DNA of 64,000 bases, taken from contig NZ_SJPF01000005.1 in the NCBI RefSeq assembly GCF_007859755.1, positions 248,001 through 312,000 of the forward strand, written 5' to 3'. Numbering within the stretch: the first letter of the stretch is position 1; each line of letters starts with the position of its first letter. This DNA comes from Blastopirellula retiformator. Lineage in GTDB: Bacteria > Planctomycetota > Planctomycetia > Pirellulales > Pirellulaceae. Positions 1 through 64,000 of this stretch are shown piece after piece. The translations under genes and the position numbers were made by a program. The notes below the pieces were generated by a model. The model was not told where the DNA came from. It did not search any database and saw only the letters and a program-made list of their open reading frames with translations.

Positions 1-1958
1 CCCACTGGATCCCTTCTTCGCCGCCGTACATCCCTTCCGGAACCGGGCCGCGGCTGATGACGGCCGGGCGAGTGTAGCCGTAGTTCATGTAGTGGCTGGC
101 CGCACGGCGACGAGCATGACCCTTGGCGTCGAAGTAAGCCTTGTCAGGCCACGGGCCTTCCGCCAGGAAGATGCCGTTGTACTCCAGCAGCGTTCCCTTG
201 CGAAGTTGGACGTCTTTGATCGCGATATTGTATTCGACCAGCGACTGGAAGTAAGCGATCTGGGCTTCGCTGCGACGACGCTGAGCTTCGAGCAGCAGGT
301 CCAAGGTGACCGTCCCGGCGTCGTAGGCGGCTTGCACCGAGTCGACTTCTTTGTCGGCGGCAATCAAGCGGTTCAGGTTCGATTGAACCAGGTTGTAGTT
401 CGAGTCAAGGTCGCGGACCGCGTCGGTCAGCAAGTGCGACACTTCCAGTTCCATGTCTTCTAGGACCGCCTTTTCGCGAGCGATGCGGAGCTGAGCGTTG
501 CGAACCCCAGCCAGTTCCTGGCGGAAACCGATCGGCATGCTGTATTGGGCGCCCAAGGTCCATTCCTGGTAGTTGCCCCCGGTCAGTTCCGACCAGGCGG
601 TCGAGCCGACGGCCGGGAAGTCAGGCGTGTTGCTGTTGCCGGAGATCAACTTGTCGCCCACACCGAGGAACCGGTAGAGGCCGACCACGTCGAGTTGCGG
701 CAGCAGTTGGTTACGAGCGGCGATCATTTCGATCTCACGCTGTTTCAGGCGCCAGCGTTGACGGCGGAGTTCGGCCGACAGGACGATCGCTTCTTCGTGA
801 ATCTGGAACCAGTCGAACTTCACCCAGGCGTCGCTCGGTTCCGACGAAGGTCGAATCAGGCGGCCGTCGTTGGCGGCGATGCCCATGAAGTAGCGAAGTT
901 GGTTTTCGGCTTTGTACAAGTCGCGAAGAGCGGCTTGGGTGCGAGCCCGGAATTCGTAGTACTGTTGGCGAGCCTGAGCTTCTTTCTCCGATTCGCCCCC
1001 TTCGGCGCCCTTTTGCATCAGGGTGAAGATGCGACGCCAGGTGACCAGGGCGCTGTCGCGGCCGGTCTTGGCCGCTTCCAGGTTGTGGTAGGAGAAGTAG
1101 AGCTGCCAGTACGATTCTTCGACATCGCTGACCAGGTTGCGAACGTTGGTCTCGAAGTCGGCCAGGCTGACGTCCTCTCGGACGCGAGCCAGCATCACGT
1201 TGACGCGATTGACCTGCACGCCGCTACCGCGAAGCAACGGATGACGAGCTTCGAGTTCGATATTGGCTTGCCAGTCGCTCGGCAGCGGACGGGTCAGCGG
1301 GCTACGATTGTTCCATTCGTATTGATAGTTGTTCCGCAAAAACCAGGTCGTGCCGGTCGCCGACTTCTTCGTCAACTCGATGGCGCTGGTTCCCAGGTTC
1401 TGCTCAAACACCGACGGGAAGAGGGTGTTGGAGGAGAAGTTTTGCGGGCGATCGTTGTTTTGGTAGTTAGCCGTCATGTTGAGCTGCGCGTCGAACTCCG
1501 ACAGGGCGCCTTCCACACCCAGCGTCGGATCGGTCTCGACGATCGACGGATCATAGATCGTCGGCATCGCATCGTTGCGCGTGATCAAACTGGTCGGGAT
1601 CGCCTGGCTGGTCAACGTGGTGCCGGGGATGACCCGGAAGACCGCGTTGCCGCCGGCCGTACGCAGGACCTTGCTGTTCTTCAGCGACATCTGGACTGCG
1701 TCCTCGAGCGAGAGTTCCCAGATCTGATCCTTCTCTAGCGTGAAGGGATCCGAGAGGGTGAACGGCTCTGCGGCGTTCTCCACCTCAGCCAGACTCGGCT
1801 CACACACGTCCGGATATTCGATATCGGTCGCATGATCGAGGTAGGTAGAGAGATCGTTTCTCTCGGTGAAGTAGAAAGGCTGCGTCGGGTGACAACCAGT
1901 CAGGGCCGAAGCGCCGATCAAAATGATCGCCCAAAACTTCGCGGTGTGCCGGCTCATG
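1..1958 (-). CDS. TolC-family outer membrane lipoprotein (partial, C-terminus outside window)
   Basis: An open frame runs from an ATG at 1958 on the minus strand to the window edge without a stop, giving about 652 residues. It begins with a lipoprotein signal (hydrophobic IILIGASALTGC, lipidated Cys at about residue 22). The body has the long heptad-rich alpha-helical stretches of TolC/OEP proteins, for example around the PIGFRQELAGVRNAQLRIAR segment. Proteins of this family form the outer-membrane duct of tripartite efflux or type I secretion systems. The frame is longer than E. coli TolC (about 470 mature residues) because of an insert or extension near the N-terminus that covers residues 25-150. 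No inner-membrane pump or adaptor gene is visible here, so the substrate is unknown. The start is chosen because the lipobox follows directly. Family assignment is by pattern recognition only. Confidence 0.82.
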
Positions 1959-2240
1959 GAATTCCGTTTCCTGATTGAGCCGTACTAGAACGCTGGGCGT
2001 TTGTTTCGGCTCGGGAAGGTAATCAGTACGTTTGTTGGGCGCAAGATCACTACGGATTTTGCGCCAACGAATGCACTGGATTCCCCCCCGGGACCGATCG
2101 CCCGCACTTGGTGCCGAGCAGCCGTAATCCAGCATGGAAGAGTTATCGGCCGGCCTAACCAGCAAACTTTGGCGAATCCCTAAAATCGTCAAAGTTTTCC
2201 ACGGCGGCCGCTAGCCCAGCATGGCTAGCGGTGAGAATTC

Positions 2241-2717
2241 CTAGAGATACATGCCCACGAAGCCGTCCGACTCGTCGCTTTCTTCTTGGAGCTTTTGGAT
2301 CCGCTGCTCGGTGGCGGATAGATCGCCGGCTGCGATGTAGCGATCAAACTCGACCAGGACAGCCCGCGAGACGGTCGAAGCGAACCACTCGACGATTGGT
2401 TCCGACAGCCACGAGCAGGTTTCCCGCGTCAGCGTGGCGTTCAGGTCGGTTCGCACCGCCTTGGTGTCGTCGGCGCTGGTCATCACCGTTCCCTCGAAGG
2501 CGAACTCGAGCATTCCGTCCGTCTCGTGGTTGAGCAGGTGGAACACGCACTTGGCGTTGTAGAGATAGAACGTATTGAGCGTGCCGTGCTTTTCCAGAGC
2601 CTGCTTCAGGTTCAGGCAGTGCTTCTGGTACTTCGGCGAGGCGTCGAGCGGGATGTCGAGCCGACCAATCGACCGAAGCGGCAAACAATCAAATTCAATC
2701 TCTACCCAGCGCTGCAT
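2241..2717 (-). CDS. Conserved-looking hypothetical protein, 158 aa
   Basis: I do not recognise the family. The protein is soluble, with no signal peptide or membrane segment. It has an N-terminal half with a beta-rich pattern (EIEFDCLPLRSIGRLDIP, then LNTFYLYNAKCVFHLLNH) and a helical acidic C-terminus (QRIQKLQEESDESDGF). It lies 47 bp downstream of the 716-residue exported protein in the same direction, so the two may be cotranscribed. Codon usage matches the neighbouring genes, and no other frame here looks more coding. It is probably a real gene with a planctomycete-restricted role. Confidence 0.7.
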   Translation of the reverse strand: MQRWVEIEFDCLPLRSIGRLDIPLDASPKYQKHCLNLKQALEKHGTLNTFYLYNAKCVFHLLNHETDGMLEFAFEGTVMTSADDTKAVRTDLNATLTRETCSWLSEPIVEWFASTVSRAVLVEFDRYIAAGDLSATEQRIQKLQEESDESDGFVGMYL

Positions 2718-2764
2718 GTGCGTGCTCGATGAAAATAGAAGCGGCGTGGCGAATAAAGCGAGCT

Positions 2765-4915
2765 CTATTCTACAGGTTTCGCGCTGCTAGCGAGATCCTG
2801 GCCTGCCGATTTCTCGTCAGGCATGACCCAGCCGATCGTCGCCCAACCCTCATCAACCACCAAGTCTTCCAAATTCAGCGGACCGGCGCCTTCCCAGCGT
2901 CCCTGCAATTTCAACCCTTCGCCCACAATTTCGGGCTCGAACAGGGCCGAAAACTTCTTGTGCAGGAAAGTCTTGAACGTGATCAGGCGGAAGCCCTGGC
3001 GTTCTTTCCCGATAAACTCGACCAATACGTCGCCATCGCGGGTCAGTTTGGCGCCTTTTTCTCCTCGCTCGACCGTGTAGGCGGCGCTGATTTTGACGAT
3101 ATCGTTAAATTCGGTATCGCCGCGGGTAAATTGACGCCCGCGAATGGCGATCTCGACGCGATCCTTGGCGAATCGGACTTCGACCGGACGCTGGTAATCA
3201 AAGGTGATCGACCAGGGGTCCTTATCCGGCGTGATTTGCAGTTCTTCCGGAATCTCCGTTCCCCGTTCTTTCAGCATTTTCACCATCTTCACATCGGTCA
3301 GCTTTAGACCGCCCACCAGCACTTCGGCGATGTTGGTTGGCATCGATTCGTGCACCTGGACGGCGATGTCGGCCGATTTCGGCGAAGGGACCGGCGGAGC
3401 CGTCGGCGCCGCTAGCTGGAAGCGGTTCGCCTTCAGCATGATGACGTTGAGCGCGTCCGAAGTCGAAGCGATGTTGAAGAACTCAGGGAACTCACCGCGA
3501 CTGTCGAGCGGCTGGCGAACTTCCTTCTTCAGCCGAGTATTAGCGTCTTTGAGTAGATCGACCGTTTGCTCGTCCAGGCGGCGGGCGACGCGCTGTTCGG
3601 CATGTCGCGAACCAATCGCTTCGGCCTGGGACTTCTGGTTATAAGCCTTCTGCGTGCCGATGCGACGAACCAGCGCCGAGCCAGCGTTGATCGAGTTGAA
3701 GGTGGAGTTGGTATCGCAGATGGCGGTTGCCGGCAATCCGCGGACCCCATCCGGATCGATCAGCAGCGTCTTGGTCCCGTACACCGAAGTGACGCCGGTC
3801 GAGTGAACGGTGACCGGACCGTTGTAGCCCATGTTGTTGGAGGTCGTGACGGCGTTGAGCACCAATTGCAGCTTGGCATTCGACAGACTGGGAACCAAGT
3901 CAGCCGTTAGATCGCCGACGGTTCGCCCCGTCCCATGAATCGACGTTCCCAGAATATTGTCGCGGACAGGCGCCACGTCATTGACCTTGCGATCGATGCC
4001 ATAACCAACGAAACGTTCCGAGACCGCCACGAACAGGTTGGGCCGATTCAGCGACTTGCGTGCTTCAGCAATCAAACCCGGTATTTGCCCAGCTTGCGCA
4101 AACCACCCGAGTTGAGCCCCGATTGCGGCGGCGTCATCTGGATTCGGCGTTTCCTGATACTTCTTCAGGTTCTCCGACAGCAGGCCGAGCTGCATCTCGT
4201 ACATTTCTTTCAGTTGCATCGTGGTGGCGAAGAATTGCAGGTCGATGTAGCGACGCAGCCCCTTGCGAACGGCGGCGAACCGAGGGTATTCGAGCCCTTT
4301 GACCCCGGAGTTGAAGCGGAGATAGCAGCGCTCCAGCGCCGCCAGATCGGGATCGTCGGCGGCGAGCTGCTCGGTCATGTCGTCCCAGTGGAGATAGTTC
4401 TTCCAGCCATCTTCGGTCGCTTTACCAGAGTTGTGGATGAACGACTCGAGCTTGGCGATCGCCGCTTCCAGTTGCTTCTTCGCGGCGGCGGCCTGCTCGG
4501 GCGTGACCGGCTTGAATTGTTCCTGGGCGCCAGCGATTTCATCCGCGACCGATTCTTGCTCGGTCGGGAACTGCTCGATCCATTTTGCTAATTTTGTTCG
4601 TACCGAAACAAATTGCGGCAATTCGAGGCCTTCCGCATCTCCTTCATATTTCGCCAAAATTTCTTTGAGCGTCTCTAGCGAGGCATATTCCCCTAATTGG
4701 GTCTGCGAGTAGAGTTCATTGGTATCGAGATACTTCCGCCAGCCTTGGCCGTTCTTTCCTTCGCCCAACCACTGAAGCAGGTCGCGCTGTGCGGCGAATA
4801 CTTGCTGTGGGGCATCATCTTGCCCCAACGCGATGTCTGCGGCGGAAATGCCAAGCGTTATCGCCAGAAGAGCTACTAATCGACTTGTATAACTAGCCGC
4901 CGTGCTGAGAAACAT
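2765..4915 (-). CDS. Exported protein of unknown function, 716 aa
   Basis: The N-terminus has a Sec-type signal (RLVALLAITLGISAADIALG, cleavage near residue 31), so the mature protein is probably periplasmic or outside the cell. The first 300 residues are helical with recurring motifs: two stretches of the type GW(R/K)KYL followed by ELYSQTQL or DDMTEQL, suggesting an internal duplication around residues 55-110 and 165-220. A central region (about 290-450) is rich in Gly, Asn and Thr. A beta-rich C-terminal part (about 560-690) follows. No catalytic motif is evident. It faces away from the thioredoxin/CAP-like gene across a 335-bp divergent intergenic region and precedes the small 158-residue gene. 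No function is assigned. Confidence 0.75.
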   Translation of the reverse strand: MFLSTAASYTSRLVALLAITLGISAADIALGQDDAPQQVFAAQRDLLQWLGEGKNGQGWRKYLDTNELYSQTQLGEYASLETLKEILAKYEGDAEGLELPQFVSVRTKLAKWIEQFPTEQESVADEIAGAQEQFKPVTPEQAAAAKKQLEAAIAKLESFIHNSGKATEDGWKNYLHWDDMTEQLAADDPDLAALERCYLRFNSGVKGLEYPRFAAVRKGLRRYIDLQFFATTMQLKEMYEMQLGLLSENLKKYQETPNPDDAAAIGAQLGWFAQAGQIPGLIAEARKSLNRPNLFVAVSERFVGYGIDRKVNDVAPVRDNILGTSIHGTGRTVGDLTADLVPSLSNAKLQLVLNAVTTSNNMGYNGPVTVHSTGVTSVYGTKTLLIDPDGVRGLPATAICDTNSTFNSINAGSALVRRIGTQKAYNQKSQAEAIGSRHAEQRVARRLDEQTVDLLKDANTRLKKEVRQPLDSRGEFPEFFNIASTSDALNVIMLKANRFQLAAPTAPPVPSPKSADIAVQVHESMPTNIAEVLVGGLKLTDVKMVKMLKERGTEIPEELQITPDKDPWSITFDYQRPVEVRFAKDRVEIAIRGRQFTRGDTEFNDIVKISAAYTVERGEKGAKLTRDGDVLVEFIGKERQGFRLITFKTFLHKKFSALFEPEIVGEGLKLQGRWEGAGPLNLEDLVVDEGWATIGWVMPDEKSAGQDLASSAKPVE

Positions 4916-5250
4916 GGATGGTCCTTCTAGAGCAAGCGAGAGGGGGTGCAGGTCGCCGCATTGGTTCTAGACTTGATATCACGAATAGCACCGGAAAGCC
5001 ACTAGGTTTTCCTAATCGTTACGCATTGAACCACACACAATTCCCATTTATCCTATTCTTCGGAATGCATGCACATCGACTTTTCTTCCTGTTGTGCGTC
5101 GTCCACCTTATCTAGGGCATGGCGGCCTTGTTACCCGATTGACTGGCACAATCGGCACGCGCTATTCTGGACCTCTTACGTAGCTCATGAATTCGGCAGA
5201 ATCGTTCTATTCTGCACATGCTGTTACACATCACCCCCGGGGCAAAGTAG
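4916..5250. other. Divergent intergenic region with a small palindrome
   Basis: The 335 bp between two divergent genes have no credible coding content. They should contain promoters for both. A 7-bp inverted repeat GCAGAAT/ATTCTGC (5196-5202 and 5209-5215) lies about 35 bp upstream of the plus-strand start and could be an operator or the start of a leader hairpin. I see no clean -35/-10 pair. Confidence 0.35.
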
Positions 5251-6111
5251 ATGCTGAAACGAACCCTCCTAGCCATCGTTGCATTGGTCGCGATCATCTC
5301 CCTCACGCATACCGCACAGGCTGACTCGCTGTATTGGTATGACGACTACTCGACGGCCGTCCGCACCGCGATCAATGATAACCGAATGCTGCTGATTTAC
5401 TTCCGCGGAGAAGACGAAGCGAAGCATGAGGAATTCCAGCAGGTCATGGCCGATCCTCAAGTCGCCGAACTGGCCGGCAACTATATCTTGGCCGAGCTGC
5501 CGTTGAACGCGACCGTCGGCAGCGGCGAGAAACAAACCAAGCTCCTCTCGCATGGCGCCTTTCAGCATATGGATGGCAAGCCGGGCGTGGCGATCCTCGA
5601 TTTCGTCGACGACACTGACGAAAACTACAGCTATGTCGTCAGCCAATTCCAGTTCCGCGACAATCGCGTTCGCAGCGTTCATCAGATGCGGACGATCTTG
5701 TCGCTGCCGCGCGGCTCGCTGACCCAGCGCACCTTGATCTACGCCGTTCGCATGCATCCCGAAGCTCCCCGCAGCACCAACGGAGTCTTTCGTCGACTGC
5801 TAGCGGTGGCGACGCTGCAGCACAGTCGGTTGCAGGCTCGCATGCAGTTGCAGGGGCATCATTCGTGGGAATCGCGGTTCCATCAGCTCAGCGGCCAATT
5901 GCCTGGCCACATGTTGCCGACCGAAGTTTGCGCTGAAAGCTGGCCTGGTCAGAACCTGGAAGACGCCGCGATCGAATGCGTTCGCAGCTGGCGTCACTCG
6001 TCGGGTCACTGGTCCGCCGTCAGCGCCGACAATACTTATTACGGTTATGACATGAAGCGCGGTAATAACGGCATCTGGTACGCCACCGGAATCTTCGCCA
6101 AGAACCGCTAG
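5251..6111 (+). CDS. Exported thioredoxin-fold protein with C-terminal CAP-like domain
   Basis: The 286-residue protein has a signal peptide (LLAIVALVAIISLTHTAQA). Residues about 30-150 have the pattern of a thioredoxin-fold domain: LLIYFRGEDEAKHEEF, a VAELAGNYILAELPL strand, then PGVAILDFVD. The CxxC active site is absent, so redox activity is unlikely. Residues about 185-286 resemble a CAP/SCP-like domain: LQHSRLQARMQLQGHHSWE, then ESWPGQNLEDA, then SWRHSSGHWSA and a final NGIWYATGIF strand. These follow the order of the CAP signature (His-containing helix, GEN-like turn, W-x-x-SxGH, aromatic end). The domain order is an inference by eye. It is followed by strong hairpins that probably end the transcript. 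The role is unknown, probably periplasmic or secreted. Confidence 0.72.
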   Translation: MLKRTLLAIVALVAIISLTHTAQADSLYWYDDYSTAVRTAINDNRMLLIYFRGEDEAKHEEFQQVMADPQVAELAGNYILAELPLNATVGSGEKQTKLLSHGAFQHMDGKPGVAILDFVDDTDENYSYVVSQFQFRDNRVRSVHQMRTILSLPRGSLTQRTLIYAVRMHPEAPRSTNGVFRRLLAVATLQHSRLQARMQLQGHHSWESRFHQLSGQLPGHMLPTEVCAESWPGQNLEDAAIECVRSWRHSSGHWSAVSADNTYYGYDMKRGNNGIWYATGIFAKNR

Positions 6112-6130
6112 TCGGGCCAATTGCCCCTAC

Positions 6131-6213
6131 CGCCGGCACATCTATTGCAGCCGGCGCTAGAACGTTGTTTTTTTGCCACATGCGGCGTTGAAAAAACGCC
6201 GCATGTGTCGTTT
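6131..6213 (+). terminator. Tandem hairpins, probable terminator
   Basis: Two inverted repeats follow the stop at 6111. The first is CGCCGGC/GCCGGCG (6131-6137 and 6150-6156). The second has perfect 13-bp arms CACATGCGGCGTT/AACGCCGCATGTG (6177-6189 and 6195-6207), followed by a short T-run (tcgtttt). It separates the CAP-like gene from the DUF11 gene. Confidence 0.6.
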
Positions 6214-6302
6214 TCGCATGCTAGGTTTGCCTAGCCCGCATTCTTTCTGTGCGCGGCGGCAATCCAATTCGGCGGCCATGACAGCCCAAACCGAGTAGTA
6301 GC

Positions 6303-8876
6303 ATGCGTTCGTTTCATCCTGACAACTCGAGACGCCTGATCGCGATCAGTTTGCTCCTTTCCCTGGTGGGAAGCGGCTGCTCGTCGATCCGCGTGCCGTC
6401 CATCGATCCGACGGGCCGGCGCGTCTTTGATTGCGATCAATCGACCACGCTGTTCGCCCCGTCCGATTGCATGCCGAAACCGGCCTACGCCGCGCCCCCA
6501 GCGCCGGCGCCTTGTGCCGCGAGCGGCGCAGTCGCCACGACGCCGTTGCCCAAACCGCCCAAGGGAGTCGTTGAGCCGGAGAAGTCGCTCAGTCTGTCGC
6601 CATCGCGGATCGTCGCGCCGGTCGGAACCGAAGTGGTGCTGGTCGCGGGCCTCAATGGCGAAGAATGCTGTCTGCATGAAGGAGGCCGCCCGATCAAATG
6701 GATGATTTCGCAAGATAGCGTCGGCCATTTCTCGGAAGTCGGCGGTCGCGATACGACGACGCGCTTCGTCTCCTTAGGCGGCGAACAAGGAATCGTCAGC
6801 CCGACCTATGCGATTGGGCGAACGCAACTTTTCGACCAGACCATTGATCGTGGTACCGAAATCCCCGGCGACGACGTCCGCGTGCTCCGCGGGCAAAACT
6901 GGATCAGCGTCAGCTCTTCCTCGCCAGGCACGAGCCGCGTGACGGCCCTAGCCGATAAACTGAAAAACTGGCCTGCTCGTCAGCGCACCGCGACGGTCGA
7001 ATGGATCGACGCGCAGTGGCAGATTCCGGCCTCCGCGTTCCAGCGAGCCGGCGAACGCGCGTTCCTGACGACGACGGTCACGACCCAAACGACGCAGTCG
7101 CCGCTCCATTCCTGGATCGTCAAATACGAAATCATCGACGGCGCCGCTGCTGGGTTTATGGTTAACGGCGTGATGTCGTCGACTCCGGCAGTCGAAGTGA
7201 CGACCGACTCCAACGGTCGCGCCACGGCCGAGATCGTCCCGGCCACGCGTGATCAGCCGGGTGTCGCCCGGGTGCGGGTCACGGTCATTCGTCCTGACAA
7301 CGCCAACTATGGCACGACCGAACGGTTGACGTTGGCCACGCAAGACGCGACGGTCACCTGGAGCGCCGCCCAGCTAACCGCCGAAATCGCCGGTCCGGCG
7401 GTCGCCGAGATCGACTCGACCGCCACGTACGACCTAGTGATCTCGAACCAGGGGGATGTGCCGGCCACGAATGTCGTCGCCTTCATTCCGCTTCCCGGCG
7501 GTATGCAGTATGCCCAAAGTAGCGTTCCGGCCACGCAACGGGGCAACGATGTCGAGTGGAGCCTGGGCACGATTGAGGCTCGCGGCTATCGACGGATTCA
7601 GATGGTCTGCGCCGTCCAAGGCGCCGGCAACCACCAGCTTTGTCTCTCGGTTTCGGGAGATGGAGAGTTGCGGCACCGCAGCTGTGCGAACACGCAGGTT
7701 GCCTCGAACAATATCTCGGTCCAGGTCAACGGTCCGCAGCAAATCATCAACGGGTCGGAATTTGACACGATCATCACCATTCGCAACAACGGGACCGCCC
7801 CGCTGACCAATCTGGTCCTGCGAGACGAGTTCTCGACCGGGCTACAGCACATCAGCGGCGCCGGCAACATGATCGCCACCAATCCGATTTCGGTCGCTCC
7901 TGGCGAGACGATCAACGAAACGCTAACCTTCCAGGCGGTCGCCAATGGTCGCCAATGCCACCGCATCTCGGTCACGGCCGATGGCGAAGCTCCGGTGCTG
8001 CGGGAAGCCTGCGTTGACGTCGTTCCGCCTGCAGCTCAGCCGAATTACGACCTGTCGTTTATCGCGACCAATCCCAACTCTCCCGGTCAGCCGATCCAGG
8101 CGATCGCCCAGGGAGATGACGTGTTGTTCCTGATGCGACTGCAAAATATCAGCAGCGTACAGCTGCGAGCCGTGCAGATTGCAATCAACTACGACGCCAA
8201 CTTTGAAGGCTTGTCGGCCACGCAGTACGGTAATAGTGACGAACTGCGAACCGTCAAATGGCAATACAACGAGGGAATCGCCCCGGGCGCCAGTGCTGAG
8301 CTTCGCGTCTTGTGCAAGGCGACCGAACTGGCCAACGCGGCCTGTGCTCGCGTTACCGTCAGTGCAAGCGATCTGCAGCCGCAAACGTTGCAAGCTTGCG
8401 TCCAGATCGCCCAGCCGCGCAGTGCTCCGCCCGAGCAGCCGCCGGCCGTTAATCCGAACAATGGCAACGCCGGCAATCAGCCGATGGCGCAACCGGGCCA
8501 GCTGTCGGTGAAGATCGCCTCGCTGCAGGGTGACGTTCGCGTCGGCGGCGCCATCACCTATGTGATGACGGTCAAGAACGAATCGGCCACCGAAGACAGT
8601 AACGTGCAAATCATGCTTCGCTTGCCGCCTGGTTTGAAGAACGCGCAGGTCGCGTCCCGCGATGGAACCAACTTTGGGGCTCCGCGAATCAGCCCCGACG
8701 GCAGCAACGTGGCCATTCCGCCAATCAACTACTTGAGAGCCGGAGCGACGCTGGAGTTTGAGGTACAAGCCACTGCCGTCGCCGCAGGCCCGCAAACGAT
8801 CATCGCCGAGGCGACCAGCGCCCGGTCGAGCCAGCTGGCCACTGCCCAGGAAACGACCAACGCCTACCCGCAGTAA
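6303..8876 (+). CDS. DUF11-repeat cell-surface lipoprotein
   Basis: The 857-residue protein begins with a lipoprotein signal (LIAISLLLSLVGSGC, Cys at residue 26). After a Pro/Ala linker (about 60-95) it has several immunoglobulin-like DUF11 conserved repeat domains. Their hallmarks are recurring: STATYDLVISNQGDVPATNV, EFDTIITIRNNGTAPLTNL, and VGGAITYVMTVKNESATEDS, each with a following L/IPPGLK-type strand. At least four such units lie between about 360 and 850. A Pro/Asn linker precedes the last one (about 705-730). DUF11 proteins are large surface or envelope proteins, common in planctomycetes, thought to be structural or adhesive. It sits 90 bp upstream of the KaiC-like gene in the same direction. 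Confidence 0.85.
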   Translation: MRSFHPDNSRRLIAISLLLSLVGSGCSSIRVPSIDPTGRRVFDCDQSTTLFAPSDCMPKPAYAAPPAPAPCAASGAVATTPLPKPPKGVVEPEKSLSLSPSRIVAPVGTEVVLVAGLNGEECCLHEGGRPIKWMISQDSVGHFSEVGGRDTTTRFVSLGGEQGIVSPTYAIGRTQLFDQTIDRGTEIPGDDVRVLRGQNWISVSSSSPGTSRVTALADKLKNWPARQRTATVEWIDAQWQIPASAFQRAGERAFLTTTVTTQTTQSPLHSWIVKYEIIDGAAAGFMVNGVMSSTPAVEVTTDSNGRATAEIVPATRDQPGVARVRVTVIRPDNANYGTTERLTLATQDATVTWSAAQLTAEIAGPAVAEIDSTATYDLVISNQGDVPATNVVAFIPLPGGMQYAQSSVPATQRGNDVEWSLGTIEARGYRRIQMVCAVQGAGNHQLCLSVSGDGELRHRSCANTQVASNNISVQVNGPQQIINGSEFDTIITIRNNGTAPLTNLVLRDEFSTGLQHISGAGNMIATNPISVAPGETINETLTFQAVANGRQCHRISVTADGEAPVLREACVDVVPPAAQPNYDLSFIATNPNSPGQPIQAIAQGDDVLFLMRLQNISSVQLRAVQIAINYDANFEGLSATQYGNSDELRTVKWQYNEGIAPGASAELRVLCKATELANAACARVTVSASDLQPQTLQACVQIAQPRSAPPEQPPAVNPNNGNAGNQPMAQPGQLSVKIASLQGDVRVGGAITYVMTVKNESATEDSNVQIMLRLPPGLKNAQVASRDGTNFGAPRISPDGSNVAIPPINYLRAGATLEFEVQATAVAAGPQTIIAEATSARSSQLATAQETTNAYPQ

Positions 8877-8970
8877 GCGGCGTCGAAAGCAGGGGCGATT
8901 GACCCGGCGGCAGGCACTTTTCAGAATCGGGGGTAGTTTCTTCCCTGACATCTGATGACGAAAGCAAGTG

Positions 8971-9849
8971 ATGCAGCGACAAACGACCGGCGTGCCAGGC
9001 CTCGACGAGCTATTGGGAGGCGGCCTCGTGCCGGGGACGTTGACGGTAATCGTCGGCGCGACCGGGATTGGCAAAACGCAATTCGGCGTTCACTTCGCCC
9101 ATGCCGGCGTCCAGCAAGAGGAACGCAGCGGCGTCTTCTTTGACATGAGCTCCCGCGGCGATTCGCAAAACCACGCCGCTTATGCGCAGCGGATGGTCGA
9201 CTGGAAGCTGCAACGCTGCGATTCGCAGGCCAAGCCGAACCTGGACGACTTCTTCTCCAAGGATGTCGACTATGGCAACTTCCTGCATGTCTTTGACTAC
9301 ATCGGTAAGCGAGTCACCAAGCGGGATCTCGACTGGGACGAGTGGCACGAGTGGCAAGGAGAGCTGAACGAAAAGCTGGCGACGACGATTGGCTTTTTGT
9401 ACGGCAATCTCTGTCGCGGGTCCCGGCGAATTGTGATCGACGGGATTGAGCCGGTCGATACGCCGAGCGAATCGATCCAGTTCAACCTATTTGAATACGT
9501 CTATCACCAGATCGTCCGAAAAGACCCGATGTGGGTTGCCCGCGATCTGTTTCGGCAGAAGTTTCGCGAGCATGCCGAAGAGGCGGAGCGGCACAACTAT
9601 GACCCGGCCGAAGTCGGCTGCGTGCTGCTGCAGACGTCGAAGGAAGCGATGCTCGACGACTTGATCTCGCGCCCGCTTGACGAGGGAGATATCCTCTCCG
9701 GGGCCAATACGATCATCTACCTCGGCAAGTTTATGGACGGCCGCAAGCTACGCCGGGCGATGTACGTGCCCAAGCACCGCGGAAGCGCCGTGACCGACGA
9801 GATTGTGCCCTACACGATTGATGACGCCGGGCTGCACTTTGAGGCGTAG
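8971..9849 (+). CDS. KaiC/RAD55-family ATPase
   Basis: The 292-residue protein opens directly with the KaiC-type entry TGVPGLDELLGGGLVPGT, then Walker A GATGIGKT (residues 29-36) and a Walker B-like strand RRIVIDGIEP near residue 155. A single RecA-like domain is present. It differs from clock KaiC (two domains, about 520 residues) and lacks the KaiB/KaiA neighbours, so it is better viewed as a RAD55-like signalling ATPase. A GTG at 8968 lies immediately upstream of the ATG at 8971 and either could start translation. It follows the DUF11 gene and ends just before a perfect 18-bp hairpin. The target and pathway are unknown. Confidence 0.85.
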   Translation: MQRQTTGVPGLDELLGGGLVPGTLTVIVGATGIGKTQFGVHFAHAGVQQEERSGVFFDMSSRGDSQNHAAYAQRMVDWKLQRCDSQAKPNLDDFFSKDVDYGNFLHVFDYIGKRVTKRDLDWDEWHEWQGELNEKLATTIGFLYGNLCRGSRRIVIDGIEPVDTPSESIQFNLFEYVYHQIVRKDPMWVARDLFRQKFREHAEEAERHNYDPAEVGCVLLQTSKEAMLDDLISRPLDEGDILSGANTIIYLGKFMDGRKLRRAMYVPKHRGSAVTDEIVPYTIDDAGLHFEA

Positions 9850-9858
9850 CGCTGCTAC

Positions 9859-9898
9859 CTAGGTGCCGTTGCCACGAAGACGTGGCAACGGCACCTAG
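9859..9898. terminator. Perfect 18-bp inverted repeat between convergent genes
   Basis: The arms 9859-9876 and 9881-9898 are exact reverse complements (they begin CTAGGTGCCG and end CGGCACCTAG), with the loop AAGA. No T-run follows on either strand. It sits 10 bp after the KaiC-like stop in a convergent gap, so a bidirectional terminator or mRNA 3' end is likely. A small REP-like or MITE-like origin is also possible because both ends carry CTAG. Confidence 0.6.
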
Positions 9899-10026
9899 AA
9901 GCTGGCGGATCGAGATGTTCCGCCAAGCTCAAACCGGATGGTTAGGCATCTTGTCGCGGACGCGACCCAACCAGTCTGCTGCAGACTGACCGGGCCACCC
10001 GGTGTTTTCTCCAACCCGTGTTTTCT

Positions 10027-10359
10027 CTAACCGCCGATGGTGCTGGCGCGGTACTTGGCTTCTTCCGCTTTTTGGATATACGACATATCGCGGGTCCCTT
10101 CGAAGGCCCGTTGATAGGTGACCGACAGGGCGGTGAAGTTGAACGGATCGGTCGGTTCCAGTTCGCAGACCTTTTCGGCATGCTCAACGGCCGACGCGTG
10201 ATGCCCCAGCTTTTGGTAGACGACCGAGAGGGCCATGTGCGAGAGGACGTGTGCCGGATCGGCGGCGACCGCTTCCTCGTACTTGGCGGCGGCATCTTCC
10301 AGCTGATCGGCGTCTTTCAGCTTTTCGGCGGCGAGGAACAGTTCTTTGGCAGTCGACAT
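10027..10359 (-). CDS. TPR-repeat protein
   Basis: From the ATG at 10359 the protein has 110 residues and contains three to four tetratricopeptide-type helical pairs: AAEKLKDADQLEDAAAKYEE, then HVLSHMALSVVYQKLGHH, then ALSVTYQRAFEGT. The pattern of A/L-x-x-x-Y and AxxxPxxx fits TPR. There is no signal peptide, so it is cytoplasmic. An upstream TTG at 10401 would extend it by 14 residues, but the promoter-like TATAAT lies only about 12 bp before that codon, so the later ATG is favoured. It is a single-gene unit, convergent with the KaiC-like gene. TPR proteins mediate protein interactions; the partner is unknown. Confidence 0.8.
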   Translation of the reverse strand: MSTAKELFLAAEKLKDADQLEDAAAKYEEAVAADPAHVLSHMALSVVYQKLGHHASAVEHAEKVCELEPTDPFNFTALSVTYQRAFEGTRDMSYIQKAEEAKYRASTIGG

Positions 10360-10412
10360 AGGGACGCTTCTGGCTGATTGGAAACTAATAGAATGGGTCA
10401 ATTCTTACCCCA

Positions 10413-10418
10413 ATTATA
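10413..10418 (-). promoter_or_regulatory. Candidate -10 box of the TPR gene
   Basis: On the minus strand the hexamer is an exact TATAAT, about 54 bp before the favoured ATG. No convincing -35 element is seen 16-18 bp upstream, so the assignment is tentative. Confidence 0.35.
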
Positions 10419-10519
10419 CGTGAATACGGGCGAATTCCCAGGGCGTGCAACCCGCAGCCGGCTTCGGTAAATTGGCGGATTGTGAGCGGTAAACCTTCCC
10501 TGTGACGTTGGCGTGACCC

Positions 10520-11104
10520 ATGAGCGAGTACTACATCCGCATCGGCGGCGAGCATCGCGGCCCCTTTTCCCGGGCTCAACTAGAGTCGCAGCCAATGTCC
10601 GAATCGACGCCGGTGCGTCAGGATGGGACCGACCAGTGGCGGTCGGCGAGCGATTTTCCTGAACTGGCGGGGCTATTTCGCGGTTCCTTGGACCAGCAGT
10701 ACGGAAGCTTTCGTGACCGACCAGAGGCATCTCCCTACGCGTCTCCCCAGGCTCACGCGTCGCCGACCGTGACGGCCGGAACGATTCCCAAGGTGATGGG
10801 GATGGTGTCGTGTGGGATTGGCATCCTGTCGTGGCTTTCGATGTTCGGCTTCTTCGGGTTCGTCGCCTATTTCGCAATCAAGCAAGAGCAGGACGGGGCG
10901 GAGCCGCTGGAAGCCATTTTTTTTACGATCGGCCTCAGTTTCTGTTTCTGTTTTCTGTTGATGCTAGCTGGGGTGTTGGTCGGCATTGTCGGCGTCGCCA
11001 TTCCAGGCTCTGGCAAAGGCTGGTCGCTGGCGGGACTGATTCTCTGTGGGCTTCCGCTGCTGTTATTGCTAGGGCTGTTCCTGTTGGGGGCGGCGATCAG
11101 TTAA
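10520..11104 (+). CDS. GYF_2 (DUF4339) domain membrane protein
   Basis: The 194-residue protein starts with a GYF_2-type domain: YYIRIGGEHRGPFSRAQL, then TPVRQDGTDQWRSASDFPEL, residues 4-50. A Ser/Pro/Ala-rich linker follows (55-90). The C-terminal half has three hydrophobic helices (about 93-120, 132-160 and 167-193) with the Gly-rich spacing of DUF4190-type membrane modules. The N-terminal GYF domain is probably cytoplasmic and binds proline-rich partners; this is known for the family and not shown here. It lies alone, 200 bp before lpxA. Confidence 0.82.
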   Translation: MSEYYIRIGGEHRGPFSRAQLESQPMSESTPVRQDGTDQWRSASDFPELAGLFRGSLDQQYGSFRDRPEASPYASPQAHASPTVTAGTIPKVMGMVSCGIGILSWLSMFGFFGFVAYFAIKQEQDGAEPLEAIFFTIGLSFCFCFLLMLAGVLVGIVGVAIPGSGKGWSLAGLILCGLPLLLLLGLFLLGAAIS

Positions 11105-11303
11105 GGTTTTGCTCTTCACGTGGGCACGCCTTTCGAGGTAAAACCGAAGAGATTTCGCTCCCAGCGACGTTTTGACCGATACAATCGGCGCCAATTCGTC
11201 GATATATCGGGGAAGTGATGAAGATTAGGCTCGAAAATAGCAAGGATTCGCTAGCACGAGCCGCCGCAGGGCAAACCAACTTCCATCAGCAAAAGGATTT
11301 GCT

Positions 11304-12167
11304 GTGACAGAGATCCACCCGACCGCGCTCGTGTCGCCCCAGGCTCGTCTGGGCGCCGACGTTCAAATTGGACCATTTTGCGTTATCGAAGCTGGGGTGG
11401 AAATTGGCGATCGCTGTCGTCTGGAGTCTTTTGTTACGATCAAAACCGGCTCGAAGATCGGCTGCGACAATAAAATTTCCGATCACGCCGTTATTGGCGG
11501 GGGCGCTCAGCACATTCGAGCCCCGGAAAATCCAGGATCGCTGATCATCGGCGATCGCAATCAGATTCGCGAGTTCGCAACCGTCCACCGCGCTTTGCAT
11601 GCCGGCGAACTGACCGTCATCGGCAACGATTGTCTGCTGATGGTTCAGGCCCACATCGGCCATGACAGCATCATCGGCAACAACGTAATCCTCACCAACA
11701 ACGTGTTGGTCGCCGGGCATGTGGTCATCGAAGACCGCGCTTACGTCTCGGGCGCCGTGGCGATTCACCAGTTCTGCCGCGTCGGCCGCAATGCAATGGT
11801 CGGCGGTCAGGCTCACGTTGTGCAAGACGTTCCGCCGTATGTGACGGTTGACGGTTGCTCGAGCCTGGTGGTTGGCTTGAACCTGGTTGGCCTAAAACGG
11901 AACAACTTCGACGCGGCGACGATTCGCGACCTGAAGAAAGCGTACCGCATCCTGTATCGCTCGAACCTGACCAATGGCGAGGCGCTCGAGAAGATTCGGA
12001 TGGACTTCGCCGGCTCCCCAGCCGGACACTTCCACACCTTCCTGGCGCCCAGCAAGCGAGGCTTCATTCAGGCCCGCAGCCGCGGCCGCCAGCGTCCGGT
12101 CGACGAACCAGTGAAACTGCGGGTGCTGCCGGGCGAACTGACCGAAAACGTCCGTCAGGCTGGTTAA
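11304..12167 (+). CDS. lpxA: Acyl-ACP--UDP-N-acetylglucosamine O-acyltransferase
   Basis: The 287-residue protein consists of a left-handed beta-helix of hexapeptide repeats (IGPFCVIEAGVEIGDRCRLE and onward to about residue 185) followed by the helical C-terminal domain. The catalytic region AHIGHD (His117 and His120, matching His122 and His125 of E. coli) is intact. LpxA transfers 3-hydroxyacyl chains to UDP-GlcNAc, the first step of lipid A synthesis. The GTG start at 11304 has a good ribosome site (aaaagga, 11291-11297). Here the gene stands alone, without lpxB, lpxD or fabZ. Its presence indicates lipid A synthesis in this lineage, though LpxA-like acyltransferases with other substrates exist. 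The C-terminus (after about residue 250) is longer than in E. coli. Confidence 0.93.
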   Translation: MTEIHPTALVSPQARLGADVQIGPFCVIEAGVEIGDRCRLESFVTIKTGSKIGCDNKISDHAVIGGGAQHIRAPENPGSLIIGDRNQIREFATVHRALHAGELTVIGNDCLLMVQAHIGHDSIIGNNVILTNNVLVAGHVVIEDRAYVSGAVAIHQFCRVGRNAMVGGQAHVVQDVPPYVTVDGCSSLVVGLNLVGLKRNNFDAATIRDLKKAYRILYRSNLTNGEALEKIRMDFAGSPAGHFHTFLAPSKRGFIQARSRGRQRPVDEPVKLRVLPGELTENVRQAG

Positions 12168-12201
12168 CGAGTCTCCAGACGCACGAAATCGAAACACGAC
12201 G

Positions 12202-12230
12202 AACGCCGGCCTATGTGCCAGCGTTTTTTT
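12202..12230 (+). terminator. Rho-independent terminator of lpxA
   Basis: The stem AACGCCGGC/GCCAGCGTT (one mismatch, loop CTATGT) is followed by seven T. It lies 35 bp after the lpxA stop. Confidence 0.75.
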
Positions 12231-12253
12231 ATGCGCGGATCCCACAATCGGAC

Positions 12254-12324
12254 GTAGGGTGGATGGAGCAAGCGCATCAAGGCTTGTTTCGCTCAAGCGG
12301 AGTTGCTCGCTTGCGCAACCCACC
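12254..12324. repeat. Palindromic dispersed-type element
   Basis: Outer arms GGTGG...CAAGCG (12258-12274 region) and CGCTTG...CCACC (to 12324) can pair in an imperfect foldback. The GTAGGGTGG start and CAACCCACC end resemble a widespread class of intergenic palindromes. It has no coding content. Confidence 0.5.
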
Positions 12325-12334
12325 AATGAATTGA

Positions 12335-12372
12335 GACCGCATTGTTGGGCCAGCGCTGCGCTGCACCCAACC
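12335..12372 (-). repeat. REP-like 38-bp palindrome, copy 1
   Basis: It is the reverse complement of 35885-35922, with one mismatch over 38 bp. It contains a nested hairpin (GTTGGG...CAGCGC-A-GCGCTG...CCCAAC). It lies between the two facing genes lpxA and ppdK. Confidence 0.75.
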
Positions 12373-12411
12373 GCTTGACGTTCAAGACAGTCGCTACTGG
12401 GGATGGATCGC

Positions 12412-12450
12412 AAGAAAAGAAGAGGCCGTCCGCAAATGTGGACGGCCTCT
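12412..12450 (-). terminator. Terminator of ppdK
   Basis: Perfect 11-bp arms AGAGGCCGTCC/GGACGGCCTCT (12421-12431 and 12440-12450). On the minus strand the stem is followed by a T-rich tract (TCTTTTCTTGC). It lies 40 bp after the ppdK stop. Confidence 0.75.
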
Positions 12451-12489
12451 CGATTTATCAAAGCGAATTGGCTTTACGGCCGCTTCGGC

Positions 12490-15168
12490 TTACTTCTTCT
12501 TTTTGCCGCCGTTGCGGATGGCGGCCTGAGCGGCGGCCAGGCGGGCGATCGGCACGCGGAACGGCGAGCAGCTGACGTAGTCGAGGCCGACGCGATGACA
12601 GAAGTCGATCGACGCCGGATCGCCGCCATGTTCGCCGCAGATGCCGACCTTCAGCTTCTTGCGAGTCGAGCGACCCTTGGTGACGCCCATTTCGACCAGC
12701 TGACCGACGCCGGAAGCGTCGAGCGACTGGAACGGGTCGACCGGCAGGATTTCCTTGCTCAGGTAATCCGGTAGGAAGGTGTTGATGTCGTCGCGGCTGT
12801 AACCGAACGTCATCTGAGTCAGGTCGTTGGTGCCAAAGCTGAAGAACTCGGCGTATTCGGCGACTTCGTCGGCGGTCAACGCAGCACGCGGAATTTCGAT
12901 CATGGTACCGATCAAGATTCCGAGTTTGCCGTCAAATTTCTTGTCCGCTTTGACCTTGGCGATCGTTTCTTCGGCCTTCTCCCGCAGCAGTTTCAGTTCG
13001 GCGGCGGTGCCGACCAGCGGAATCATGATTTCGGCCTGGGCGTCGATGCGCTTCTTCTTGCATTCGATCGCCGCTTGGACGATGGCGGTCACCTGCATCT
13101 CAAGGATTTCGGGATAGGTGACGCTCAAACGGCAACCGCGGTGGCCGAGCATCGGGTTCGATTCGTGCAGCTGAGCGACGCGCGAGCTGACCTTGGCGGC
13201 GGTGACGCCAATTTCCTTGGCGATTTCGGCCTGGGCCTTGCTGTCGTGCGGCAGGAACTCGTGCAGCGGCGGATCAAGCAGACGAACCGTAACCGGCAGT
13301 CCCTTCATCGCGGTGAAGATGCCGACGAAGTCCTTGCGTTGGAACGGCAGCAAACGCTTCAGCGCCTTGCGACGGGTATCTTCCTCTTCGGCGAGGATCA
13401 TTTCCCGCATGATGCCGATACGTTCGTCTTCGAAGAACATGTGCTCGGTGCGGCAGAGGCCAATGCCTTCGGCGCCGAAGTCGCGAGCACGCTTCGAGTC
13501 GGCCGGGGTGTCGGCGTTGGTGCGAATGCCGAGCGTGCGGTATTCGTCGGCCCACTTCATGATCTTGGCGAAATCGCCCGACAGTTTCGGTTCGCTGGTC
13601 GCGACCTCACCCAGCATCACTTCACCCGACGAACCGTCGAGCGAGAGGATGTCTTTCGGGCCGTAGGTCTTGCCGCCGACTTTGATCTTCTTCGCCTTGG
13701 CGTCGATTTCGATCTCGCCGGCGCCAGCGACGCAGCAACGACCCCAACCGCGAGCGACGACCGCCGCGTGGCTGGTCATACCGCCGGTGCTGGTCAGGAT
13801 GCCGGCCGCGCTGTGCATGCCGTCGATGTCTTCCGGGCTCGTTTCTTTACGAACCAAGAGGACCTTTTCGCCGGCCTGGGTGCGAAGCACCGCTTCTTCG
13901 GCGGTGAAGGCCAGGGCGCCAACCGCGGCGCCCGGCGAAGCCGGCAGGCCGCGAGTTAGGACGGTGGCCGAACCCTTGGCGGCCGCGTCAAAGCTCGGCA
14001 GCAGCAACTGGGTCAGGTCGTTGGCCGGAATCCGCGACAGGGCGGTCGGCTCGTCGATCAGGCCTTCTTTGACCATGTCGCAGGCGATCTTCACCGCAGC
14101 GGCGCCGGTACGCTTACCGGTGCGGGTCTGCAGCATGAACAGGTCGCCCTTTTCGATCGTGAACTCGATGTCCTGCACGTCTTTGTAGTGCGATTCGAGC
14201 GTGTCTTTGATCTCGAGCAGTTGCTTGTAGACGGCGCGGTTCCACTTCGACATTTCCGCAACCGGTTGCGGCGTGCGGATACCGGCGACGACGTCTTCAC
14301 CCTGAGCGTTGATCAGGAATTCGCCGTAGAACTTGTTCTGGCCGTTGGACGGGTTACGGGTGAACGCAACGCCGGTACCGGAGTCATCCCCCATGTTGCC
14401 GTAGACCATCGACTGCACGTTGACGGCGGTGCCGAGCAGGCCGCGGATGTTTTCGACTTCGCGGTAACGGACGGCGCGGGAAGTGTTCCAACTCTTGAAG
14501 ACCGCTTCGATCGACAGTTCCAGCTGCTTCAGCGGATCCTGCGGGAAGTCTTCGCCCGTTTCCTTCTTGTAGACCGCCTTGTAGGCTTCGCATAGTTCGA
14601 TCATGCCTTGAGCCGGCACGTCAGTGTCTTGCGAGACGCCGTACTTCAGCTTGATCTTCGAGAACGCTTCTTCAAAGCTGTGGTGGTCCATGCCCATCAC
14701 AACGTCGCCGAACATGTTGATCAAGCGGCGGTAGGCGTCGTAAGCGAAACGCTCGTTGTTGGTGGCGTTGGCCAGGCCGACGACCGACGTATCGGTCAGA
14801 CCGAGGTTGAGAATCGTGTTCATCATGCCCGGCATCGAGACGGCGGCGCCGGAGCGAACCGAAACGAGCAGCGGGTTCTTGTCGTCGCCGAACTTCTTCT
14901 TCAGCTCTTTTTCGAGCGTGGCGATGCACTTGGCGACGTCGTTCGACAAGGTCTTGGGCAGCTTCTGACCGCCCTTGTAGTACATGTCGCAGACTTCGGT
15001 CGTGATGGTGAACCCAGGCGGAACCGGCAAGCCGATCTTGGTCATTTCGGCCAAGTTCATACCTTTTCCGCCGAGAATCGCTTTGCTGACCCCTTTGCCT
15101 TCGGTCTTCGTTTTACCGAAGTAGTAGACCATCTTCGCGCTTTTGGCAGCCGCCTTTTTTTTCGCCAT
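12490..15168 (-). CDS. ppdK: Pyruvate, phosphate dikinase
   Basis: The 892-residue protein has the three-domain order of PPDK: N-terminal ATP-binding part (GGKGMNLAEMTKIGLPVPPG near residue 35), central phosphohistidine domain with GGMTSHAAVVARGWGRC (catalytic His467), and C-terminal PEP/pyruvate barrel ending in GICGEHGGDPASIDF and SCSPFRVPIARLAAAQ. It interconverts ATP + Pi + pyruvate and AMP + PPi + PEP. The length is typical (about 875-900). Both ends carry lysine clusters (MAKKKAAAKSAK and GGKKKK), which are unusual but may be lineage-specific. The gene appears monocistronic, with its own terminator. It sits on the same strand as serS, upstream of it by 225 bp. Confidence 0.96.
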   Translation of the reverse strand: MAKKKAAAKSAKMVYYFGKTKTEGKGVSKAILGGKGMNLAEMTKIGLPVPPGFTITTEVCDMYYKGGQKLPKTLSNDVAKCIATLEKELKKKFGDDKNPLLVSVRSGAAVSMPGMMNTILNLGLTDTSVVGLANATNNERFAYDAYRRLINMFGDVVMGMDHHSFEEAFSKIKLKYGVSQDTDVPAQGMIELCEAYKAVYKKETGEDFPQDPLKQLELSIEAVFKSWNTSRAVRYREVENIRGLLGTAVNVQSMVYGNMGDDSGTGVAFTRNPSNGQNKFYGEFLINAQGEDVVAGIRTPQPVAEMSKWNRAVYKQLLEIKDTLESHYKDVQDIEFTIEKGDLFMLQTRTGKRTGAAAVKIACDMVKEGLIDEPTALSRIPANDLTQLLLPSFDAAAKGSATVLTRGLPASPGAAVGALAFTAEEAVLRTQAGEKVLLVRKETSPEDIDGMHSAAGILTSTGGMTSHAAVVARGWGRCCVAGAGEIEIDAKAKKIKVGGKTYGPKDILSLDGSSGEVMLGEVATSEPKLSGDFAKIMKWADEYRTLGIRTNADTPADSKRARDFGAEGIGLCRTEHMFFEDERIGIMREMILAEEEDTRRKALKRLLPFQRKDFVGIFTAMKGLPVTVRLLDPPLHEFLPHDSKAQAEIAKEIGVTAAKVSSRVAQLHESNPMLGHRGCRLSVTYPEILEMQVTAIVQAAIECKKKRIDAQAEIMIPLVGTAAELKLLREKAEETIAKVKADKKFDGKLGILIGTMIEIPRAALTADEVAEYAEFFSFGTNDLTQMTFGYSRDDINTFLPDYLSKEILPVDPFQSLDASGVGQLVEMGVTKGRSTRKKLKVGICGEHGGDPASIDFCHRVGLDYVSCSPFRVPIARLAAAQAAIRNGGKKKK

Positions 15169-15393
15169 CTTTTCAAACCTTCTGTACGTTGAGGTGTACG
15201 ATGCGTGTGTTCGGGAACGTCCGTCGATGTATGGTTTCGAGCTATGGCGGCGCCCGGTTAGGGGCGGTTTCTCCTACCACAGGTCGGTATCTGCAAGCGA
15301 GACAAAGCCAGCAATGTACTGGAGGCTTCTTTTGAGCGTCAAGTACACAAGAGATGCGCAGACCCTGGTTTTTGGCCGAAAACGGGGCGTTTT

Positions 15394-16674
15394 TTACTTC
15401 GCCGTGATCTTGTCGACCCCCATGAAGGGACGCAGCGCGGCCGGGACCTCAATCGAGCCGTCCGCTTGCTGGTAGTTTTCTAGAATGGCGATAATTCCGC
15501 GGCTGATGGCGATCGCAGTGCCATTTAAGGTATGGGCGAAGTGCGTCCCCTTCTCCCCTTTGACCTTGTAGCGAATGTTCAGCCGGCGAGCCTGGTAGTC
15601 GGTGCAGTTCGACGTGCTGGTCACTTCGCCCCATTCCCCCGCTTCGCCGCGGCCGGGCATCCAGGCTTCCAGGTCAAACTTGCGATAGGCCGGGCCTCCC
15701 AGATCGCCGGTCGCCGTATCAACGACGCGGTAAGGAATCCCCAATCCATCGAAGATCTGGCATTCCAGATCGCAGAATTTGTCGAGCGTCGCGTCGCTTT
15801 GGTCGGGCAGCGTGAAGGCGAACATTTCGACCTTCGTGAACTGGTGCACCCGGTAGAGGCCGCGCGAGGCCCGGCCCGCCGAGCCCGCTTCGGTGCGGTA
15901 GCAGTGGCTGACGCCGCAGAATAGCTTCGGCAGGTCTTCCGCTTCCAGAATTTTTCCCGAGTTCATCCCGCCCAGGGTGATTTCGGCCGTGGCGACCAGA
16001 TTCAAGTCGCTGTTTTCGACGCTGTAGATCTGCGTTTCGGGGCCGCGGGGAATGAAGCCGACCCCATGCAAAATCTCGGTTCGCGCCAGGTCCGGAGTGA
16101 TTGTCGGCGTGAAGCCTTCTTTGATCAGCAGGTCGAGGACATACCGCTGTAGCGCCAGTTCGAGCAGCACCGCTTCGTTTTTCAGGAAGTAGAACCCGGC
16201 GCCGGCAACTTGGGCGCCCGATTCAAAGTCGATCAGGTCCAACTTCTCACCCAACTCGACGTGATCAAGCACCTTGAAGTCGAACTTCCGCGGCTCGGTC
16301 TTGCCGCGACGCAGTTCCAGGTTCGCTTGGTCATCGGCGCCGATCGGAGCAGCCGGGTGAGTCAGGTTGGGGATCAGCCGCAGCAAGTCGGTGATCTCGG
16401 CTTCGAGCCGATCAACTTCTTTCTGGGCGGCGTCCTTTTGTTCCCGCAGCTTGCGGCCTTCTTCGATGATCTTCGGCCGCTCTTCGGCCGAGGCCTTGCC
16501 GATCTGCTTGCTGGTTTCGTTGGCGCGACGGTTGAAGTCCTCCGTTTCCTGCTGCTTCTGGCGGCGTTCCGTTTCGAGCGCAGCCACTTTGGCGACGTCG
16601 GCGGTAACGCCCCGTTTTTCGCAGTTTTCTTGGACGAGGTCGACGTTGTCGAGGACGAACTTACGATCAAGCAT
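15394..16674 (-). CDS. serS: Serine--tRNA ligase
   Basis: From the ATG at 16674 the protein has 426 residues, normal for bacterial SerRS. It starts with the typical MLDRKFVLDNVDLVQENCEK and a long coiled-coil arm (about 25-110). The class II core follows: motif 2 region SHCYRTEAGSAGRASRGLYR and motif 3 region AIAISRGIIAILENYQ, then the typical ending VPAALRPFMG. A longer in-frame reading to 16734 would overlap the preceding gene and lacks family support. It lies 20 bp after the M20 peptidase gene, so the two form an operon. Confidence 0.96.
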   Translation of the reverse strand: MLDRKFVLDNVDLVQENCEKRGVTADVAKVAALETERRQKQQETEDFNRRANETSKQIGKASAEERPKIIEEGRKLREQKDAAQKEVDRLEAEITDLLRLIPNLTHPAAPIGADDQANLELRRGKTEPRKFDFKVLDHVELGEKLDLIDFESGAQVAGAGFYFLKNEAVLLELALQRYVLDLLIKEGFTPTITPDLARTEILHGVGFIPRGPETQIYSVENSDLNLVATAEITLGGMNSGKILEAEDLPKLFCGVSHCYRTEAGSAGRASRGLYRVHQFTKVEMFAFTLPDQSDATLDKFCDLECQIFDGLGIPYRVVDTATGDLGGPAYRKFDLEAWMPGRGEAGEWGEVTSTSNCTDYQARRLNIRYKVKGEKGTHFAHTLNGTAIAISRGIIAILENYQQADGSIEVPAALRPFMGVDKITAK

Positions 16675-16694
16675 GATAGACGGACTGGGGGAAA

Positions 16695-18074
16695 TTAGTC
16701 TTGGTTCGGGGTAATCTTGCTCAGCGTGTGCCACAAAGCGGCGCTCGCCTTGATGCCGCGATGGTAGTCGGCCAGGCAGAACTTTTCGTTGGGGCTATGC
16801 GTGTTATCGTCATTCAAGCCCCAGCCAAGCAGCAGAACGTCGACGCCAAGTTGCTCGACGAAATTGGTCACGATCGGAATCGAGCCCCCTTCGCGAATGA
16901 AGACTGGCGGACGGCCGAAGCCTTTTTCGATCGCCGATGCGGCCGCCGACATAAACGGACTGTCCAGCGGAACCACAAAGCCAGGCGCCCCGTGGAAGTC
17001 GATCAGCTCCATCTTGATGCCCGGCGGAACGATCGCTTCCAGGTGCTTGGTCAGCGACTCGGTCAGTTGCTTGGGATCTTGTTGGGGTACCAGGCGAAAG
17101 CTGAACTTGGCCGAAGCTTTGGCGGGCAAGACGGTCTTGGCGCCTTCCCCTTGGTAGCCCGACGTGATGCCGTTGATGTCGAACGTCGGGCGGGTCCAGC
17201 GGCGCTCCAGCGTCGAATAGCCCGTTTCGCCCGAAAGTCCTTCAACGCCGATCGAACGCATGAAATCGGCTTCGCTGAAATCGAGCGATGCAAATTGATC
17301 GCGCTCTTCGTCGGTCAGCGGATCGACGTCTTCATAGAAGCCGGGGACTTGAACGCGTCCCTTGTCATCGATCAGCGAGGCGAGCATTTTCGCCAGCGTG
17401 TTGGCCGGGTTGGTCACCGCGCCGCCAAACGTGCCGCTATGCAGATCTTGTTTTGGACCGGTCAGCTTCAACTCGTAGTAGGCGATTCCCTTCAGGCCAT
17501 AGGTAATCGCCGGCTGCCCCGGGCCAAACTGGCTGGTATCGCTGATGACGACCACGTCGCACTCGAGCATTTCGTCATGTTCTTTGATGAACGGAACGAG
17601 GTGCTCGCTGCCGATTTCTTCTTCCCCTTCGATCAAAAACTTGACCTGAATCGGGAGCTTGCCGACCGACTTCATCCAGGCTTCCACGCTCTTGACGTGG
17701 GTCAGCATCTGACCCTTGTCGTCGGTGGCGCCACGGGCATAGACATTGCCGTCGCGGATGGACGGCTCAAACGGCGGACTCTTCCATTCGTCGAGCGGTT
17801 CCGGCGGTTGGACGTCGTAATGGCCGTAAACGAGCGCGACCGGAGCGCCTTCGACGGCCGGGCTCTCGGCATAGACGATCGGGTGGCCGTCGGTTTCGTA
17901 GACTTTCGTCTCGAAGCCGAGCTCCCCAAATTGCTGGTGCAGCCACTCGGCCGCTTTGCGAACTTCGTCCTTGTAGCGGCTGTCGGTGCTGATGCTGGGG
18001 ATCTTCAGCAGCTCGCAAAGATCGGCTTCGAATTTCGGGCGATTGTCGCTCAAATACGTCTGTAGTTCAGACAT
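16695..18074 (-). CDS. M20 family dipeptidase/metallopeptidase
   Basis: The 459-residue protein matches the M20 (ArgE/DapE/CPG2-type) hydrolases. Metal and catalytic motifs are visible: GHYDVQPPEP (His85, Asp87), GATDDKGQ (bridging Asp119), EGEEEIGS (Glu151/152), and a C-terminal HSPNE motif near residue 425. The size and the GHYDVQP motif fit the carnosinase-like dipeptidases. It has no signal peptide, so it is cytoplasmic. It heads an operon with serS and has its own promoter region, shared divergently with clpS. Confidence 0.9.
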   Translation of the reverse strand: MSELQTYLSDNRPKFEADLCELLKIPSISTDSRYKDEVRKAAEWLHQQFGELGFETKVYETDGHPIVYAESPAVEGAPVALVYGHYDVQPPEPLDEWKSPPFEPSIRDGNVYARGATDDKGQMLTHVKSVEAWMKSVGKLPIQVKFLIEGEEEIGSEHLVPFIKEHDEMLECDVVVISDTSQFGPGQPAITYGLKGIAYYELKLTGPKQDLHSGTFGGAVTNPANTLAKMLASLIDDKGRVQVPGFYEDVDPLTDEERDQFASLDFSEADFMRSIGVEGLSGETGYSTLERRWTRPTFDINGITSGYQGEGAKTVLPAKASAKFSFRLVPQQDPKQLTESLTKHLEAIVPPGIKMELIDFHGAPGFVVPLDSPFMSAAASAIEKGFGRPPVFIREGGSIPIVTNFVEQLGVDVLLLGWGLNDDNTHSPNEKFCLADYHRGIKASAALWHTLSKITPNQD

Positions 18075-18274
18075 GAATGCTCAAGAATCAAATGTAAGAG
18101 GGGCGGTAGGAATTGACCGCAAAAATACTTTCCGATAGAGACAGCGGTACAATATAATGGCAGGCCGCGTCTTCGAGTATGCCACATCCAACGGCGGGAA
18201 ACTGTTGGAGGCATGACGTTTACGCGAATTCGCCACATCCTTTGGTTGGACAGAAGAGGCTTTGGACGGAAAGC

Positions 18275-18628
18275 ATGGTGAATCAAGAATCAGCGGTCGC
18301 CGAACCGGGTGAAGCCACAACGGTAAAATCGAAACCGAAAAATGATCCCAAGCGGAAGAAACAGCCACGTTACAACGTCATCCTGTGGAACGACGATGAT
18401 CACACGTACGACTACGTGATCTTGATGATGCGTGATCTGTTTGGCTTGGCCTTGGAAGCTGGTTTCAAGATTGCGGAAACCGTCGATCGGACCGGCAAGG
18501 CGATTTGTTTGACCACGACCCGCGAACATGCAGAGTTAAAGCGAGACCAGATCCATGCTTATGGCCGCGACGCGTTGATGGCCCGCTCGAAAGGTTCGAT
18601 GTCCGCGACGATTGAGCCGGTTGAATAG
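18275..18628 (+). CDS. clpS: ATP-dependent Clp protease adaptor ClpS (variant)
   Basis: From the ATG at 18275 the protein has 117 residues. The ClpS core is clear: YNVILWNDDDHTYDYVI (Asn39-Asp40 of the N-degron pocket) and GKAICLTTTREHAELKRDQI. ClpS delivers N-degron substrates to ClpAP or ClpCP. The His that in E. coli ClpS (His66) binds the N-terminal amino group is replaced: the segment AVHYQGKAIC is TVDRTGKAIC here, giving Asp at that position. The DHTYDYVI motif also differs from YTPMEFVI. This looks like a divergent ClpS subfamily. It has no clpA or clpC next to it. Confidence 0.9.
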   Translation: MVNQESAVAEPGEATTVKSKPKNDPKRKKQPRYNVILWNDDDHTYDYVILMMRDLFGLALEAGFKIAETVDRTGKAICLTTTREHAELKRDQIHAYGRDALMARSKGSMSATIEPVE

Positions 18629-18707
18629 CCGCAAATTTCCCCAATTCACAAATTGAACGACCCCGAACCGATCCACGCGTTGCGCCGGATCGGTTATTTT
18701 GTTGGCG

Positions 18708-19997
18708 ATGATGACCGAAAAAGCGCTAAAAACCGTTACCCTGGGCTGCAAAGTCAACCAATACGAGACTGAACTGGTTCGTGAGGGCTTGGTAACGGCC
18801 GGGTATCGCGATGTCGCCGAGGGCGAATCGGCTGATCTGTGTGTGGTAAACACCTGCACCGTCACCAATGAGGGGGACGCCAAGAGCCGCCAGGTGATTC
18901 GCCGGCTAGCCCGCGATAACCCCGATTCCCGCATTGTGGTGATGGGTTGCTATGCGACCCGGGCGCCTGGCGAGTTGGCGGCGCTGCCCAATGTGGTCGA
19001 AGTGGTCGAGAACAAGCGGGAAATCCCCGATCTGCTGGGACGCTTTGGCGTGATCGACGTTCCGACCGGGCTGTCAACGTTCGGCGATCGGCATCGCGCC
19101 TATGTCAAGGTTCAGGACGGATGCCTGCTTCGCTGCACCTTCTGCATTATTCCGACCGTACGGCCCGAAATGTACAGTCGCCCGGCGGCTGACATTTTGG
19201 AAGAAGTGGCCCGGCTGGCCGACAACGGTTTCCGCGAGATCGTGCTGACTGGAATTCACCTGGGGCACTTCGGCGTCGACTTGAACAAGGGAAAGCCGAA
19301 GTCGGAGTGGATGCGACTGGCTCACTTGGTGCGGGATCTGGCAAAGCTCGACGGAGACTTCCGCGTTCGCATGAGCAGCATCGAAGCGACCGAAGTGACT
19401 CGCGAACTGATCGACGTGATGGGCGAGTTTCCCGATCGCGTTTGTCCACATCTGCACATCTCGATGCAAAGTGGTTCGGACGCGGTCTTGCGGCGGATGC
19501 GACGTCGCTGGGGCGCCCAGCGGTTTGTCGATCGCTGCAAGTTGCTGAAGGAGCGTCTCGATCAACCGGCGATTTCGACCGACATCATTGTTGGTTTCCC
19601 CGGCGAGACCGACGCTGAGTTTGAAGAGACCTGCGCTGTGTCGCGGGAAGTCGGTTTCTCGAAGATCCATATCTTTCCGTTTAGCCCCCGCAAGGGAACG
19701 CCGGCGGCTGAGATGTCCGATCACATCCCGGGCGACGTCAAAGCCGATCGCCGTCGCCGCTTGGCGGAGGTCGAGACCGAAGCGCGGGAAATCTATTTCC
19801 GCTCGCTGGTCGGCAAGCGGCTCGCGGTGCTGGGCGAAGCGGCCGAGACCGACACAGCCGGACAAACGGTCGTGCGGGGGACCGCGTGTCGCTACGCTCC
19901 CGTTTCTTTCGCCGCTGACGCCGATGCGGTTGGCAAATTGACCCAGGTCGAGATCTCACAGGCGCAGTCCGAGTTGCTGTTAGGCGCCGCCCGTTAG
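18708..19997 (+). CDS. mtaB: tRNA t6A37 methylthiotransferase
   Basis: The protein has about 429 residues with the MtaB layout: N-terminal UPF0004 domain with conserved Cys (TLGCKVNQYE, VVNTCTVTN, MGCYA; about residues 14, 50, 81), radical SAM cluster motif DGCLLRCTFC (CxxxCxxC at 139, 143, 146), and a C-terminal TRAM-like part. The NTCTVTNEGD and GCKVNQYE motifs are diagnostic for MtaB within the MiaB family. It adds a methylthio group to t6A at position 37 of tRNAs reading ANN codons. TTG (18699) and ATG (18708 or 18711) are all possible starts; the ATG is favoured. It lies 79 bp after clpS on the same strand. Confidence 0.93.
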   Translation: MMTEKALKTVTLGCKVNQYETELVREGLVTAGYRDVAEGESADLCVVNTCTVTNEGDAKSRQVIRRLARDNPDSRIVVMGCYATRAPGELAALPNVVEVVENKREIPDLLGRFGVIDVPTGLSTFGDRHRAYVKVQDGCLLRCTFCIIPTVRPEMYSRPAADILEEVARLADNGFREIVLTGIHLGHFGVDLNKGKPKSEWMRLAHLVRDLAKLDGDFRVRMSSIEATEVTRELIDVMGEFPDRVCPHLHISMQSGSDAVLRRMRRRWGAQRFVDRCKLLKERLDQPAISTDIIVGFPGETDAEFEETCAVSREVGFSKIHIFPFSPRKGTPAAEMSDHIPGDVKADRRRRLAEVETEAREIYFRSLVGKRLAVLGEAAETDTAGQTVVRGTACRYAPVSFAADADAVGKLTQVEISQAQSELLLGAAR

Positions 19998-20164
19998 TTT
20001 TGCAACGGCCTGGGGGCGTCAGCGCGGTTGTAGCGAAGGCGCAAACCTTATGATCGTTTGATCTGGCGGATGCTAGCGTTTTCTGGCTCGCACGACGTTC
20101 GCTGCCGATGAAAGGGGGGAAAGCGTAGATCTCTCTCCAGTGGGCAGAACGTAGCGAGAATCCC

Positions 20165-21103
20165 GTGGCGACAGCGACATCGAATGCGAAAGAGACCGGT
20201 ATCCTGTTAGAAGCCGGCACCAACGAAGCGGAAATTCTAGTTTTTCAGGTCGGGGAGCAGTACTTTGGCGTGAACGTCGCCAAGGTCAAAGAAGTGTTGG
20301 AAATTGGCGAAGTGACCGCCATTCCGCATGGCCATCCTTCGATTGAGGGGCTCGCGCAGATTCGTAACGAGGTCGTTACCTTGGTGAATCTCGCCCACTA
20401 TCTCTACGGAGATGAAGAGTTCCCCGAAGTGGCCGGCAAAGACTACATGTTGCTACTCGAATTCAATTCGCAGCAACTCGCTTTCCGCGTCCAGCGAATT
20501 CAACGGATCTATCGCGTCAGTTGGAAGGCGACCAAGCCGCTGCCGGAAGCGCCCGGCATGACCGCGCCGATTACCAGCGTGATTCTGCTCGACGGGCGCT
20601 TGATTCAGATTCTTGACTTCGAAACGATCGGCAACAAAATTGGTCACATCGACCAGTCCTCGTCGGTCGAAGATCATCAAGTCGAACGTATCGAAGCGGC
20701 TGATTGCCCGATCGTGTTCGCGGAAGATTCGCGGATGATCTCGGAGATGATTAGCGATTCGCTCGAAGCGGCCGGATTTACCAACGTCCGCGGCTTCACC
20801 GATGGCGAAGACGCACTTCGCTACCTGCAGAGTCTGTCGGCGGAGCATGACGCGTCGACGATTCGCTCGGCGGTCAGCGTCGTGGTGACCGATGTCGAAA
20901 TGCCGCGGATGGACGGCTTTAGTCTTGCCAAGCAGATTCGCAGCAACGACCAGTTGGCCCAACTGCCGATCGTCATCTTTTCGTCGCTCGTTTCGCGCGA
21001 CAACGAAAAGAAGGGGAAGCAAGTTGGCGTCACCTGCCAGGTCGCGAAGCCGCGATACGAAGAGTTGGTAAATCGGATCCGCGAAGCGGCGGGGATTATC
21101 TAG
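20165..21103 (+). CDS. cheV: CheV-type chemotaxis coupling protein
   Basis: The 312-residue protein combines an N-terminal CheW-like domain (about 22-160, with FGVNVAKVKEVLEI and PSIEGLAQIRNEVVTLVNL) with a C-terminal receiver domain (about 180-312). The receiver keeps the acid pair (FAEDSR, Asp188), phosphoacceptor Asp243 (VVVTDVEMPRMDG), Ser273/274 and Lys295 (AKPRYEE). CheV couples chemoreceptors to CheA and is itself phosphorylated. The GTG start at 20165 is the only good option. No other che gene is adjacent, so it is an orphan here. Confidence 0.93.
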   Translation: MATATSNAKETGILLEAGTNEAEILVFQVGEQYFGVNVAKVKEVLEIGEVTAIPHGHPSIEGLAQIRNEVVTLVNLAHYLYGDEEFPEVAGKDYMLLLEFNSQQLAFRVQRIQRIYRVSWKATKPLPEAPGMTAPITSVILLDGRLIQILDFETIGNKIGHIDQSSSVEDHQVERIEAADCPIVFAEDSRMISEMISDSLEAAGFTNVRGFTDGEDALRYLQSLSAEHDASTIRSAVSVVVTDVEMPRMDGFSLAKQIRSNDQLAQLPIVIFSSLVSRDNEKKGKQVGVTCQVAKPRYEELVNRIREAAGII

Positions 21104-21495
21104 AAGTAGATGCCGCGTAACTGGCGCCACCTATAGGAAGTCCCCTGTCAAGGCAGACCCTCTCCGGGCCTTCGCCCTTCTTTCTTTTTTGCAGGGGAAG
21201 GGGCTTGTAGGTTAACGGTTGATCTTGGGACGCTGCTGGTTCGGTTGACGTTGCGTCGTTGGGCTGGAGAGTCGTGTTCGCTTTTGTCCGCTTTATGTCA
21301 GGGGCTTTTAAGGTTCGCCCAGGCACCTATTGGAGACTCTTCCATGCGGAGGTCTATGCGGATATCGGAGCGTTTCCTGTTCGGAAGGGAGCGGGTTCAT
21401 TCATGCTCGGGAACTCGAGGTTCAATGGCGCCACGGGAACTCCGCTCCTGGCTCTAGCTGCGGTTTCAACTTCATTCCAGGCTCAACGATTCGTC
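21104..21495. other. Non-coding flank of IS110 element, no gene seen
   Basis: The 392 bp between cheV and the IS110 transposase stop contain no credible gene. Part of it should belong to the IS, because IS110-family elements carry non-coding ends, one of which encodes a bridge RNA. CCCCTG and CAGGGG can pair across about 50 bp (near 21142 and 21192). The exact IS border cannot be seen by eye. Confidence 0.4.
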
Positions 21496-22524
21496 TTACG
21501 AACTGGCGATCGCCGGATCATAACTTTTTCCAGTTTTCCACAGGCTCCACAACGTCGTCGCCAGGCTGCGGGCCACGTTGCGACGAGCCGTCGCGGGATT
21601 TAGTCCTTTCTCTTGAGTCCAGTGGCGATATTTTTCTGCGAACGGGCTGCCCGACTGCGCGATGGCGGTTCTGGCGGCGCCGATCAGGACGCTTTTCAGC
21701 GGGCGACTTCCCCGTTTGCTAAGTCGTACGCGTTGCGGACCGCTGCCGCTATGACGTCGCTCGAGACCGAGCCCGCAGTAACGCCACAGGGCCGATTTAC
21801 TGCGAAAGCGGTCTGGCGTGTCGATGTAAGCGTAAAAGGTCGCCGCACGAATCGGGCCGACGCCCGGCGCCTCTAAAAAGCGGCGAATCGGCGGCTCTTT
21901 GCGACCGAGTTGAATGAGCCTGGCTCTGATTTCTTCCTCCTGCTGCAGCAACAGTTCGTAGACTTTCAGGACAAGATCGAGGTCTTCGTGCAGCACTTTG
22001 CGGCGCGGCAGCTTCTTCCACAACTGCTGTCGTTGTTCAGGATCGAGCACGTTGCCGATCGAAGTAAAAACGCCCTGCCGACGCAGCAACGCCGTTAGTT
22101 GATTCCCTTGTCGAACGCGTTCGCGAACCCGATCGTGATAAAACGCCACGTGCAGTTTCAGTAACGCTCGATCGACCGAGTCGACTTGATGAACCTCCTT
22201 GAGAAATCCGCCGCGAAGCAACTGCGCGAGCCGCTTCGCATCAATCGCATCATCCTTGTCCCCCTCTTTGGCGACATAGGCGTTTCTCCGCGGATCGCAG
22301 ACCACCAACCGGTCGACGTAAGGACGTAAATTGCGAGCCAGCCAATCAGCCAGCGGCCCCTCCTCGAAGGTCAATTCCCGCGGCCGTCGATACGCTTCGA
22401 GCGCCTCAATCAGGGCTGGAATGGCGGTATCGCAAGGCATCTCTTGGACCACCTTCCCTCGGGAATTCAGGACGGCGATCTGAGTAAACTCGCAATGTGT
22501 ATCAAACGCGATAAAATAGGCCAC
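21496..22524 (-). mobile_element. IS110-family transposase (recombinase)
   Basis: The 342-residue protein has the IS110-type RuvC-like DEDD domain: IAFDTHCE (Asp8), LTFEEGPLADWL (Glu54/55) and DKDDAIDAKRLAQLL (Asp92/Asp95). The C-terminal Transposase_20 part follows: APGVGPIRAATFYAYI, then CGLGLERRHSGSGPQRVRL with the likely nucleophilic Ser. The reading frame is intact, so the element may be active. The flanks (to about 21104 and 22790) are non-coding, as usual for these elements, which lack clear terminal inverted repeats. Insertion does not appear to interrupt a gene. Confidence 0.92.
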
Positions 22525-22796
22525 GGCCGGGCTCCTTGTTGGAAGGCATCGAGACGTTGAACATCTTCAAATGCTAACCCACATTGAGCCCCGGCTTCCT
22601 ATATCTTCATGCTCTTCCGTCGAAGACGCCGTAAGGGCATGGCAACTGCTGCTAGCAGCACCCTCTCTTTCTTCTCCAGATTTCCGCTCAAGATTCGCCT
22701 TGCTCTGGCCGGGGGGATTTTGCTACTGTTCGCCCCGGTCGCGCGGCTTCGTTGTGTCGCGGCAAACTCAACGTCCATGCGAATTTGAGAGCAAGG

Positions 22797-23906
22797 ATGC
22801 GAAACCTACAACTTACTCTGGCGGCGGTTCTTGTTTTGGCGACCAGTGCGGCAGCGCTGGCGCTTCCCCCCTGGGCTCGCCTGATTCCGTTCAAAAGCGT
22901 CGACGCGGATGTGAACGAAGAATACAAGCTGACCGACTCCAACGGTCCCTGGATGATCATGGCGACTTCCTTCAGCGGTCCTGGCGCCGCGCAGGACGCC
23001 CACAATCTGGTGTTGGAACTTCGCAAAGATCACAACATGGAAGCGTACGTCTACGAGCAATCGTATGACTTTACGGAGACGATCGACGGTCTTGGCTACA
23101 ACCAATACGGCGAACGCAAGAAGATGCGATACGCCGACGAAGGGAAGTACACCAGCATCGCGGTGTTGGTCGGCAACTTCGATTCGGTTGACGATAGCAA
23201 GTTGAAAGACGCGCTGGATGATCTCAAGAAAGCCCATCCCAAGTGCCTTTCAGGCGACAATTCGGAGACGTCACAGCACGACGCGATTAAGTACTTGCGA
23301 CGCAAGATTCGCGAAGCGGTCACCACCGACGAGAAAGCAAAAAAAGGTCCGATGGGGCACGCCTTCGTTTCCCGCAATCCGCTGCTGCCGGACGAATACT
23401 TCCAGCAAAAGGGAGTTGATCCGCTCGTGCTGAAGATGAACGACGGCGTCGCCAACAGCCTGCTCGACTGCGAAGGCAAATATAGCGTGCGGGTCGCCAC
23501 CTTCACCGGCGCCACCGAAGTTGACGCCAAGAAGATCCAGGAAATTGTCGAGGGAAACATCGTCAGCGGCAGTCGGTTGGCCGTCGCCGCCGAAAAAGCG
23601 GAACGCCTGACCGCCAAGTTGCGCAAACAAGGGGTTCCGGCCTATGTCTTCCATGATCGCTCGGAAAGCATGGTGACGGTCGGTTCGTTCAATTCGGTCG
23701 GCACCGAACGGTCCGATGGTAAGATGGAAATCGATCCGCAGATCAACCGAGTCATCAATGACTTCCGCGCTACGCCGGTTCCGGGAACCGCCAACTTCAC
23801 GCCTAAGACGATCGATGGAGTTCCGTTTGACGTTCAGCCGGTGCCGGTCACCGTGCCGAAAAAGAGCGTCGGCTCCTCCTACGCCAAGTGGAACTTCCTG
23901 AAGTAA
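22797..23906 (+). CDS. Signal-peptide protein with SPOR-like segments
   Basis: The protein has 369 residues from the ATG at 22797 and a Sec signal (LTLAAVLVLATSAAALA, cleavage near residue 22). The C-terminal part (YSVRVATFTGATEVDAKKI, then AERLTAKLRKQGVPAYVFHD and MVTVGSFNSVG) has the strand-helix-strand pattern of SPOR domains. The N-terminal half (GPWMIMATSFSG, HNLVLELRKDHNMEAYVY, YTSIAVLVGNFDSVDDSKL) looks like a second degenerate copy. SPOR domains bind denuded peptidoglycan glycans. That similarity is by eye and would be unusual in a planctomycete. An upstream ATG at 22752 gives a longer reading but no better ribosome site. It ends at a strong terminator. Confidence 0.72.
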   Translation: MRNLQLTLAAVLVLATSAAALALPPWARLIPFKSVDADVNEEYKLTDSNGPWMIMATSFSGPGAAQDAHNLVLELRKDHNMEAYVYEQSYDFTETIDGLGYNQYGERKKMRYADEGKYTSIAVLVGNFDSVDDSKLKDALDDLKKAHPKCLSGDNSETSQHDAIKYLRRKIREAVTTDEKAKKGPMGHAFVSRNPLLPDEYFQQKGVDPLVLKMNDGVANSLLDCEGKYSVRVATFTGATEVDAKKIQEIVEGNIVSGSRLAVAAEKAERLTAKLRKQGVPAYVFHDRSESMVTVGSFNSVGTERSDGKMEIDPQINRVINDFRATPVPGTANFTPKTIDGVPFDVQPVPVTVPKKSVGSSYAKWNFLK

Positions 23907-23941
23907 CGCTTGCTTCCGATCGATCGCTACCGAAGCCACAC

Positions 23942-23980
23942 AGGCCTCTCATCCAACCAGATGAGAGGCCTTTTTCTTTT
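23942..23980 (+). terminator. Rho-independent terminator
   Basis: Perfect 12-bp arms AGGCCTCTCATC/GATGAGAGGCCT (23942-23953 and 23960-23971) with a six-base loop and an immediate T-tract (ttttctttttc). It closes the upstream gene and separates it from rdgB. Confidence 0.88.
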
Positions 23981-24059
23981 TCCGCAGGCCCCCTGGTTGG
24001 TCAACACGGCGGCGCTGCTACATTGGCGGCCAAGCATGGATTTATTGGTCGAGGAAGCG

Positions 24060-24686
24060 ATGGCGAAAAAACGATTGCTGGTACTGGGGACCCACAACAA
24101 AAAGAAGGGCGCCGAAATGGCGACGCTGCTCGAGCCGCTAGGGATCGAGCTACAAACCCTGGCCCAATCGCCGGGCGCCATCGAAGTCGAAGAAGACGCC
24201 GATTCGTTCTCGGGAAATGCCGAGAAAAAGGCGATCGAGCAAGCCGTGAACCTCGGAATGTGGGTTTTGGCCGAAGATAGCGGCCTGTGCGTCGATGCGT
24301 TGGCAGGGGCGCCGGGCGTCTATTCTGCCCGATTTTCGGGGCCTGAGGCGACCGACGAGTCCAATAACCAGTTGCTGCTGGAAAAGCTGGCTGACGCGGC
24401 CGACGCCCGGCGGACGGCGCACTACGTTTGTTGTATGCGGCTGGCGTCCCCCAGCGGCGAGATCATGGCGGCCAGCGAAGGGATCTGCCGCGGCCGCATT
24501 GTGTACCAAGAACGTGGGAGCGGCGGGTTCGGTTATGACCCGCTATTTGAGCTGATCGAGTATCGCCGCACGTTCGGCGAAATGGGTGGAGCGGTCAAAT
24601 CGGTGCTGAGCCACCGAGCGAGAGCTTCCCGCCGCCTGATGCCGCAACTAAGGCAGTTGCTGATCGCTGGGAAGTGGGCGAATTAG
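24060..24686 (+). CDS. rdgB: Non-canonical purine NTP pyrophosphatase (RdgB/HAM1)
   Basis: From ATG 24060 (ribosome site gaggaag) the protein has 208 residues, a normal length. Family motifs are clear: LVLGTHNKKKGAEM at the start, EDADSFSGNAEKKA, LAEDSGLCVDALAGAPGVYSAR, and GSGGFGYDPLF. It hydrolyses ITP, dITP and XTP to monophosphates to keep damaged purines out of nucleic acids. A longer frame reaching back to 23910 would run through the terminator and is not supported. It is followed by its own terminator. Confidence 0.93.
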   Translation: MAKKRLLVLGTHNKKKGAEMATLLEPLGIELQTLAQSPGAIEVEEDADSFSGNAEKKAIEQAVNLGMWVLAEDSGLCVDALAGAPGVYSARFSGPEATDESNNQLLLEKLADAADARRTAHYVCCMRLASPSGEIMAASEGICRGRIVYQERGSGGFGYDPLFELIEYRRTFGEMGGAVKSVLSHRARASRRLMPQLRQLLIAGKWAN

Positions 24687-24703
24687 TCGCTAGCAAAAAA
24701 AAT

Positions 24704-24740
24704 GAGCGAGCCGTTTGGATGATGTCGGCTCGCTCTTTAT
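24704..24740. terminator. Bidirectional-looking terminator after rdgB
   Basis: Perfect 10-bp arms GAGCGAGCCG/CGGCTCGCTC (24704-24713, 24726-24735), preceded by eight A and followed by TTTAT. Confidence 0.75.
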
Positions 24741-24844
24741 GAAATGTAGACCGTTAGATGACCTCCGTAAGGTAGCAAAGCAGTTATAATCTTTGCAATA
24801 GCATTTGGACAAAATCGGAAGAATTTCTCGCCGGAGCGGCAATC

Positions 24845-26176
24845 GTGACTAGACGACAAATCATTCCAGCTTTGTTGGCTGCATGGATAGCGGTCTCGAT
24901 TCCGGCGCTCGTGCGGGGGGAAACCGCCGACCAGTGGGTCGATCAGAACCTGCCCCAGCTGATGGAAATCTACAAAGATCTCCATAGTCACCCGGAGGTT
25001 TCGTTCGAAGAAGCGAAGACCGCGAAGAAGTTGGCGAGCTTTTTGGGTGACGCCGGCTATGAGGTGACGACCGACGTCGGGGGGCATGGCGTCGTCGCTG
25101 TCCTGAAAAACGGCGATGGGCCAACTTTGATGTTGCGATGCGATATGGATGGGCTGCCGGTCACCGAACAAACGGAATTGGTTTATGCGTCGCAAGAAAA
25201 AATCACCACCGCCGACGGAGTCACCACCGGCGTGATGCATGCCTGCGGGCACGACATTCACATGACCAACATCATTGGCGTCGCTCGGTATCTGGCCTCG
25301 CATCGCGACCTGTGGCAAGGGACGCTGGTCGTAATCTGCCAACCGGCCGAAGAGCGTGGCGGCGGCGCCAAAGCGATGCTGGAAGACGGCCTGCTGACGC
25401 GTTTCCCGAAACCGGACCATGCGCTTGCCCTGCATGTTTCGGCGACATTGCCGGCCGGCAACGTTGGCTATCGCGCTGGGTACGCCATGGCGAACGTCGA
25501 CAGCGTCGATATCACCGTACGCGGTCGCGGCGGACATGGCGCCTATCCGCACACGACAATCGATCCGATCGTCCAGGCGTCGGAGCTGGTGATGTCGCTG
25601 CAAACGATCATCAGCCGCGAAATCAAGCCGATCGATCCGGCCGTGATCACCATCGGCTCGATTCATGGCGGCACGAAGCACAACGTGATCGGCGATCGCT
25701 GCGACTTGCAGCTGACCGTTCGCAGCTATGGCGACAAAGTTCGGTCGCAATTGCGTGACGCCATTATCCGCCGAGCCAAGGCGATTGCTCAAGCCTACGG
25801 GGCGCCAGAGCCGACAATCGTTTACTCCGAAGGAACGCCGAGCCTGTTCAACGACCAAGAATTGGCGAAGCAGCTGGTTGAGGTGTTCCGCAAGACGCTG
25901 GGGGACGACCATGTCGAGCCGTGCGAACCGTCGATGGGAGGCGAAGACTTTGGCCGCTATGGCCGGGCAGGAGTGCCGATCTTGATGTTCCAGCTTGGCT
26001 CGGTCGACCAGAAGCGGTTAGACCGGTTTGCCGAATTGGGGCAGCCGCCGCCTTCGCTGCATTCCCCGTTTTACTATCCGGACGTTGAGCCGACGCTAAA
26101 GACTGGACTGCGGGCAATGATTGCAGGCTCGCTCGACCTACTGAAGGCGCCGCCTGCCGAAGAACAACGCAACTAG
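24845..26176 (+). CDS. Exported M20 amidohydrolase (hippurate/aminoacylase type)
   Basis: The 443-residue protein has a signal peptide (IIPALLAAWIAVSIPALVRG) and then an M20D-type hydrolase. Diagnostic motifs are LHSHPEVSFEE, LRCDMDGLPV, and MHACGHDIHM (metal ligands Cys134, His136), QPAEE, and EPSMGGEDFGRY. Relatives cleave N-acyl amino acids such as hippurate or IAA conjugates. The exported location suggests it works in the periplasm on external acyl amino acids or peptides. GTG start at 24845. It probably begins a short operon with the two small membrane proteins that follow. Confidence 0.92.
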   Translation: MTRRQIIPALLAAWIAVSIPALVRGETADQWVDQNLPQLMEIYKDLHSHPEVSFEEAKTAKKLASFLGDAGYEVTTDVGGHGVVAVLKNGDGPTLMLRCDMDGLPVTEQTELVYASQEKITTADGVTTGVMHACGHDIHMTNIIGVARYLASHRDLWQGTLVVICQPAEERGGGAKAMLEDGLLTRFPKPDHALALHVSATLPAGNVGYRAGYAMANVDSVDITVRGRGGHGAYPHTTIDPIVQASELVMSLQTIISREIKPIDPAVITIGSIHGGTKHNVIGDRCDLQLTVRSYGDKVRSQLRDAIIRRAKAIAQAYGAPEPTIVYSEGTPSLFNDQELAKQLVEVFRKTLGDDHVEPCEPSMGGEDFGRYGRAGVPILMFQLGSVDQKRLDRFAELGQPPPSLHSPFYYPDVEPTLKTGLRAMIAGSLDLLKAPPAEEQRN

Positions 26177-26177
26177 C

Positions 26178-26537
26178 ATGCAGAACCTGTGGACAGGCCT
26201 GATTGTCGTCGGTTATTTGCTGGTGATTGCGGCGGTTGCGGCGACAATGCGATCGGCCCAGGTTTGGGCATTAGCGGAGCTCGATACGGCGGACAGCCGA
26301 CAGCAATGGAGTGACTTTCGGCAACAAGTGCAAACCGAGATGGAAGAGGGGGGAGCGCCGGTAGCTCGCAGCGTTCCCAGGAGCGCCGAACCTCCCACTT
26401 TTGTGTTGCTGCGGGATCATTTTTACGTGCTCCTGGCCTTTGTTTTGCTGATAGTCTCGCTGCTTTACTGGATGACGGCATGGATGATTTCGGGCGCCTT
26501 GCGAACCTCGGCCCCAGCTGGCGACTCTCGGTCGTAG
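26178..26537 (+). CDS. Small two-helix membrane protein
   Basis: The ATG follows the stop of the amidohydrolase after one base, so it is translationally coupled. The 119-residue protein has hydrophobic helices at about 5-24 and 82-107, with a polar, charged loop between (probably cytoplasmic or periplasmic). No domain is recognised. Function unknown. Confidence 0.75.
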   Translation: MQNLWTGLIVVGYLLVIAAVAATMRSAQVWALAELDTADSRQQWSDFRQQVQTEMEEGGAPVARSVPRSAEPPTFVLLRDHFYVLLAFVLLIVSLLYWMTAWMISGALRTSAPAGDSRS

Positions 26538-26582
26538 CAGGACCCCTGCCCGTTTTCACTTTCGTTGAATTAGAATAGCGAC

Positions 26583-27104
26583 ATGAGCCCCTCCAGTCGT
26601 CAAAACGAAACGCGTCAACCAGAGCTGCTGGTGCAGCACTGGCCGCTGACGCAGTCTCCGTGGGAAACGGGGGTCATGGCGATCGCTTTCGCCGCGGTGG
26701 GGCTGATCGCGTATTACGCGTCGAGCAGTTGGTCACTCGGCTTGCTCTGTATGGTGCTGCTATTGCTGACGTCGTGGCGGATGTGGTTGCCGGCGACCTT
26801 CGAGATCGGCCCGCGCGGCATCGTCCAGAAGAATCTGTGGGGCCAACGCCGAATTCAATGGCGGAGCGTCGACAGTTGTCAGACGCAGCGCAAAGGGGTG
26901 CTCGTCTATCTGCTGGCCGACGCCTCGGCGGCGGCCGAACTGAGCAACGTCTACATCTCGGGGCCAAGCCAGGTCGATGAGATCTGCGAGATCGTCGACT
27001 ACTACCTACAGATTCGCCGCTCTGGAGGCGGATCGTCCATCTTGCGGCACGACGACAGCGCCGACTCGATCGACTCGCCGCCAATTTCGGCCTCTCGCTC
27101 GTAG
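26583..27104 (+). CDS. Membrane protein with PH-like domain
   Basis: The 173-residue protein has two membrane helices (about 32-64) followed by a beta-rich region (FEIGPRGIVQKNLWGQRRIQ, then WRSVDSCQTQRKGVLVYLL) resembling the PH-like domain of bacterial YdbS/YdbT-type membrane proteins. The acidic/Ser tail (150-173) is disordered. It is probably in the same unit as the two previous genes. The PH-like reading is tentative. It ends 7 bp before a MITE-like element. Confidence 0.65.
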   Translation: MSPSSRQNETRQPELLVQHWPLTQSPWETGVMAIAFAAVGLIAYYASSSWSLGLLCMVLLLLTSWRMWLPATFEIGPRGIVQKNLWGQRRIQWRSVDSCQTQRKGVLVYLLADASAAAELSNVYISGPSQVDEICEIVDYYLQIRRSGGGSSILRHDDSADSIDSPPISASRS

Positions 27105-27114
27105 GTTCGCCTAG

Positions 27115-27269
27115 AGCGGTTTTCTTCAATCTTTAGCGTTGTGGCTGGTTGCGGCCGCGCTGGTCGGCGTTGACCTGCATCGACGAATCTTGAGGATTCG
27201 CCTGCTTCGGTCGCCTTGACCAGCTTGCCTCACCAACGCCAGAAACGCTACTGCTATCAGAAAAACGCT
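27115..27269 (+). repeat. MITE-like element family 2, copy 1
   Basis: 155 bp, nearly identical to 63128-63281 (one 1-bp indel and a few substitutions). Ends are inverted repeats: AGAGCGGTTTTCT at the left and the complement of AGAGCGTTTTTCT at the right (12 of 13). The interior contains further inverted segments (TAGCGTT near the left matching AACGCTA near the right; GCTGGTC/GACCAGC). It is bordered by CTAG on both sides (27111-27114 and 27270-27273). The right CTAG supplies the TAG stop of the minus-strand ABC ATPase gene. No coding sequence. Confidence 0.85.
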
Positions 27270-28298
27270 CTAGAGCGAGCTCGCGTCAACCTTAAAGCAG
27301 GCCGCCTTGTGCGCGCCACCTTCTAGCTTCGGCGGTTGGCTGCGGCAGATAACCTCGTCGACGATCGGGCAGCGATCGGCAAACGGGCAGCCCGGATATT
27401 CTTTATCAGGCGAAGGAACTTCTCCCTGCAGCACGACGCGCTGACGCGTTCGCTCCAGCGCCGGATCGGGGACCGGAATTGCTGACAGTAACGCCTGCGT
27501 GTAGGGGTGCTGCGGCGATTCGTACAGCGCTTCGGCCGGCGCCATCTCGACAATGCGGCCGAGGTACATCACGCCAACGCGGGTCGAGATATGTCGAACC
27601 ACCGACAAGTCATGCGCGATGAACAAGTACGACAGTCCCAGCTTCTGCTGCAGGTCCATCAGCAGGTTGACGACCTGGGCCTGAATTGAAACGTCGAGGG
27701 CCGAGACCGGCTCGTCGCACAGGATCAGGCGAGGGCGAACCGCCAAAGCGCGGGCAATGCCGATCCGCTGTCGCTGACCGCCGGAAAACTCGTGCGGATA
27801 GCGGTTGATGTAGCGGGGGTTGAGCCCGACTAGTTCCATCAGCCGCATCACTTCCAACTTGCGATCGACCCCGCGAGCCAGATTGTAGATTTTGATCGGT
27901 TCGCCAATGATCGAGCCGACCGTCATGCGCGGATTGAGCGACGCAAACGGGTCTTGGAAGATCATCTGCACGTCGCGGCGATAGGGACGCATCGCGGCGC
28001 CCGTCAGCCCGTCCACGCGACGGCCGTTGATGTAGACCGCGCCTTCGGTCGGCGGAGTGAGGTTGAGAATCGCTTTGGCGGTGGTCGATTTGCCGCAGCC
28101 CGATTCGCCAACCAAGCCGAGCGTTTCCCCTTCCCGCAGCGAAAAGCTGACGCCGTCCACGGCGCGGACAAAGCCGGTTTCGCCGGTGAACAAGCCTCCC
28201 CGTCGAAACGGGAAGTGGACCTTCATGTTGCGCACTTCAAGCAGCGGCGGGGTCGCCGGCGTTGCGAGAATCGGTTCCACTGTCGTTTCCACCGTCAC
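27270..28298 (-). CDS. oppF: Oligopeptide ABC transporter ATP-binding protein
   Basis: 342 residues with Walker [10 protein letters not shown] (64-72), signature [15 protein letters not shown] and Walker [13 protein letters not shown]. The C-terminal oligopeptide/dipeptide extension with Cys-rich motif ([20 protein letters not shown]) is present, which may hold an iron-sulphur cluster. It is the last gene of the five-gene transporter. The GTG start overlaps the stop of the preceding ATPase gene (GTGA). The stop lies inside the CTAG border of a MITE-like element. Confidence 0.93.
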
Positions 28299-29329
28299 GA
28301 TTGATCCTCGCTAACCTGCGACGTCGCATCATGGCGCGGCGCTTCATCAATGTTGACCAGGCAGGCGTAGCTGCCGTCGTTGGCGTCGACCAGCGGCGGG
28401 TCGACCTGGCTGCACTTGTCGATACTGAACGGGCAACGCGGACGGAACGAACATCCGGCCGGCAGCTTGGAAAGGTCGGGCGGCTGGCCCGGGATCGGCC
28501 GCAGTTCAGCTTCCAGTTGATCGACGCGTGGGGCCGATTCGAGCAGGCCGAGCGTGTAGGGATGCCGGGGGTTCTGGAAGAGTTCGTCGACGGTCGCTTT
28601 TTCGACGACGCGGCCGGCGTACATCACTTGCACGCGATGAGCGATGTTGGCGATCACGCCCAAGTCGTGCGTGATCATCAGGATCGCGGTTCCTTCCAGC
28701 AGCTGCAGCTCTTTCATGAGCTCCAGAATCTGAGCCTGGATGGTGACGTCGAGCGCGGTGGTCGGTTCGTCGGCGATCAAAATGTCGGGTTTGCACGACA
28801 GAGCCATCGCGATCATCACGCGTTGCCGCATGCCGCCAGAGAATTGATGCGGATACTCAAAGACCCGCTTGCTGGCCGACGGGATGCCGACTTTCTCGAG
28901 CATTTCAATCGCGTGGAAGGTCGCCTCTTTGGCCGAGAGGCCCAAGTGCCGCCGCGTCACCTCGGTCAGCTGATCTTCGACGGTCAGGAACGGGTTGAGC
29001 GCGGTCATCGGATCTTGAAAGATCATCGCAATTCGGTTGCCGCGAATGTGCGACAGCTCGTTATGCGACATCTTCAGCAGGTCTTGTCCGCGATAGAGGG
29101 CCCGCCCCGAGACGATCTTGCCTGGCGGTTGCGGAATCAGCCCCATCAGCGCCAGCGAGGTGACCGACTTGCCAGAGCCTGATTCGCCGACGACGCCCAG
29201 CGTTTCGCCGGCGTTCAGTTCCCAGTCGACGCCCCGCACGGCCGTGACTAGGCCGTCGTCGGTGTTGAACTCGACGCGTAGGTCTTCGACGCGAAGGAGC
29301 GGTTCGTGCGTGTTGCTTGTTGACGCCAT
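28295..29329 (-). CDS. oppD: Oligopeptide ABC transporter ATP-binding protein
   Basis: 344 residues, Walker A GESGSGKS (48-55), signature [15 protein letters not shown], Walker [13 protein letters not shown] and the Cys-rich C-terminal motif ([16 protein letters not shown]). It powers uptake together with the following ATPase. It overlaps the next gene by 4 bp and lies 9 bp after the permease gene, so it belongs to one operon. Confidence 0.93.
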
Positions 29330-29338
29330 GCCGGTTCC

Positions 29339-30460
29339 TTAGCGATTTTTCATGCGGGGATCGAGCGCGTCACGCAGGCCGTCCCCCAGAAAGTTGAGCG
29401 AGTACAACGTCGAGGCGAGTGCGATCGCCGGGAAGACGATCAGCCACCAGTAAATCCGGATCGGCGTGATCACCTTCAGCCCTTCGTTGGCGAGCAAGCC
29501 CCACGAAACGTTCGGCTCTTCGACGCCGATCCCCAGGAAGGAGAGGAACGCCTCGAAGAGCATCACCGACGGAATCGTCAGCGTCAGGTAGACGATCACC
29601 ACGCCTAGCACGTTAGGAACCAGGTGCACAAAGACGATCCGGCCCGGGCTGGCGCCGATCGTGCGAGCGGCGTCGACAAATTGTTCATGTTTTAGGCTGA
29701 TCACCTGGCCGCGAACGACGCGGGCCATCGTCAGCCAGTAAATGGCGCCGATCAGAAAGTAGAACGCCACGATTCGGTTGATGCCGAACGACTCCAAGCT
29801 TTCTTTGATCGACGGTTCACTGATCACCATCACCACAAAAATCACGATGAAGATGAACGGGATCGAGTACAGGATGTCCACCACCCGCATCATTGCGTCG
29901 TCGACATGTCCGCCGACAAAACCGCTGATGGCGCCATAGCTAACGCCGATGATCAGAGAGACGAACGTCGCGACGATGCCAACGATTAAACTGACGCGAG
30001 CGCCCCAGAACAAGCGGGAGAGCAGGTCGCGGCCGAGGTGGTCATTGCCGCAATAGCTGGGGATCGCCCAGTCGCCAAATATCGAGAGACGCAAGCGAAT
30101 AAGCGCTTCGTCGAACGCACTGGGGTTATTCCAGAGCGTATTGATTTTCGCGTCCAGGGCTTCGCCGGTCATTTCCGCCAGTCCAAGCGTCGCCGGATCG
30201 CCATTGGGCGCTGCAAACGAGCGATCGCTGAGGTGCTGATCCACAGGCGATTGAAGTGGGAAGAGCGGCGTTAGAATCGCGGACAGGCTAAGAAGAACTA
30301 ATAAAAGTAGTGCTCCCATCGCCACCCAGTTGCGGCGCAATCGGCGCCACGCGTCTTGCCAAAGCGACACGCCATGAATCGCGTTGGCGTCGTTTAGCAT
30401 CTGACGATAGCGATCTAACGGCGGCAGTGCGTCTTCGAAGTTGCGGTTTTTCGAATTCAA
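29339..30460 (-). CDS. oppC: Oligopeptide ABC transporter permease
   Basis: 373 residues with an N-terminal membrane helix (about 46-70), a large periplasmic loop (about 75-150), and the inner-membrane permease core. The EAA loop is visible: VDAARTIGASPGRIVFVHLV. The N-terminal extension of OppC/DppC type is present. The start codon is TTG at 30460, 26 bp after the other permease gene. Confidence 0.93.
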   Translation of the reverse strand: MNSKNRNFEDALPPLDRYRQMLNDANAIHGVSLWQDAWRRLRRNWVAMGALLLLVLLSLSAILTPLFPLQSPVDQHLSDRSFAAPNGDPATLGLAEMTGEALDAKINTLWNNPSAFDEALIRLRLSIFGDWAIPSYCGNDHLGRDLLSRLFWGARVSLIVGIVATFVSLIIGVSYGAISGFVGGHVDDAMMRVVDILYSIPFIFIVIFVVMVISEPSIKESLESFGINRIVAFYFLIGAIYWLTMARVVRGQVISLKHEQFVDAARTIGASPGRIVFVHLVPNVLGVVIVYLTLTIPSVMLFEAFLSFLGIGVEEPNVSWGLLANEGLKVITPIRIYWWLIVFPAIALASTLYSLNFLGDGLRDALDPRMKNR

Positions 30461-30486
30461 GGGGATGAGCCGAGTTCAGAGGAATG

Positions 30487-31404
30487 CTATTTCAGTTTGA
30501 TCCGTGGATCGAGCAACTGGTAGGAGACGTCGACCAGCGTATTCATGACCAGCACCAGTGCGGTCGAAACCATCACGATCCCGAGCGAAGTGGTGTAGTC
30601 GCGCTGGGTAACCGCTTCGATGAAGTGGGTTCCCAGCCCAGGCAGGAAGAAGATCCGCTCAATCACCAGCGAGCCAGTCAAAATGCCGGCCACCGCCGGA
30701 CCCAAGTACGAAACGACCGGCAACAAGGCGCCGCGAACCGCGTGCTTTAACACGACGGTGCTCGACATAAGTCCCTTGGCGTAGGCGGTGCGAATGTAGT
30801 CTTGTCCCAGCACGTCGAGCATGCCGGTTCGCGTCAGTCGCGAGATATACGCGGCGAACGGCGCCGCCAAGCAAATTGCCGGCAGGACCATGTCGATCGG
30901 CTTACCCCAACCGGCCGCCGGGAACCATTTCAGCTGGAAGACGAAGATCAAGATTGCGATCCCCGCCAGCACAAAGTTAGGGACGGCAATCCCTATGGTG
31001 GCCAGTGAGCGAAACATGACGTCAAGGAGCGAATTACGCCAGAGGGCCGAGATGATGCCCGCCGAAAGCCCCAAGACCAACGCCAATGCCATCGCCAAAA
31101 TGCCGAGCGTTGCGCTAACCGGGAAACCTTCTGAGATGATCTCGCTAACTTCGTAATCATTGAGCACTTGGCTTGCGAGGAAGTCGCCGTAGCAGGCGTT
31201 GCTCAGATAGTGCCAATATTGGACCGGCCAAGGATCGTTCAAATGAAAGCGATCTCGTCGCATTTTCTCGATTTCCGGCGGGTACGAGCGTTCGCTCGAC
31301 ATCGGACCGCCAGGTACCGAGAGCATCAAGAAAAAGCTGAATGTGTATACCAGCCAGAGCGTGATCAAGATCCAGATTGCTCGGCGAACTAGAAAACGAG
31401 TCAA
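30487..31404 (-). CDS. oppB: Oligopeptide ABC transporter permease
   Basis: 305 residues with six hydrophobic helices. The EAA loop is RTAYAKGLMSSTVVLKHAVR. OppB-type N-terminus (MTRFLVRRAIWILITLWLVY). The TTG start overlaps the stop of the binding-protein gene (TTGA), showing translational coupling. Confidence 0.93.
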   Translation of the reverse strand: MTRFLVRRAIWILITLWLVYTFSFFLMLSVPGGPMSSERSYPPEIEKMRRDRFHLNDPWPVQYWHYLSNACYGDFLASQVLNDYEVSEIISEGFPVSATLGILAMALALVLGLSAGIISALWRNSLLDVMFRSLATIGIAVPNFVLAGIAILIFVFQLKWFPAAGWGKPIDMVLPAICLAAPFAAYISRLTRTGMLDVLGQDYIRTAYAKGLMSSTVVLKHAVRGALLPVVSYLGPAVAGILTGSLVIERIFFLPGLGTHFIEAVTQRDYTTSLGIVMVSTALVLVMNTLVDVSYQLLDPRIKLK

Positions 31405-33413
31405 CGAAGTCCCTCCGCAGCGAAAATGCGTTGTTTTTCCGCCTCGTCGATTTCCAGGATATGCAATGGATGCAAGTCCTGAAGATTTGGGTAGAAATTC
31501 TTGACGTACGGACGAACGATGTTCATCGAAACATAGTAGTAGATTGGCAAGATTGGCGCTTCGTCCATCAGAATCTGCTCGGCCTCGCTCAGCATCTCAA
31601 GTCGTTTCGCGGGATCGGGCTCGGATTGTGCGTCGTGGATGAGCTGATCATACTCAGCGTTGCTCCAGCCTGTCTGGTTGTTTTCGCCATCGGTCACAAA
31701 CATATCGAGAAAAGTATTGGGATCGGGGTAGTCGGCGGTCCAGGCAGCGCGACTTAGATCAAATTCTAAGTTTTTCTGCGAAGCGAGATAGACGCTCCAT
31801 TCCAGATTGCGCAGCTCAACATCAATCTGCAGATTCTTCTTCAACTGCTGTTGGATCACCGATGCGATGTCTTTGTGCGCTTCGTGGGTATTGTAGAGAA
31901 TCTGGATCTTGGGGAAGCCTTTGCCGTCCGGAAAGCCTGCTTCCGCAAGCAAACGTCGCGCTTCCTTCGGATCATATTGGCCAGTATGGCCGCCAGCATA
32001 TCCCGGCAGACCAGTTGGAACTAAGCTGTCGGCAGGAACCTGTCCGGCGCGGGTGATGTATTTGACGATTTCTTCTTTGTCAATCGCCAGATTCAAAGCG
32101 CGGCGGACCGACGGATTATCCAGCGGCGGGCGAGTCGTGTTCACTCGGTAAAAGTACGTCGTCAACATCGGCGAGATTCGCAAGTCAGGAAGTGAACCTT
32201 CATCGCGAGCGGCGTCTCGTTCTTGCAGTTTCTCTAGAGCGGGAATCGGGATGCTCGTTTCCCAGTCGATTTGGCCATTCATGTACATGTTCAACATCGT
32301 CGTGTCGGACTGCACCGCCAACGCGTCGATAATGTTCAGTTTCACATTTTCCGCATCCCAATATTTGGGGTTCTTTCGAAGGCGGATCCGATCACGTATG
32401 CGGCGGAATTCGAGCGTGAATGGGCCATTGGAGACGATGTTTTCCGGCTTGGTCCACCTGGGATAGCCATAGGTTTCGATGCAAGTTCGGTTGACCGGGT
32501 GCATCGGATAAAAGGCGACCAGATCAAGGAAATAAGGAGTTGGATTGGCGAGAGTAACGACCAGCGTATGATCGTCCGTCGCTTTGATGCCGACTTCGTC
32601 CCAGTGAACCGTCAGGAAGTTGACTTGCTGGACGTCAGGCACATCCTTCAGAATCTTCTTAAGAACGACGTTTTCTTCCGAGAGTTTGACGAACGTTTGC
32701 GTTTCGCCGTCAGCATCCCAATCGATTTCGCCGTCCTTGGTCGGTTGCACGTTCACGACGAAGTACTTGCCGGTTTTGGCGTTTTCGTCTTCACCGACCG
32801 TTACTACGTTGATCTCTTGGAGAATGCCTGAGCGAATGGTCCCGCGAGGATAATGTTGTTCGGAATTGCCATCGATCGCCGGCGACATTTTAGGGCCCGA
32901 ACGGTCCGCCATCTCGATCTCGACCCGATCGCCGACTTCGACCTTGGATAACGAGTATTTCTCCGCGTTTTTCACATACCACAATTGGTAGGCGTATTCC
33001 GAGGGAAGTTGTGGGTGAAGAAAACGCTGCCAACTAAAGACCCAGTCGTGGGCGGTAACCGGTTCGCCATTGGTCCAAACCGAGTCCTCCCGAATGTGGA
33101 AGGTATAAGTCAACTTGTCATCCGACAACTCGTAAGACGTCGCCTGTCCTGGGGCCGTGATCATGGTGGTCGGATCAGCCGGATCGGGGAGTCGCTGATA
33201 GAGTCCCTCAAACAGGGCCTCTATCACCCGTCCTTCCGGAACTCCAGTTACCATCTTCGGGTCAACCGACTTCACTTCGGTCCCATTGGCGAACGTAAAA
33301 TCGGCCGGCGGGAGGTCGCTGAACTGGAGCACGGTCGCCAGCGCGATCGCCGTCAGGCCCAGCAAAGCGAGTGGAAGGAGATAGCGCAGCGGGAATTTCA
33401 TGATTTTGCGCAA
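31401..33413 (-). CDS. oppA: Oligopeptide ABC transporter substrate-binding protein
   Basis: The 670-residue protein belongs to the SBP_bac_5 family: ALFEGLYQRLP, AHDWVFSWQRFLHP, VNRTCIETYG, NPKYWDAENVKLN, WTADYPDPNTFLDMF and a C-terminal ILMDEAPILPIYYY. The N-terminal helix (YLLPLALLGLTAIALATVL) has no lipobox Cys, so the protein is probably membrane-anchored and not a lipoprotein. It is about 120 residues longer than OppA of enterobacteria because of an insert at about 150-270 (rich in charged beta strands). It is the first gene of the oppABCDF operon and has an unclear promoter in the 546-bp upstream region. Confidence 0.92.
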   Translation of the reverse strand: MRKIMKFPLRYLLPLALLGLTAIALATVLQFSDLPPADFTFANGTEVKSVDPKMVTGVPEGRVIEALFEGLYQRLPDPADPTTMITAPGQATSYELSDDKLTYTFHIREDSVWTNGEPVTAHDWVFSWQRFLHPQLPSEYAYQLWYVKNAEKYSLSKVEVGDRVEIEMADRSGPKMSPAIDGNSEQHYPRGTIRSGILQEINVVTVGEDENAKTGKYFVVNVQPTKDGEIDWDADGETQTFVKLSEENVVLKKILKDVPDVQQVNFLTVHWDEVGIKATDDHTLVVTLANPTPYFLDLVAFYPMHPVNRTCIETYGYPRWTKPENIVSNGPFTLEFRRIRDRIRLRKNPKYWDAENVKLNIIDALAVQSDTTMLNMYMNGQIDWETSIPIPALEKLQERDAARDEGSLPDLRISPMLTTYFYRVNTTRPPLDNPSVRRALNLAIDKEEIVKYITRAGQVPADSLVPTGLPGYAGGHTGQYDPKEARRLLAEAGFPDGKGFPKIQILYNTHEAHKDIASVIQQQLKKNLQIDVELRNLEWSVYLASQKNLEFDLSRAAWTADYPDPNTFLDMFVTDGENNQTGWSNAEYDQLIHDAQSEPDPAKRLEMLSEAEQILMDEAPILPIYYYVSMNIVRPYVKNFYPNLQDLHPLHILEIDEAEKQRIFAAEGLR

Positions 33414-33959
33414 ACATTTGATAGTGCGGATACGACGACCTAATGTCTGAATGTAGGCGGCGGGCCGATGGAACTCAACCTGTTTTCCCCATGATGGTTA
33501 GGTAGTTTGGCCCTTTTTGTTGCTGTGGCAGTTTTTTCTCCACAAGAGTTTTTTTGTTTTCGGGTTCCCGTGGAGTTTCAATATCTAAGCTATTCCGTTT
33601 TCACATGAACATTCTTAGAATGCGAAACGTACTCACATCAATTCGGGCGCAAGGCATTTGTTAGTCTTCTAGCTAGGAAGACAATTTTTTTGCTTGCTTG
33701 TCGACGCGAAGGAAATCGTTTCGACGAGATGGGACAGCTTTTGCGGATTTTGTTTTAGTCGGACCGCAGGAGTACTGATACGCAAGCGCGCTTCGTTGGA
33801 ACCTTGTTGCGCCGCGCGAATGAGTCGCGATTTCTCATTCGCCAATTCCCGGCGTCACATCTGCCGCGTTTTGCTTACGCATCCTGCTGTTCGATGCACA
33901 CGGTTTACGACCATCGTATCCCCGTGCGCGGTAGATGTATCACACAAGGAACTCAGCAC
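33414..33959. other. Divergent intergenic region, no gene seen
   Basis: 546 bp between the oppA and arsR-like starts. It has AT-rich patches (about 33520-33690) fitting promoters for both genes. A near-perfect palindrome CATTC-TTA-GAATG lies at 33610-33622 and could be an operator. Small open frames here (for example 33694-33963 plus) have no recognisable features. Confidence 0.35.
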
Positions 33960-34445
33960 ATGACGCTAGCGCAAGACTACGCGTACAGCTCGCTATCGGA
34001 CCGCCCCGCCACCCCGCGAACCTTTCCGCCGAACGAGAACGGAAGCGTCTCGGCCGAAACAGCGCCTGCTCCGGCTCCGGCGCCAACTGGCCCCGATCCG
34101 CTGAATGACGGAACGGCCAAAGATCTCGTTCAACTCTTCAAACTATTGGCGGACGAAACCCGCTTGCGGATTCTCTGCTTCCTGCTGCAAGAGAAAGAAT
34201 TGAATGTTCGCACCCTGTGCGAATTGCTCGGCCAAAGCCAACCGGCCGTCAGTCACCACTTGGCGCTGATGCGGGTAGCGGGACTGGTCGATTCGCGCCG
34301 TGACGGCAAGCACAACTTCTATCGTATTTTGCCCGACCGCGTCGGCGAACTGTTGGAGCTGTTGTTCCAGCAAACTCCTGGCGTCGCCAATAGCGAACTC
34401 CGCGTGCAAGAACACTGCGTACGCTACTTTACCGTATCGCAGTAG
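33960..34445 (+). CDS. ArsR-family transcriptional regulator
   Basis: From ATG 33960 (ribosome site aagga) the protein has 161 residues. A Pro/Ala-rich N-terminus (1-60) precedes a winged helix-turn-helix: LFKLLADETRLRILCFLLQE, then LCELLGQSQPAVSHHLALM and RDGKHNFYRIL. No ELCVCDL-type metal site is seen, so it probably does not sense arsenic-like metals. It is the divergent neighbour of oppA, so regulation of the opp operon is possible but not shown. It ends 17 bp before a MITE-like element. Confidence 0.85.
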   Translation: MTLAQDYAYSSLSDRPATPRTFPPNENGSVSAETAPAPAPAPTGPDPLNDGTAKDLVQLFKLLADETRLRILCFLLQEKELNVRTLCELLGQSQPAVSHHLALMRVAGLVDSRRDGKHNFYRILPDRVGELLELLFQQTPGVANSELRVQEHCVRYFTVSQ

Positions 34446-34466
34446 GTCGGTTTGACTCGCCACTAG

Positions 34467-34615
34467 CTGCCTGTTGAAAAATGCCATCGTGGCATTTTCC
34501 AACCTCGCCAGTCTCAGAGCATAGCTCTTCGCGGCTCGCAAAATAACGACTTACGTCGTTATTTTGGGATCGCGTCCGTGCGATCACGCAGTCCGTCGAG
34601 AAAATCAACGGACTG
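34467..34615 (-). repeat. MITE-like element family 1, copy A
   Basis: 149 bp, flanked by CTAG on both sides (34463-34466, 34616-34619). It is in the opposite orientation to the other two copies. Compared in the repeat's forward orientation it differs from copy C (49997-50145) at 4 positions and from copy B (40896-41044) at 8. It contains five consecutive hairpins. The forward 5' end lies 34 bp after the tlpA-like stop. Confidence 0.92.
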
Positions 34616-34652
34616 CTAGCAGCCAAAGTCGGAGAGGCTGGCCGCGGTCGAT

Positions 34653-35270
34653 TTAACGATGGTTCGCGGCCAGCAACTCGACGACGAGGCTCTCGACGTC
34701 GGCATAAGTGAACGCGTCCTCTTCGGAGGAGACGCTGGAATTGTCAAAGCGTTTGGCGAGCGTGCCATCCTGGGCGTAAACATAAACCGCTGGCGGCGAG
34801 CCGAGTTTCAACTTCTCGAGCATCGTATCGACGTCGTCGCCGGCGAGGACGTTATCAAACGTCGCGCCGAACTTCTCCAGGAACGGTTTGACTTGCGGGA
34901 TGTAGTCGGCGGCCGGTTTGTTCGGCAAGCCGATATAGTCCAGGCTGACGCTCACGCAGACGACTCCTTGGTCGGCGTATTGGCGGTCGAGATCGACCAG
35001 CCCGGGGAATTCTTTCAAGCACGGGGGGCAATCGGTCGCCCAGTAGTCGACCACCACCACCTTGCCCCGCTGGCTCTCGACCAGCATCCGGATCCCCTCG
35101 TAGTCCAGAACGCGGACGGTCACTTCTTTCGGCGGCGCTGCCGCCGCCGGCTTCGGCGCGACGGTCGCTTCGCCCGTATCGGATGGCCCCGGCGCACTTG
35201 GCTTTGCACAGCCGACGGCAAGCAAACCAGGGAGCATGACCGCCAGCGCGATGTGTCGTAGAGGTTTCAC
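34653..35270 (-). CDS. TlpA-like thioredoxin lipoprotein
   Basis: The GTG at 35270 is preferred because it begins the signal peptide (LRHIALAVMLPGLLAVGC, lipidated Cys21) and has a ribosome site (gaagga). A Pro/Ala linker (25-50) is followed by a thioredoxin domain with DYWATDCPPCLKEF (redox Cys81/Cys84), ending around residue 205. TlpA-like proteins reduce periplasmic disulphides or supply cytochrome maturation. It overlaps no neighbour and lies divergent from a SpoU methyltransferase. The substrate is unknown. Confidence 0.9.
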   Translation of the reverse strand: MKPLRHIALAVMLPGLLAVGCAKPSAPGPSDTGEATVAPKPAAAAPPKEVTVRVLDYEGIRMLVESQRGKVVVVDYWATDCPPCLKEFPGLVDLDRQYADQGVVCVSVSLDYIGLPNKPAADYIPQVKPFLEKFGATFDNVLAGDDVDTMLEKLKLGSPPAVYVYAQDGTLAKRFDNSSVSSEEDAFTYADVESLVVELLAANHR

Positions 35271-35350
35271 AGGCAGATCCTTCGCTATCTTTTCGGGATG
35301 GGTGGGTGACACTAGCATAAGGAATTCTCGATTATCGCCCAACTCACCCG

Positions 35351-35857
35351 ATGCAAATGTCTGATTTCGAACATCTCCGGCATAAACCTCCCACGGCCCT
35401 CGACGAACCGCGACAGTTGATCGTCGCCTGCTGCCAATTGCGGAGCAACGTCAATCTGTCACGGATTGTGCGAACCGCGTCGTGCTGCGCCGTCTCGCGG
35501 GTGATCGTCACCGGCAACATGAAGATCGATCCGAAAATCGCCCGGGATGGCGCCGAGCAATTGCCGATTTCACGACATCGCTCGTTGCCGCCGGTGCTGC
35601 GCGATTTGAAGAAAGAAGGATATCGCCTGGTCGGGCTTGAGCAAACAACCAACTCGGTCGACATTCACCACTTCTCATTCGTGCGGAACACGGTGCTGGT
35701 GATCGGCAACGAACGGCAAGGCACGCCCGACGACGTGCTGCGGCTGCTGGACGACGTGGTGGAGATCCCGGTTTACGGCATGCCCTATAGCTTTAACGTG
35801 GCGACCGCAACCTCGATGGCGCTGTACGAGTTTTGCCGTCAGTTTCCGACTGGCTAG
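35351..35857 (+). CDS. TrmH-family (SpoU) RNA methyltransferase
   Basis: 168 residues with SpoU motifs: NVNLSRIVRTA (motif 1), VLVIGNERQGT (motif 2) and IPVYGMPYSFNVATATSMALYEF (motif 3). It is short, with no N-terminal substrate-binding domain. It probably 2'-O-methylates tRNA or rRNA; the exact target is unknown. ATG at 35351 or 35357. Confidence 0.9.
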   Translation: MQMSDFEHLRHKPPTALDEPRQLIVACCQLRSNVNLSRIVRTASCCAVSRVIVTGNMKIDPKIARDGAEQLPISRHRSLPPVLRDLKKEGYRLVGLEQTTNSVDIHHFSFVRNTVLVIGNERQGTPDDVLRLLDDVVEIPVYGMPYSFNVATATSMALYEFCRQFPTG

Positions 35858-35884
35858 TACGCGTTTCGTCGTCTTCAATTTGTA

Positions 35885-35922
35885 GGTTGGGTGCAGCGCA
35901 GCGCTGGCCCAACGATGCGGTC
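35885..35922 (+). repeat. REP-like 38-bp palindrome, copy 2
   Basis: Same 38-bp sequence as the reverse complement of 12335-12372, with one mismatch. Stem core CAGCGC-A-GCGCTG with outer GTTGGG/CCCAAC. It lies after the SpoU gene. Confidence 0.75.
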
Positions 35923-36086
35923 GCAAGCGAATCACATTTCTTGATCGGATGAGAACTGATCGCGATTGCTCCAACGCCCCAACATTTCTTTCTTGCGATT
36001 TCGTGGGGCGAAGACATGCTCTTCTCGCGAAGACGCGATAAGAACATGGCGCCAGGTATTCGGCCGTAAAAGCATGCCACCAAGCT

Positions 36087-37430
36087 TTACGCCCCTTGCA
36101 TTACCTTGGCCGCTTCCTGGCACAGCTCTTCGGTCCGGTCGATGTTCGGGCTTTCGGCGATGATTCGGACGATCGGTTCGGTGTTGCTGCCGCGGATCAA
36201 TAGCCAGGCGTCTTCCCAGGCAAACCGCAGTCCATCCAAGCGGCTTGCGTCCACGGTGGAGAAGTGGGCGACCAGCTTGTCGAGCGACCCGGCCAGTTGC
36301 TCGCGATCGAGCGGCATCGTCGTTTTGAGGATCTCAAACCGCGGGATCGAATCGGTTAGCGTTCCGACCGTCTTGCTAGTGGCCGCCATCGTGTCGAGGA
36401 TCAGCGCCATACCGACAAAGCTGTCGCGAATATAGCCGACGCGTGGATCAATTGGCCCGCCGTTTCCTTCCCCGCCAAAGACCGCCCCTTGGGCGATCAT
36501 CATGTCGGTCACGTTCGCTTCGCCAACGGCCGAGCGAAAGATCGGGGCGCCATGCTTCTTAGCGATCGCTTCATTCATCAAACTGGTGGCGCAATTGATC
36601 ACCACCGGGCCTGGGCGACTGGTCAGGACATGATTTAGGCAAAGTGCGACCGTGTACTCTTCGCCGATGTAGCGCCCGGCCGAATCGATAATCGCCAGGC
36701 GGTCGGCGTCGGGGTCTTGGCAAAAGCCGATGTCGGCGCCCGACTCGACGACTTTAGCGCGAACGCCTTGCAGGTTGGCCTCGGTCGGCTCTGGGGTATG
36801 CAGAAAATTGCCGCTGGCCTGATCGCCGAGGATTTCAAACTCACAGCCGAGCGCTTCGAGAAGCTTTCGCCCCAGCAAACTGCCAGCCCCTTCATTGGAA
36901 TCGAGCAAGACGCGGAAGTTCCGCTTGCGAATCGTGTCGACATCCACGATGGCGAGCACTTTTTCGAGATGCGCCGAAAGCGTATCGTCGCACGGCGAAG
37001 TGGCGCCTAGCTTCTCGTGCGGGGCCCAAGCGGCGGCGCCGCTGCGGTAGGCTTCCAGCACCCGTTCCCCTTGGTTGGCCGGAATAACGCGGCCGTCCTG
37101 CCCCATCAGTTTGATGCCGTTGTACTGCGGCGGATTGTGACTGGCCGAGATCTGCACCGCGCCGCCGCAGCCATATTGGCGGGTCAAGACGCCCACCGTC
37201 GGCGTCGCGGCGATATCGGCCTGGATGACGTCTCGGCCGCAAAAGTTGAGCGTGCCGGCGATCAGCTCGGCCAACGGTTTGCCGCTCGGGCGTCCATCGC
37301 GGGCAATCAAAATCGGGCCCGGGGCCGCCTGTTGAGCAAAGGCGGCGACATATTTGACCGCAATCTCTGGGGTGAGCGATTCCCCCACCACGCCCCGCAA
37401 ACCGGAAACGCTGATGATCGGGTCCTTCAC
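36087..37430 (-). CDS. Phosphoglucosamine mutase / phosphohexomutase (archaeal-like)
   Basis: From the GTG at 37430 (ribosome site aaggaag) the protein has 447 residues. Active-site motifs are clear: SASHNPPQYNG (Ser97 phosphoserine), metal loop DPDADR, sugar loop GGEGNGG and phosphate loop RGSNTEP. Members interconvert hexose 6- and 1-phosphates; the compact size and the GGEGNGG loop resemble archaeal-type phosphoglucosamine or phosphomannomutases rather than bacterial GlmM. Substrate is therefore not certain. It is divergent from a second, PGM2-like phosphohexomutase. An upstream start at 37508 is possible but less supported. Confidence 0.88.
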   Translation of the reverse strand: MKDPIISVSGLRGVVGESLTPEIAVKYVAAFAQQAAPGPILIARDGRPSGKPLAELIAGTLNFCGRDVIQADIAATPTVGVLTRQYGCGGAVQISASHNPPQYNGIKLMGQDGRVIPANQGERVLEAYRSGAAAWAPHEKLGATSPCDDTLSAHLEKVLAIVDVDTIRKRNFRVLLDSNEGAGSLLGRKLLEALGCEFEILGDQASGNFLHTPEPTEANLQGVRAKVVESGADIGFCQDPDADRLAIIDSAGRYIGEEYTVALCLNHVLTSRPGPVVINCATSLMNEAIAKKHGAPIFRSAVGEANVTDMMIAQGAVFGGEGNGGPIDPRVGYIRDSFVGMALILDTMAATSKTVGTLTDSIPRFEILKTTMPLDREQLAGSLDKLVAHFSTVDASRLDGLRFAWEDAWLLIRGSNTEPIVRIIAESPNIDRTEELCQEAAKVMQGA

Positions 37431-37609
37431 GGTTTCTTCCTTGTTGATGGTACGGTCGCGAAAAGGGGCGGCTGTGCGTTCCCGTTCAATGTCCCCGCAG
37501 ACGCGCAATCAAGTCAAGGGCGAACTGTCGATGCCCGATTGATGCTTCTTTACCGTCCCCCGTAAAATTGGGGTCAGAAAATACAGCCGTACTGCTTGAA
37601 GGAGCACTG

Positions 37610-39418
37610 ATGTCGAGCGAAGTCGATTCGTTGTTGAGCCAGGTTCAAGGCGCCGTCGCCGCCGAAAAAGTCACCGCCAGTGCGGCGGAAAACATCCAGA
37701 TCTGGCTCACCCAACCCCGTTACGCGGCTTACGCTTCGCAAGTCGCCGATCTGATCAAGGATGAAAAGTGGCAGGCCCTTGATGACGCGTTCTGGACGGT
37801 GATTCCCTTCGGCACCGGTGGTCGTCGCGGTCGGATGAACCCGGTCGGCTCGAACGCAATCAACGAACGGACCATCGGCGAAAGCGCCCAAGGTCTCGCT
37901 TCGTACGTCAAAGAGACGGTCGAAGGTCCGTTGTCGTGCGGCATCGCCTACGACACCCGGCATCGGTCGCGGGAATTCGCCGAGTTGTGTGCCCGGATCA
38001 TGGTCGCCAACGGCATCAAGGTCTATTTTCTGGACGACTACCGCAGCACGCCGGAACTGTCGTTCCTGGTTCGCTACAAGAAGTGCAGTTGCGGCATCAT
38101 GGTGACCGCCAGCCACAACCCGCCCAGCGACAACGCCGTGAAGGTTTATTGGTCGACCGGCGGTCAGGTTCTACCGCCGCACGACAAGGCGATCATCGAC
38201 CGGGTGATGAACGTCGAAGCGCTGCCGCTGGAGGTGGTCTTTGACGAGGCGGTGGCGAAGGGGGATGTTGAGATCTGCACGGCTGAAGTCGACTCGGCGT
38301 TTATCGACGTCGTGAAGGCTCAAAAGTTCGCCGGCCCGCGCGACTTGAAGCTGATCTACTCGCCGCTGCATGGCGTCGGCGCTTCGGCGGTGATCCCGGC
38401 CCTGGAAGCGGACGGCTTTACCGACATCGAGGTCTACGGTCCGCACGCCGAACCGGACGGCGATTTTCCGAACGTGCCGGGGCATGTATCCAATCCAGAA
38501 AACCCGGTGGTTTTCGATGCGATCATTGACCGAGCCAAGCAGGTTGGCGCCGAATTCGTCATGGCGACCGACCCTGACTGCGATCGCGTCGGCTGCGCGG
38601 CGCCGGTGACTTCCGACCTGCAGGGAGAGTGGCGTACCTTCAACGGCAACCAGATTGGCGCCTTGCTGTGCGATTACGTCCTGAGCAAGAAGAAAGCTGG
38701 CGGCTCGGTCGCGGCCGACAGCTATGTGATCAAGACGCTGGTGACGACCGAAATGGTTCGCCGCATTGCCGACAGCTACGGCGTGAAGACTCACGGCAAC
38801 CTGCTGGTCGGCTTCAAGTACATCGGCGGCACGATGGACGAAGTCGGGCCCGACAATTTCCTATTCGGCTGCGAAGAGTCGCACGGTTACTTGGTTGGGC
38901 AGTACGCTCGCGACAAAGACGCGGCTGTGGCGTCGATGCTGCTGGCTGAACTGGCGGCCGATTGTAAGGCGAACGGCCAGACGTTGCACGAGCGGCTGGA
39001 GTCGCTCTGGTGGCAGCATGGCTACCATGCAGAGCACCTGCTGAACCAGAAGATGGAAGGTTCCGAGGGGATGGCCAACATGAAAAAGCTGATGGCCAAA
39101 TTCCGCGAACAGCCGCCACGGTCGCTGGCCGGGCTGAAGCTGGAGCGCGTCCGCGACTACAAGAATGACGTGATCGTCACCCCCGATGGCGAAAAATCGC
39201 CTCTCGGCGGACCTGCGGGAGACATGGTGATCCTCGACCTGGAGGAAGGGAACTATGTGGCGGTTCGTCCGTCCGGGACCGAGCCGAAGGTGAAGTTCTA
39301 CATGTTCACCTTCGTCGAGCCGGAACAACTGTCCTTGCTCGACATGGCGAAAGAAGCGATGGCCGAGCGGATCGCCGCCCTGGAAAGCGAGCTGAAAGCG
39401 TTCGCTGCGGCGACATAG
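37610..39418 (+). CDS. Phosphoglucomutase/phosphomannomutase, PGM2-like
   Basis: From ATG 37610 (gaagga ribosome site) the protein has 602 residues. It has the PGM2-type layout: IPFGTGGRRGRMNPVG near residue 65, VTASHNPPSDNAVKVYW (Ser168), metal loop DPDCDRVG, sugar loop GCEESHGYLVG and phosphate loop RPSGTEPKVKFY. PGM2-like enzymes act on glucose, ribose or deoxyribose phosphates. It lies head to head with the other phosphohexomutase across 179 bp, suggesting coordinated control of hexose-phosphate metabolism. Confidence 0.9.
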   Translation: MSSEVDSLLSQVQGAVAAEKVTASAAENIQIWLTQPRYAAYASQVADLIKDEKWQALDDAFWTVIPFGTGGRRGRMNPVGSNAINERTIGESAQGLASYVKETVEGPLSCGIAYDTRHRSREFAELCARIMVANGIKVYFLDDYRSTPELSFLVRYKKCSCGIMVTASHNPPSDNAVKVYWSTGGQVLPPHDKAIIDRVMNVEALPLEVVFDEAVAKGDVEICTAEVDSAFIDVVKAQKFAGPRDLKLIYSPLHGVGASAVIPALEADGFTDIEVYGPHAEPDGDFPNVPGHVSNPENPVVFDAIIDRAKQVGAEFVMATDPDCDRVGCAAPVTSDLQGEWRTFNGNQIGALLCDYVLSKKKAGGSVAADSYVIKTLVTTEMVRRIADSYGVKTHGNLLVGFKYIGGTMDEVGPDNFLFGCEESHGYLVGQYARDKDAAVASMLLAELAADCKANGQTLHERLESLWWQHGYHAEHLLNQKMEGSEGMANMKKLMAKFREQPPRSLAGLKLERVRDYKNDVIVTPDGEKSPLGGPAGDMVILDLEEGNYVAVRPSGTEPKVKFYMFTFVEPEQLSLLDMAKEAMAERIAALESELKAFAAAT

Positions 39419-39493
39419 CCGATCCTGCCCTGCCCGAATTCAGTCGACGCTCTACAATGAGGGAGAATTTTTTCTCCCTCATTTTTTGTGCGC

Positions 39494-40870
<1,377 letters not shown>

Positions 40871-40895
40871 CTGGCTGGGAAGCGGTCGCGCTTAG

Positions 40896-41044
40896 CAGTC
40901 CGTTGATTTTCTCAACGGGCTGCGTGATCGCAGGGATGCGATCCCAAAATAGCGACGGAAGTCGTTATTTTGCGAGCCGCGAAGAGCTATGCTCTGAGCC
41001 TGGCGAGGTTGGAAAATGCCACGAGGGCATTTTTCAACAGGCAG
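40896..41044 (+). repeat. MITE-like element family 1, copy B
   Basis: 149 bp, flanked by TTAG on both sides (40892-40895, 41045-41048). It differs from copy C at 6 positions. The right TTAG contains the TAA stop of the minus-strand FKBP gene. Its third hairpin has a GGAA loop, where the other copies have GTAA. Confidence 0.92.
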
Positions 41045-41509
41045 TTAGTGAGCGTGACCGTGCTCGATCTCTTCGGGCGTCGCTTCGCGAACGTCGCGGA
41101 CGACGACGTCAAAATGAAGCGTCATGCCGGCCAGGGGGTGATTACGATCGACAATGGCGACGCCATCCCCCATCTTGGTCACGACGGCGGCGAATTCTCC
41201 TTCGTCTTCCGTTTCCAGGACCAATTCCATGCCGACCTGGACCTGGCTCGGATCTTCAAAGGCGTCGAGGTCGATTTCCATGACGTCGTCTTCGTCATAC
41301 TCGCCGTAGCCTTGATCAGGCGGAACGACAATTTGGAAGATGTCCCCCTTTTTCTTGCCGTCTAGCGCCGACTCCATGCCGGGAATCAGCGCGCCGATTC
41401 CGTGCAGGTAGACTAGCGGATCGCCGCCGCTAGAGGTGTCGATCAGTTCGCCGTCGTCGTCTTTCAAGGTGTAGTCGATGGTGACGACCGAATGTTTGCC
41501 AATTTTCAT
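41045..41509 (-). CDS. slyD: FKBP-type peptidyl-prolyl isomerase, SlyD-like
   Basis: 154 residues with the FKBP fold interrupted by the SlyD-type insert-in-flap domain: VVTIDYTLKDDDGELIDTS, LIPGMESALDGKKKGD, then DVMEIDLDAF and NHPLAGMTLHFDVVV. The C-terminus is HGHAH, shorter than the His-rich tail of E. coli SlyD. It catalyses prolyl isomerisation and has chaperone activity. Its stop codon lies within the TTAG border of a MITE-like element. Confidence 0.93.
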   Translation of the reverse strand: MKIGKHSVVTIDYTLKDDDGELIDTSSGGDPLVYLHGIGALIPGMESALDGKKKGDIFQIVVPPDQGYGEYDEDDVMEIDLDAFEDPSQVQVGMELVLETEDEGEFAAVVTKMGDGVAIVDRNHPLAGMTLHFDVVVRDVREATPEEIEHGHAH

Positions 41510-41768
41510 CTTGCAGCCCTAGTGAGAGAAAGATTGCCTGTAGTCTAAGTTCCCAGGGCCTGTCTAGCTAGTTGCAAAAGTGGGGGAACGACTAATTGCC
41601 GTTTTTCCGCTAGATTCGCGATTTGCGGGTTGTTCAGGCTGTTCGTAGGGGCTTGCGAAAAGATTGTCGAAATGACAGCACTTCTCTTTTCCGTTTGCGG
41701 CGACGGAATCGATAACAAAAGGGCGGCAAACACGGAAAGAGAACGCAATTTCGCCACGGAGGAAATCT

Positions 41769-42908
41769 ATGTCTACTCGTTCAAAATATCACGATTCCAA
41801 CGCTCATAACGCTTCTGGCGATGAACGATCTGGACTCGTCACCTGCGCCCTGGTTCTGCTCGGCATCGCCGCCGGCGCCGCGGGCGGAATGTTCTTCGCT
41901 CAGCGCGACTTTCATCGTGAGATCGCCACGTTGAAGGCCGAAGTGGCTGAGTCGCGGCATGACATTCAAGTCTTGACCGGATACGCAGACGACGCCGGCC
42001 GAACCAATTCGCTGCTGAGCCAACTTCGCCGTCAACGCACCTCGCTGGCCGAAAACCAACTGCTGGCCGGCGAACTGGAGCACACGCTCGCCAAGGTCGA
42101 AGCGGCGGCGCTGCGAATCGACGACGCAAAGGCGGTGTTGGCCCGCATGGAAGACCTGCAAGAGCAAATCGTCAACCAACAGTGCCTGGCCAGCGAACTG
42201 GCGGCCGCCCTCGATCAGCAGAAAACGGTCCAGTACCAGCTGATCGACTTGGCGACCGACCATGATTCGGCCAAGCATTCGCTTGACGCGCTCGCCAGCA
42301 ACCAGTCGCGAATGCAGGAAATCGCCGATTCGCTCGAAGAAAACGAGCTGACGGTCGATCGAGTCGCCAGCGTATTGGACAAGCAGGTTCGTCTGGGAGA
42401 CGACATCGCTTCGGCCCAAGCGGCGCTCGATTTGGCCGCCGAAGTTGCGGCTGACTCGGCCGAACTGCATGGCGCCCTGGCCGATAATCATCGCAACTCA
42501 GAGCGGGCGTTGTCATCGCTCGACGAGATGGTCTGGATTTGCGAATACCTGAACTCGCAATCGCCGCGACTGGCGATCACCCAGGCCAACTTGCGTCAGA
42601 TCGATGAGATCCAGAAAGAAGCGGCGACGCTGAAGGAATCGGTCGGCGGTCTGGTAGAAAACGTCGAAACGATCCGAGGTTTGAATCGCTCGCTCTCTTC
42701 GGTTGTGACGACGACCGTTGGCATGCGAAGCGGTCTGGCCGAAATCATGCTGCTGGAACCGGCCGTCCGTCAGCTGGCGAGCAGCCATCGTGAACTGGAG
42801 CAACTGGTCAACGGAACGCCGCAACTGGACGTGCAATCGCGAGCCCGGCAGCTGATCGCCGAGCATGGCGAACCGAAGGAAACGGTCTACGTCAGCCAGA
42901 AGCCGTAA
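41769..42908 (+). CDS. Membrane-anchored coiled-coil protein
   Basis: 379 residues. A membrane helix (about 24-45, TCALVLLGIAAGAAGGMFFA) follows a short cytoplasmic-type start. The rest (about 48-375) is almost entirely alpha-helical with heptad patterns (LKAEVAESRHDIQVL, LAGELEHTLAKVEAAALRID, LEENELTVDRVASVLDKQ). No enzymatic motif. It may be a structural or tethering protein of the envelope. Unknown family. Confidence 0.78.
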   Translation: MSTRSKYHDSNAHNASGDERSGLVTCALVLLGIAAGAAGGMFFAQRDFHREIATLKAEVAESRHDIQVLTGYADDAGRTNSLLSQLRRQRTSLAENQLLAGELEHTLAKVEAAALRIDDAKAVLARMEDLQEQIVNQQCLASELAAALDQQKTVQYQLIDLATDHDSAKHSLDALASNQSRMQEIADSLEENELTVDRVASVLDKQVRLGDDIASAQAALDLAAEVAADSAELHGALADNHRNSERALSSLDEMVWICEYLNSQSPRLAITQANLRQIDEIQKEAATLKESVGGLVENVETIRGLNRSLSSVVTTTVGMRSGLAEIMLLEPAVRQLASSHRELEQLVNGTPQLDVQSRARQLIAEHGEPKETVYVSQKP

Positions 42909-42916
42909 CGAGAACA

Positions 42917-43020
42917 CCGTGGCAGGAGTCCCGTGGCAAGAGTCCCGTGGCGAGGGCAGTCGCCGTCGGCGCGAAGCCCGTGGCAATAACCTGTTCTCTT
43001 CTCCTCTCTTCCGTGGCAAC
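42917..43020 (+). repeat. Irregular CCGTGGC repeats
   Basis: Five CCGTGGC units (starting 42917, 42931, 42945, 42978 and 43011) with uneven spacing. The first three form a near-direct repeat of about 14 bp (AGTCCCGTGGCAAG type). It lies between two convergent genes. Too irregular for CRISPR. Confidence 0.5.
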
Positions 43021-43120
43021 CTTGGGAGAGGGAACAAGTCAAGCGGAGCGTCGGCGGCTGGGATCAGCGAGACATGATCGCTGGTCCCCAGCGAAAGAGT
43101 CAATCTAACGACAACCTGTT

Positions 43121-44578
43121 TTACAACAGGATGTCGTGGACCGGGTGTTGTTCTTCAACGCCGGTCAATCGCATGTCGAGACCTTGGAACTGCACCGACA
43201 ACTTGCGGTGGTCGATTCCCAGACAATGCAAAATTGTGGCGTTCAGATCATGGATATGAACCGGATTTTGCGTAATGTTGTAGCTGAATTCGTCGGTCTC
43301 GCCGTAGACGAGGCCCGGCTTAATTCCACCGCCGGCCATCCAGACGCTGAAACAGCGGGGGTGATGGTCACGACCGTAGTTCTCCTTCGACAGGCCTCCT
43401 TGGCTGTATACGGTGCGACCGAACTCGCCCCCCCAAACCACTAAGGTGTCGTCGAGCAGACCTCGTTGCTTCAGATCTTGAATCAACGCCCAGGCGGGTT
43501 GGTCGATGTCGCGGCACTGCTTGGGCAAATCGCCGGCGATGTTGCCATGTTGATCCCAACCACGATGGAAAATCTGCACAAACCGGACATCCCGTTCGAT
43601 CATGCGACGCGCCATCAAGCAGCTCGAAGCGAACGTACCGGGCTTGGTCGCCTCGGGGCCGTACATATCCAGCGTATGTTGCGTCTCGCCGCTCATGTCG
43701 GTCAGTTCCGGAACCGACGTCTGCATGCGGAACGCCATTTCGTACTGGGCGATGCGGGATTGCGTCTCGGGATCGCCAATTTCGGCCAACGCTTGTTGGT
43801 TCATGCGGCCGAGCGAGTCGAGCATCTTGCGGCGGATGTCGCCGCTAACGCCGTCGGGATTCGATAAAAAGAGAATCGGGTCTCCTTGGCTGCGGAGCGA
43901 AACCCCTTGGTATTTGCTCGGCAAGAAACCGGAGCCCCACAGACGGTTGTAAAGCGCCTGGGCGTCGCGACGACCGCTCCAACTGGGCGTCATCACGACG
44001 AACGACGGCAAGTCTTTGTTTTCGGAGCCCAAACCGTAGCTGAGCCACGAACCAAGGCTAGGACGCCCCGGCAACTGATTGCCAGTACAAATGTAGGTGA
44101 TCGCTGGATCGTGGTTGATCGCCTCGGTGTGCAGCGACTTGACGATTGCGATATCGTCCACCATTTTCGCGGTGTGGGGCAGCAGCTCGCTGACCCAGGC
44201 GCCTGACTTGCCGTGCTGCGTGAACTTGAACTTGGAGGGAGCGATCGGAAAACGCGTTTGTCCCGAGGTCATCGTCGTCAGACGTTGTCCTTGACGAACC
44301 GATTCGGGCAAGTCTTTGTCGTACCAGTCGCCCATCGTCGGTTTGTAGTCGAGCGTGTCCATCTGGCTCGGGGCGCCGGCCATGAACAGATAAATCGCTC
44401 GCTTCGCCTTGGGGGCGAAGTGAGGTACCGACGGCAAACCGCCGGAAGTCGACAGCGGCGCGGCGGCAGCCCGCTCTGGCAGCATCGAACTCAGTGCGGC
44501 GGTTCCCAGTCCTAAACCGCCAAGCTTAAAAAAGTGGCGGCGCGAGAGGGCTTGCCCATACTCTTGGCGAGGATCCAT
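43121..44578 (-). CDS. DUF1501 exported protein
   Basis: 485 residues. A twin-arginine signal ([10 protein letters not shown], residues 12-21) starts the protein, followed by the DUF1501 core ([51 protein letters not shown]). The fold is related to alkaline phosphatases/sulfatases. These proteins nearly always pair with a DUF1549/DUF1553 protein, as here (the partner starts upstream at 47741 on the same strand, 49 bp gap). Likely exported with its partner. The stop lies in the loop of a CCTGTT/AACAGG hairpin. Confidence 0.93.
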
Positions 44579-44627
44579 ATCTCATCGTTCCTTGAATCGG
44601 ACGGCTGGAAATTTCCGCCGGCGATCG

Positions 44628-47600
44628 CTAGTTCTTGGTAATGACTTCGTCCAGGTTCAGCGCCAAGTTGGCCGCCAAGGTCCATGCGGCGGCTGCGCTG
44701 AGGTCAATGCTCTCATCCCGCTTCACATCGCCGACCGCCACCAGCGCGGCGGCCGCATCGGGATTGGCGGAAAAATGCTCTGCGGCGGCATCCACCAGTT
44801 TCACCACTTCGGCAACTTCCTGCTCGTGCGGTTGGCGGCTCAGGCACAGCTGCAGCATCCACTCGGCCCGCTTTTTCGACGTGTCGCCACCCTCTTTGAT
44901 CGCCCGGGCCCCCAGGGCGCGAGCCGCTTCAACAAACTGCGGGTCGTTCATCAACATCAGGGCCTGCAGCGGCGTATTGGTTCGCTCTCGACGGACGGTG
45001 CACGACTCGCGCGAGGGAGCGTCCAGCGTGCTCATCTCCGGCGGCGGCGAAGTCCGCTTGATGAAGGTGTAGAGCGTGCGGCGATGCACTTTCTCGTGCC
45101 CATCATCCGCTTTGAATTTAGCGGTATTGCTGCTGCCATAACCGACCGCTTCCCACAAACCGGCCGGTTGCGGCGGTTTGACGCTGGCGCCGCCAACCTT
45201 GTCGACCAATAGCCCGCTGACGGTCAAAGCCTGGTCGCGGATCATCTCGGCATCGAGACGATACCGCGGGCCGTGCGAGAAATAGCGGTTGGCCGGATCT
45301 TTGGCGACCTGCTCGGCGGTCATCTTCGACGACTGGCGATAGGTCGACGAGAGGACGACGCGACGCATCATCTTCTTGACGTCCCAGCCATCTTCGATGA
45401 ACTGTGAAGCGAGCCAGTCGAGCAGTTCCGGGTGCGTCGGCGGTTCCCCTTGCAGACCAAAGTCTTCCGAGGTTTTCACCAGGCCGGTACCAAAGACCTG
45501 CTGCCACAGCCGATTGACGGTGACGCGTGAGGTAAGGGGGTGCGACGGATCGACCAGCCACTGGGCTAGGCCCAGCCGATTGACCGGGGCGCCTTCTTTC
45601 ATCGGCGGCAACATCTCTGGCGTCGCTCGCGGCACGACGTCGCCCAACTGATCGTATTCGCCTCGCGCGAGGATGTGCGAGGGAACCGGGGCTTTCTTTT
45701 CTTTGGAAATCAACGTCGTGGGGGACGCCTTGGTAAGGGTGTCGATTGTCTTTTCGTTGTCGGTTACTTTCTTGTGTAGCGGCGCGAATTGGTCGCGGGT
45801 GTCGGAGTAGGCGTACTCCAGGAAATAGTTCTGCAGCTTCGTCTGTTCCGCTTCGCTCCGTTTGCCCGTTTCCTTTTTGGCGATCGCGACAATGTCTTTC
45901 GGCTCAGACGGCTTCTTGGCCGCCGCCAGTTCGGTCGACCACTCGGCCAGTGAGTGATAAACCTTGCCGCGCCCTTCGCGAGTCAGGATACCCGCCTTGT
46001 CCCAATAGACCGTACCGCCCCACTGCGTGAAGGCCCAGCCATTGAGCTTGTCGCCACGTTTCAGATCGAGCAGTTCGACAGGAATTTCCAGTCGCACCCA
46101 CTCTCCGAGTGCCGGAAGATCGCCTTGACGCGTGAGTGAAACAGTTCCATCCGAGCCATACGGAATCAGGTTTTCGCCCCAGTAGACGCGTCGCTCCCAG
46201 TTGCCGGTATTCCACTGCAGCATGATCTCTTTGGGCGGATCGGCCGGGTCGAGATAAACATGGGCGAACAGCACATCGCCCTCGTACACGTCGAGCGGCG
46301 GCTTCGCTTCGGTAAAGAAGTGCTGGTCAAGCGCTTCGCTGGTTCGTTTGGTCGCACGCTTGCCGGAGAGAACCGGTTCGGGCGCCTCAACCCATTGCCA
46401 CGGATAGCTGTTCGATCGCAGTTTGGCGCCTGAGGGCGCATCGTCGTCGATCCACACCAATTCGGTCGGCGGTTGTTCCTCGATCGAGCCAGTAGCCGGT
46501 TCTTGATACTGAATCGCGGCGAGTTGTTCGCGGATCGTCTTCTTCGTCGCGTCCAGCTCTTGCTTCAACGAGGCGATTTTTTGTTGATCGTCGGCCGAGA
46601 TCATGCGAATGGTCGGCGCGTGATCTTTCGCGTTGCCGTCCATCGGGTTGTAGTCAAAGCTGTTGAAGAAGGCGTACATCGAGTAGAAGTCGTTCATCGT
46701 CAGCGGATCGTACTTGTGATCGTGACAGCGGGTGCACTCGAAGGTCAGTCCCATAAAGACCGTTCCGGTAGTGGTGACGCGGTCGATCACGTTCCGCATT
46801 TCGACTTCTTGTTTGATCGATCCCCCTTCGCTGGTCGTCACATGGCAACGATTGAAACCGCTGGCGATCTTTTGCTCTTCGGTCGGGTTTTCCAGCAGGT
46901 CGCCGGCCAGTTGTTCGACCGTGAATTGATCAAACGGTTTGTTGTTGTTGAAAGCTTGAATCACCCAGTCGCGATAGAGCCACATCTCGCGGTAGTTATC
47001 CAGATGCAATCCATGCGTATCGCCAAAGCGGGCGGCGTCAAGCCAGAAGCGGGCCATGTGTTCGCCATAGTGGGGCGAAGCGAGCAAGCGATCGACCACT
47101 TTCTCGTAAGCGTCGGGCGAGTCGTCTTTGACGAACGCTTCGACTTCGGCCATCGTTGGCGGCAAGCCGGTCAGGTCAAACGTGACCCGGCGAATCAGGC
47201 GCTCTTTCGTCGCGACGTCCGATGGCGACATCCCCATCTTCTCGAGTCGGGCCAGCACAAACTGGTCGATGGGGCCGCGCGCCCATTCGGCTTGCTTCGG
47301 AGCGGGCGGCTCCGGCTTCTCCAGGCTTTGGAAGGCCCAGTGTTTTTCAAACTTGGCGCCGGCGGCGATCCACTGGCGAATCTTCTCGACCTCTTCCGGT
47401 TTTAGCGACTTGTTCGTCTCGGGCGGCGGCATTTGCAGCGAAGGATCGGTGCTGACGATCCGTGCGATGATCTCGCTGGCGTCGACGTCGCCGGGGGCAA
47501 TCGGTCGTTCGCCCGAGTCCGCTTCGCCGATGGCGCTCGATTCAACGTCCAGCCGAAAACCACCAGCGCGATGCTCCTCGTCGGGCCCATGGCACGAATA

Positions 47601-47741
47601 GCAATTGTTCGAGAGTAACGGCCGAATATCGGCGCCGAAATCAATCTCGCCCTCGGCAAGTGCGGAACTCGTCCCCAGAAGCGAGGTCAGCACGCCAAGA
47701 ATGATCCATGAGCAAGGAGAGTAAGTCGATAGAAATCTCAT
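44628..47741 (-). CDS. DUF1549/DUF1553 protein with cytochrome c-type domain
   Basis: 1037 residues. It has a signal peptide ([18 protein letters not shown]) and a planctomycete cytochrome C domain with one haem-binding motif CYSCH (Cys47-Cys50-His51). DUF1549 follows (about 140-360, with [20 protein letters not shown]), a middle region, then DUF1553 at the C-terminal end (about 730-960, [20 protein letters not shown] and [20 protein letters not shown]). This architecture is a hallmark of planctomycetes; function is unknown but is thought to involve surface redox or polysaccharide-related processes. It probably forms an operon with the DUF1501 gene. Confidence 0.93.
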
Positions 47742-47974
47742 GCCATAACCTGAGAGGCGAGAGGTCAGAACTAACAGAAACGATCGGCGGGGGGGTGAGT
47801 AGAGGAACTCGCCCTAGTTTTGGTTGGGAGTTTTTGATAGTGGAATTGTATCAAAGGACGCCGCAAACATCGATCATTTGTTTGCGGCGAATCAGCTTCT
47901 GTTGCCGAAAATGGGCATTTTGGCGCAGCAAGACTTCACAAGAAAGCGAGGAAAAAAGGCAGTCCCTTAAAGGG

Positions 47975-49561
47975 TTACGGTGTTTGTGTATTTGCTTCCG
48001 GCGGAGCGACTTTGACGTCGCAGGCTCCTAGCGCACAAACATCGGCGCCTTCGACAAACAGCCGCACATGACATTCGCCGGCGCAGTGGGCTGGCAGTGG
48101 GATGGTCGTTTCGAACGGTCCGGCCGCCAGGTCGATTTCGATGCTATGCCAACAGCGGTCGTTCGCCTGGCGATAGACGCTGGGGAAGTCGGGCAGGCTT
48201 TCGTCGTAATCGGCCCGCAGTTCCGGCTTGAACGTCAGCAGGTCGCGACGACAGACGATCTCGAGCCGACCTTTACCAGCGACCGGAGAGACGCCGCTGA
48301 CCAACAGCGTTTCGCCCGCCGTCGCTTCGGCCGGCGAATTGATTTCAGCCGCTTGGGTACGGGGGAGTTTCAACAGCGGATCACCGATCAAATTAAACAG
48401 CTGCACATGCTCGCGGCGTTCGTCTTTTAGTAGCTCTGGCTTGGGGCTGACGAGCCGCGCAAGCGAATCGAGCAACTTCCGATTGCCTCCCTTGGCGGCG
48501 GCGTCGACCATGTCCCGCTTGGCGTACAGGATCAACTCCCCGAGCGTCTCGCGATTGTTGTGGAAGTATTCTTCCAGCATTTCGGCGCCCATCACCGACA
48601 TCGCGTACGGCATCGTCACGCGCGAACCTGCATAGACCGCGACTGGTCCTCCCTGGCGCCGTAGCATCTCTTCGGCCAGGCAATCATTCGGCTCGTCAAA
48701 CGCGCCGGTGTAGCAGGCCAGGAAGATCGCGATCGGCGAACCGTTTTGGCAGTTCAGCCGACCAACGTCGTTCGCTTGAAAGATCGGGTAGTATCGGCGG
48801 TTGGGCACATGGATGTAGTCCAAGTAGCGTCGCTGACCATGACCAATATAGATCCAGAAGAGGCAGCCGTCGTTCAGCTGGTTAACCGTTTCGTCTTGGA
48901 ACTCGCGCGGGTCAGGGCAGTAGGGACTGCGCCAACTGGCGTAGGCGACTTGGGTTTCAAACGACGAGGGGACTTCGTCGGTCAGGAACTTTTTGGTGAT
49001 TGATTCCATCATCGAATCGGCCAAGAGACCAAACCCGCCGACTCCGGCAACGACGTTTAGTTGACGCCGCCAGGCGCCGGGAGCATCGTCTTGTTCGTAG
49101 GTCAGGATCTTCGCAACGACCGTTTCGAGTTGCTGCGGAGTTCGAACCGACAAGCGGCCGACGGCCACGTCCGGGATTAGGTCGTCATCGATGTCGGCGT
49201 AGTAGTTGTCGGTGGCCAGAGTTGGCTCGGAACCAAAATGAACGTTGACTACCGCGGGCATCTCGTGAGTCGGAACGGTCGGCGAACCAGGCGGCGCGTC
49301 GGCGCCCGGAACATCGCCAACCAACACGACCCACCGCAGGGGGCCCGACTTGGCCGTCTCGCGAATGGCGGCGCGAATCCGCTCTTTGGAACCGGTCTCG
49401 GTAATCAGCCCGATCTGGTGACCTTGCGAAGCGCGATAGTCGAGCCAGGGACGTAGGGCCGGGACCAGCGACTCGGGGCAGACGACCAGCGTATCGGTCG
49501 GCGGTTGCGGCGCGGCGCCGAGCGTCAACGTGGCCAGCAGAGCTGCGATCGCGGCGTGCAT
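47975..49561 (-). CDS. C25 (gingipain-like) cysteine peptidase family protein
   Basis: From ATG 49561 the protein has 528 residues with a short signal peptide (IAALLATLTLGAA). The caspase-like gingipain core is visible: TDNYYADIDDDLIPDVAVGR (about 117-136), the catalytic His in IYIGHGQ (His241) and catalytic Cys in IAIFLACYTGAF (Cys283). A beta-sandwich-like C-terminus follows (about 405-528). It is likely exported. Planctomycetes encode many such exported peptidases. A start at 49612 is possible but would precede the signal. Confidence 0.83.
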   Translation of the reverse strand: MHAAIAALLATLTLGAAPQPPTDTLVVCPESLVPALRPWLDYRASQGHQIGLITETGSKERIRAAIRETAKSGPLRWVVLVGDVPGADAPPGSPTVPTHEMPAVVNVHFGSEPTLATDNYYADIDDDLIPDVAVGRLSVRTPQQLETVVAKILTYEQDDAPGAWRRQLNVVAGVGGFGLLADSMMESITKKFLTDEVPSSFETQVAYASWRSPYCPDPREFQDETVNQLNDGCLFWIYIGHGQRRYLDYIHVPNRRYYPIFQANDVGRLNCQNGSPIAIFLACYTGAFDEPNDCLAEEMLRRQGGPVAVYAGSRVTMPYAMSVMGAEMLEEYFHNNRETLGELILYAKRDMVDAAAKGGNRKLLDSLARLVSPKPELLKDERREHVQLFNLIGDPLLKLPRTQAAEINSPAEATAGETLLVSGVSPVAGKGRLEIVCRRDLLTFKPELRADYDESLPDFPSVYRQANDRCWHSIEIDLAAGPFETTIPLPAHCAGECHVRLFVEGADVCALGACDVKVAPPEANTQTP

Positions 49562-49769
49562 CGGTTCCTCGGACGTATGCAGGAGCGGAAAGCGGCGTCT
49601 TCGGCCGATCATTGCCGGACGCTAAGGGGGGAGGAAGTGTACTCGCCGGGGCGGTCGGCGGGCAAGGCGCATCTTTCCCTCAACTTAGACGATTGTTACC
49701 GCCATAACGATCTTACCAGCGGAAAATGGGAGAAGTTGCGGCCCGATGCGGGATCGTGCGGCGGATCGC

Positions 49770-49797
49770 TTGCCGCGGGGCCGCCGGACGTTATATT
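49770..49797 (+). promoter_or_regulatory. Promoter of tRNA-Gly
   Basis: TTGCCG (49770-49775), 16-bp spacer, TATATT (49792-49797), and the tRNA 5' end 23 bp later. The sequence matches a sigma-70-like promoter. Confidence 0.55.
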
Positions 49798-49819
49798 AAC
49801 ACGGTGCGTCAGAATTTAC

Positions 49820-49890
49820 GCGGGTGTAGCTCAATGGTAGAGCCCTTGCTTCCCAAGCAAGTTACGAGGGTTCGATTCCCTTCACCCGCT
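49820..49890 (+). tRNA. tRNA-Gly (anticodon CCC)
   Basis: 71 bp. The acceptor stem GCGGGTG/CACCCGC, D-arm GCTC/GAGC, anticodon stem CTTGC/GCAAG with the loop TTCCCAA (anticodon CCC), and T-arm GTTCGATTC are all in place. U73 is the discriminator, as expected for tRNA-Gly. CCA is not encoded. Confidence 0.97.
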
Positions 49891-49996
49891 CTTTGCTAAG
49901 AGCCGGTTGGTCTTTCCACCAGGAAAGAACGAGCCGGCTTTTGGCGGTTCTTGGCCGAATCGTCGCTAGACATGCTAGCAGCGGCCGATTTCCTAG

Positions 49997-50145
49997 CAGT
50001 CCGTTGATTTTCTCGACGGACTGCGTGATCGCACGGATGCGATCCCAAAATAACGACGTAAGTCGTTATTTTGCGAGCCGCGAAGAGCTATGCTCTGAGC
50101 CTGGCGAGGTTGAAAAATGCCACGAGGGCATTTTTCAACAGGCAG
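49997..50145 (+). repeat. MITE-like element family 1, copy C
   Basis: 149 bp, flanked by CTAG on both sides (49993-49996, 50146-50149). It lies between tRNA-Gly and putA, which face each other. The right CTAG contains the TAG stop of putA. Five hairpins in order: GCAGTCCGT-type stem, GATCGCA/TGCGATC, an 11-bp stem with GTAA loop, AGAGC/GCTCT, and a 13-bp stem near the end. Confidence 0.92.
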
Positions 50146-53100
50146 CTAGGCGTGATCCTCTGGCAATTGGATGATCTGCCCGTACCGGTGCAGGGTGCGG
50201 GTGATCGCCTGTTCTCGCAGCCAATAGCGTAGCTCGACATAGCCATTGGCGGTCAACGGCGCGTCGATCCAATTGAGGCCTGCCTCGTGCATGGCCGCGA
50301 GGACCGTGTCATTCACTTCGCCAACGGTTCGGAGGAACTCGAAACGCTGACCCTCTCGCGATAGGCGGGCGATGAAGTCGGCGTCCGGCTCCTGCGAAGC
50401 GATGCTGATTTCGAGCGGCGCGCCGGTAATCTGTGCGGCCAGCTTGGCCCGCGCAATGGTCGCTTCGTCCTCCGATGGCAATCGCAGTAGTACGCCGCCG
50501 GCCGGGCGATAGCGAAAGACGTTGCTTTCGCTTTCCAGGTGCGACGGATCGTGCTCCTGGGAGAAATACTCGTCCCACGCAGTTTGGTAGCTCGTCTCGA
50601 CGATGGCGAGCGGCGTATCCGTCTGCTCGTCCGACCAGCGGGCGAACAGGGAAACATAGTTAGGGCCGCCCGCTTTGCTGCCGGGGCCGATCGACGACTT
50701 CTTCCAACCGCCAAACGGCTGACGCTGCACAATCGCGCCGGTCGTGGGGCGATTGACGTAGAGGTTGCCAGCCTGAACCGACTCGGTCCATTGCTCTTGT
50801 TCGCGCCGGTCGAGCGTATGGATGCCGGCGGTCAGGCCAAAGTCGACATCGTTTTGCCAGGCAATCGCCTGGTCGAGGTTCTCCGCCCGCATCAATCCCA
50901 AGACGGGGCCAAAGCACTCGGTCTTATGAAACCACGATCCCGGCTTCACGCCCAGCCGAATCCCCGGTGACCACAAGCAGGGATCGTCGGCCGACGGTTG
51001 GGGCCGCAGCAGCCAACTCTCTCCCACTTCAAGTTGCGTTAGCGCTCGCAACAGGTTCGGTTCCGGCTCGCGGATGACCGGCGTCACAACGCTGGTCCGG
51101 TCGGTGCTGGGGCCGACCTGCAGCGAGGCGGCGGCGTCAAGCAGCTGCCGCTGGAAGATCGGATCGTCGTAAACTTCCGCTTCAATGATCGCCAGGCTGG
51201 CGGCGCTGCACTTTTGCCCGGCATGGCGAAAGGCCGACTGCACCAGGTCTTTGACCGCCAGTTCGCGATCGGCCTGGGCGGTAATCACCAGCGCGTTCTT
51301 GCCGCTCGTTTCGGCATACAGCCGCAGCGAGGGACGCCATGATTGGAACATCCGGGCCGTTTGGTAGGCGCCGGTCAGCACGACGGCGCTCACGCGCGGG
51401 TCGGTGATCAGCCGCTTGCCCGTTTCGCCATCGGCACACGGATAGAACTGCAGCACGTCGCGGGGAACGCCAGCTTCCCAAAGCTGCTGCACCAATCGCC
51501 AAGCGATATCGGTCGTCTCGGGCGCCGGCTTCAGCAGCACCGCGTTGCCGGCCATCAGCGCCGCCAACACGCCCCCGCACGGAATCGCATAGGGGAAGTT
51601 CCATGGCGGCGTGATCACGACGACTCCCAGCGCTTGGCTGGCGATGCCAGGATGTTGCGGAAAATGTTCGGCATAATAGCGAGCGAAGTCGATCGCTTCG
51701 GAGACTTCGGCGTCGGCCTCGGCAATCGCTTTCTTGGCGGTCTGCTGCATTTCGGCGATCGACTCGAAGCGATGCTCCTGCATCACTTCCGCCGCATGAC
51801 GCAAAATCTCGGCACGATGCGAAATCGATTCAGCTGACCAACGGGCGCCGGCGGCGACCGCCGTTTCGAGCGTCGCGTCTAAATCTTCCGCCTCCGGCGG
51901 CAGCGCCGGCGACCAGTTGGCGATCGCCTCGTCAAGCTGCGTGCGGGTTGCAAGTTGCGTCCAGTCGCTATCGGCCTGATTCATGAAGTGGGCGGCGCGA
52001 TTGGGATCGGGGCAGGGGAGTTGGCGTCGCGACAAACTGGTGACATCACGGCGATGCTCCCAACCTTCGCGGAACCGCCGCTCTTGCTCTTTCCACGCAG
52101 CGGAATCCGGCGTCAGGCCGAACAAATCGTGCAGAAAGTTTTGCGGCGACGTGTTCTCGTCCAACCGCCGCACCAGGTAGGCCATCGCACTTTGGAAGTC
52201 CTTCTCTTGCACCGCCGGAGCGTAAAGGAGCAGCCCGCCTGCTTGCTCTTTCACGATCCGGGCCTGGTGATTGGCCATGCCTTCCAGCATTTCGATTTCG
52301 ACAGCGTCGCTAGTCCCAAGCTCTTCACGCAGCGTCAACGCGAGCGCCACGTCAAACAAGTTGTGCGATGCAACGCCAACCCGCAGCACCGCGGCATTCT
52401 CGGGCCGCACGCAGAACTCCATCATCCGGCGATAGTTGGCGTCGGTTTCGGCTTTGGTGCGATAGGGCGCCGAGTGCCAGCCGTGCAGCTCCGCTTCGAC
52501 ATCTTCCATCGCCATGTTGGCGCCTTTGACCAGGCGAACCTTGACCTGGGCGCCGCCGGCGGCAACTCGTTCTTGGGCCCATGCGGCCAATTCCTGCAGT
52601 GCGTTCCATGAGTCGGGAATGTAGGCCTGCAGCACGATGCCGGCCGAATAGTGCAGGAACTCCGGCTCCGCCAAGACTTGCTGAAACGCTTCGAGCGTCA
52701 GACGCAGATCGCGATATTCTTCCATGTCGAGATTGACGAATTTGCCATCTGGCGCCGCCGCGCGATAGATAACTCGCAGGCGGTCTTTGATCGCCGTCAA
52801 CGTCTGATCGTAGGCGGTCAAGTTGATCTGGCTGAAGACGGCCGAGATCTTGACCGACAAGTAGTTCACCTCGGGCTGCTGCAGATACTCGAGGGCAATC
52901 CGCAGACGATTCTGGGCTTCTTCCTCTCCCAAAACCGCTTCGCCCAGGTGATTGAGGTTGATCGAGAAACCTTGCGAGACGCGACCACGCACATACCGGC
53001 GCAGCTCGTCCATCTCGCCGTTCAGGATGACGTTGGACGAGTCGGCTCGCATCCGAGCGGCGATCAGCGGCATCACGATCTGCGGAGCGACGACGCTGGC

Positions 53101-53442
53101 GGCGCTGGCGATGCGCAGCAACATCCGATCAGTCCAGGAGAAGTACTGCGGCAACCCAAAGTCGCGCAAGAGACCCCGCCAACGCCGAGCCTGGATGTGC
53201 GGCTTGGCGCTGCGAAAGCTCTCGTCGACCATCGCCATGGTAAACGCCTTGCCGGCGGCGTCGTTCATCATGCGGGCAAGCTGTTGGCTTTGCTTTTTTT
53301 CGCCGCTCCGCATGCTCCGGTTTGCCGCGGAGAGCAAGCGTTTGGCCAATTCGACGGTTCGGTTGGCAATCGTCGAATTTAACATCTCATGACCCAAAGA
53401 TGACTCGCTGGGGGGGCTGTTGTGAAATTGTTCAACAATCAT
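50146..53442 (-). CDS. putA: Bifunctional proline dehydrogenase / pyrroline-5-carboxylate dehydrogenase
   Basis: 1098 residues. The proline dehydrogenase barrel comes first (RLVKGANMAMEDVEAEL and TDANYRRMMEFCV, about 300-345). The aldehyde dehydrogenase domain follows (WNFPYAIPCGGVLAALMAGN and SAFRHAGQKCSAASLAII, catalytic Cys in QKCSA near residue 747). A C-terminal extension (about 960-1098) makes it a type B-like PutA. It oxidises proline to glutamate using FAD and NAD. ATG at 53385 is an alternative start. It lacks an N-terminal DNA-binding domain, so regulation must come from elsewhere, perhaps the divergent PAS-AraC protein. Its stop is in the CTAG of a MITE-like element. Confidence 0.95.
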   Translation of the reverse strand: MIVEQFHNSPPSESSLGHEMLNSTIANRTVELAKRLLSAANRSMRSGEKKQSQQLARMMNDAAGKAFTMAMVDESFRSAKPHIQARRWRGLLRDFGLPQYFSWTDRMLLRIASAASVVAPQIVMPLIAARMRADSSNVILNGEMDELRRYVRGRVSQGFSINLNHLGEAVLGEEEAQNRLRIALEYLQQPEVNYLSVKISAVFSQINLTAYDQTLTAIKDRLRVIYRAAAPDGKFVNLDMEEYRDLRLTLEAFQQVLAEPEFLHYSAGIVLQAYIPDSWNALQELAAWAQERVAAGGAQVKVRLVKGANMAMEDVEAELHGWHSAPYRTKAETDANYRRMMEFCVRPENAAVLRVGVASHNLFDVALALTLREELGTSDAVEIEMLEGMANHQARIVKEQAGGLLLYAPAVQEKDFQSAMAYLVRRLDENTSPQNFLHDLFGLTPDSAAWKEQERRFREGWEHRRDVTSLSRRQLPCPDPNRAAHFMNQADSDWTQLATRTQLDEAIANWSPALPPEAEDLDATLETAVAAGARWSAESISHRAEILRHAAEVMQEHRFESIAEMQQTAKKAIAEADAEVSEAIDFARYYAEHFPQHPGIASQALGVVVITPPWNFPYAIPCGGVLAALMAGNAVLLKPAPETTDIAWRLVQQLWEAGVPRDVLQFYPCADGETGKRLITDPRVSAVVLTGAYQTARMFQSWRPSLRLYAETSGKNALVITAQADRELAVKDLVQSAFRHAGQKCSAASLAIIEAEVYDDPIFQRQLLDAAASLQVGPSTDRTSVVTPVIREPEPNLLRALTQLEVGESWLLRPQPSADDPCLWSPGIRLGVKPGSWFHKTECFGPVLGLMRAENLDQAIAWQNDVDFGLTAGIHTLDRREQEQWTESVQAGNLYVNRPTTGAIVQRQPFGGWKKSSIGPGSKAGGPNYVSLFARWSDEQTDTPLAIVETSYQTAWDEYFSQEHDPSHLESESNVFRYRPAGGVLLRLPSEDEATIARAKLAAQITGAPLEISIASQEPDADFIARLSREGQRFEFLRTVGEVNDTVLAAMHEAGLNWIDAPLTANGYVELRYWLREQAITRTLHRYGQIIQLPEDHA

Positions 53443-53606
53443 GTCGAAAATGTCATCACTGCAGGAGGGGGGGGGCGCGAAAAGCCGGTTTTTTACAATT
53501 CTAGGTCTCTTCGCGCGAACTGTCTTGCGATTACAATTTGTTGCTGTGCAGAAAAACTACAAAGGCGGTTCGGCGGAAAACCGTTAATTCGTGAAGGGGA
53601 CTAGCT

Positions 53607-54362
53607 TTGAATCGAGTTGCCTCGAGTTCGTCGCGGACCGAGATTTTTTCTGAATCGCCGGGTCTCGAGACGATGGAAACGTTGTTTCGCTCTTTGCCAA
53701 ACGTCTTGTTTTGTATCAAGGATCGCGACCGTCGTTACGTCGCCGCCAATGACGCGTTGGTCAATGCGACGCTCAAGAAGACGGTCAGCGACGTGCTCGG
53801 TCGCCGCGCCATCGAAGTCTTTCCAGAGATGTTGGCCGCCGGTTACGAGCAGCAGGATGACGAGGTCTTTGAACGGGGCGTCAACATCGAAGATCGTCTC
53901 GAGATGATCACCCGCGCCGACTGCGACGTCGGTTGGTTCGTCACGCACAAGGCGCCGATTCATTCACGAACCGGCGAAGTGATCGCGCTGGCGGCGATCT
54001 CGCGCGACTTGGAAATCCGCGCCGATGAAGGCCAAGAGTTGGGCGCCGTCAAAGAGGCGCTCGATACCCTGCATCGCGACTACAGCAAGCCGCTGCGGAT
54101 TGGCGAGCTGGCCGAACAGACGAAGATGTCGGCCAGTCAATTCGAACGCCGCATCAGCAAGATCACCGGCCTGTCGCCGCGTCAGCTGTTGACCAAGTTG
54201 CGGATCGACGCCGCCGCCAAACGGCTCCGTGAAACCGACTTGTCGGTTGGACAAATCGCGATCGATACCGGCTTTTATGATCAAGCGGCGCTCACACGCA
54301 AGTTCCGCGAAGTGACCGGGCTGACCCCGGCCCGCTATCGTCAGGCAACCAGCTCGCTATAA
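53607..54362 (+). CDS. PAS-domain AraC-family transcriptional regulator
   Basis: 251 residues. A PAS domain (about 22-130, LPNVLFCIKDRDRRYVAAND, DVGWFVTHKAPIHSR) precedes a two-HTH AraC domain (about 150-251, LAEQTKMSASQFERRISK, IAIDTGFYDQAALTRKFR, GLTPARYRQ). TTG at 53607 follows a gaaggg ribosome site; an ATG at 53673 is an alternative. It is divergent from putA across about 165 bp, so it is a good candidate for a proline-degradation regulator. It overlaps the facing gene by 6 bp at the stop codons. Confidence 0.88.
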   Translation: MNRVASSSSRTEIFSESPGLETMETLFRSLPNVLFCIKDRDRRYVAANDALVNATLKKTVSDVLGRRAIEVFPEMLAAGYEQQDDEVFERGVNIEDRLEMITRADCDVGWFVTHKAPIHSRTGEVIALAAISRDLEIRADEGQELGAVKEALDTLHRDYSKPLRIGELAEQTKMSASQFERRISKITGLSPRQLLTKLRIDAAAKRLRETDLSVGQIAIDTGFYDQAALTRKFREVTGLTPARYRQATSSL

Positions 54363-55445
54363 GCGGGCGGGCGGTTTGCCGGTGTCGAGAAACCCGTGGA
54401 GCCACGCTTCGTAGGGCGCTGGATCAAGACCCTGCTCGGCGACCCATGCGTCGTCGTAGTAGGTCGTCAGGTAGCGTTCGCCGCCATCGCAGATCAGCGT
54501 GACGACGCTGCCTGATTCGCCGCGCTCGATCATCTGGGCGACGATCTGCATGGTCGCCCAGAAGTTGGTGCCGGTCGAACCGCCGCACTTGCGATCGAGC
54601 AGGCATTCCAGCAGCCGGATCGAGGCCAGTGACGCGGCGTCGTCAACTTTGATCATCTTGTCGACGACGGTCGGTAGGAACGAGGCTTCGACCCGCGGAC
54701 GCCCGATCCCTTCGATCCGCGACGGCTTGCTCGAGGTCACACTGCGGTCGCCAGTTTGATAGAAGTCGTAGAAGACCGAGTTCTCGGGGTCGGCGACGCA
54801 GAGCTGCGTCGAAAGCTTCTGGTAGCGGATGTAGCGTCCGATCGTTGCCGACGTGCCGCCGGTTCCGGCCGAGACGACGACCCACTTGGGCACCGGATCC
54901 GCTTCCAGTTCCATCTGCCGGAACATCGATTCGGCGATGTTGTTGTTGGCCCGCCAGTCGGTGGCCCGCTCGGCGAAGGTGAACTGATCCATGTAGTGTC
55001 CGCCGATCTCCTTGGCGATTCGCTCAGCGTGCGAATAGATGTCGCCGCCGTCGACCAGGTGGCAGATCCCGTCGAGGAACTCGATCTTCTTGATCTTCTC
55101 GCGCGACGTGTTGGCCGGGATGACCGTGTGAAACGGCAGGTCCAGCAACTGGGCGAAATAGGCTTCGCTGATCGCGGTGCTGCCGGAAGAGGCCTCGACG
55201 ATCGGCGTCCCTTCTCGAATCCAGCCGTTGCAGATTCCGTACAAAAACAGCGATCGGGCCAGCCGGTGTTTCAAGCTGCCGGAAGGATGGATCGACTCGT
55301 CCTTCAGGTAGATCGAAATGTTCGGCAACTGCAGGCAAGGAACTTGGATCAGATGGGTGTCGGCAGAGCGGTTGAAGTCGCGATCGATCGCAGAGATCGC
55401 ACGATCTACCCAGGCGGTGGTCATCGGCGGAACGCTATTGGTCAA
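54357..55445 (-). CDS. PLP-dependent cysteine synthase-like protein (Cds1-like)
   Basis: 362 residues of the cysteine synthase fold: SIHPSGSLKHRLAR (PLP lysine Lys59), EASSGSTAIS, a phosphate-binding SAGTGGTSATIG and CGGSTGTNFWA. The sequence around the lysine and the size match the Cds1 class of L-cysteine desulfhydrases. It may release sulphide from cysteine, or act as a synthase; which is not decided by sequence alone. It overlaps the 3' end of the AraC-type gene. Confidence 0.85.
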   Translation of the reverse strand: MTNSVPPMTTAWVDRAISAIDRDFNRSADTHLIQVPCLQLPNISIYLKDESIHPSGSLKHRLARSLFLYGICNGWIREGTPIVEASSGSTAISEAYFAQLLDLPFHTVIPANTSREKIKKIEFLDGICHLVDGGDIYSHAERIAKEIGGHYMDQFTFAERATDWRANNNIAESMFRQMELEADPVPKWVVVSAGTGGTSATIGRYIRYQKLSTQLCVADPENSVFYDFYQTGDRSVTSSKPSRIEGIGRPRVEASFLPTVVDKMIKVDDAASLASIRLLECLLDRKCGGSTGTNFWATMQIVAQMIERGESGSVVTLICDGGERYLTTYYDDAWVAEQGLDPAPYEAWLHGFLDTGKPPARL

Positions 55446-55592
55446 AGTGGTTTACGAAGCGGAATCTAGGACTGTCCCACTCGCAGTCTAGTTCGCCACC
55501 GGGCGATTGCGAAAGGAGGTTTTCCGCCAAATGCCCGATTACTTTGTTCGTTAAATCGAGAAAATTGCCGACAGGCAGTCTGGCGCTGCGCT

Positions 55593-56018
55593 TCAGGAGA
55601 ACATCTGGTAGTCGCCGGTCGGCTCGAACGCATTTTGAATGTGGTCGATCGTCGGCTGACGCTGATCGTCGGGCCAAGTGATCGCTACGACATCGAAGCG
55701 GGCTTTGCATTCCAGTAGGTTGTGACGGCGGAGATAGCTGAGCCCAAGTCGGGTCAGCTTCGCCTGTTTTACGGCATCGACCGCGTCGGCCGGATGGGCG
55801 GAGTCGCTGGTCGTGCGGGTCTTCACTTCGACAAAGACGACCGTGCGGCCATCGACGGCGACAATGTCGATCTCTCCCAGCTTCGAGCGATCGCTGCGGG
55901 CGATGATCTTGTAGCCGAGTCGCCGTAAAAAGCGAGCGGCGGCCGCTTCGCCGCGAGCGCCAAGCGACTGTGGCTTGCGCCATTGAGATAGCCAGCGAAA
56001 CAGCATCAGGGGACTCAC
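55593..56018 (-). CDS. yraN: YraN/UPF0102 family protein
   Basis: 141 residues, GTG start. The UPF0102 endonuclease-like core is present: GARGEAAAARFLRRLGYKII, then LGEIDIVAVDGRTVVFVEVK (catalytic-type Glu/Asp/Glu-x-Lys), and ending RFDVVAITWP. A role in DNA repair or recombination is assumed from the restriction endonuclease-like fold. It follows the terminator of the rplS operon, so it is separately expressed. Confidence 0.88.
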   Translation of the reverse strand: MSPLMLFRWLSQWRKPQSLGARGEAAAARFLRRLGYKIIARSDRSKLGEIDIVAVDGRTVVFVEVKTRTTSDSAHPADAVDAVKQAKLTRLGLSYLRRHNLLECKARFDVVAITWPDDQRQPTIDHIQNAFEPTGDYQMFS

Positions 56019-56106
56019 ATCGTATGGATCTGGACGAACGGGTCGGCTTGATTATGGCGTGGCGAGCAAGAGAAAGCACGCAAAAACAGTGTACGGTCCG
56101 CGCATG

Positions 56107-56140
56107 CAAAAACCGCTCGGCCCAAATTGGACCGAGCGGT
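56107..56140 (-). terminator. Terminator of the ffh-rplS cluster
   Basis: On the minus strand an ACCGCTCGG/CCGAGCGGT stem is followed by TTTTT, 31 bp after the rplS stop. Confidence 0.82.
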
Positions 56141-56171
56141 CTTGAATCAAATCGCTGGAGTGGACCGGAGC

Positions 56172-56522
56172 TTAGGCGCGGCGTTCGGCCAGGCGGGTCG
56201 CCTTACCAACGCGATCGCGCAGGTAGTACAGCTTCGCACGGCGGACGACCGACTTGCGGGTTGAGACGATCTTGTCGACCTTGGGGCTGTGGATCGGAAA
56301 CTTCTTTTCGACCCCTTCGCCGCCGACGATCCGGCGAACCGTGAACATCTCACGGGTGCCGCTGCCGCTACGGGCGATCACGGTTCCGGTGTAAACCTGG
56401 ATCCGTTCTTTGTTGCCTTCGAGAATCTTGGTGTGGACATCGACGGTGTCGCCGATTTCGAACTCGTCGACATCCGCCTTCTTGAAGGGGGCTTCGACCT
56501 TGTTCATCAGTTCTTGGCTCAT
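56172..56522 (-). CDS. rplS: Large ribosomal subunit protein bL19
   Basis: 116 residues with the L19 signature: FEIGDTVDVHTKILEGNKER, VIARSGSGTREMFTVRRI, GVEKKFPIHSPKVDKI and RRAKLYYLRDRVGKATRL. A 30S-50S interface protein. It is the last gene of the cluster, 21 bp after trmD. Confidence 0.97.
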   Translation of the reverse strand: MSQELMNKVEAPFKKADVDEFEIGDTVDVHTKILEGNKERIQVYTGTVIARSGSGTREMFTVRRIVGGEGVEKKFPIHSPKVDKIVSTRKSVVRRAKLYYLRDRVGKATRLAERRA

Positions 56523-56543
56523 AGTAACTTTCCTTTCCAGCGA

Positions 56544-57251
56544 TTATTCGTCTTCTGACTCGCCTTGGCGATCGAGTAAATCGGCTCGCCGCCGTTGTGT
56601 ACGTTCGATGCTTTGTTTTTTTCGCCAGGCGGCGATCTGGGCATGATCGCCGCTTAGCAGGACGTCTGGCGCCGCGAGGCCGCGATAGACGCGTGGTCGC
56701 GTGTATTGCGGAAACTCCAGCAGCCGGTTGCCCGAGCTAAAGCTGTCGTCGACGCTGCTCGTCTCGTCTCCCAGGACCCCTGGGATGAGCCGGATCACCG
56801 CGTCGATGATCGCCATTGCGGCGACTTCGCCCCCGTTCAGGACATAGTCGCCAAGCGAGATCTCCTCTGGCTCCAGGAGATCGCTAACCCGTTGGTCGAA
56901 CCCTTCGTAGCGGCCGCATAGCAGCAGCAGTCGCTTCTCTTGGCTCAACTCTTCGACCAGCCGCTGATCGAGCCGCCTTCCTTGAGGCGTCAGCATGATC
57001 AAGCGACCCGGCTGAACTCCTTCACACTGAACCGCTTCGACGCACTCGACGACCGGTTCGGCTCGAATCACCATTCCCGCGCCGCCGCCGAAAGGTCGGT
57101 CATCGACGCGATTGTGCTTGTCGTTGGCCCATTTCCGCATGTCATGCGGATGGACCTCGACCAGGTCTCCTTCGATCGCCTTCGCCAGCAGGCTTTGGCC
57201 CAGGTAACTGGCGAAGATCTCAGGAAACAGAGTCAGGACGTCGAAACGCAT
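56544..57251 (-). CDS. trmD: tRNA (guanine-N1)-methyltransferase TrmD
   Basis: 235 residues with MRFDVLTLFPEIFASYL, FGGGAGMVIRAEP, LLLLCGRYEGFDQRV and ISLGDYVLNGGEVAAM, all typical of the trefoil-knot TrmD. It makes m1G37 in tRNAs, preventing frameshifting. It follows rpsP by 6 bp. Confidence 0.97.
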   Translation of the reverse strand: MRFDVLTLFPEIFASYLGQSLLAKAIEGDLVEVHPHDMRKWANDKHNRVDDRPFGGGAGMVIRAEPVVECVEAVQCEGVQPGRLIMLTPQGRRLDQRLVEELSQEKRLLLLCGRYEGFDQRVSDLLEPEEISLGDYVLNGGEVAAMAIIDAVIRLIPGVLGDETSSVDDSFSSGNRLLEFPQYTRPRVYRGLAAPDVLLSGDHAQIAAWRKKQSIERTQRRRADLLDRQGESEDE

Positions 57252-57257
57252 GGCGAA

Positions 57258-57701
57258 TTACTCGCCGCCTTCTTCCTTGGCCGGTTCTTCGGCCGGAGCT
57301 TCCGCCGACGCTTCGGCAGCTTCCCCTTCGGCGGGCGCTTCTTCAGCAGCCGGAGCTTCCGGAGCCTTTTCGGTGATCTCGACCTTCGGCGGCACGAACT
57401 TGGCCGTGGCCTGCAGCTTTTCGAGAGCAGCGGATTGGGCGTCGACGTGCGTTCCGTCGGTGCCGTACTTACGGATCAAGACGGCGACTTTCGGCGACGC
57501 TTGGGCGCCAACACCCAGCCAATAGTCGACCCGTTCGCGCTTCAGCACGACGCGGGCGTCTTTTTCCGAAACGAACGGATCGTAGGTGCCTAGATACTCG
57601 ATCGCCTTACCATCGCGGGGCGAACGGGCATCCATGGCGCAGATCCGGTAAAACGGGCGGTGGGTTCGACCCATCCGCTTCATGCGAATTCGTACTGCCA
57701 C
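57258..57701 (-). CDS. rpsP: Small ribosomal subunit protein bS16 with extended C-terminus
   Basis: 147 residues; the normal S16 is about 80-90. The core (MAVRIRMKRMGRTHRPFYRI to about residue 85) is standard. The rest (about 95-147) is an Ala/Glu/Pro-rich acidic tail (APEAPAAEEAPAEGEAAEAS). The extension is probably disordered and lineage-specific. It lies 56 bp after ffh. Confidence 0.95.
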   Translation of the reverse strand: MAVRIRMKRMGRTHRPFYRICAMDARSPRDGKAIEYLGTYDPFVSEKDARVVLKRERVDYWLGVGAQASPKVAVLIRKYGTDGTHVDAQSAALEKLQATAKFVPPKVEITEKAPEAPAAEEAPAEGEAAEASAEAPAEEPAKEEGGE

Positions 57702-57757
57702 GAACGATTACTCCTGTGCAATTGCGAATTGATTCAAGTGTGTATTGAAAATGACTT

Positions 57758-59203
57758 CTAGCGTTTTTTTCGTTTGCGGAGCGCCTTGGAGCGTTCCTTC
57801 TTTTGGGCGGCGCGCTCTTTCGTGCTCAGGCGTTTGCCGGTGCCGACCTTGTTTTTCTTCATCTTGCCGGTCGGATCCATCAGGTCGCCCCGCTGCATCT
57901 TGCCCATCAGCTCGGATGGCGAAGCCCCCTTCATCATCGACGACATCGCATCAAACTGCTTTAGCAGGTTGCTGACGTCTTGCGGCGATTTGCCGCAACC
58001 GGTCGCGATCCGTTGGCGACGCTGCGGGTTGATGACCTTGGGGTTGCGGCGTTCCTCGGGGGTCATCGCGTCGATAATGCCCCGCAGCCCCCGCATCTCT
58101 TTCTCGTGATCGGAATTTTGCAGCATGCCGGCCATTTCGCCAAAGCCAGGCATCAAGCCGAGCATCTTGGTCATCAGGCCGGGCCGCATGATTTGTTCGA
58201 GCTGGCGTTTGAAGTCGTCGAGGGTAAAGTTACCCTCCTCGAGCGCCTTCTGGGCCTTCATCGCCTCTTCCTGGTCGAACTCCCGCTGCGCGAGATCAAC
58301 CATCGAGAGAACGTCGCCCATACCGAGGATTCGGCCTGCCATGCGATCGGCGTAGAACGGCTCCAGTCCGTCCATGTGTTCGCTGACGCCGATAAATTTG
58401 ATCGGAACGCCGGTAACGTGTTTGACCGACAAGAGGGCGCCGCCGCGAGCGTCGCCGTCCAGCTTGGTCATGATCACGCCGTCCAGCTCCAGCGCGTCGT
58501 TAAACGCTTTGGCGCTGTTGACCGCGTCTTGGCCGGTCATGCCGTCGACCACCAGGAAGCATTGATCCGGAACGATCTTGCGATCGATCGTCTTCAACTG
58601 CTCCATCAGCTCTTCGTCAATCGCCAACCGGCCGGCGGTGTCGAGAATAACGACGCTGATGCCATTTTCGCGGGCGTACTTCACCGCGTTCTGGCAAACG
58701 GCGATCGGATCGGACGCGCCTTCTTCGCTGTAGACCTTGGCGCCGACGCTTTCGCCCACCACGTGCAATTGCTGCACGGCGGCGGGACGCTGCAAGTCAG
58801 CCGCGACCAGCAGGGCTTTTTTCCCTTCGGTGCCGATCAAGCGGGCCAGCTTGCCGCAGGTGGTCGTCTTACCGGCGCCCTGCAAGCCGCACATCATCAG
58901 GACGGTGACGTCCTTATCGAGACGCAGCGAGGGATCGACCGGGCCGAGCAATTCGATCAGTTGCTCGTGGACCACGCCGACAAGTTGTTGGTCGGGATTG
59001 AGCGATTTGAGAACTTGTTGTCCCAGCGCTTCTTCCGAAACGCGGGCCATAAAGTCCTGGACCACCGGGTAAGCGACATCCGCTTCGAGCAGCGCTTCTT
59101 CGACCATTTTCAGGCCGTCGCGCATATTCGCTTCCGACAGTTTTCCCTTGCCGCGCAGCGATTTCATCGCAGATCGGAGGTTGTCTTGCAGTGAAGCGAA
59201 CAT
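57758..59203 (-). CDS. ffh: Signal recognition particle protein Ffh
   Basis: From ATG 59203 the protein has 481 residues. NG domain with the P-loop GLQGAGKT (106-113), ILDTAGRLAID and TKLDGDARGGA; M domain with FKRQLEQIMRPGLMTKMLGL and a Met-rich part. A long basic C-terminus (TKERAAQKKERSKALRKRKK). It binds 4.5S RNA and targets membrane proteins. It is the first gene of the conserved cluster. Confidence 0.97.
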   Translation of the reverse strand: MFASLQDNLRSAMKSLRGKGKLSEANMRDGLKMVEEALLEADVAYPVVQDFMARVSEEALGQQVLKSLNPDQQLVGVVHEQLIELLGPVDPSLRLDKDVTVLMMCGLQGAGKTTTCGKLARLIGTEGKKALLVAADLQRPAAVQQLHVVGESVGAKVYSEEGASDPIAVCQNAVKYARENGISVVILDTAGRLAIDEELMEQLKTIDRKIVPDQCFLVVDGMTGQDAVNSAKAFNDALELDGVIMTKLDGDARGGALLSVKHVTGVPIKFIGVSEHMDGLEPFYADRMAGRILGMGDVLSMVDLAQREFDQEEAMKAQKALEEGNFTLDDFKRQLEQIMRPGLMTKMLGLMPGFGEMAGMLQNSDHEKEMRGLRGIIDAMTPEERRNPKVINPQRRQRIATGCGKSPQDVSNLLKQFDAMSSMMKGASPSELMGKMQRGDLMDPTGKMKKNKVGTGKRLSTKERAAQKKERSKALRKRKKR

Positions 59204-59355
59204 GACGGAACCAGACACGGACAAAGGAAATCGTCCCCCACCCAGCATGCGCAGGCGGGCTGAGACGAAACGCGTATCTTAGCAAAGCCTAGCTAGGTTT
59301 GTAAATTGGTCGCCCCCATGAATTTGGGCGCACCCGGCCGCACTCCAAGACCGCG

Positions 59356-59392
59356 CTAAAAGAAAGCCGCCGGGCGAAACGCGCCGGCGGCT
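59356..59392 (-). terminator. Terminator of the thioredoxin-NHL gene
   Basis: Perfect AGCCGCCGG/CCGGCGGCT stem (59365-59373, 59384-59392) with a T-rich minus-strand tail (TTCTTTTA). Lies 35 bp after the NHL gene stop. Confidence 0.75.
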
Positions 59393-59426
59393 CGATGAAT
59401 TGGCTAACTTGTTACTAGAAAGCAGT

Positions 59427-61649
59427 TTAGAGTCCCACTTCGGGCTGGGTGGTCAGCGTGACGCCGGACTCGCCCCCCGATGCGACCACTTCCAGCGGAA
59501 TGGTCCAGCGGACTTCCGCGGTCTTGCAGAGCCCGTCGACCCCGTCTTCACAGAAGTAATAGCGGAGCGAAAACTTGACGGTCGATTTCCCTTCGCCGGC
59601 GACCGGCAGAGAGACCGTAAATTGCGGTTTCGGCTCGGGCAGGCTGACCAGTTCCACTTCTTCAGCGATCTTGGCCGGCCCGGTCGATTCCCCTTCCAGG
59701 AAATAGCTAGTCGGCGCCAGCTTGTTCAATTTCCAGCCAAGCGGTAGCTGAATATCGACGTTCAGCTTCACCTGGCCATCGGTGGCGGTCACCTTCGCCG
59801 GGTCGAGCATCACTTCCTTGGCTGACGAAAAGTTCGGCGTTTGCTTCACTTTGGGGGGGGAAGGAGGGGTCAGGCCCTCGATCGTGAGCGTCTTGACCTG
59901 CTTGGTTTTCAGATCGATCGTCCGGATCAGGTGGTTGTTGGTGTCGGCGACGTATAGCTTGCCATTGGCGTAGCTGAGACCGGCTGGCTCGTCAAAGGTG
60001 GGGGCGCTGTCGTCGGCGCCCCGTTCGCCGTTGCCGGCGACATTCAACGCTTCGCCGTTGCCGGCGATGGTCGAGACGTCCCCCGTCTTGGCGTCAGCGA
60101 CCCGGATTTTGTTGTTGTAGGTGTCGGCGATGTAGATCTGTCCGTCGACGTAACAGACGCCGAGCGCATGTTGCAGGCGAGCATCTTTCGCCGAGCCATC
60201 CTTGTCGCCAAAGTCAAACAGCCGTCCCGACGGCAAATGGGCCGAGCCGGTCACGGTGCGGACCTCTTTTTCGGGATCAAACGGAACGGCCCGGATCGAG
60301 CTTCCTTCGCTGTCGGCGACATACAGCCAGGTTCCGTCCGAAGTCAGTCCCGAAGGCTGAGCGAACGACGAGTAGCCTTGCTCGTACGGAACCGGCGGCA
60401 GCAGCGGGCCGTCAACGATATCTTCGCGACCATTGCCGGCGTACGGACCGATTTCGGAACCGTCGAGCTTCATCTTCCAAATCTGGTGCGGGCCGGCCAT
60501 GGCGATGTAGAGGTCGTCTCCCTTGACCCACAAAGCCCACGGGCTGTTGATCGCGGTCTCCAATGGCTTACCGACAAAACGCTCAGGCACTTGCGAGCGA
60601 AGCAGGCCCGATTCCGGAACGCCGGGCCAGGCGCTGCGGCCTTGTTCTCCTTTGCCCGCGATCGTGCTGACGGTCTTCGCCTTCAGGTCGACCTTGCGAA
60701 GCAGGTGGTTCTCGGTATCGGCGACGTACAGCGTCTCTCCGTCGAGCGCCATCCCTTGCAGGTGATGGAATCTAGCGGCGGCATAGTCGCCGTCGGTCTT
60801 GCCGATGGCGCCATTGCCGATCGTTTCGATCAGCTTGCCGTCGAGATCGGCCACCACGATGCGGTTGTGATTGCTGTCGGCGATGTAGAGCCGGTTCGAT
60901 TTCTCATCGGCCAGGACTTTGCCCGGAAAACGGAGCGGCGTCGGCTCTTGGCTATTAGCGAGCAGCTCGAAGCGAATCGGCGTGCGGTCGAGCGTCTTCT
61001 CTTGTTCGTAGTAGGGAATCGCGCGGCGGAGAACCGCGGCGATTTCTTTCGCTTCAAACTCGCCGCTGCGGCCGTAGACGACGTTTCCTTCGGGATCGAG
61101 CAGGTACATCGTCGGCCAGCTGCGGACAGAGAACGAGTTCCAGATCCGATGCTTGTCATCGTTGACGACCGGGTGTTCGATTTCGTAGCGAAGGATCGCC
61201 TCCGAAATGTTCTTGGCGTCCGCTTCGTTTTCAAACTTCGCTGAGTGCACGCCGATCACCACCAGTTCGTTGGGGAACTCGTGCTCCAGCTTTTTCAGCT
61301 CCGGCAGGATGTGAATGCAGTTGATGCAGCAGTAGGTCCAGAAGTCGAGCAGCACGAACTTGCCCCGCAGATCGCGCAGACGAACCGGACCCGAGGTATT
61401 CATCCACTCCATATCGGTGGGGAACTCGGGCGCCGGGATCCGGCGGGGGAAAGGGACGGGGATCGGTTGCATATCTTCCCCTTCGGCTGCAGGCGCCGGT
61501 TCGGCGGGTTCGGTCTCCGCCTGTTCGGCCGCTTTGCGTCCTTCTTCGGCGGCGGCGACGACAGCTGGTCGGCTGGGACCGCATCCGGTCGAGGTCAGGA
61601 ACAAAACGAGCATCAAACAGATGCAGAGACTTCGATTCGTTTTCATCAT
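59427..61649 (-). CDS. Thioredoxin-like and NHL-repeat lipoprotein
   Basis: From the ATG at 61649 the protein has 740 residues and begins with a lipobox (LVLFLTSTGC, Cys23). A thioredoxin-like domain (about 85-220) has a CxxC motif FWTYCCINCIHILPEL (Cys108 and Cys111). Six or more NHL repeats follow (about 235-600, for example LYIADSNHNRIVVADLDGKL and LYVADTENHLLRKVDLKAKT), forming a beta-propeller. A C-terminal beta-rich domain ends the protein. The arrangement matches the planctomycete family of redox-linked NHL proteins. A long upstream extension (to 61931) is not supported; the ribosome site lies before 61649. Confidence 0.9.
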   Translation of the reverse strand: MMKTNRSLCICLMLVLFLTSTGCGPSRPAVVAAAEEGRKAAEQAETEPAEPAPAAEGEDMQPIPVPFPRRIPAPEFPTDMEWMNTSGPVRLRDLRGKFVLLDFWTYCCINCIHILPELKKLEHEFPNELVVIGVHSAKFENEADAKNISEAILRYEIEHPVVNDDKHRIWNSFSVRSWPTMYLLDPEGNVVYGRSGEFEAKEIAAVLRRAIPYYEQEKTLDRTPIRFELLANSQEPTPLRFPGKVLADEKSNRLYIADSNHNRIVVADLDGKLIETIGNGAIGKTDGDYAAARFHHLQGMALDGETLYVADTENHLLRKVDLKAKTVSTIAGKGEQGRSAWPGVPESGLLRSQVPERFVGKPLETAINSPWALWVKGDDLYIAMAGPHQIWKMKLDGSEIGPYAGNGREDIVDGPLLPPVPYEQGYSSFAQPSGLTSDGTWLYVADSEGSSIRAVPFDPEKEVRTVTGSAHLPSGRLFDFGDKDGSAKDARLQHALGVCYVDGQIYIADTYNNKIRVADAKTGDVSTIAGNGEALNVAGNGERGADDSAPTFDEPAGLSYANGKLYVADTNNHLIRTIDLKTKQVKTLTIEGLTPPSPPKVKQTPNFSSAKEVMLDPAKVTATDGQVKLNVDIQLPLGWKLNKLAPTSYFLEGESTGPAKIAEEVELVSLPEPKPQFTVSLPVAGEGKSTVKFSLRYYFCEDGVDGLCKTAEVRWTIPLEVVASGGESGVTLTTQPEVGL

Positions 61650-62024
61650 GCACCTTGAAATCGTGGCGAAGGGAGGGATTAAAACGGTGGGAGTGCTAGT
61701 GGAGGTGTTTTTCATCTTAGCGAAATGCTGGCGCCGACCTAGAGAAAATCGGGAAGATACTTCGGTCATGGTAAGTATTGCAATTCTTTTGATGAAGGGA
61801 ATTGCAGTGCAGATACCTAAATCGCGCACGATCGGCGAATGTCGTTGATTTGGTTGGAAAATTGTAGCGGTTCTACCGATTATTCCCTTGTGGCGCCGGT
61901 TGTTTTGTGCCGGAGCTCCGTTATGTTCCAATACTAACGGGTCGATTCGGCGATAATCCCCCCCCAGTTTCGAGCGGGAAAGAGTCGACCTCCCGCCTCG
62001 AAAACTTGCTAAGGAGCAAAGCTC
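61650..62024. other. Divergent intergenic region, no gene seen
   Basis: 375 bp between the NHL and DUF1573 starts. It must hold both promoters, but no clear -35/-10 pair stands out. A ribosome site (aaggagc) lies just before 62025. Confidence 0.35.
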
Positions 62025-63062
62025 GTGTCTCGATCAGCACTACTGTCGTTGGCATTTTGTTTGACGCTCGCTAGCGTCGCTTCGGCGCAGGACTGGGCTC
62101 GGAAGATGTTCAACGTCACGTCGCATGACTTTGGCACCGTCGCTCGCGGCGCTGATGCGATCTACGAGTTCGATCTGCAAAATATCTACGAAGAAGACGT
62201 CCACGTCGCCTCGGTTCGCTCCAGCTGCGGCTGCACCTCGCCATCGGTCAAAAACGGCGATCTCAAGACCTGGGAAAAGGGCGCCATCGTCTGCAAGTTC
62301 AATACCGACAGCTTCCTGGGCGAAAAAAGCGCCACCGTCACGGTGACGATCGATAAGCCTTACTACGCGGAAGTGCAACTCAACGTCCGCGGTCACATTC
62401 GCGGCGATGTTGTTTTTCAGCCCGGCGCTGTGAAGCTGGGCTCGGTTGATCAGGGCGAGCCTTCTTCGGCCAAAGTCAACGTTGCCTATGCTGGCAGCAG
62501 CAACTGGCAGATTGTCGACGTCCGCAGCGACAACCCGCACTTGGCGGTCGAAATGTCCGATCCGATGCGAGCCGGCGGTCGCGTTTCGTACGACCTGACC
62601 GTCAAACTGAAGGACGACGCCCCGGTTGGTTACATCCAAGATCATCTGACCCTGGTCACCACCGACGCCCGCAACCCGAACATCACGCTGCCGGTCGAAG
62701 GTAAAGTCGCCCCGGCGGTGACGGTCAGCCCGGCCGCGTTGGCTTTGGGCGAACTGACCCCGGGCGAATCGATCGAAAAGAAGTTGATCGTGCGAGCCAA
62801 AAAGCCGTTCAAGATCACTTCGATCCAGTGCGAAGACAAGTCGTTCCAATTCGCCCAGCCTTCGGAAGAAGCGAAGCTGCTACATTTCATTCCGCTGACC
62901 TATACCGCTGGCGGTAAGACCGGCCCGCAGACGCAGAAAATCGTGATCGAAACCGACATCGCCGGCGGCGCCTCGGGCGAAACGATCGCCACGGTCAACG
63001 TGAAAGCGGACCAGGTCAAAGAAGACGCTGCCGTCACGCTGAACGAAAAAGCGGTTCGCTAG
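62025..63062 (+). CDS. DUF1573 exported protein
   Basis: 345 residues, GTG start with a strong ribosome site. Signal peptide LLSLAFCLTLASVASA. DUF1573 motif VTSHDFGTVARGADAIYEFD and SVRSSCGCTSP appear near the N-terminus; a second beta-sandwich (about 120-220) and third (about 230-330) follow. The family is thought to be an envelope or adhesion-type immunoglobulin fold. It is followed by a strong terminator. Confidence 0.9.
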   Translation: MSRSALLSLAFCLTLASVASAQDWARKMFNVTSHDFGTVARGADAIYEFDLQNIYEEDVHVASVRSSCGCTSPSVKNGDLKTWEKGAIVCKFNTDSFLGEKSATVTVTIDKPYYAEVQLNVRGHIRGDVVFQPGAVKLGSVDQGEPSSAKVNVAYAGSSNWQIVDVRSDNPHLAVEMSDPMRAGGRVSYDLTVKLKDDAPVGYIQDHLTLVTTDARNPNITLPVEGKVAPAVTVSPAALALGELTPGESIEKKLIVRAKKPFKITSIQCEDKSFQFAQPSEEAKLLHFIPLTYTAGGKTGPQTQKIVIETDIAGGASGETIATVNVKADQVKEDAAVTLNEKAVR

Positions 63063-63081
63063 AACAGCCTAAAAAATCATG

Positions 63082-63113
63082 AAGGCGCTCTGCCATGCAG
63101 GGCGCCTTTTTTT
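63082..63113 (+). terminator. Rho-independent terminator of the DUF1573 gene
   Basis: AAGGCGCTCTGC/GCAGGGCGCCTT stem (one G-U) with the loop CAT, ending in a run of seven T. Confidence 0.87.
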
Positions 63114-63127
63114 ATGCGCGACGTTAG

Positions 63128-63281
63128 AGCGGTTTTCTTCAATCTTTAGCGTTCTGGCTGGTTGCGGCCACGCTGGTCGGCGTTGACCTGCATCGACGAA
63201 TCTTGAGGGTTCGCCTGCTCGGCCGCCTTGACCAGCTTGCCTCACCAACGCCAGAAACGCTACTGCTATCAGAAAAACGCT
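63128..63281 (+). repeat. MITE-like element family 2, copy 2
   Basis: 154 bp, near-identical to 27115-27269. Left border TTAG (63124-63127), right border CTAG (63282-63285). The right CTAG supplies the TAG stop of the minus-strand amidase gene. Terminal inverted repeats are as in copy 1. Confidence 0.85.
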
Positions 63282-64000
63282 CTAGATCGGCAGCCGCGTC
63301 ACATCCGGATAATCGTCACGCTCGCGAAAATGGTCTTCGATTTTCGCCATGATCGCCAGCACTTGGTCCTCGCGCCAGGGACGCCCGGCGACTTGCAGCC
63401 CAACCGGCATGCCGCTGCTGGCCAGCTCCACCTTTTGCGCGCTGCGATCAACCGGGTCGGCAAGATCGGTGCGATCCGAAAGTTCGTCGTCGCTGACGCG
63501 CGAACAGGCGACCGTTCCGCACGGAACGCCGAGCAAATTGAACAGCAATGCGTAACTGGCGGACGGCAACAACTCGACCGCCATCCCATGCAAGAACGCC
63601 GGCAGGGCATGGGGCGGCGTGATCACCGCATCGATCTGTTCGGCGTCCCAGGTATCCTGAATCTCCGCTACATAATCGCCGGCAGCGGCAGTCGCTCGCC
63701 ACAGCGAACTGGCCGAGCGAGGCCCCGCCGCAACGAACAGTTCAGCCAGCTTCTTTTCCCCCTTCATTCGCAGAATTGCCGCCAACAGCGGGCGAATCCA
63801 GCGGGGCGTCTTCGCGAGGCCGACGACCCGTGCGACTTCGGGGTCTTTCTTGCTGCCGCGTAGTAGCTCGCGAAAATCGGCGCCTCCATCGGCGCTGATC
63901 ATGGCGAAGTAGTGCTGCAGCGCTTCGGCGATCTTCGGCGGGCGAAGTTCGATCAGTTGGGCGCCGCATTCCTTCAGCGCCGAGACCGACTCGCGCACCA
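63282..64000 (-). CDS. Amidase-signature enzyme (partial, N-terminus outside window)
   Basis: About 239 residues of the C-terminal part are visible; the gene continues past the right edge. The amidase-signature C-terminal pattern is present: AVITPPHALPAFLHG, LLFNLLGVPCGTVACSRV and GMPVGLQVAGRPWREDQVLA. The catalytic Ser-Ser-Lys lies outside the window. It is of the FAAH/GatA-like type. The stop codon lies at the CTAG border of a MITE-like element. Confidence 0.85.
   Translation of the reverse strand, partial: VRESVSALKECGAQLIELRPPKIAEALQHYFAMISADGGADFRELLRGSKKDPEVARVVGLAKTPRWIRPLLAAILRMKGEKKLAELFVAAGPRSASSLWRATAAAGDYVAEIQDTWDAEQIDAVITPPHALPAFLHGMAVELLPSASYALLFNLLGVPCGTVACSRVSDDELSDRTDLADPVDRSAQKVELASSGMPVGLQVAGRPWREDQVLAIMAKIEDHFRERDDYPDVTRLPI

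Follow-up and report, generated by a model that had tools for sequence, protein, structure and literature searches.

The window, by which we mean the whole 64,000-nucleotide stretch analysed here, carries three copies of a short element, each exactly 149 bp long, lying on the minus strand at 34467..34615 (copy A) and on the plus strand at 40896..41044 (copy B) and 49997..50145 (copy C). Copies B and C are evident both from the sequence and from a covariance model, which gives copy A, a member of the model's own training set, 161.8 bits. Each copy is bracketed by identical tetranucleotides: CTAG at 34463..34466 and 34616..34619 around copy A, TTAG at 40892..40895 and 41045..41048 around copy B, and CTAG at 49993..49996 and 50146..50149 around copy C. 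The minus-strand ORF 41045-41509 has its stop codon within the right-hand TTAG of copy B, and ORF 50146-53442 has its own (CTA, being TAG on the minus strand) within the right-hand CTAG of copy C. The three copies differ from one another at 8, 4 and 6 positions, and their ends, CAGTCCGTTGA and CTGCCTGTTGA, are terminal inverted repeats agreeing at 8 of 11 positions. As to copies, flanks, pairwise differences and ends, an earlier sequence-only reading of the window is borne out, its coordinates and counts being reproduced. The terminal repeats agree more closely in relatives, for example in the copies found in genome G037.

That the pattern is not a product of chance follows from a search with CAGTCCGTTGATTTT, which at no more than two mismatches finds 348 matches in the genome and 5 with a reversed control; overall, the family numbers about 330-350 copies or pieces in the 6.2-Mb genome. 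Full reading covered 2.06 Mb, comprising contig C1, the first 220 kb of contig C2 and the window, and yielded 82 copies with both ends, of which 73 have exactly the 149-bp length. The earlier statement that the element contains no coding sequence holds for four of the six frames, which are interrupted by stop codons in 66-73 of these 73 copies, but not as a description of the remaining two, where stops are few: 7 copies have one in the second forward frame and 4 in the first reverse frame, so that these frames are uninterrupted in 66 and 69 copies, respectively. In an element rich in palindromes, open stretches of about 49 codons do not argue for a gene, though neither do they show that one is absent, and these frames gave no sign of a protein function. 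A search of plasmids gave no match. The element is a real non-autonomous insertion element, a miniature inverted-repeat transposable element (MITE) of 149 bp without a transposase gene.

The varying flanks of the three window copies had been taken as target duplications, and the larger sample agrees: 61 of the 82 both-ended copies have identical 4-bp flanks, where random tetranucleotides predict about 0.3 (82/256), while 21 do not. YTAR accounts for 54 of the 61 identical pairs, the individual types being CTAG (21), TTAG (19), CTAA (11), ATAG (4), TTAA (3), GTAG (2) and ATAA (1). Empty orthologous sites, the other check proposed, gave a mixed outcome with a clean junction at one of the three window sites. 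At site B the sister species G001 and G002 are empty and retain one TTAG, which together with the flanks shows the YTAR duplication. G002 and G003 lack the element at site A, where the junction bases are too poorly conserved for a single CTAG to be read; at site C the junction is uninformative, G002 retaining the right-hand flank, beginning at the stop codon, with some 1.25 kb of other sequence separating the flanks.

The covariance model matches 37 of the 246 genomes of the order that were sampled; the search that scored the window copies with it covered 62 chosen sources. The same-genus species G001, G002 and G003 have only 2, 7 and 5 pattern matches against the 348 here (14 of 16-20 candidates scored per genome), and 4, 6 and 5 covariance-model matches (12 candidates scored each). 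The few and diverged copies in these species suggest that amplification of the MITE in the present lineage postdates the divergence from the three sisters sampled.

From one end to the other the element forms five hairpins, which in copy B occupy, on the plus strand, 40896..40922 (H1, the left terminal repeat opposite an inverted copy of itself), 40926..40943 (H2, a region whose folding energy is under -4 kcal/mol in 50 of the 55 distinct alignment rows), 40945..40972 (H3), 40973..41007 (H4) and 41008..41038 (H5), the last three being supported also by paired changes. One question then is whether the host retains the MITE as a structured RNA or as a regulatory repeat of 3' ends, for which mobility serves only as the means of spread. 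The fold is far more stable than that of shuffled sequences (z -6.8 as RNA), and in an alignment of 66 copies from 21 genomes, reducing to the 55 distinct rows, 28 of 44 pairs have changed on both sides with pairing preserved, a number reached in none of 500 shuffles; yet the DNA fold is equally exceptional (z -8.0), and the alignment was fitted to the structure and includes the training copies of the covariance model. Paired changes could, moreover, also be created by palindrome correction at the time of replication. At the level of genome majorities, again across 21 genomes, G-U pairs exceed A-C mismatches by 37 to 15 (31 to 14 without one pair, p 0.016), as expected of selection on an RNA, but a sign test by pair is weaker (17 vs 7, p 0.064) and among fresh changes in this genome G-U is not favoured (15 G-U, 18 A-C). 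Private changes are rarer in stems (75/7,776) than in loops (46/2,952; p 0.014), a count that drops one of the 73 copies, with 98 differences, which the mean divergence had included.

Against a host-retained RNA stand also the patchy presence in 37 of 246 genomes and the orientation at stop-codon sites, with the gene in 11 cases and against it in 18 (p 0.26). A role as terminator is rejected, since the five hairpins were passed over by a scan of 34000-50600, whose total of 20 sites is about what shuffles give (19.0). Taken together, we consider a host-kept regulatory repeat unlikely, and accord the same low probability to the more specific proposal of a mobile structured RNA, in which selection on a one-strand transcript would have kept the hairpins across the families of the order and transposition to stop codons would supply genes with a ready-made 3' UTR. 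A testable general question is nevertheless raised by these data, namely whether it is mobility, RNA function or replication-based correction of palindromes that maintains the hairpins of high-copy bacterial repeats. In the window Rfam recognises only a tRNA, its best sub-threshold match over copy B having an E value of 0.48. One minor site of the terminator scan coincides in part with copy A, at its left end.

The position of the insertions relative to genes bears on how such numbers could be tolerated. Of 61 clean insertions, 29 lie exactly on a stop codon, which survives the insertion because YTAR is self-reverse-complementary and contains TAG or TAA. For the 59 non-coding sites (two intragenic ones being left out of these statistics) the ratio of stop to other sites is 29 to 30, compared with 621 to 2,808 in the genome background (odds ratio 4.4, p 8e-8); the gene calls are those of a simple script and the background consists of YTAR only, though 7 of the 61 duplications are ATAG, GTAG or ATAA. 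The excess sits in codirectional gaps (21:11 vs 419:1,417, p 4e-7), convergent gaps being without it (8:13 vs 202:459, p 0.48). When YTAR sites are restricted to those at most 30 bp from a gene 3' end, the excess is gone (29:9 vs 619:246, p 0.59); some of it is present within 60 bp (29:9 vs 619:448, p 0.029) and 150 bp (29:19 vs 619:898, p 0.007), with p rising to 0.14 and 0.076, respectively, on removal of sites close to a 5' end. On these figures we do not claim stop-codon recognition as an active preference; a mild preference may exist, and the placement arises largely from YTAR targeting combined with tolerance near gene ends. Selection against hits in genes and promoters would leave gene 3' ends as the usual resting place, in keeping with the observed pattern, and a palindromic YTAR target would in this way let the element reach hundreds of copies while doing genes little harm.

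Whatever the constraints on its insertion, a MITE depends on a transposase acting in trans, and an apparent candidate is provided by copies of 1,709 bp, which begin and end with MITE sequence, have the same outer ends and YTAR flanks, and match the MITE at 131 of their first 134 bp. These could be taken for the autonomous parent, of which the MITE would be an internal deletion derivative. The insert, however, has its own terminal repeats CAATACYGTTCGGCACGCC adjoining a 9-bp duplication CCACGAGGG, the two sides of which differ by one base in L112; a copy outside any MITE (L113) has GGACGGGGG on both sides; the orientation inside the MITE is opposite in L114 and L122; and the encoded transposase belongs to the IS4 family, scoring 216.9 bits against an NCBIfam cut-off of 115. 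On these grounds the 1,709-bp form is an IS4-family element nested in the last hairpin of the MITE, its insertion point corresponding to the loop region of H5. The 1.7-kb 'full-length' version is thus a false lead, and its parentage of the MITE extremely improbable, while the MITE hairpin is seen to serve a second insertion sequence as a landing place.

Next come the relatives of L118, a truncated remnant in this genome consisting of the 3' portion together with an end and CTAG, and above cut-off for PF05598, PF01609 and PF13751 (DUF772 and DDE domains). Of 45 loci returned, 32 were tested, 13 partial or contig-edge loci being left out: both ends are present in 14 with identical YTAR flanks and in 8 with flanks that differ, 7 have one end and 3 none, so that 22 of these IS1182-like relatives, all in other genomes, carry both ends of the MITE type. 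Six of the 14 have CAGnCYGTTG ends and eight CAGnCCGTGG ends. The closest end is found in L300 of Botrimarina colliarenosi Pla108, a locus with a 445-aa ORF and CTAA/CTAA flanks, whose left end matches the MITE left end at 15 of 16 bases and whose right end does so at 13; against the MITE right end its two ends agree at only 9 and 10 of 16 positions, and 13 of 16 is attained there by L306, L295 and L235. The comparison is one of ends, only some 11-15 terminal bases being common to the MITE and the IS1182-like elements. A 1,069-bp element with broken frames and CTAG on both sides is present in G037. NCBIfam NF033551 (IS1182) is the best-scoring family, at 163.2 bits for the truncated L118, 195.6 for L300 and 190.5 for L306, all below the 270-bit equivalog cut-off, and for this reason we call the source IS1182-like rather than IS1182.

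The sequence-only reading had favoured an origin of the IS5 type, and YTAR duplications are indeed typical of IS5; in addition, L118-type transposases score with IS5 models, and an ORF in G039 (L245), IS5-like by eye, ends with CAGCCCGTTGAACTAG and CTAA. Those scores, however, are weaker and likewise below cut-off, L245 was seen at one end only, PF13586 (DDE_Tnp_1_2) has no match in this genome, and it is the IS1182-like group that combines both ends with the duplication. An IS5-group source therefore appears improbable to us.

The absence of the source from the window, as previously noted, is upheld insofar as no transposase with these ends was found there. Nor was an intact one found in this genome, in which PF05598 and PF13751 give two genes each, L118 and L116. 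The latter, the other IS1182-like gene, has other ends (TTGAGGCTGTGAGTTT). A search for ends around the 23 PF01609 loci returned MITE copies, the nested IS4-family element, L118 and single-ended fragments by L102 and L105. Loci L101-L110, of which L101 has the domains PF13808 and PF01609, are of a different family by DNA alignment and lack the MITE ends as a pair. A second remnant, a left-end-like sequence at C4:293804, is identified by its end only. Judging from the shared ends, a DDE transposase of the IS1182-like group would recognise and cut the terminal repeats in trans; the flanks and the one clean empty site show insertion through a staggered cut of 4 bp, chiefly in YTAR, leaving YTAR on both sides; and the remnants suggest that the source has been lost from the genome or is missing in the assembly. 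We regard it as highly probable that the 149-bp MITE was trans-mobilised by an IS1182-like transposase, inserted at YTAR, was tolerated at gene 3' ends and amplified in this lineage, its source being lost or missing.

The element is a new, well-resolved MITE, of a known kind, the case bringing together copy number, target, likely source group and an empty site in sister species. Among the papers listed in literature searches, which covered open-licence texts that are not sequence-searchable, no title names it. MITEAba12 is a further bacterial MITE, and ERIC is a hairpin repeat. The REP/REPIN elements (a 20-40 bp palindrome, a tag tetranucleotide and a RAYT) are argued against by the 149 bp and the duplicated YTAR. 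According to the review PMC10969869, the bacterial MITEs Correia, Chunjie and QMITE2 are, as here, short, with terminal inverted repeats, target duplications and stable stem-loops, and QMITE2 is itself targeted by IS1111; the present element differs from them in its end-to-end array of five hairpins with paired changes across families of an order. ERIC is similarly a small conserved intergenic hairpin repeat found in several taxa. Its copy numbers, by the same review, run from tens to hundreds, with 711 in Photorhabdus luminescens, so that the copy number here is high and not a record; unlike ERIC, the MITE duplicates a 4-bp YTAR target and shares its ends with a known IS group. The IS1182 family has DUF772 and a DDE transposase, as do the relatives found here and as the MITE does not, and for its member ISPse1 a table row in PMC3281130, read without the column header, gives a value of 4, taken as the duplication length. 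Some members target palindromes, according to Siguier et al. as cited in PMC5678879, and the CTAG target of the MITE is palindromic as well; IS1272 is described there as replacing stem-loops and leaving no duplication, in which the MITE differs.

The three 149-bp elements of the window, MITE copies A (34467-34615, minus strand), B (40896-41044, plus strand) and C (49997-50145, plus strand), are as the sequence-only reading described them when the sequence is re-examined, and they belong to a genuine and abundant family with a likely source group. A 15-base pattern, CAGTCCGTTGATTTT, allowing up to two mismatches, matches the genome 348 times, compared with five times for the reversed control, and the 2.06 Mb read completely contain 111 copies or pieces, which extrapolates to about 330 in the whole 6.2-Mb genome. 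Of the 82 copies with both ends in this sample, 73 are exactly 149 bp long. The expectation that further copies would carry identical 4-bp flanks is borne out by 61 of the 82, all of them NTAR and 54 of them YTAR; the flanks of the remaining 21 differ, several of these being still YTAR-like on both sides. The companion claim, that empty orthologous sites would hold a single YTAG, stands at copy B, where the element is absent from the sister genomes G002 and G001, whose aligned sequence runs through the insertion point with TTAG present once, as predicted by staggered-cut insertion. G002 and G003 lack the element at the site of copy A, where their junction is not conserved, and the site of copy C is uninformative. 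We consider it probable that the element is moved in trans by an IS1182-like DDE transposase with duplication of a 4-bp YTAR target.

In BLAST searches with 14 candidates scored per genome, the sister genomes G001, G002 and G003 gave at least two, seven and five matches respectively, so that most copies in B. retiformator probably arose after the split. The mean pairwise difference between copies is 5.2% and few changes are confined to a small number of copies (121 among 72 copies), as would be consistent with several subfamilies having amplified recently. In the draft genome of a relative, G039, contigs break at L241, L244, L247 and L248, either close to CAGCCCGTTGAAAAA-type ends or within MITE copies, and copy numbers in draft relatives may therefore be underestimates. 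One copy, preceded by CTAG and cut by the locus end, lies at 11121-11262 of the IMG/VR viral contig IMGVR_UViG_2891333991_000001 (L354).

As to the source, the first candidate was a 1,709-bp repeat bounded by the ends of the MITE, which we reject, since it is a MITE carrying an IS4-family element in its last hairpin. The insert is read as nested because it is bounded by ends of its own (CAATACYGTTCGGCACGCC) with a 9-bp duplication, is oriented oppositely in L114 and L122, and in one case (L113) stands outside any MITE. Six IS4-family copies found via PF01609 have MITE sequence on both sides in four cases, on one side in one and on neither in one; L135 holds broken pieces of a further copy. The 1.55-kb element occupies the loop region of the fifth hairpin, H5, in both orientations at L112, L114, L115, L121 and L122, this part of the MITE being a hot spot for insertion of a second element.

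Judged by its termini, the IS1182-like group is likely a better source than the 1,709-bp repeat. Within B. retiformator, a 5'-truncated copy (L118) ends in CAGCCCGTTGA followed by CTAG, and a remnant at C4:293804 resembles the left end. Among 32 of 45 L118-related loci tested, 22 have both ends of MITE type and 14 of these have identical YTAR flanks, the repeat containing GTTG in six and GTGG in eight. The left end of the element from Botrimarina colliarenosi Pla108 equals that of the MITE at 15 of 16 bases; by way of a yardstick, a match of at least 14/16 was found in 28 of 13,801 YTAR-adjacent 16-mers of a genome sample stripped of the 61 clean copies, those with identical flanks, and still containing the 50 other copies or pieces. 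NCBIfam ranks IS1182 first for the transposase with a score below the cut-off, hence the label IS1182-like. By record title, planctomycetes are the largest group among the 45 loci related to the source IS (17 of 45), followed by acidobacteria. Another IS1182-like gene, at 680-2213 of L116 (C4:7013-10522), has ends TTGAGGCTGTGAGTTT and lies inside a larger inverted repeat (TCGCGTGGCAAC...), a setting that recalls the stem-loop targets of IS1272.

With genes called by a simple caller, 29 of the 61 clean insertions fall on a stop codon and two inside genes. The minus-strand reading frames at 41045-41509 and 50146-53442 end at copies B and C in this way; copy A is located some 20 bp past a gene end. 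Compared with all non-coding YTAR sites the odds of stop-codon insertion are 4.4-fold in excess; the excess disappears among sites no more than 30 bp from a gene 3' end and is weaker at wider limits. The simplest reading is that a gene-end YTAR usually coincides with the stop codon, and that elements inserted at other places are lost more frequently. In contig C1, the first 220 kb of C2 and the window, the same caller counts 670 TAA, 635 TAG and 242 TGA stops, and TAG appears unusually common.

The MITE is ordinary in kind; its interest lies in the conserved hairpin array. As RNA, copy B forms a row of five hairpins spanning positions 1-143, with a folding energy of -73.1 kcal/mol compared with -45.9 (sd 4.0) for shuffled sequences; its fold as DNA is similar (z -8.0). 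The first hairpin, H1, pairs the left terminal repeat with an inverted copy that follows it, and the inner arm of H1 and the right end of the MITE are direct repeats; deletion between these two would yield solo 27-bp hairpins. Solo 27-bp copies of H1 with YTAR-like bases on both sides occur at C1:439684, C2:43844 and C2:150448, and a solo 43-bp H5, likewise between YTAR-like bases, at about 1583-1625 of L352. Among 246 genomes sampled from the order, with up to 12 candidates scored in each under stricter filters, a covariance model finds matches in at least 37, which belong to nine families. Changes on both sides that keep pairing affect 28 of 44 pairs, compared with 11.5 for shuffles and no more than 15 for slid controls, in an alignment (66 matches, 21 genomes, 55 distinct rows) that is fitted to the structure and includes the training copies; an earlier MAFFT alignment of 26 sequences, from which the structure itself was derived, gave 12 of 44 compared with 6.3.

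The imperfect pairs bear on whether the conservation concerns RNA or DNA. At the level of genome majorities, 37 G-U pairs stand against 15 A-C mismatches, which hints at selection on the given-strand transcript; we treat this as a lead only, since six of the 37 come from a single pair, a sign test by pair gives p 0.064, the covariance model has a preference of its own for G-U, and among fresh changes in B. retiformator there are 15 G-U and 18 A-C. Two of the six frames across the element are mostly stop-free, in the window copies and others (second forward in 66 of 73, first reverse in 69 of 73), so that in-frame insertions could be read through; we take these frames to be a probable by-product of the palindromes. 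Finally, the repeat of roughly 45-52 bp at 36005-36056, mostly 90-98% identical at many sites in G001-G003, is another dispersed family, seen here through its sister-genome copies.
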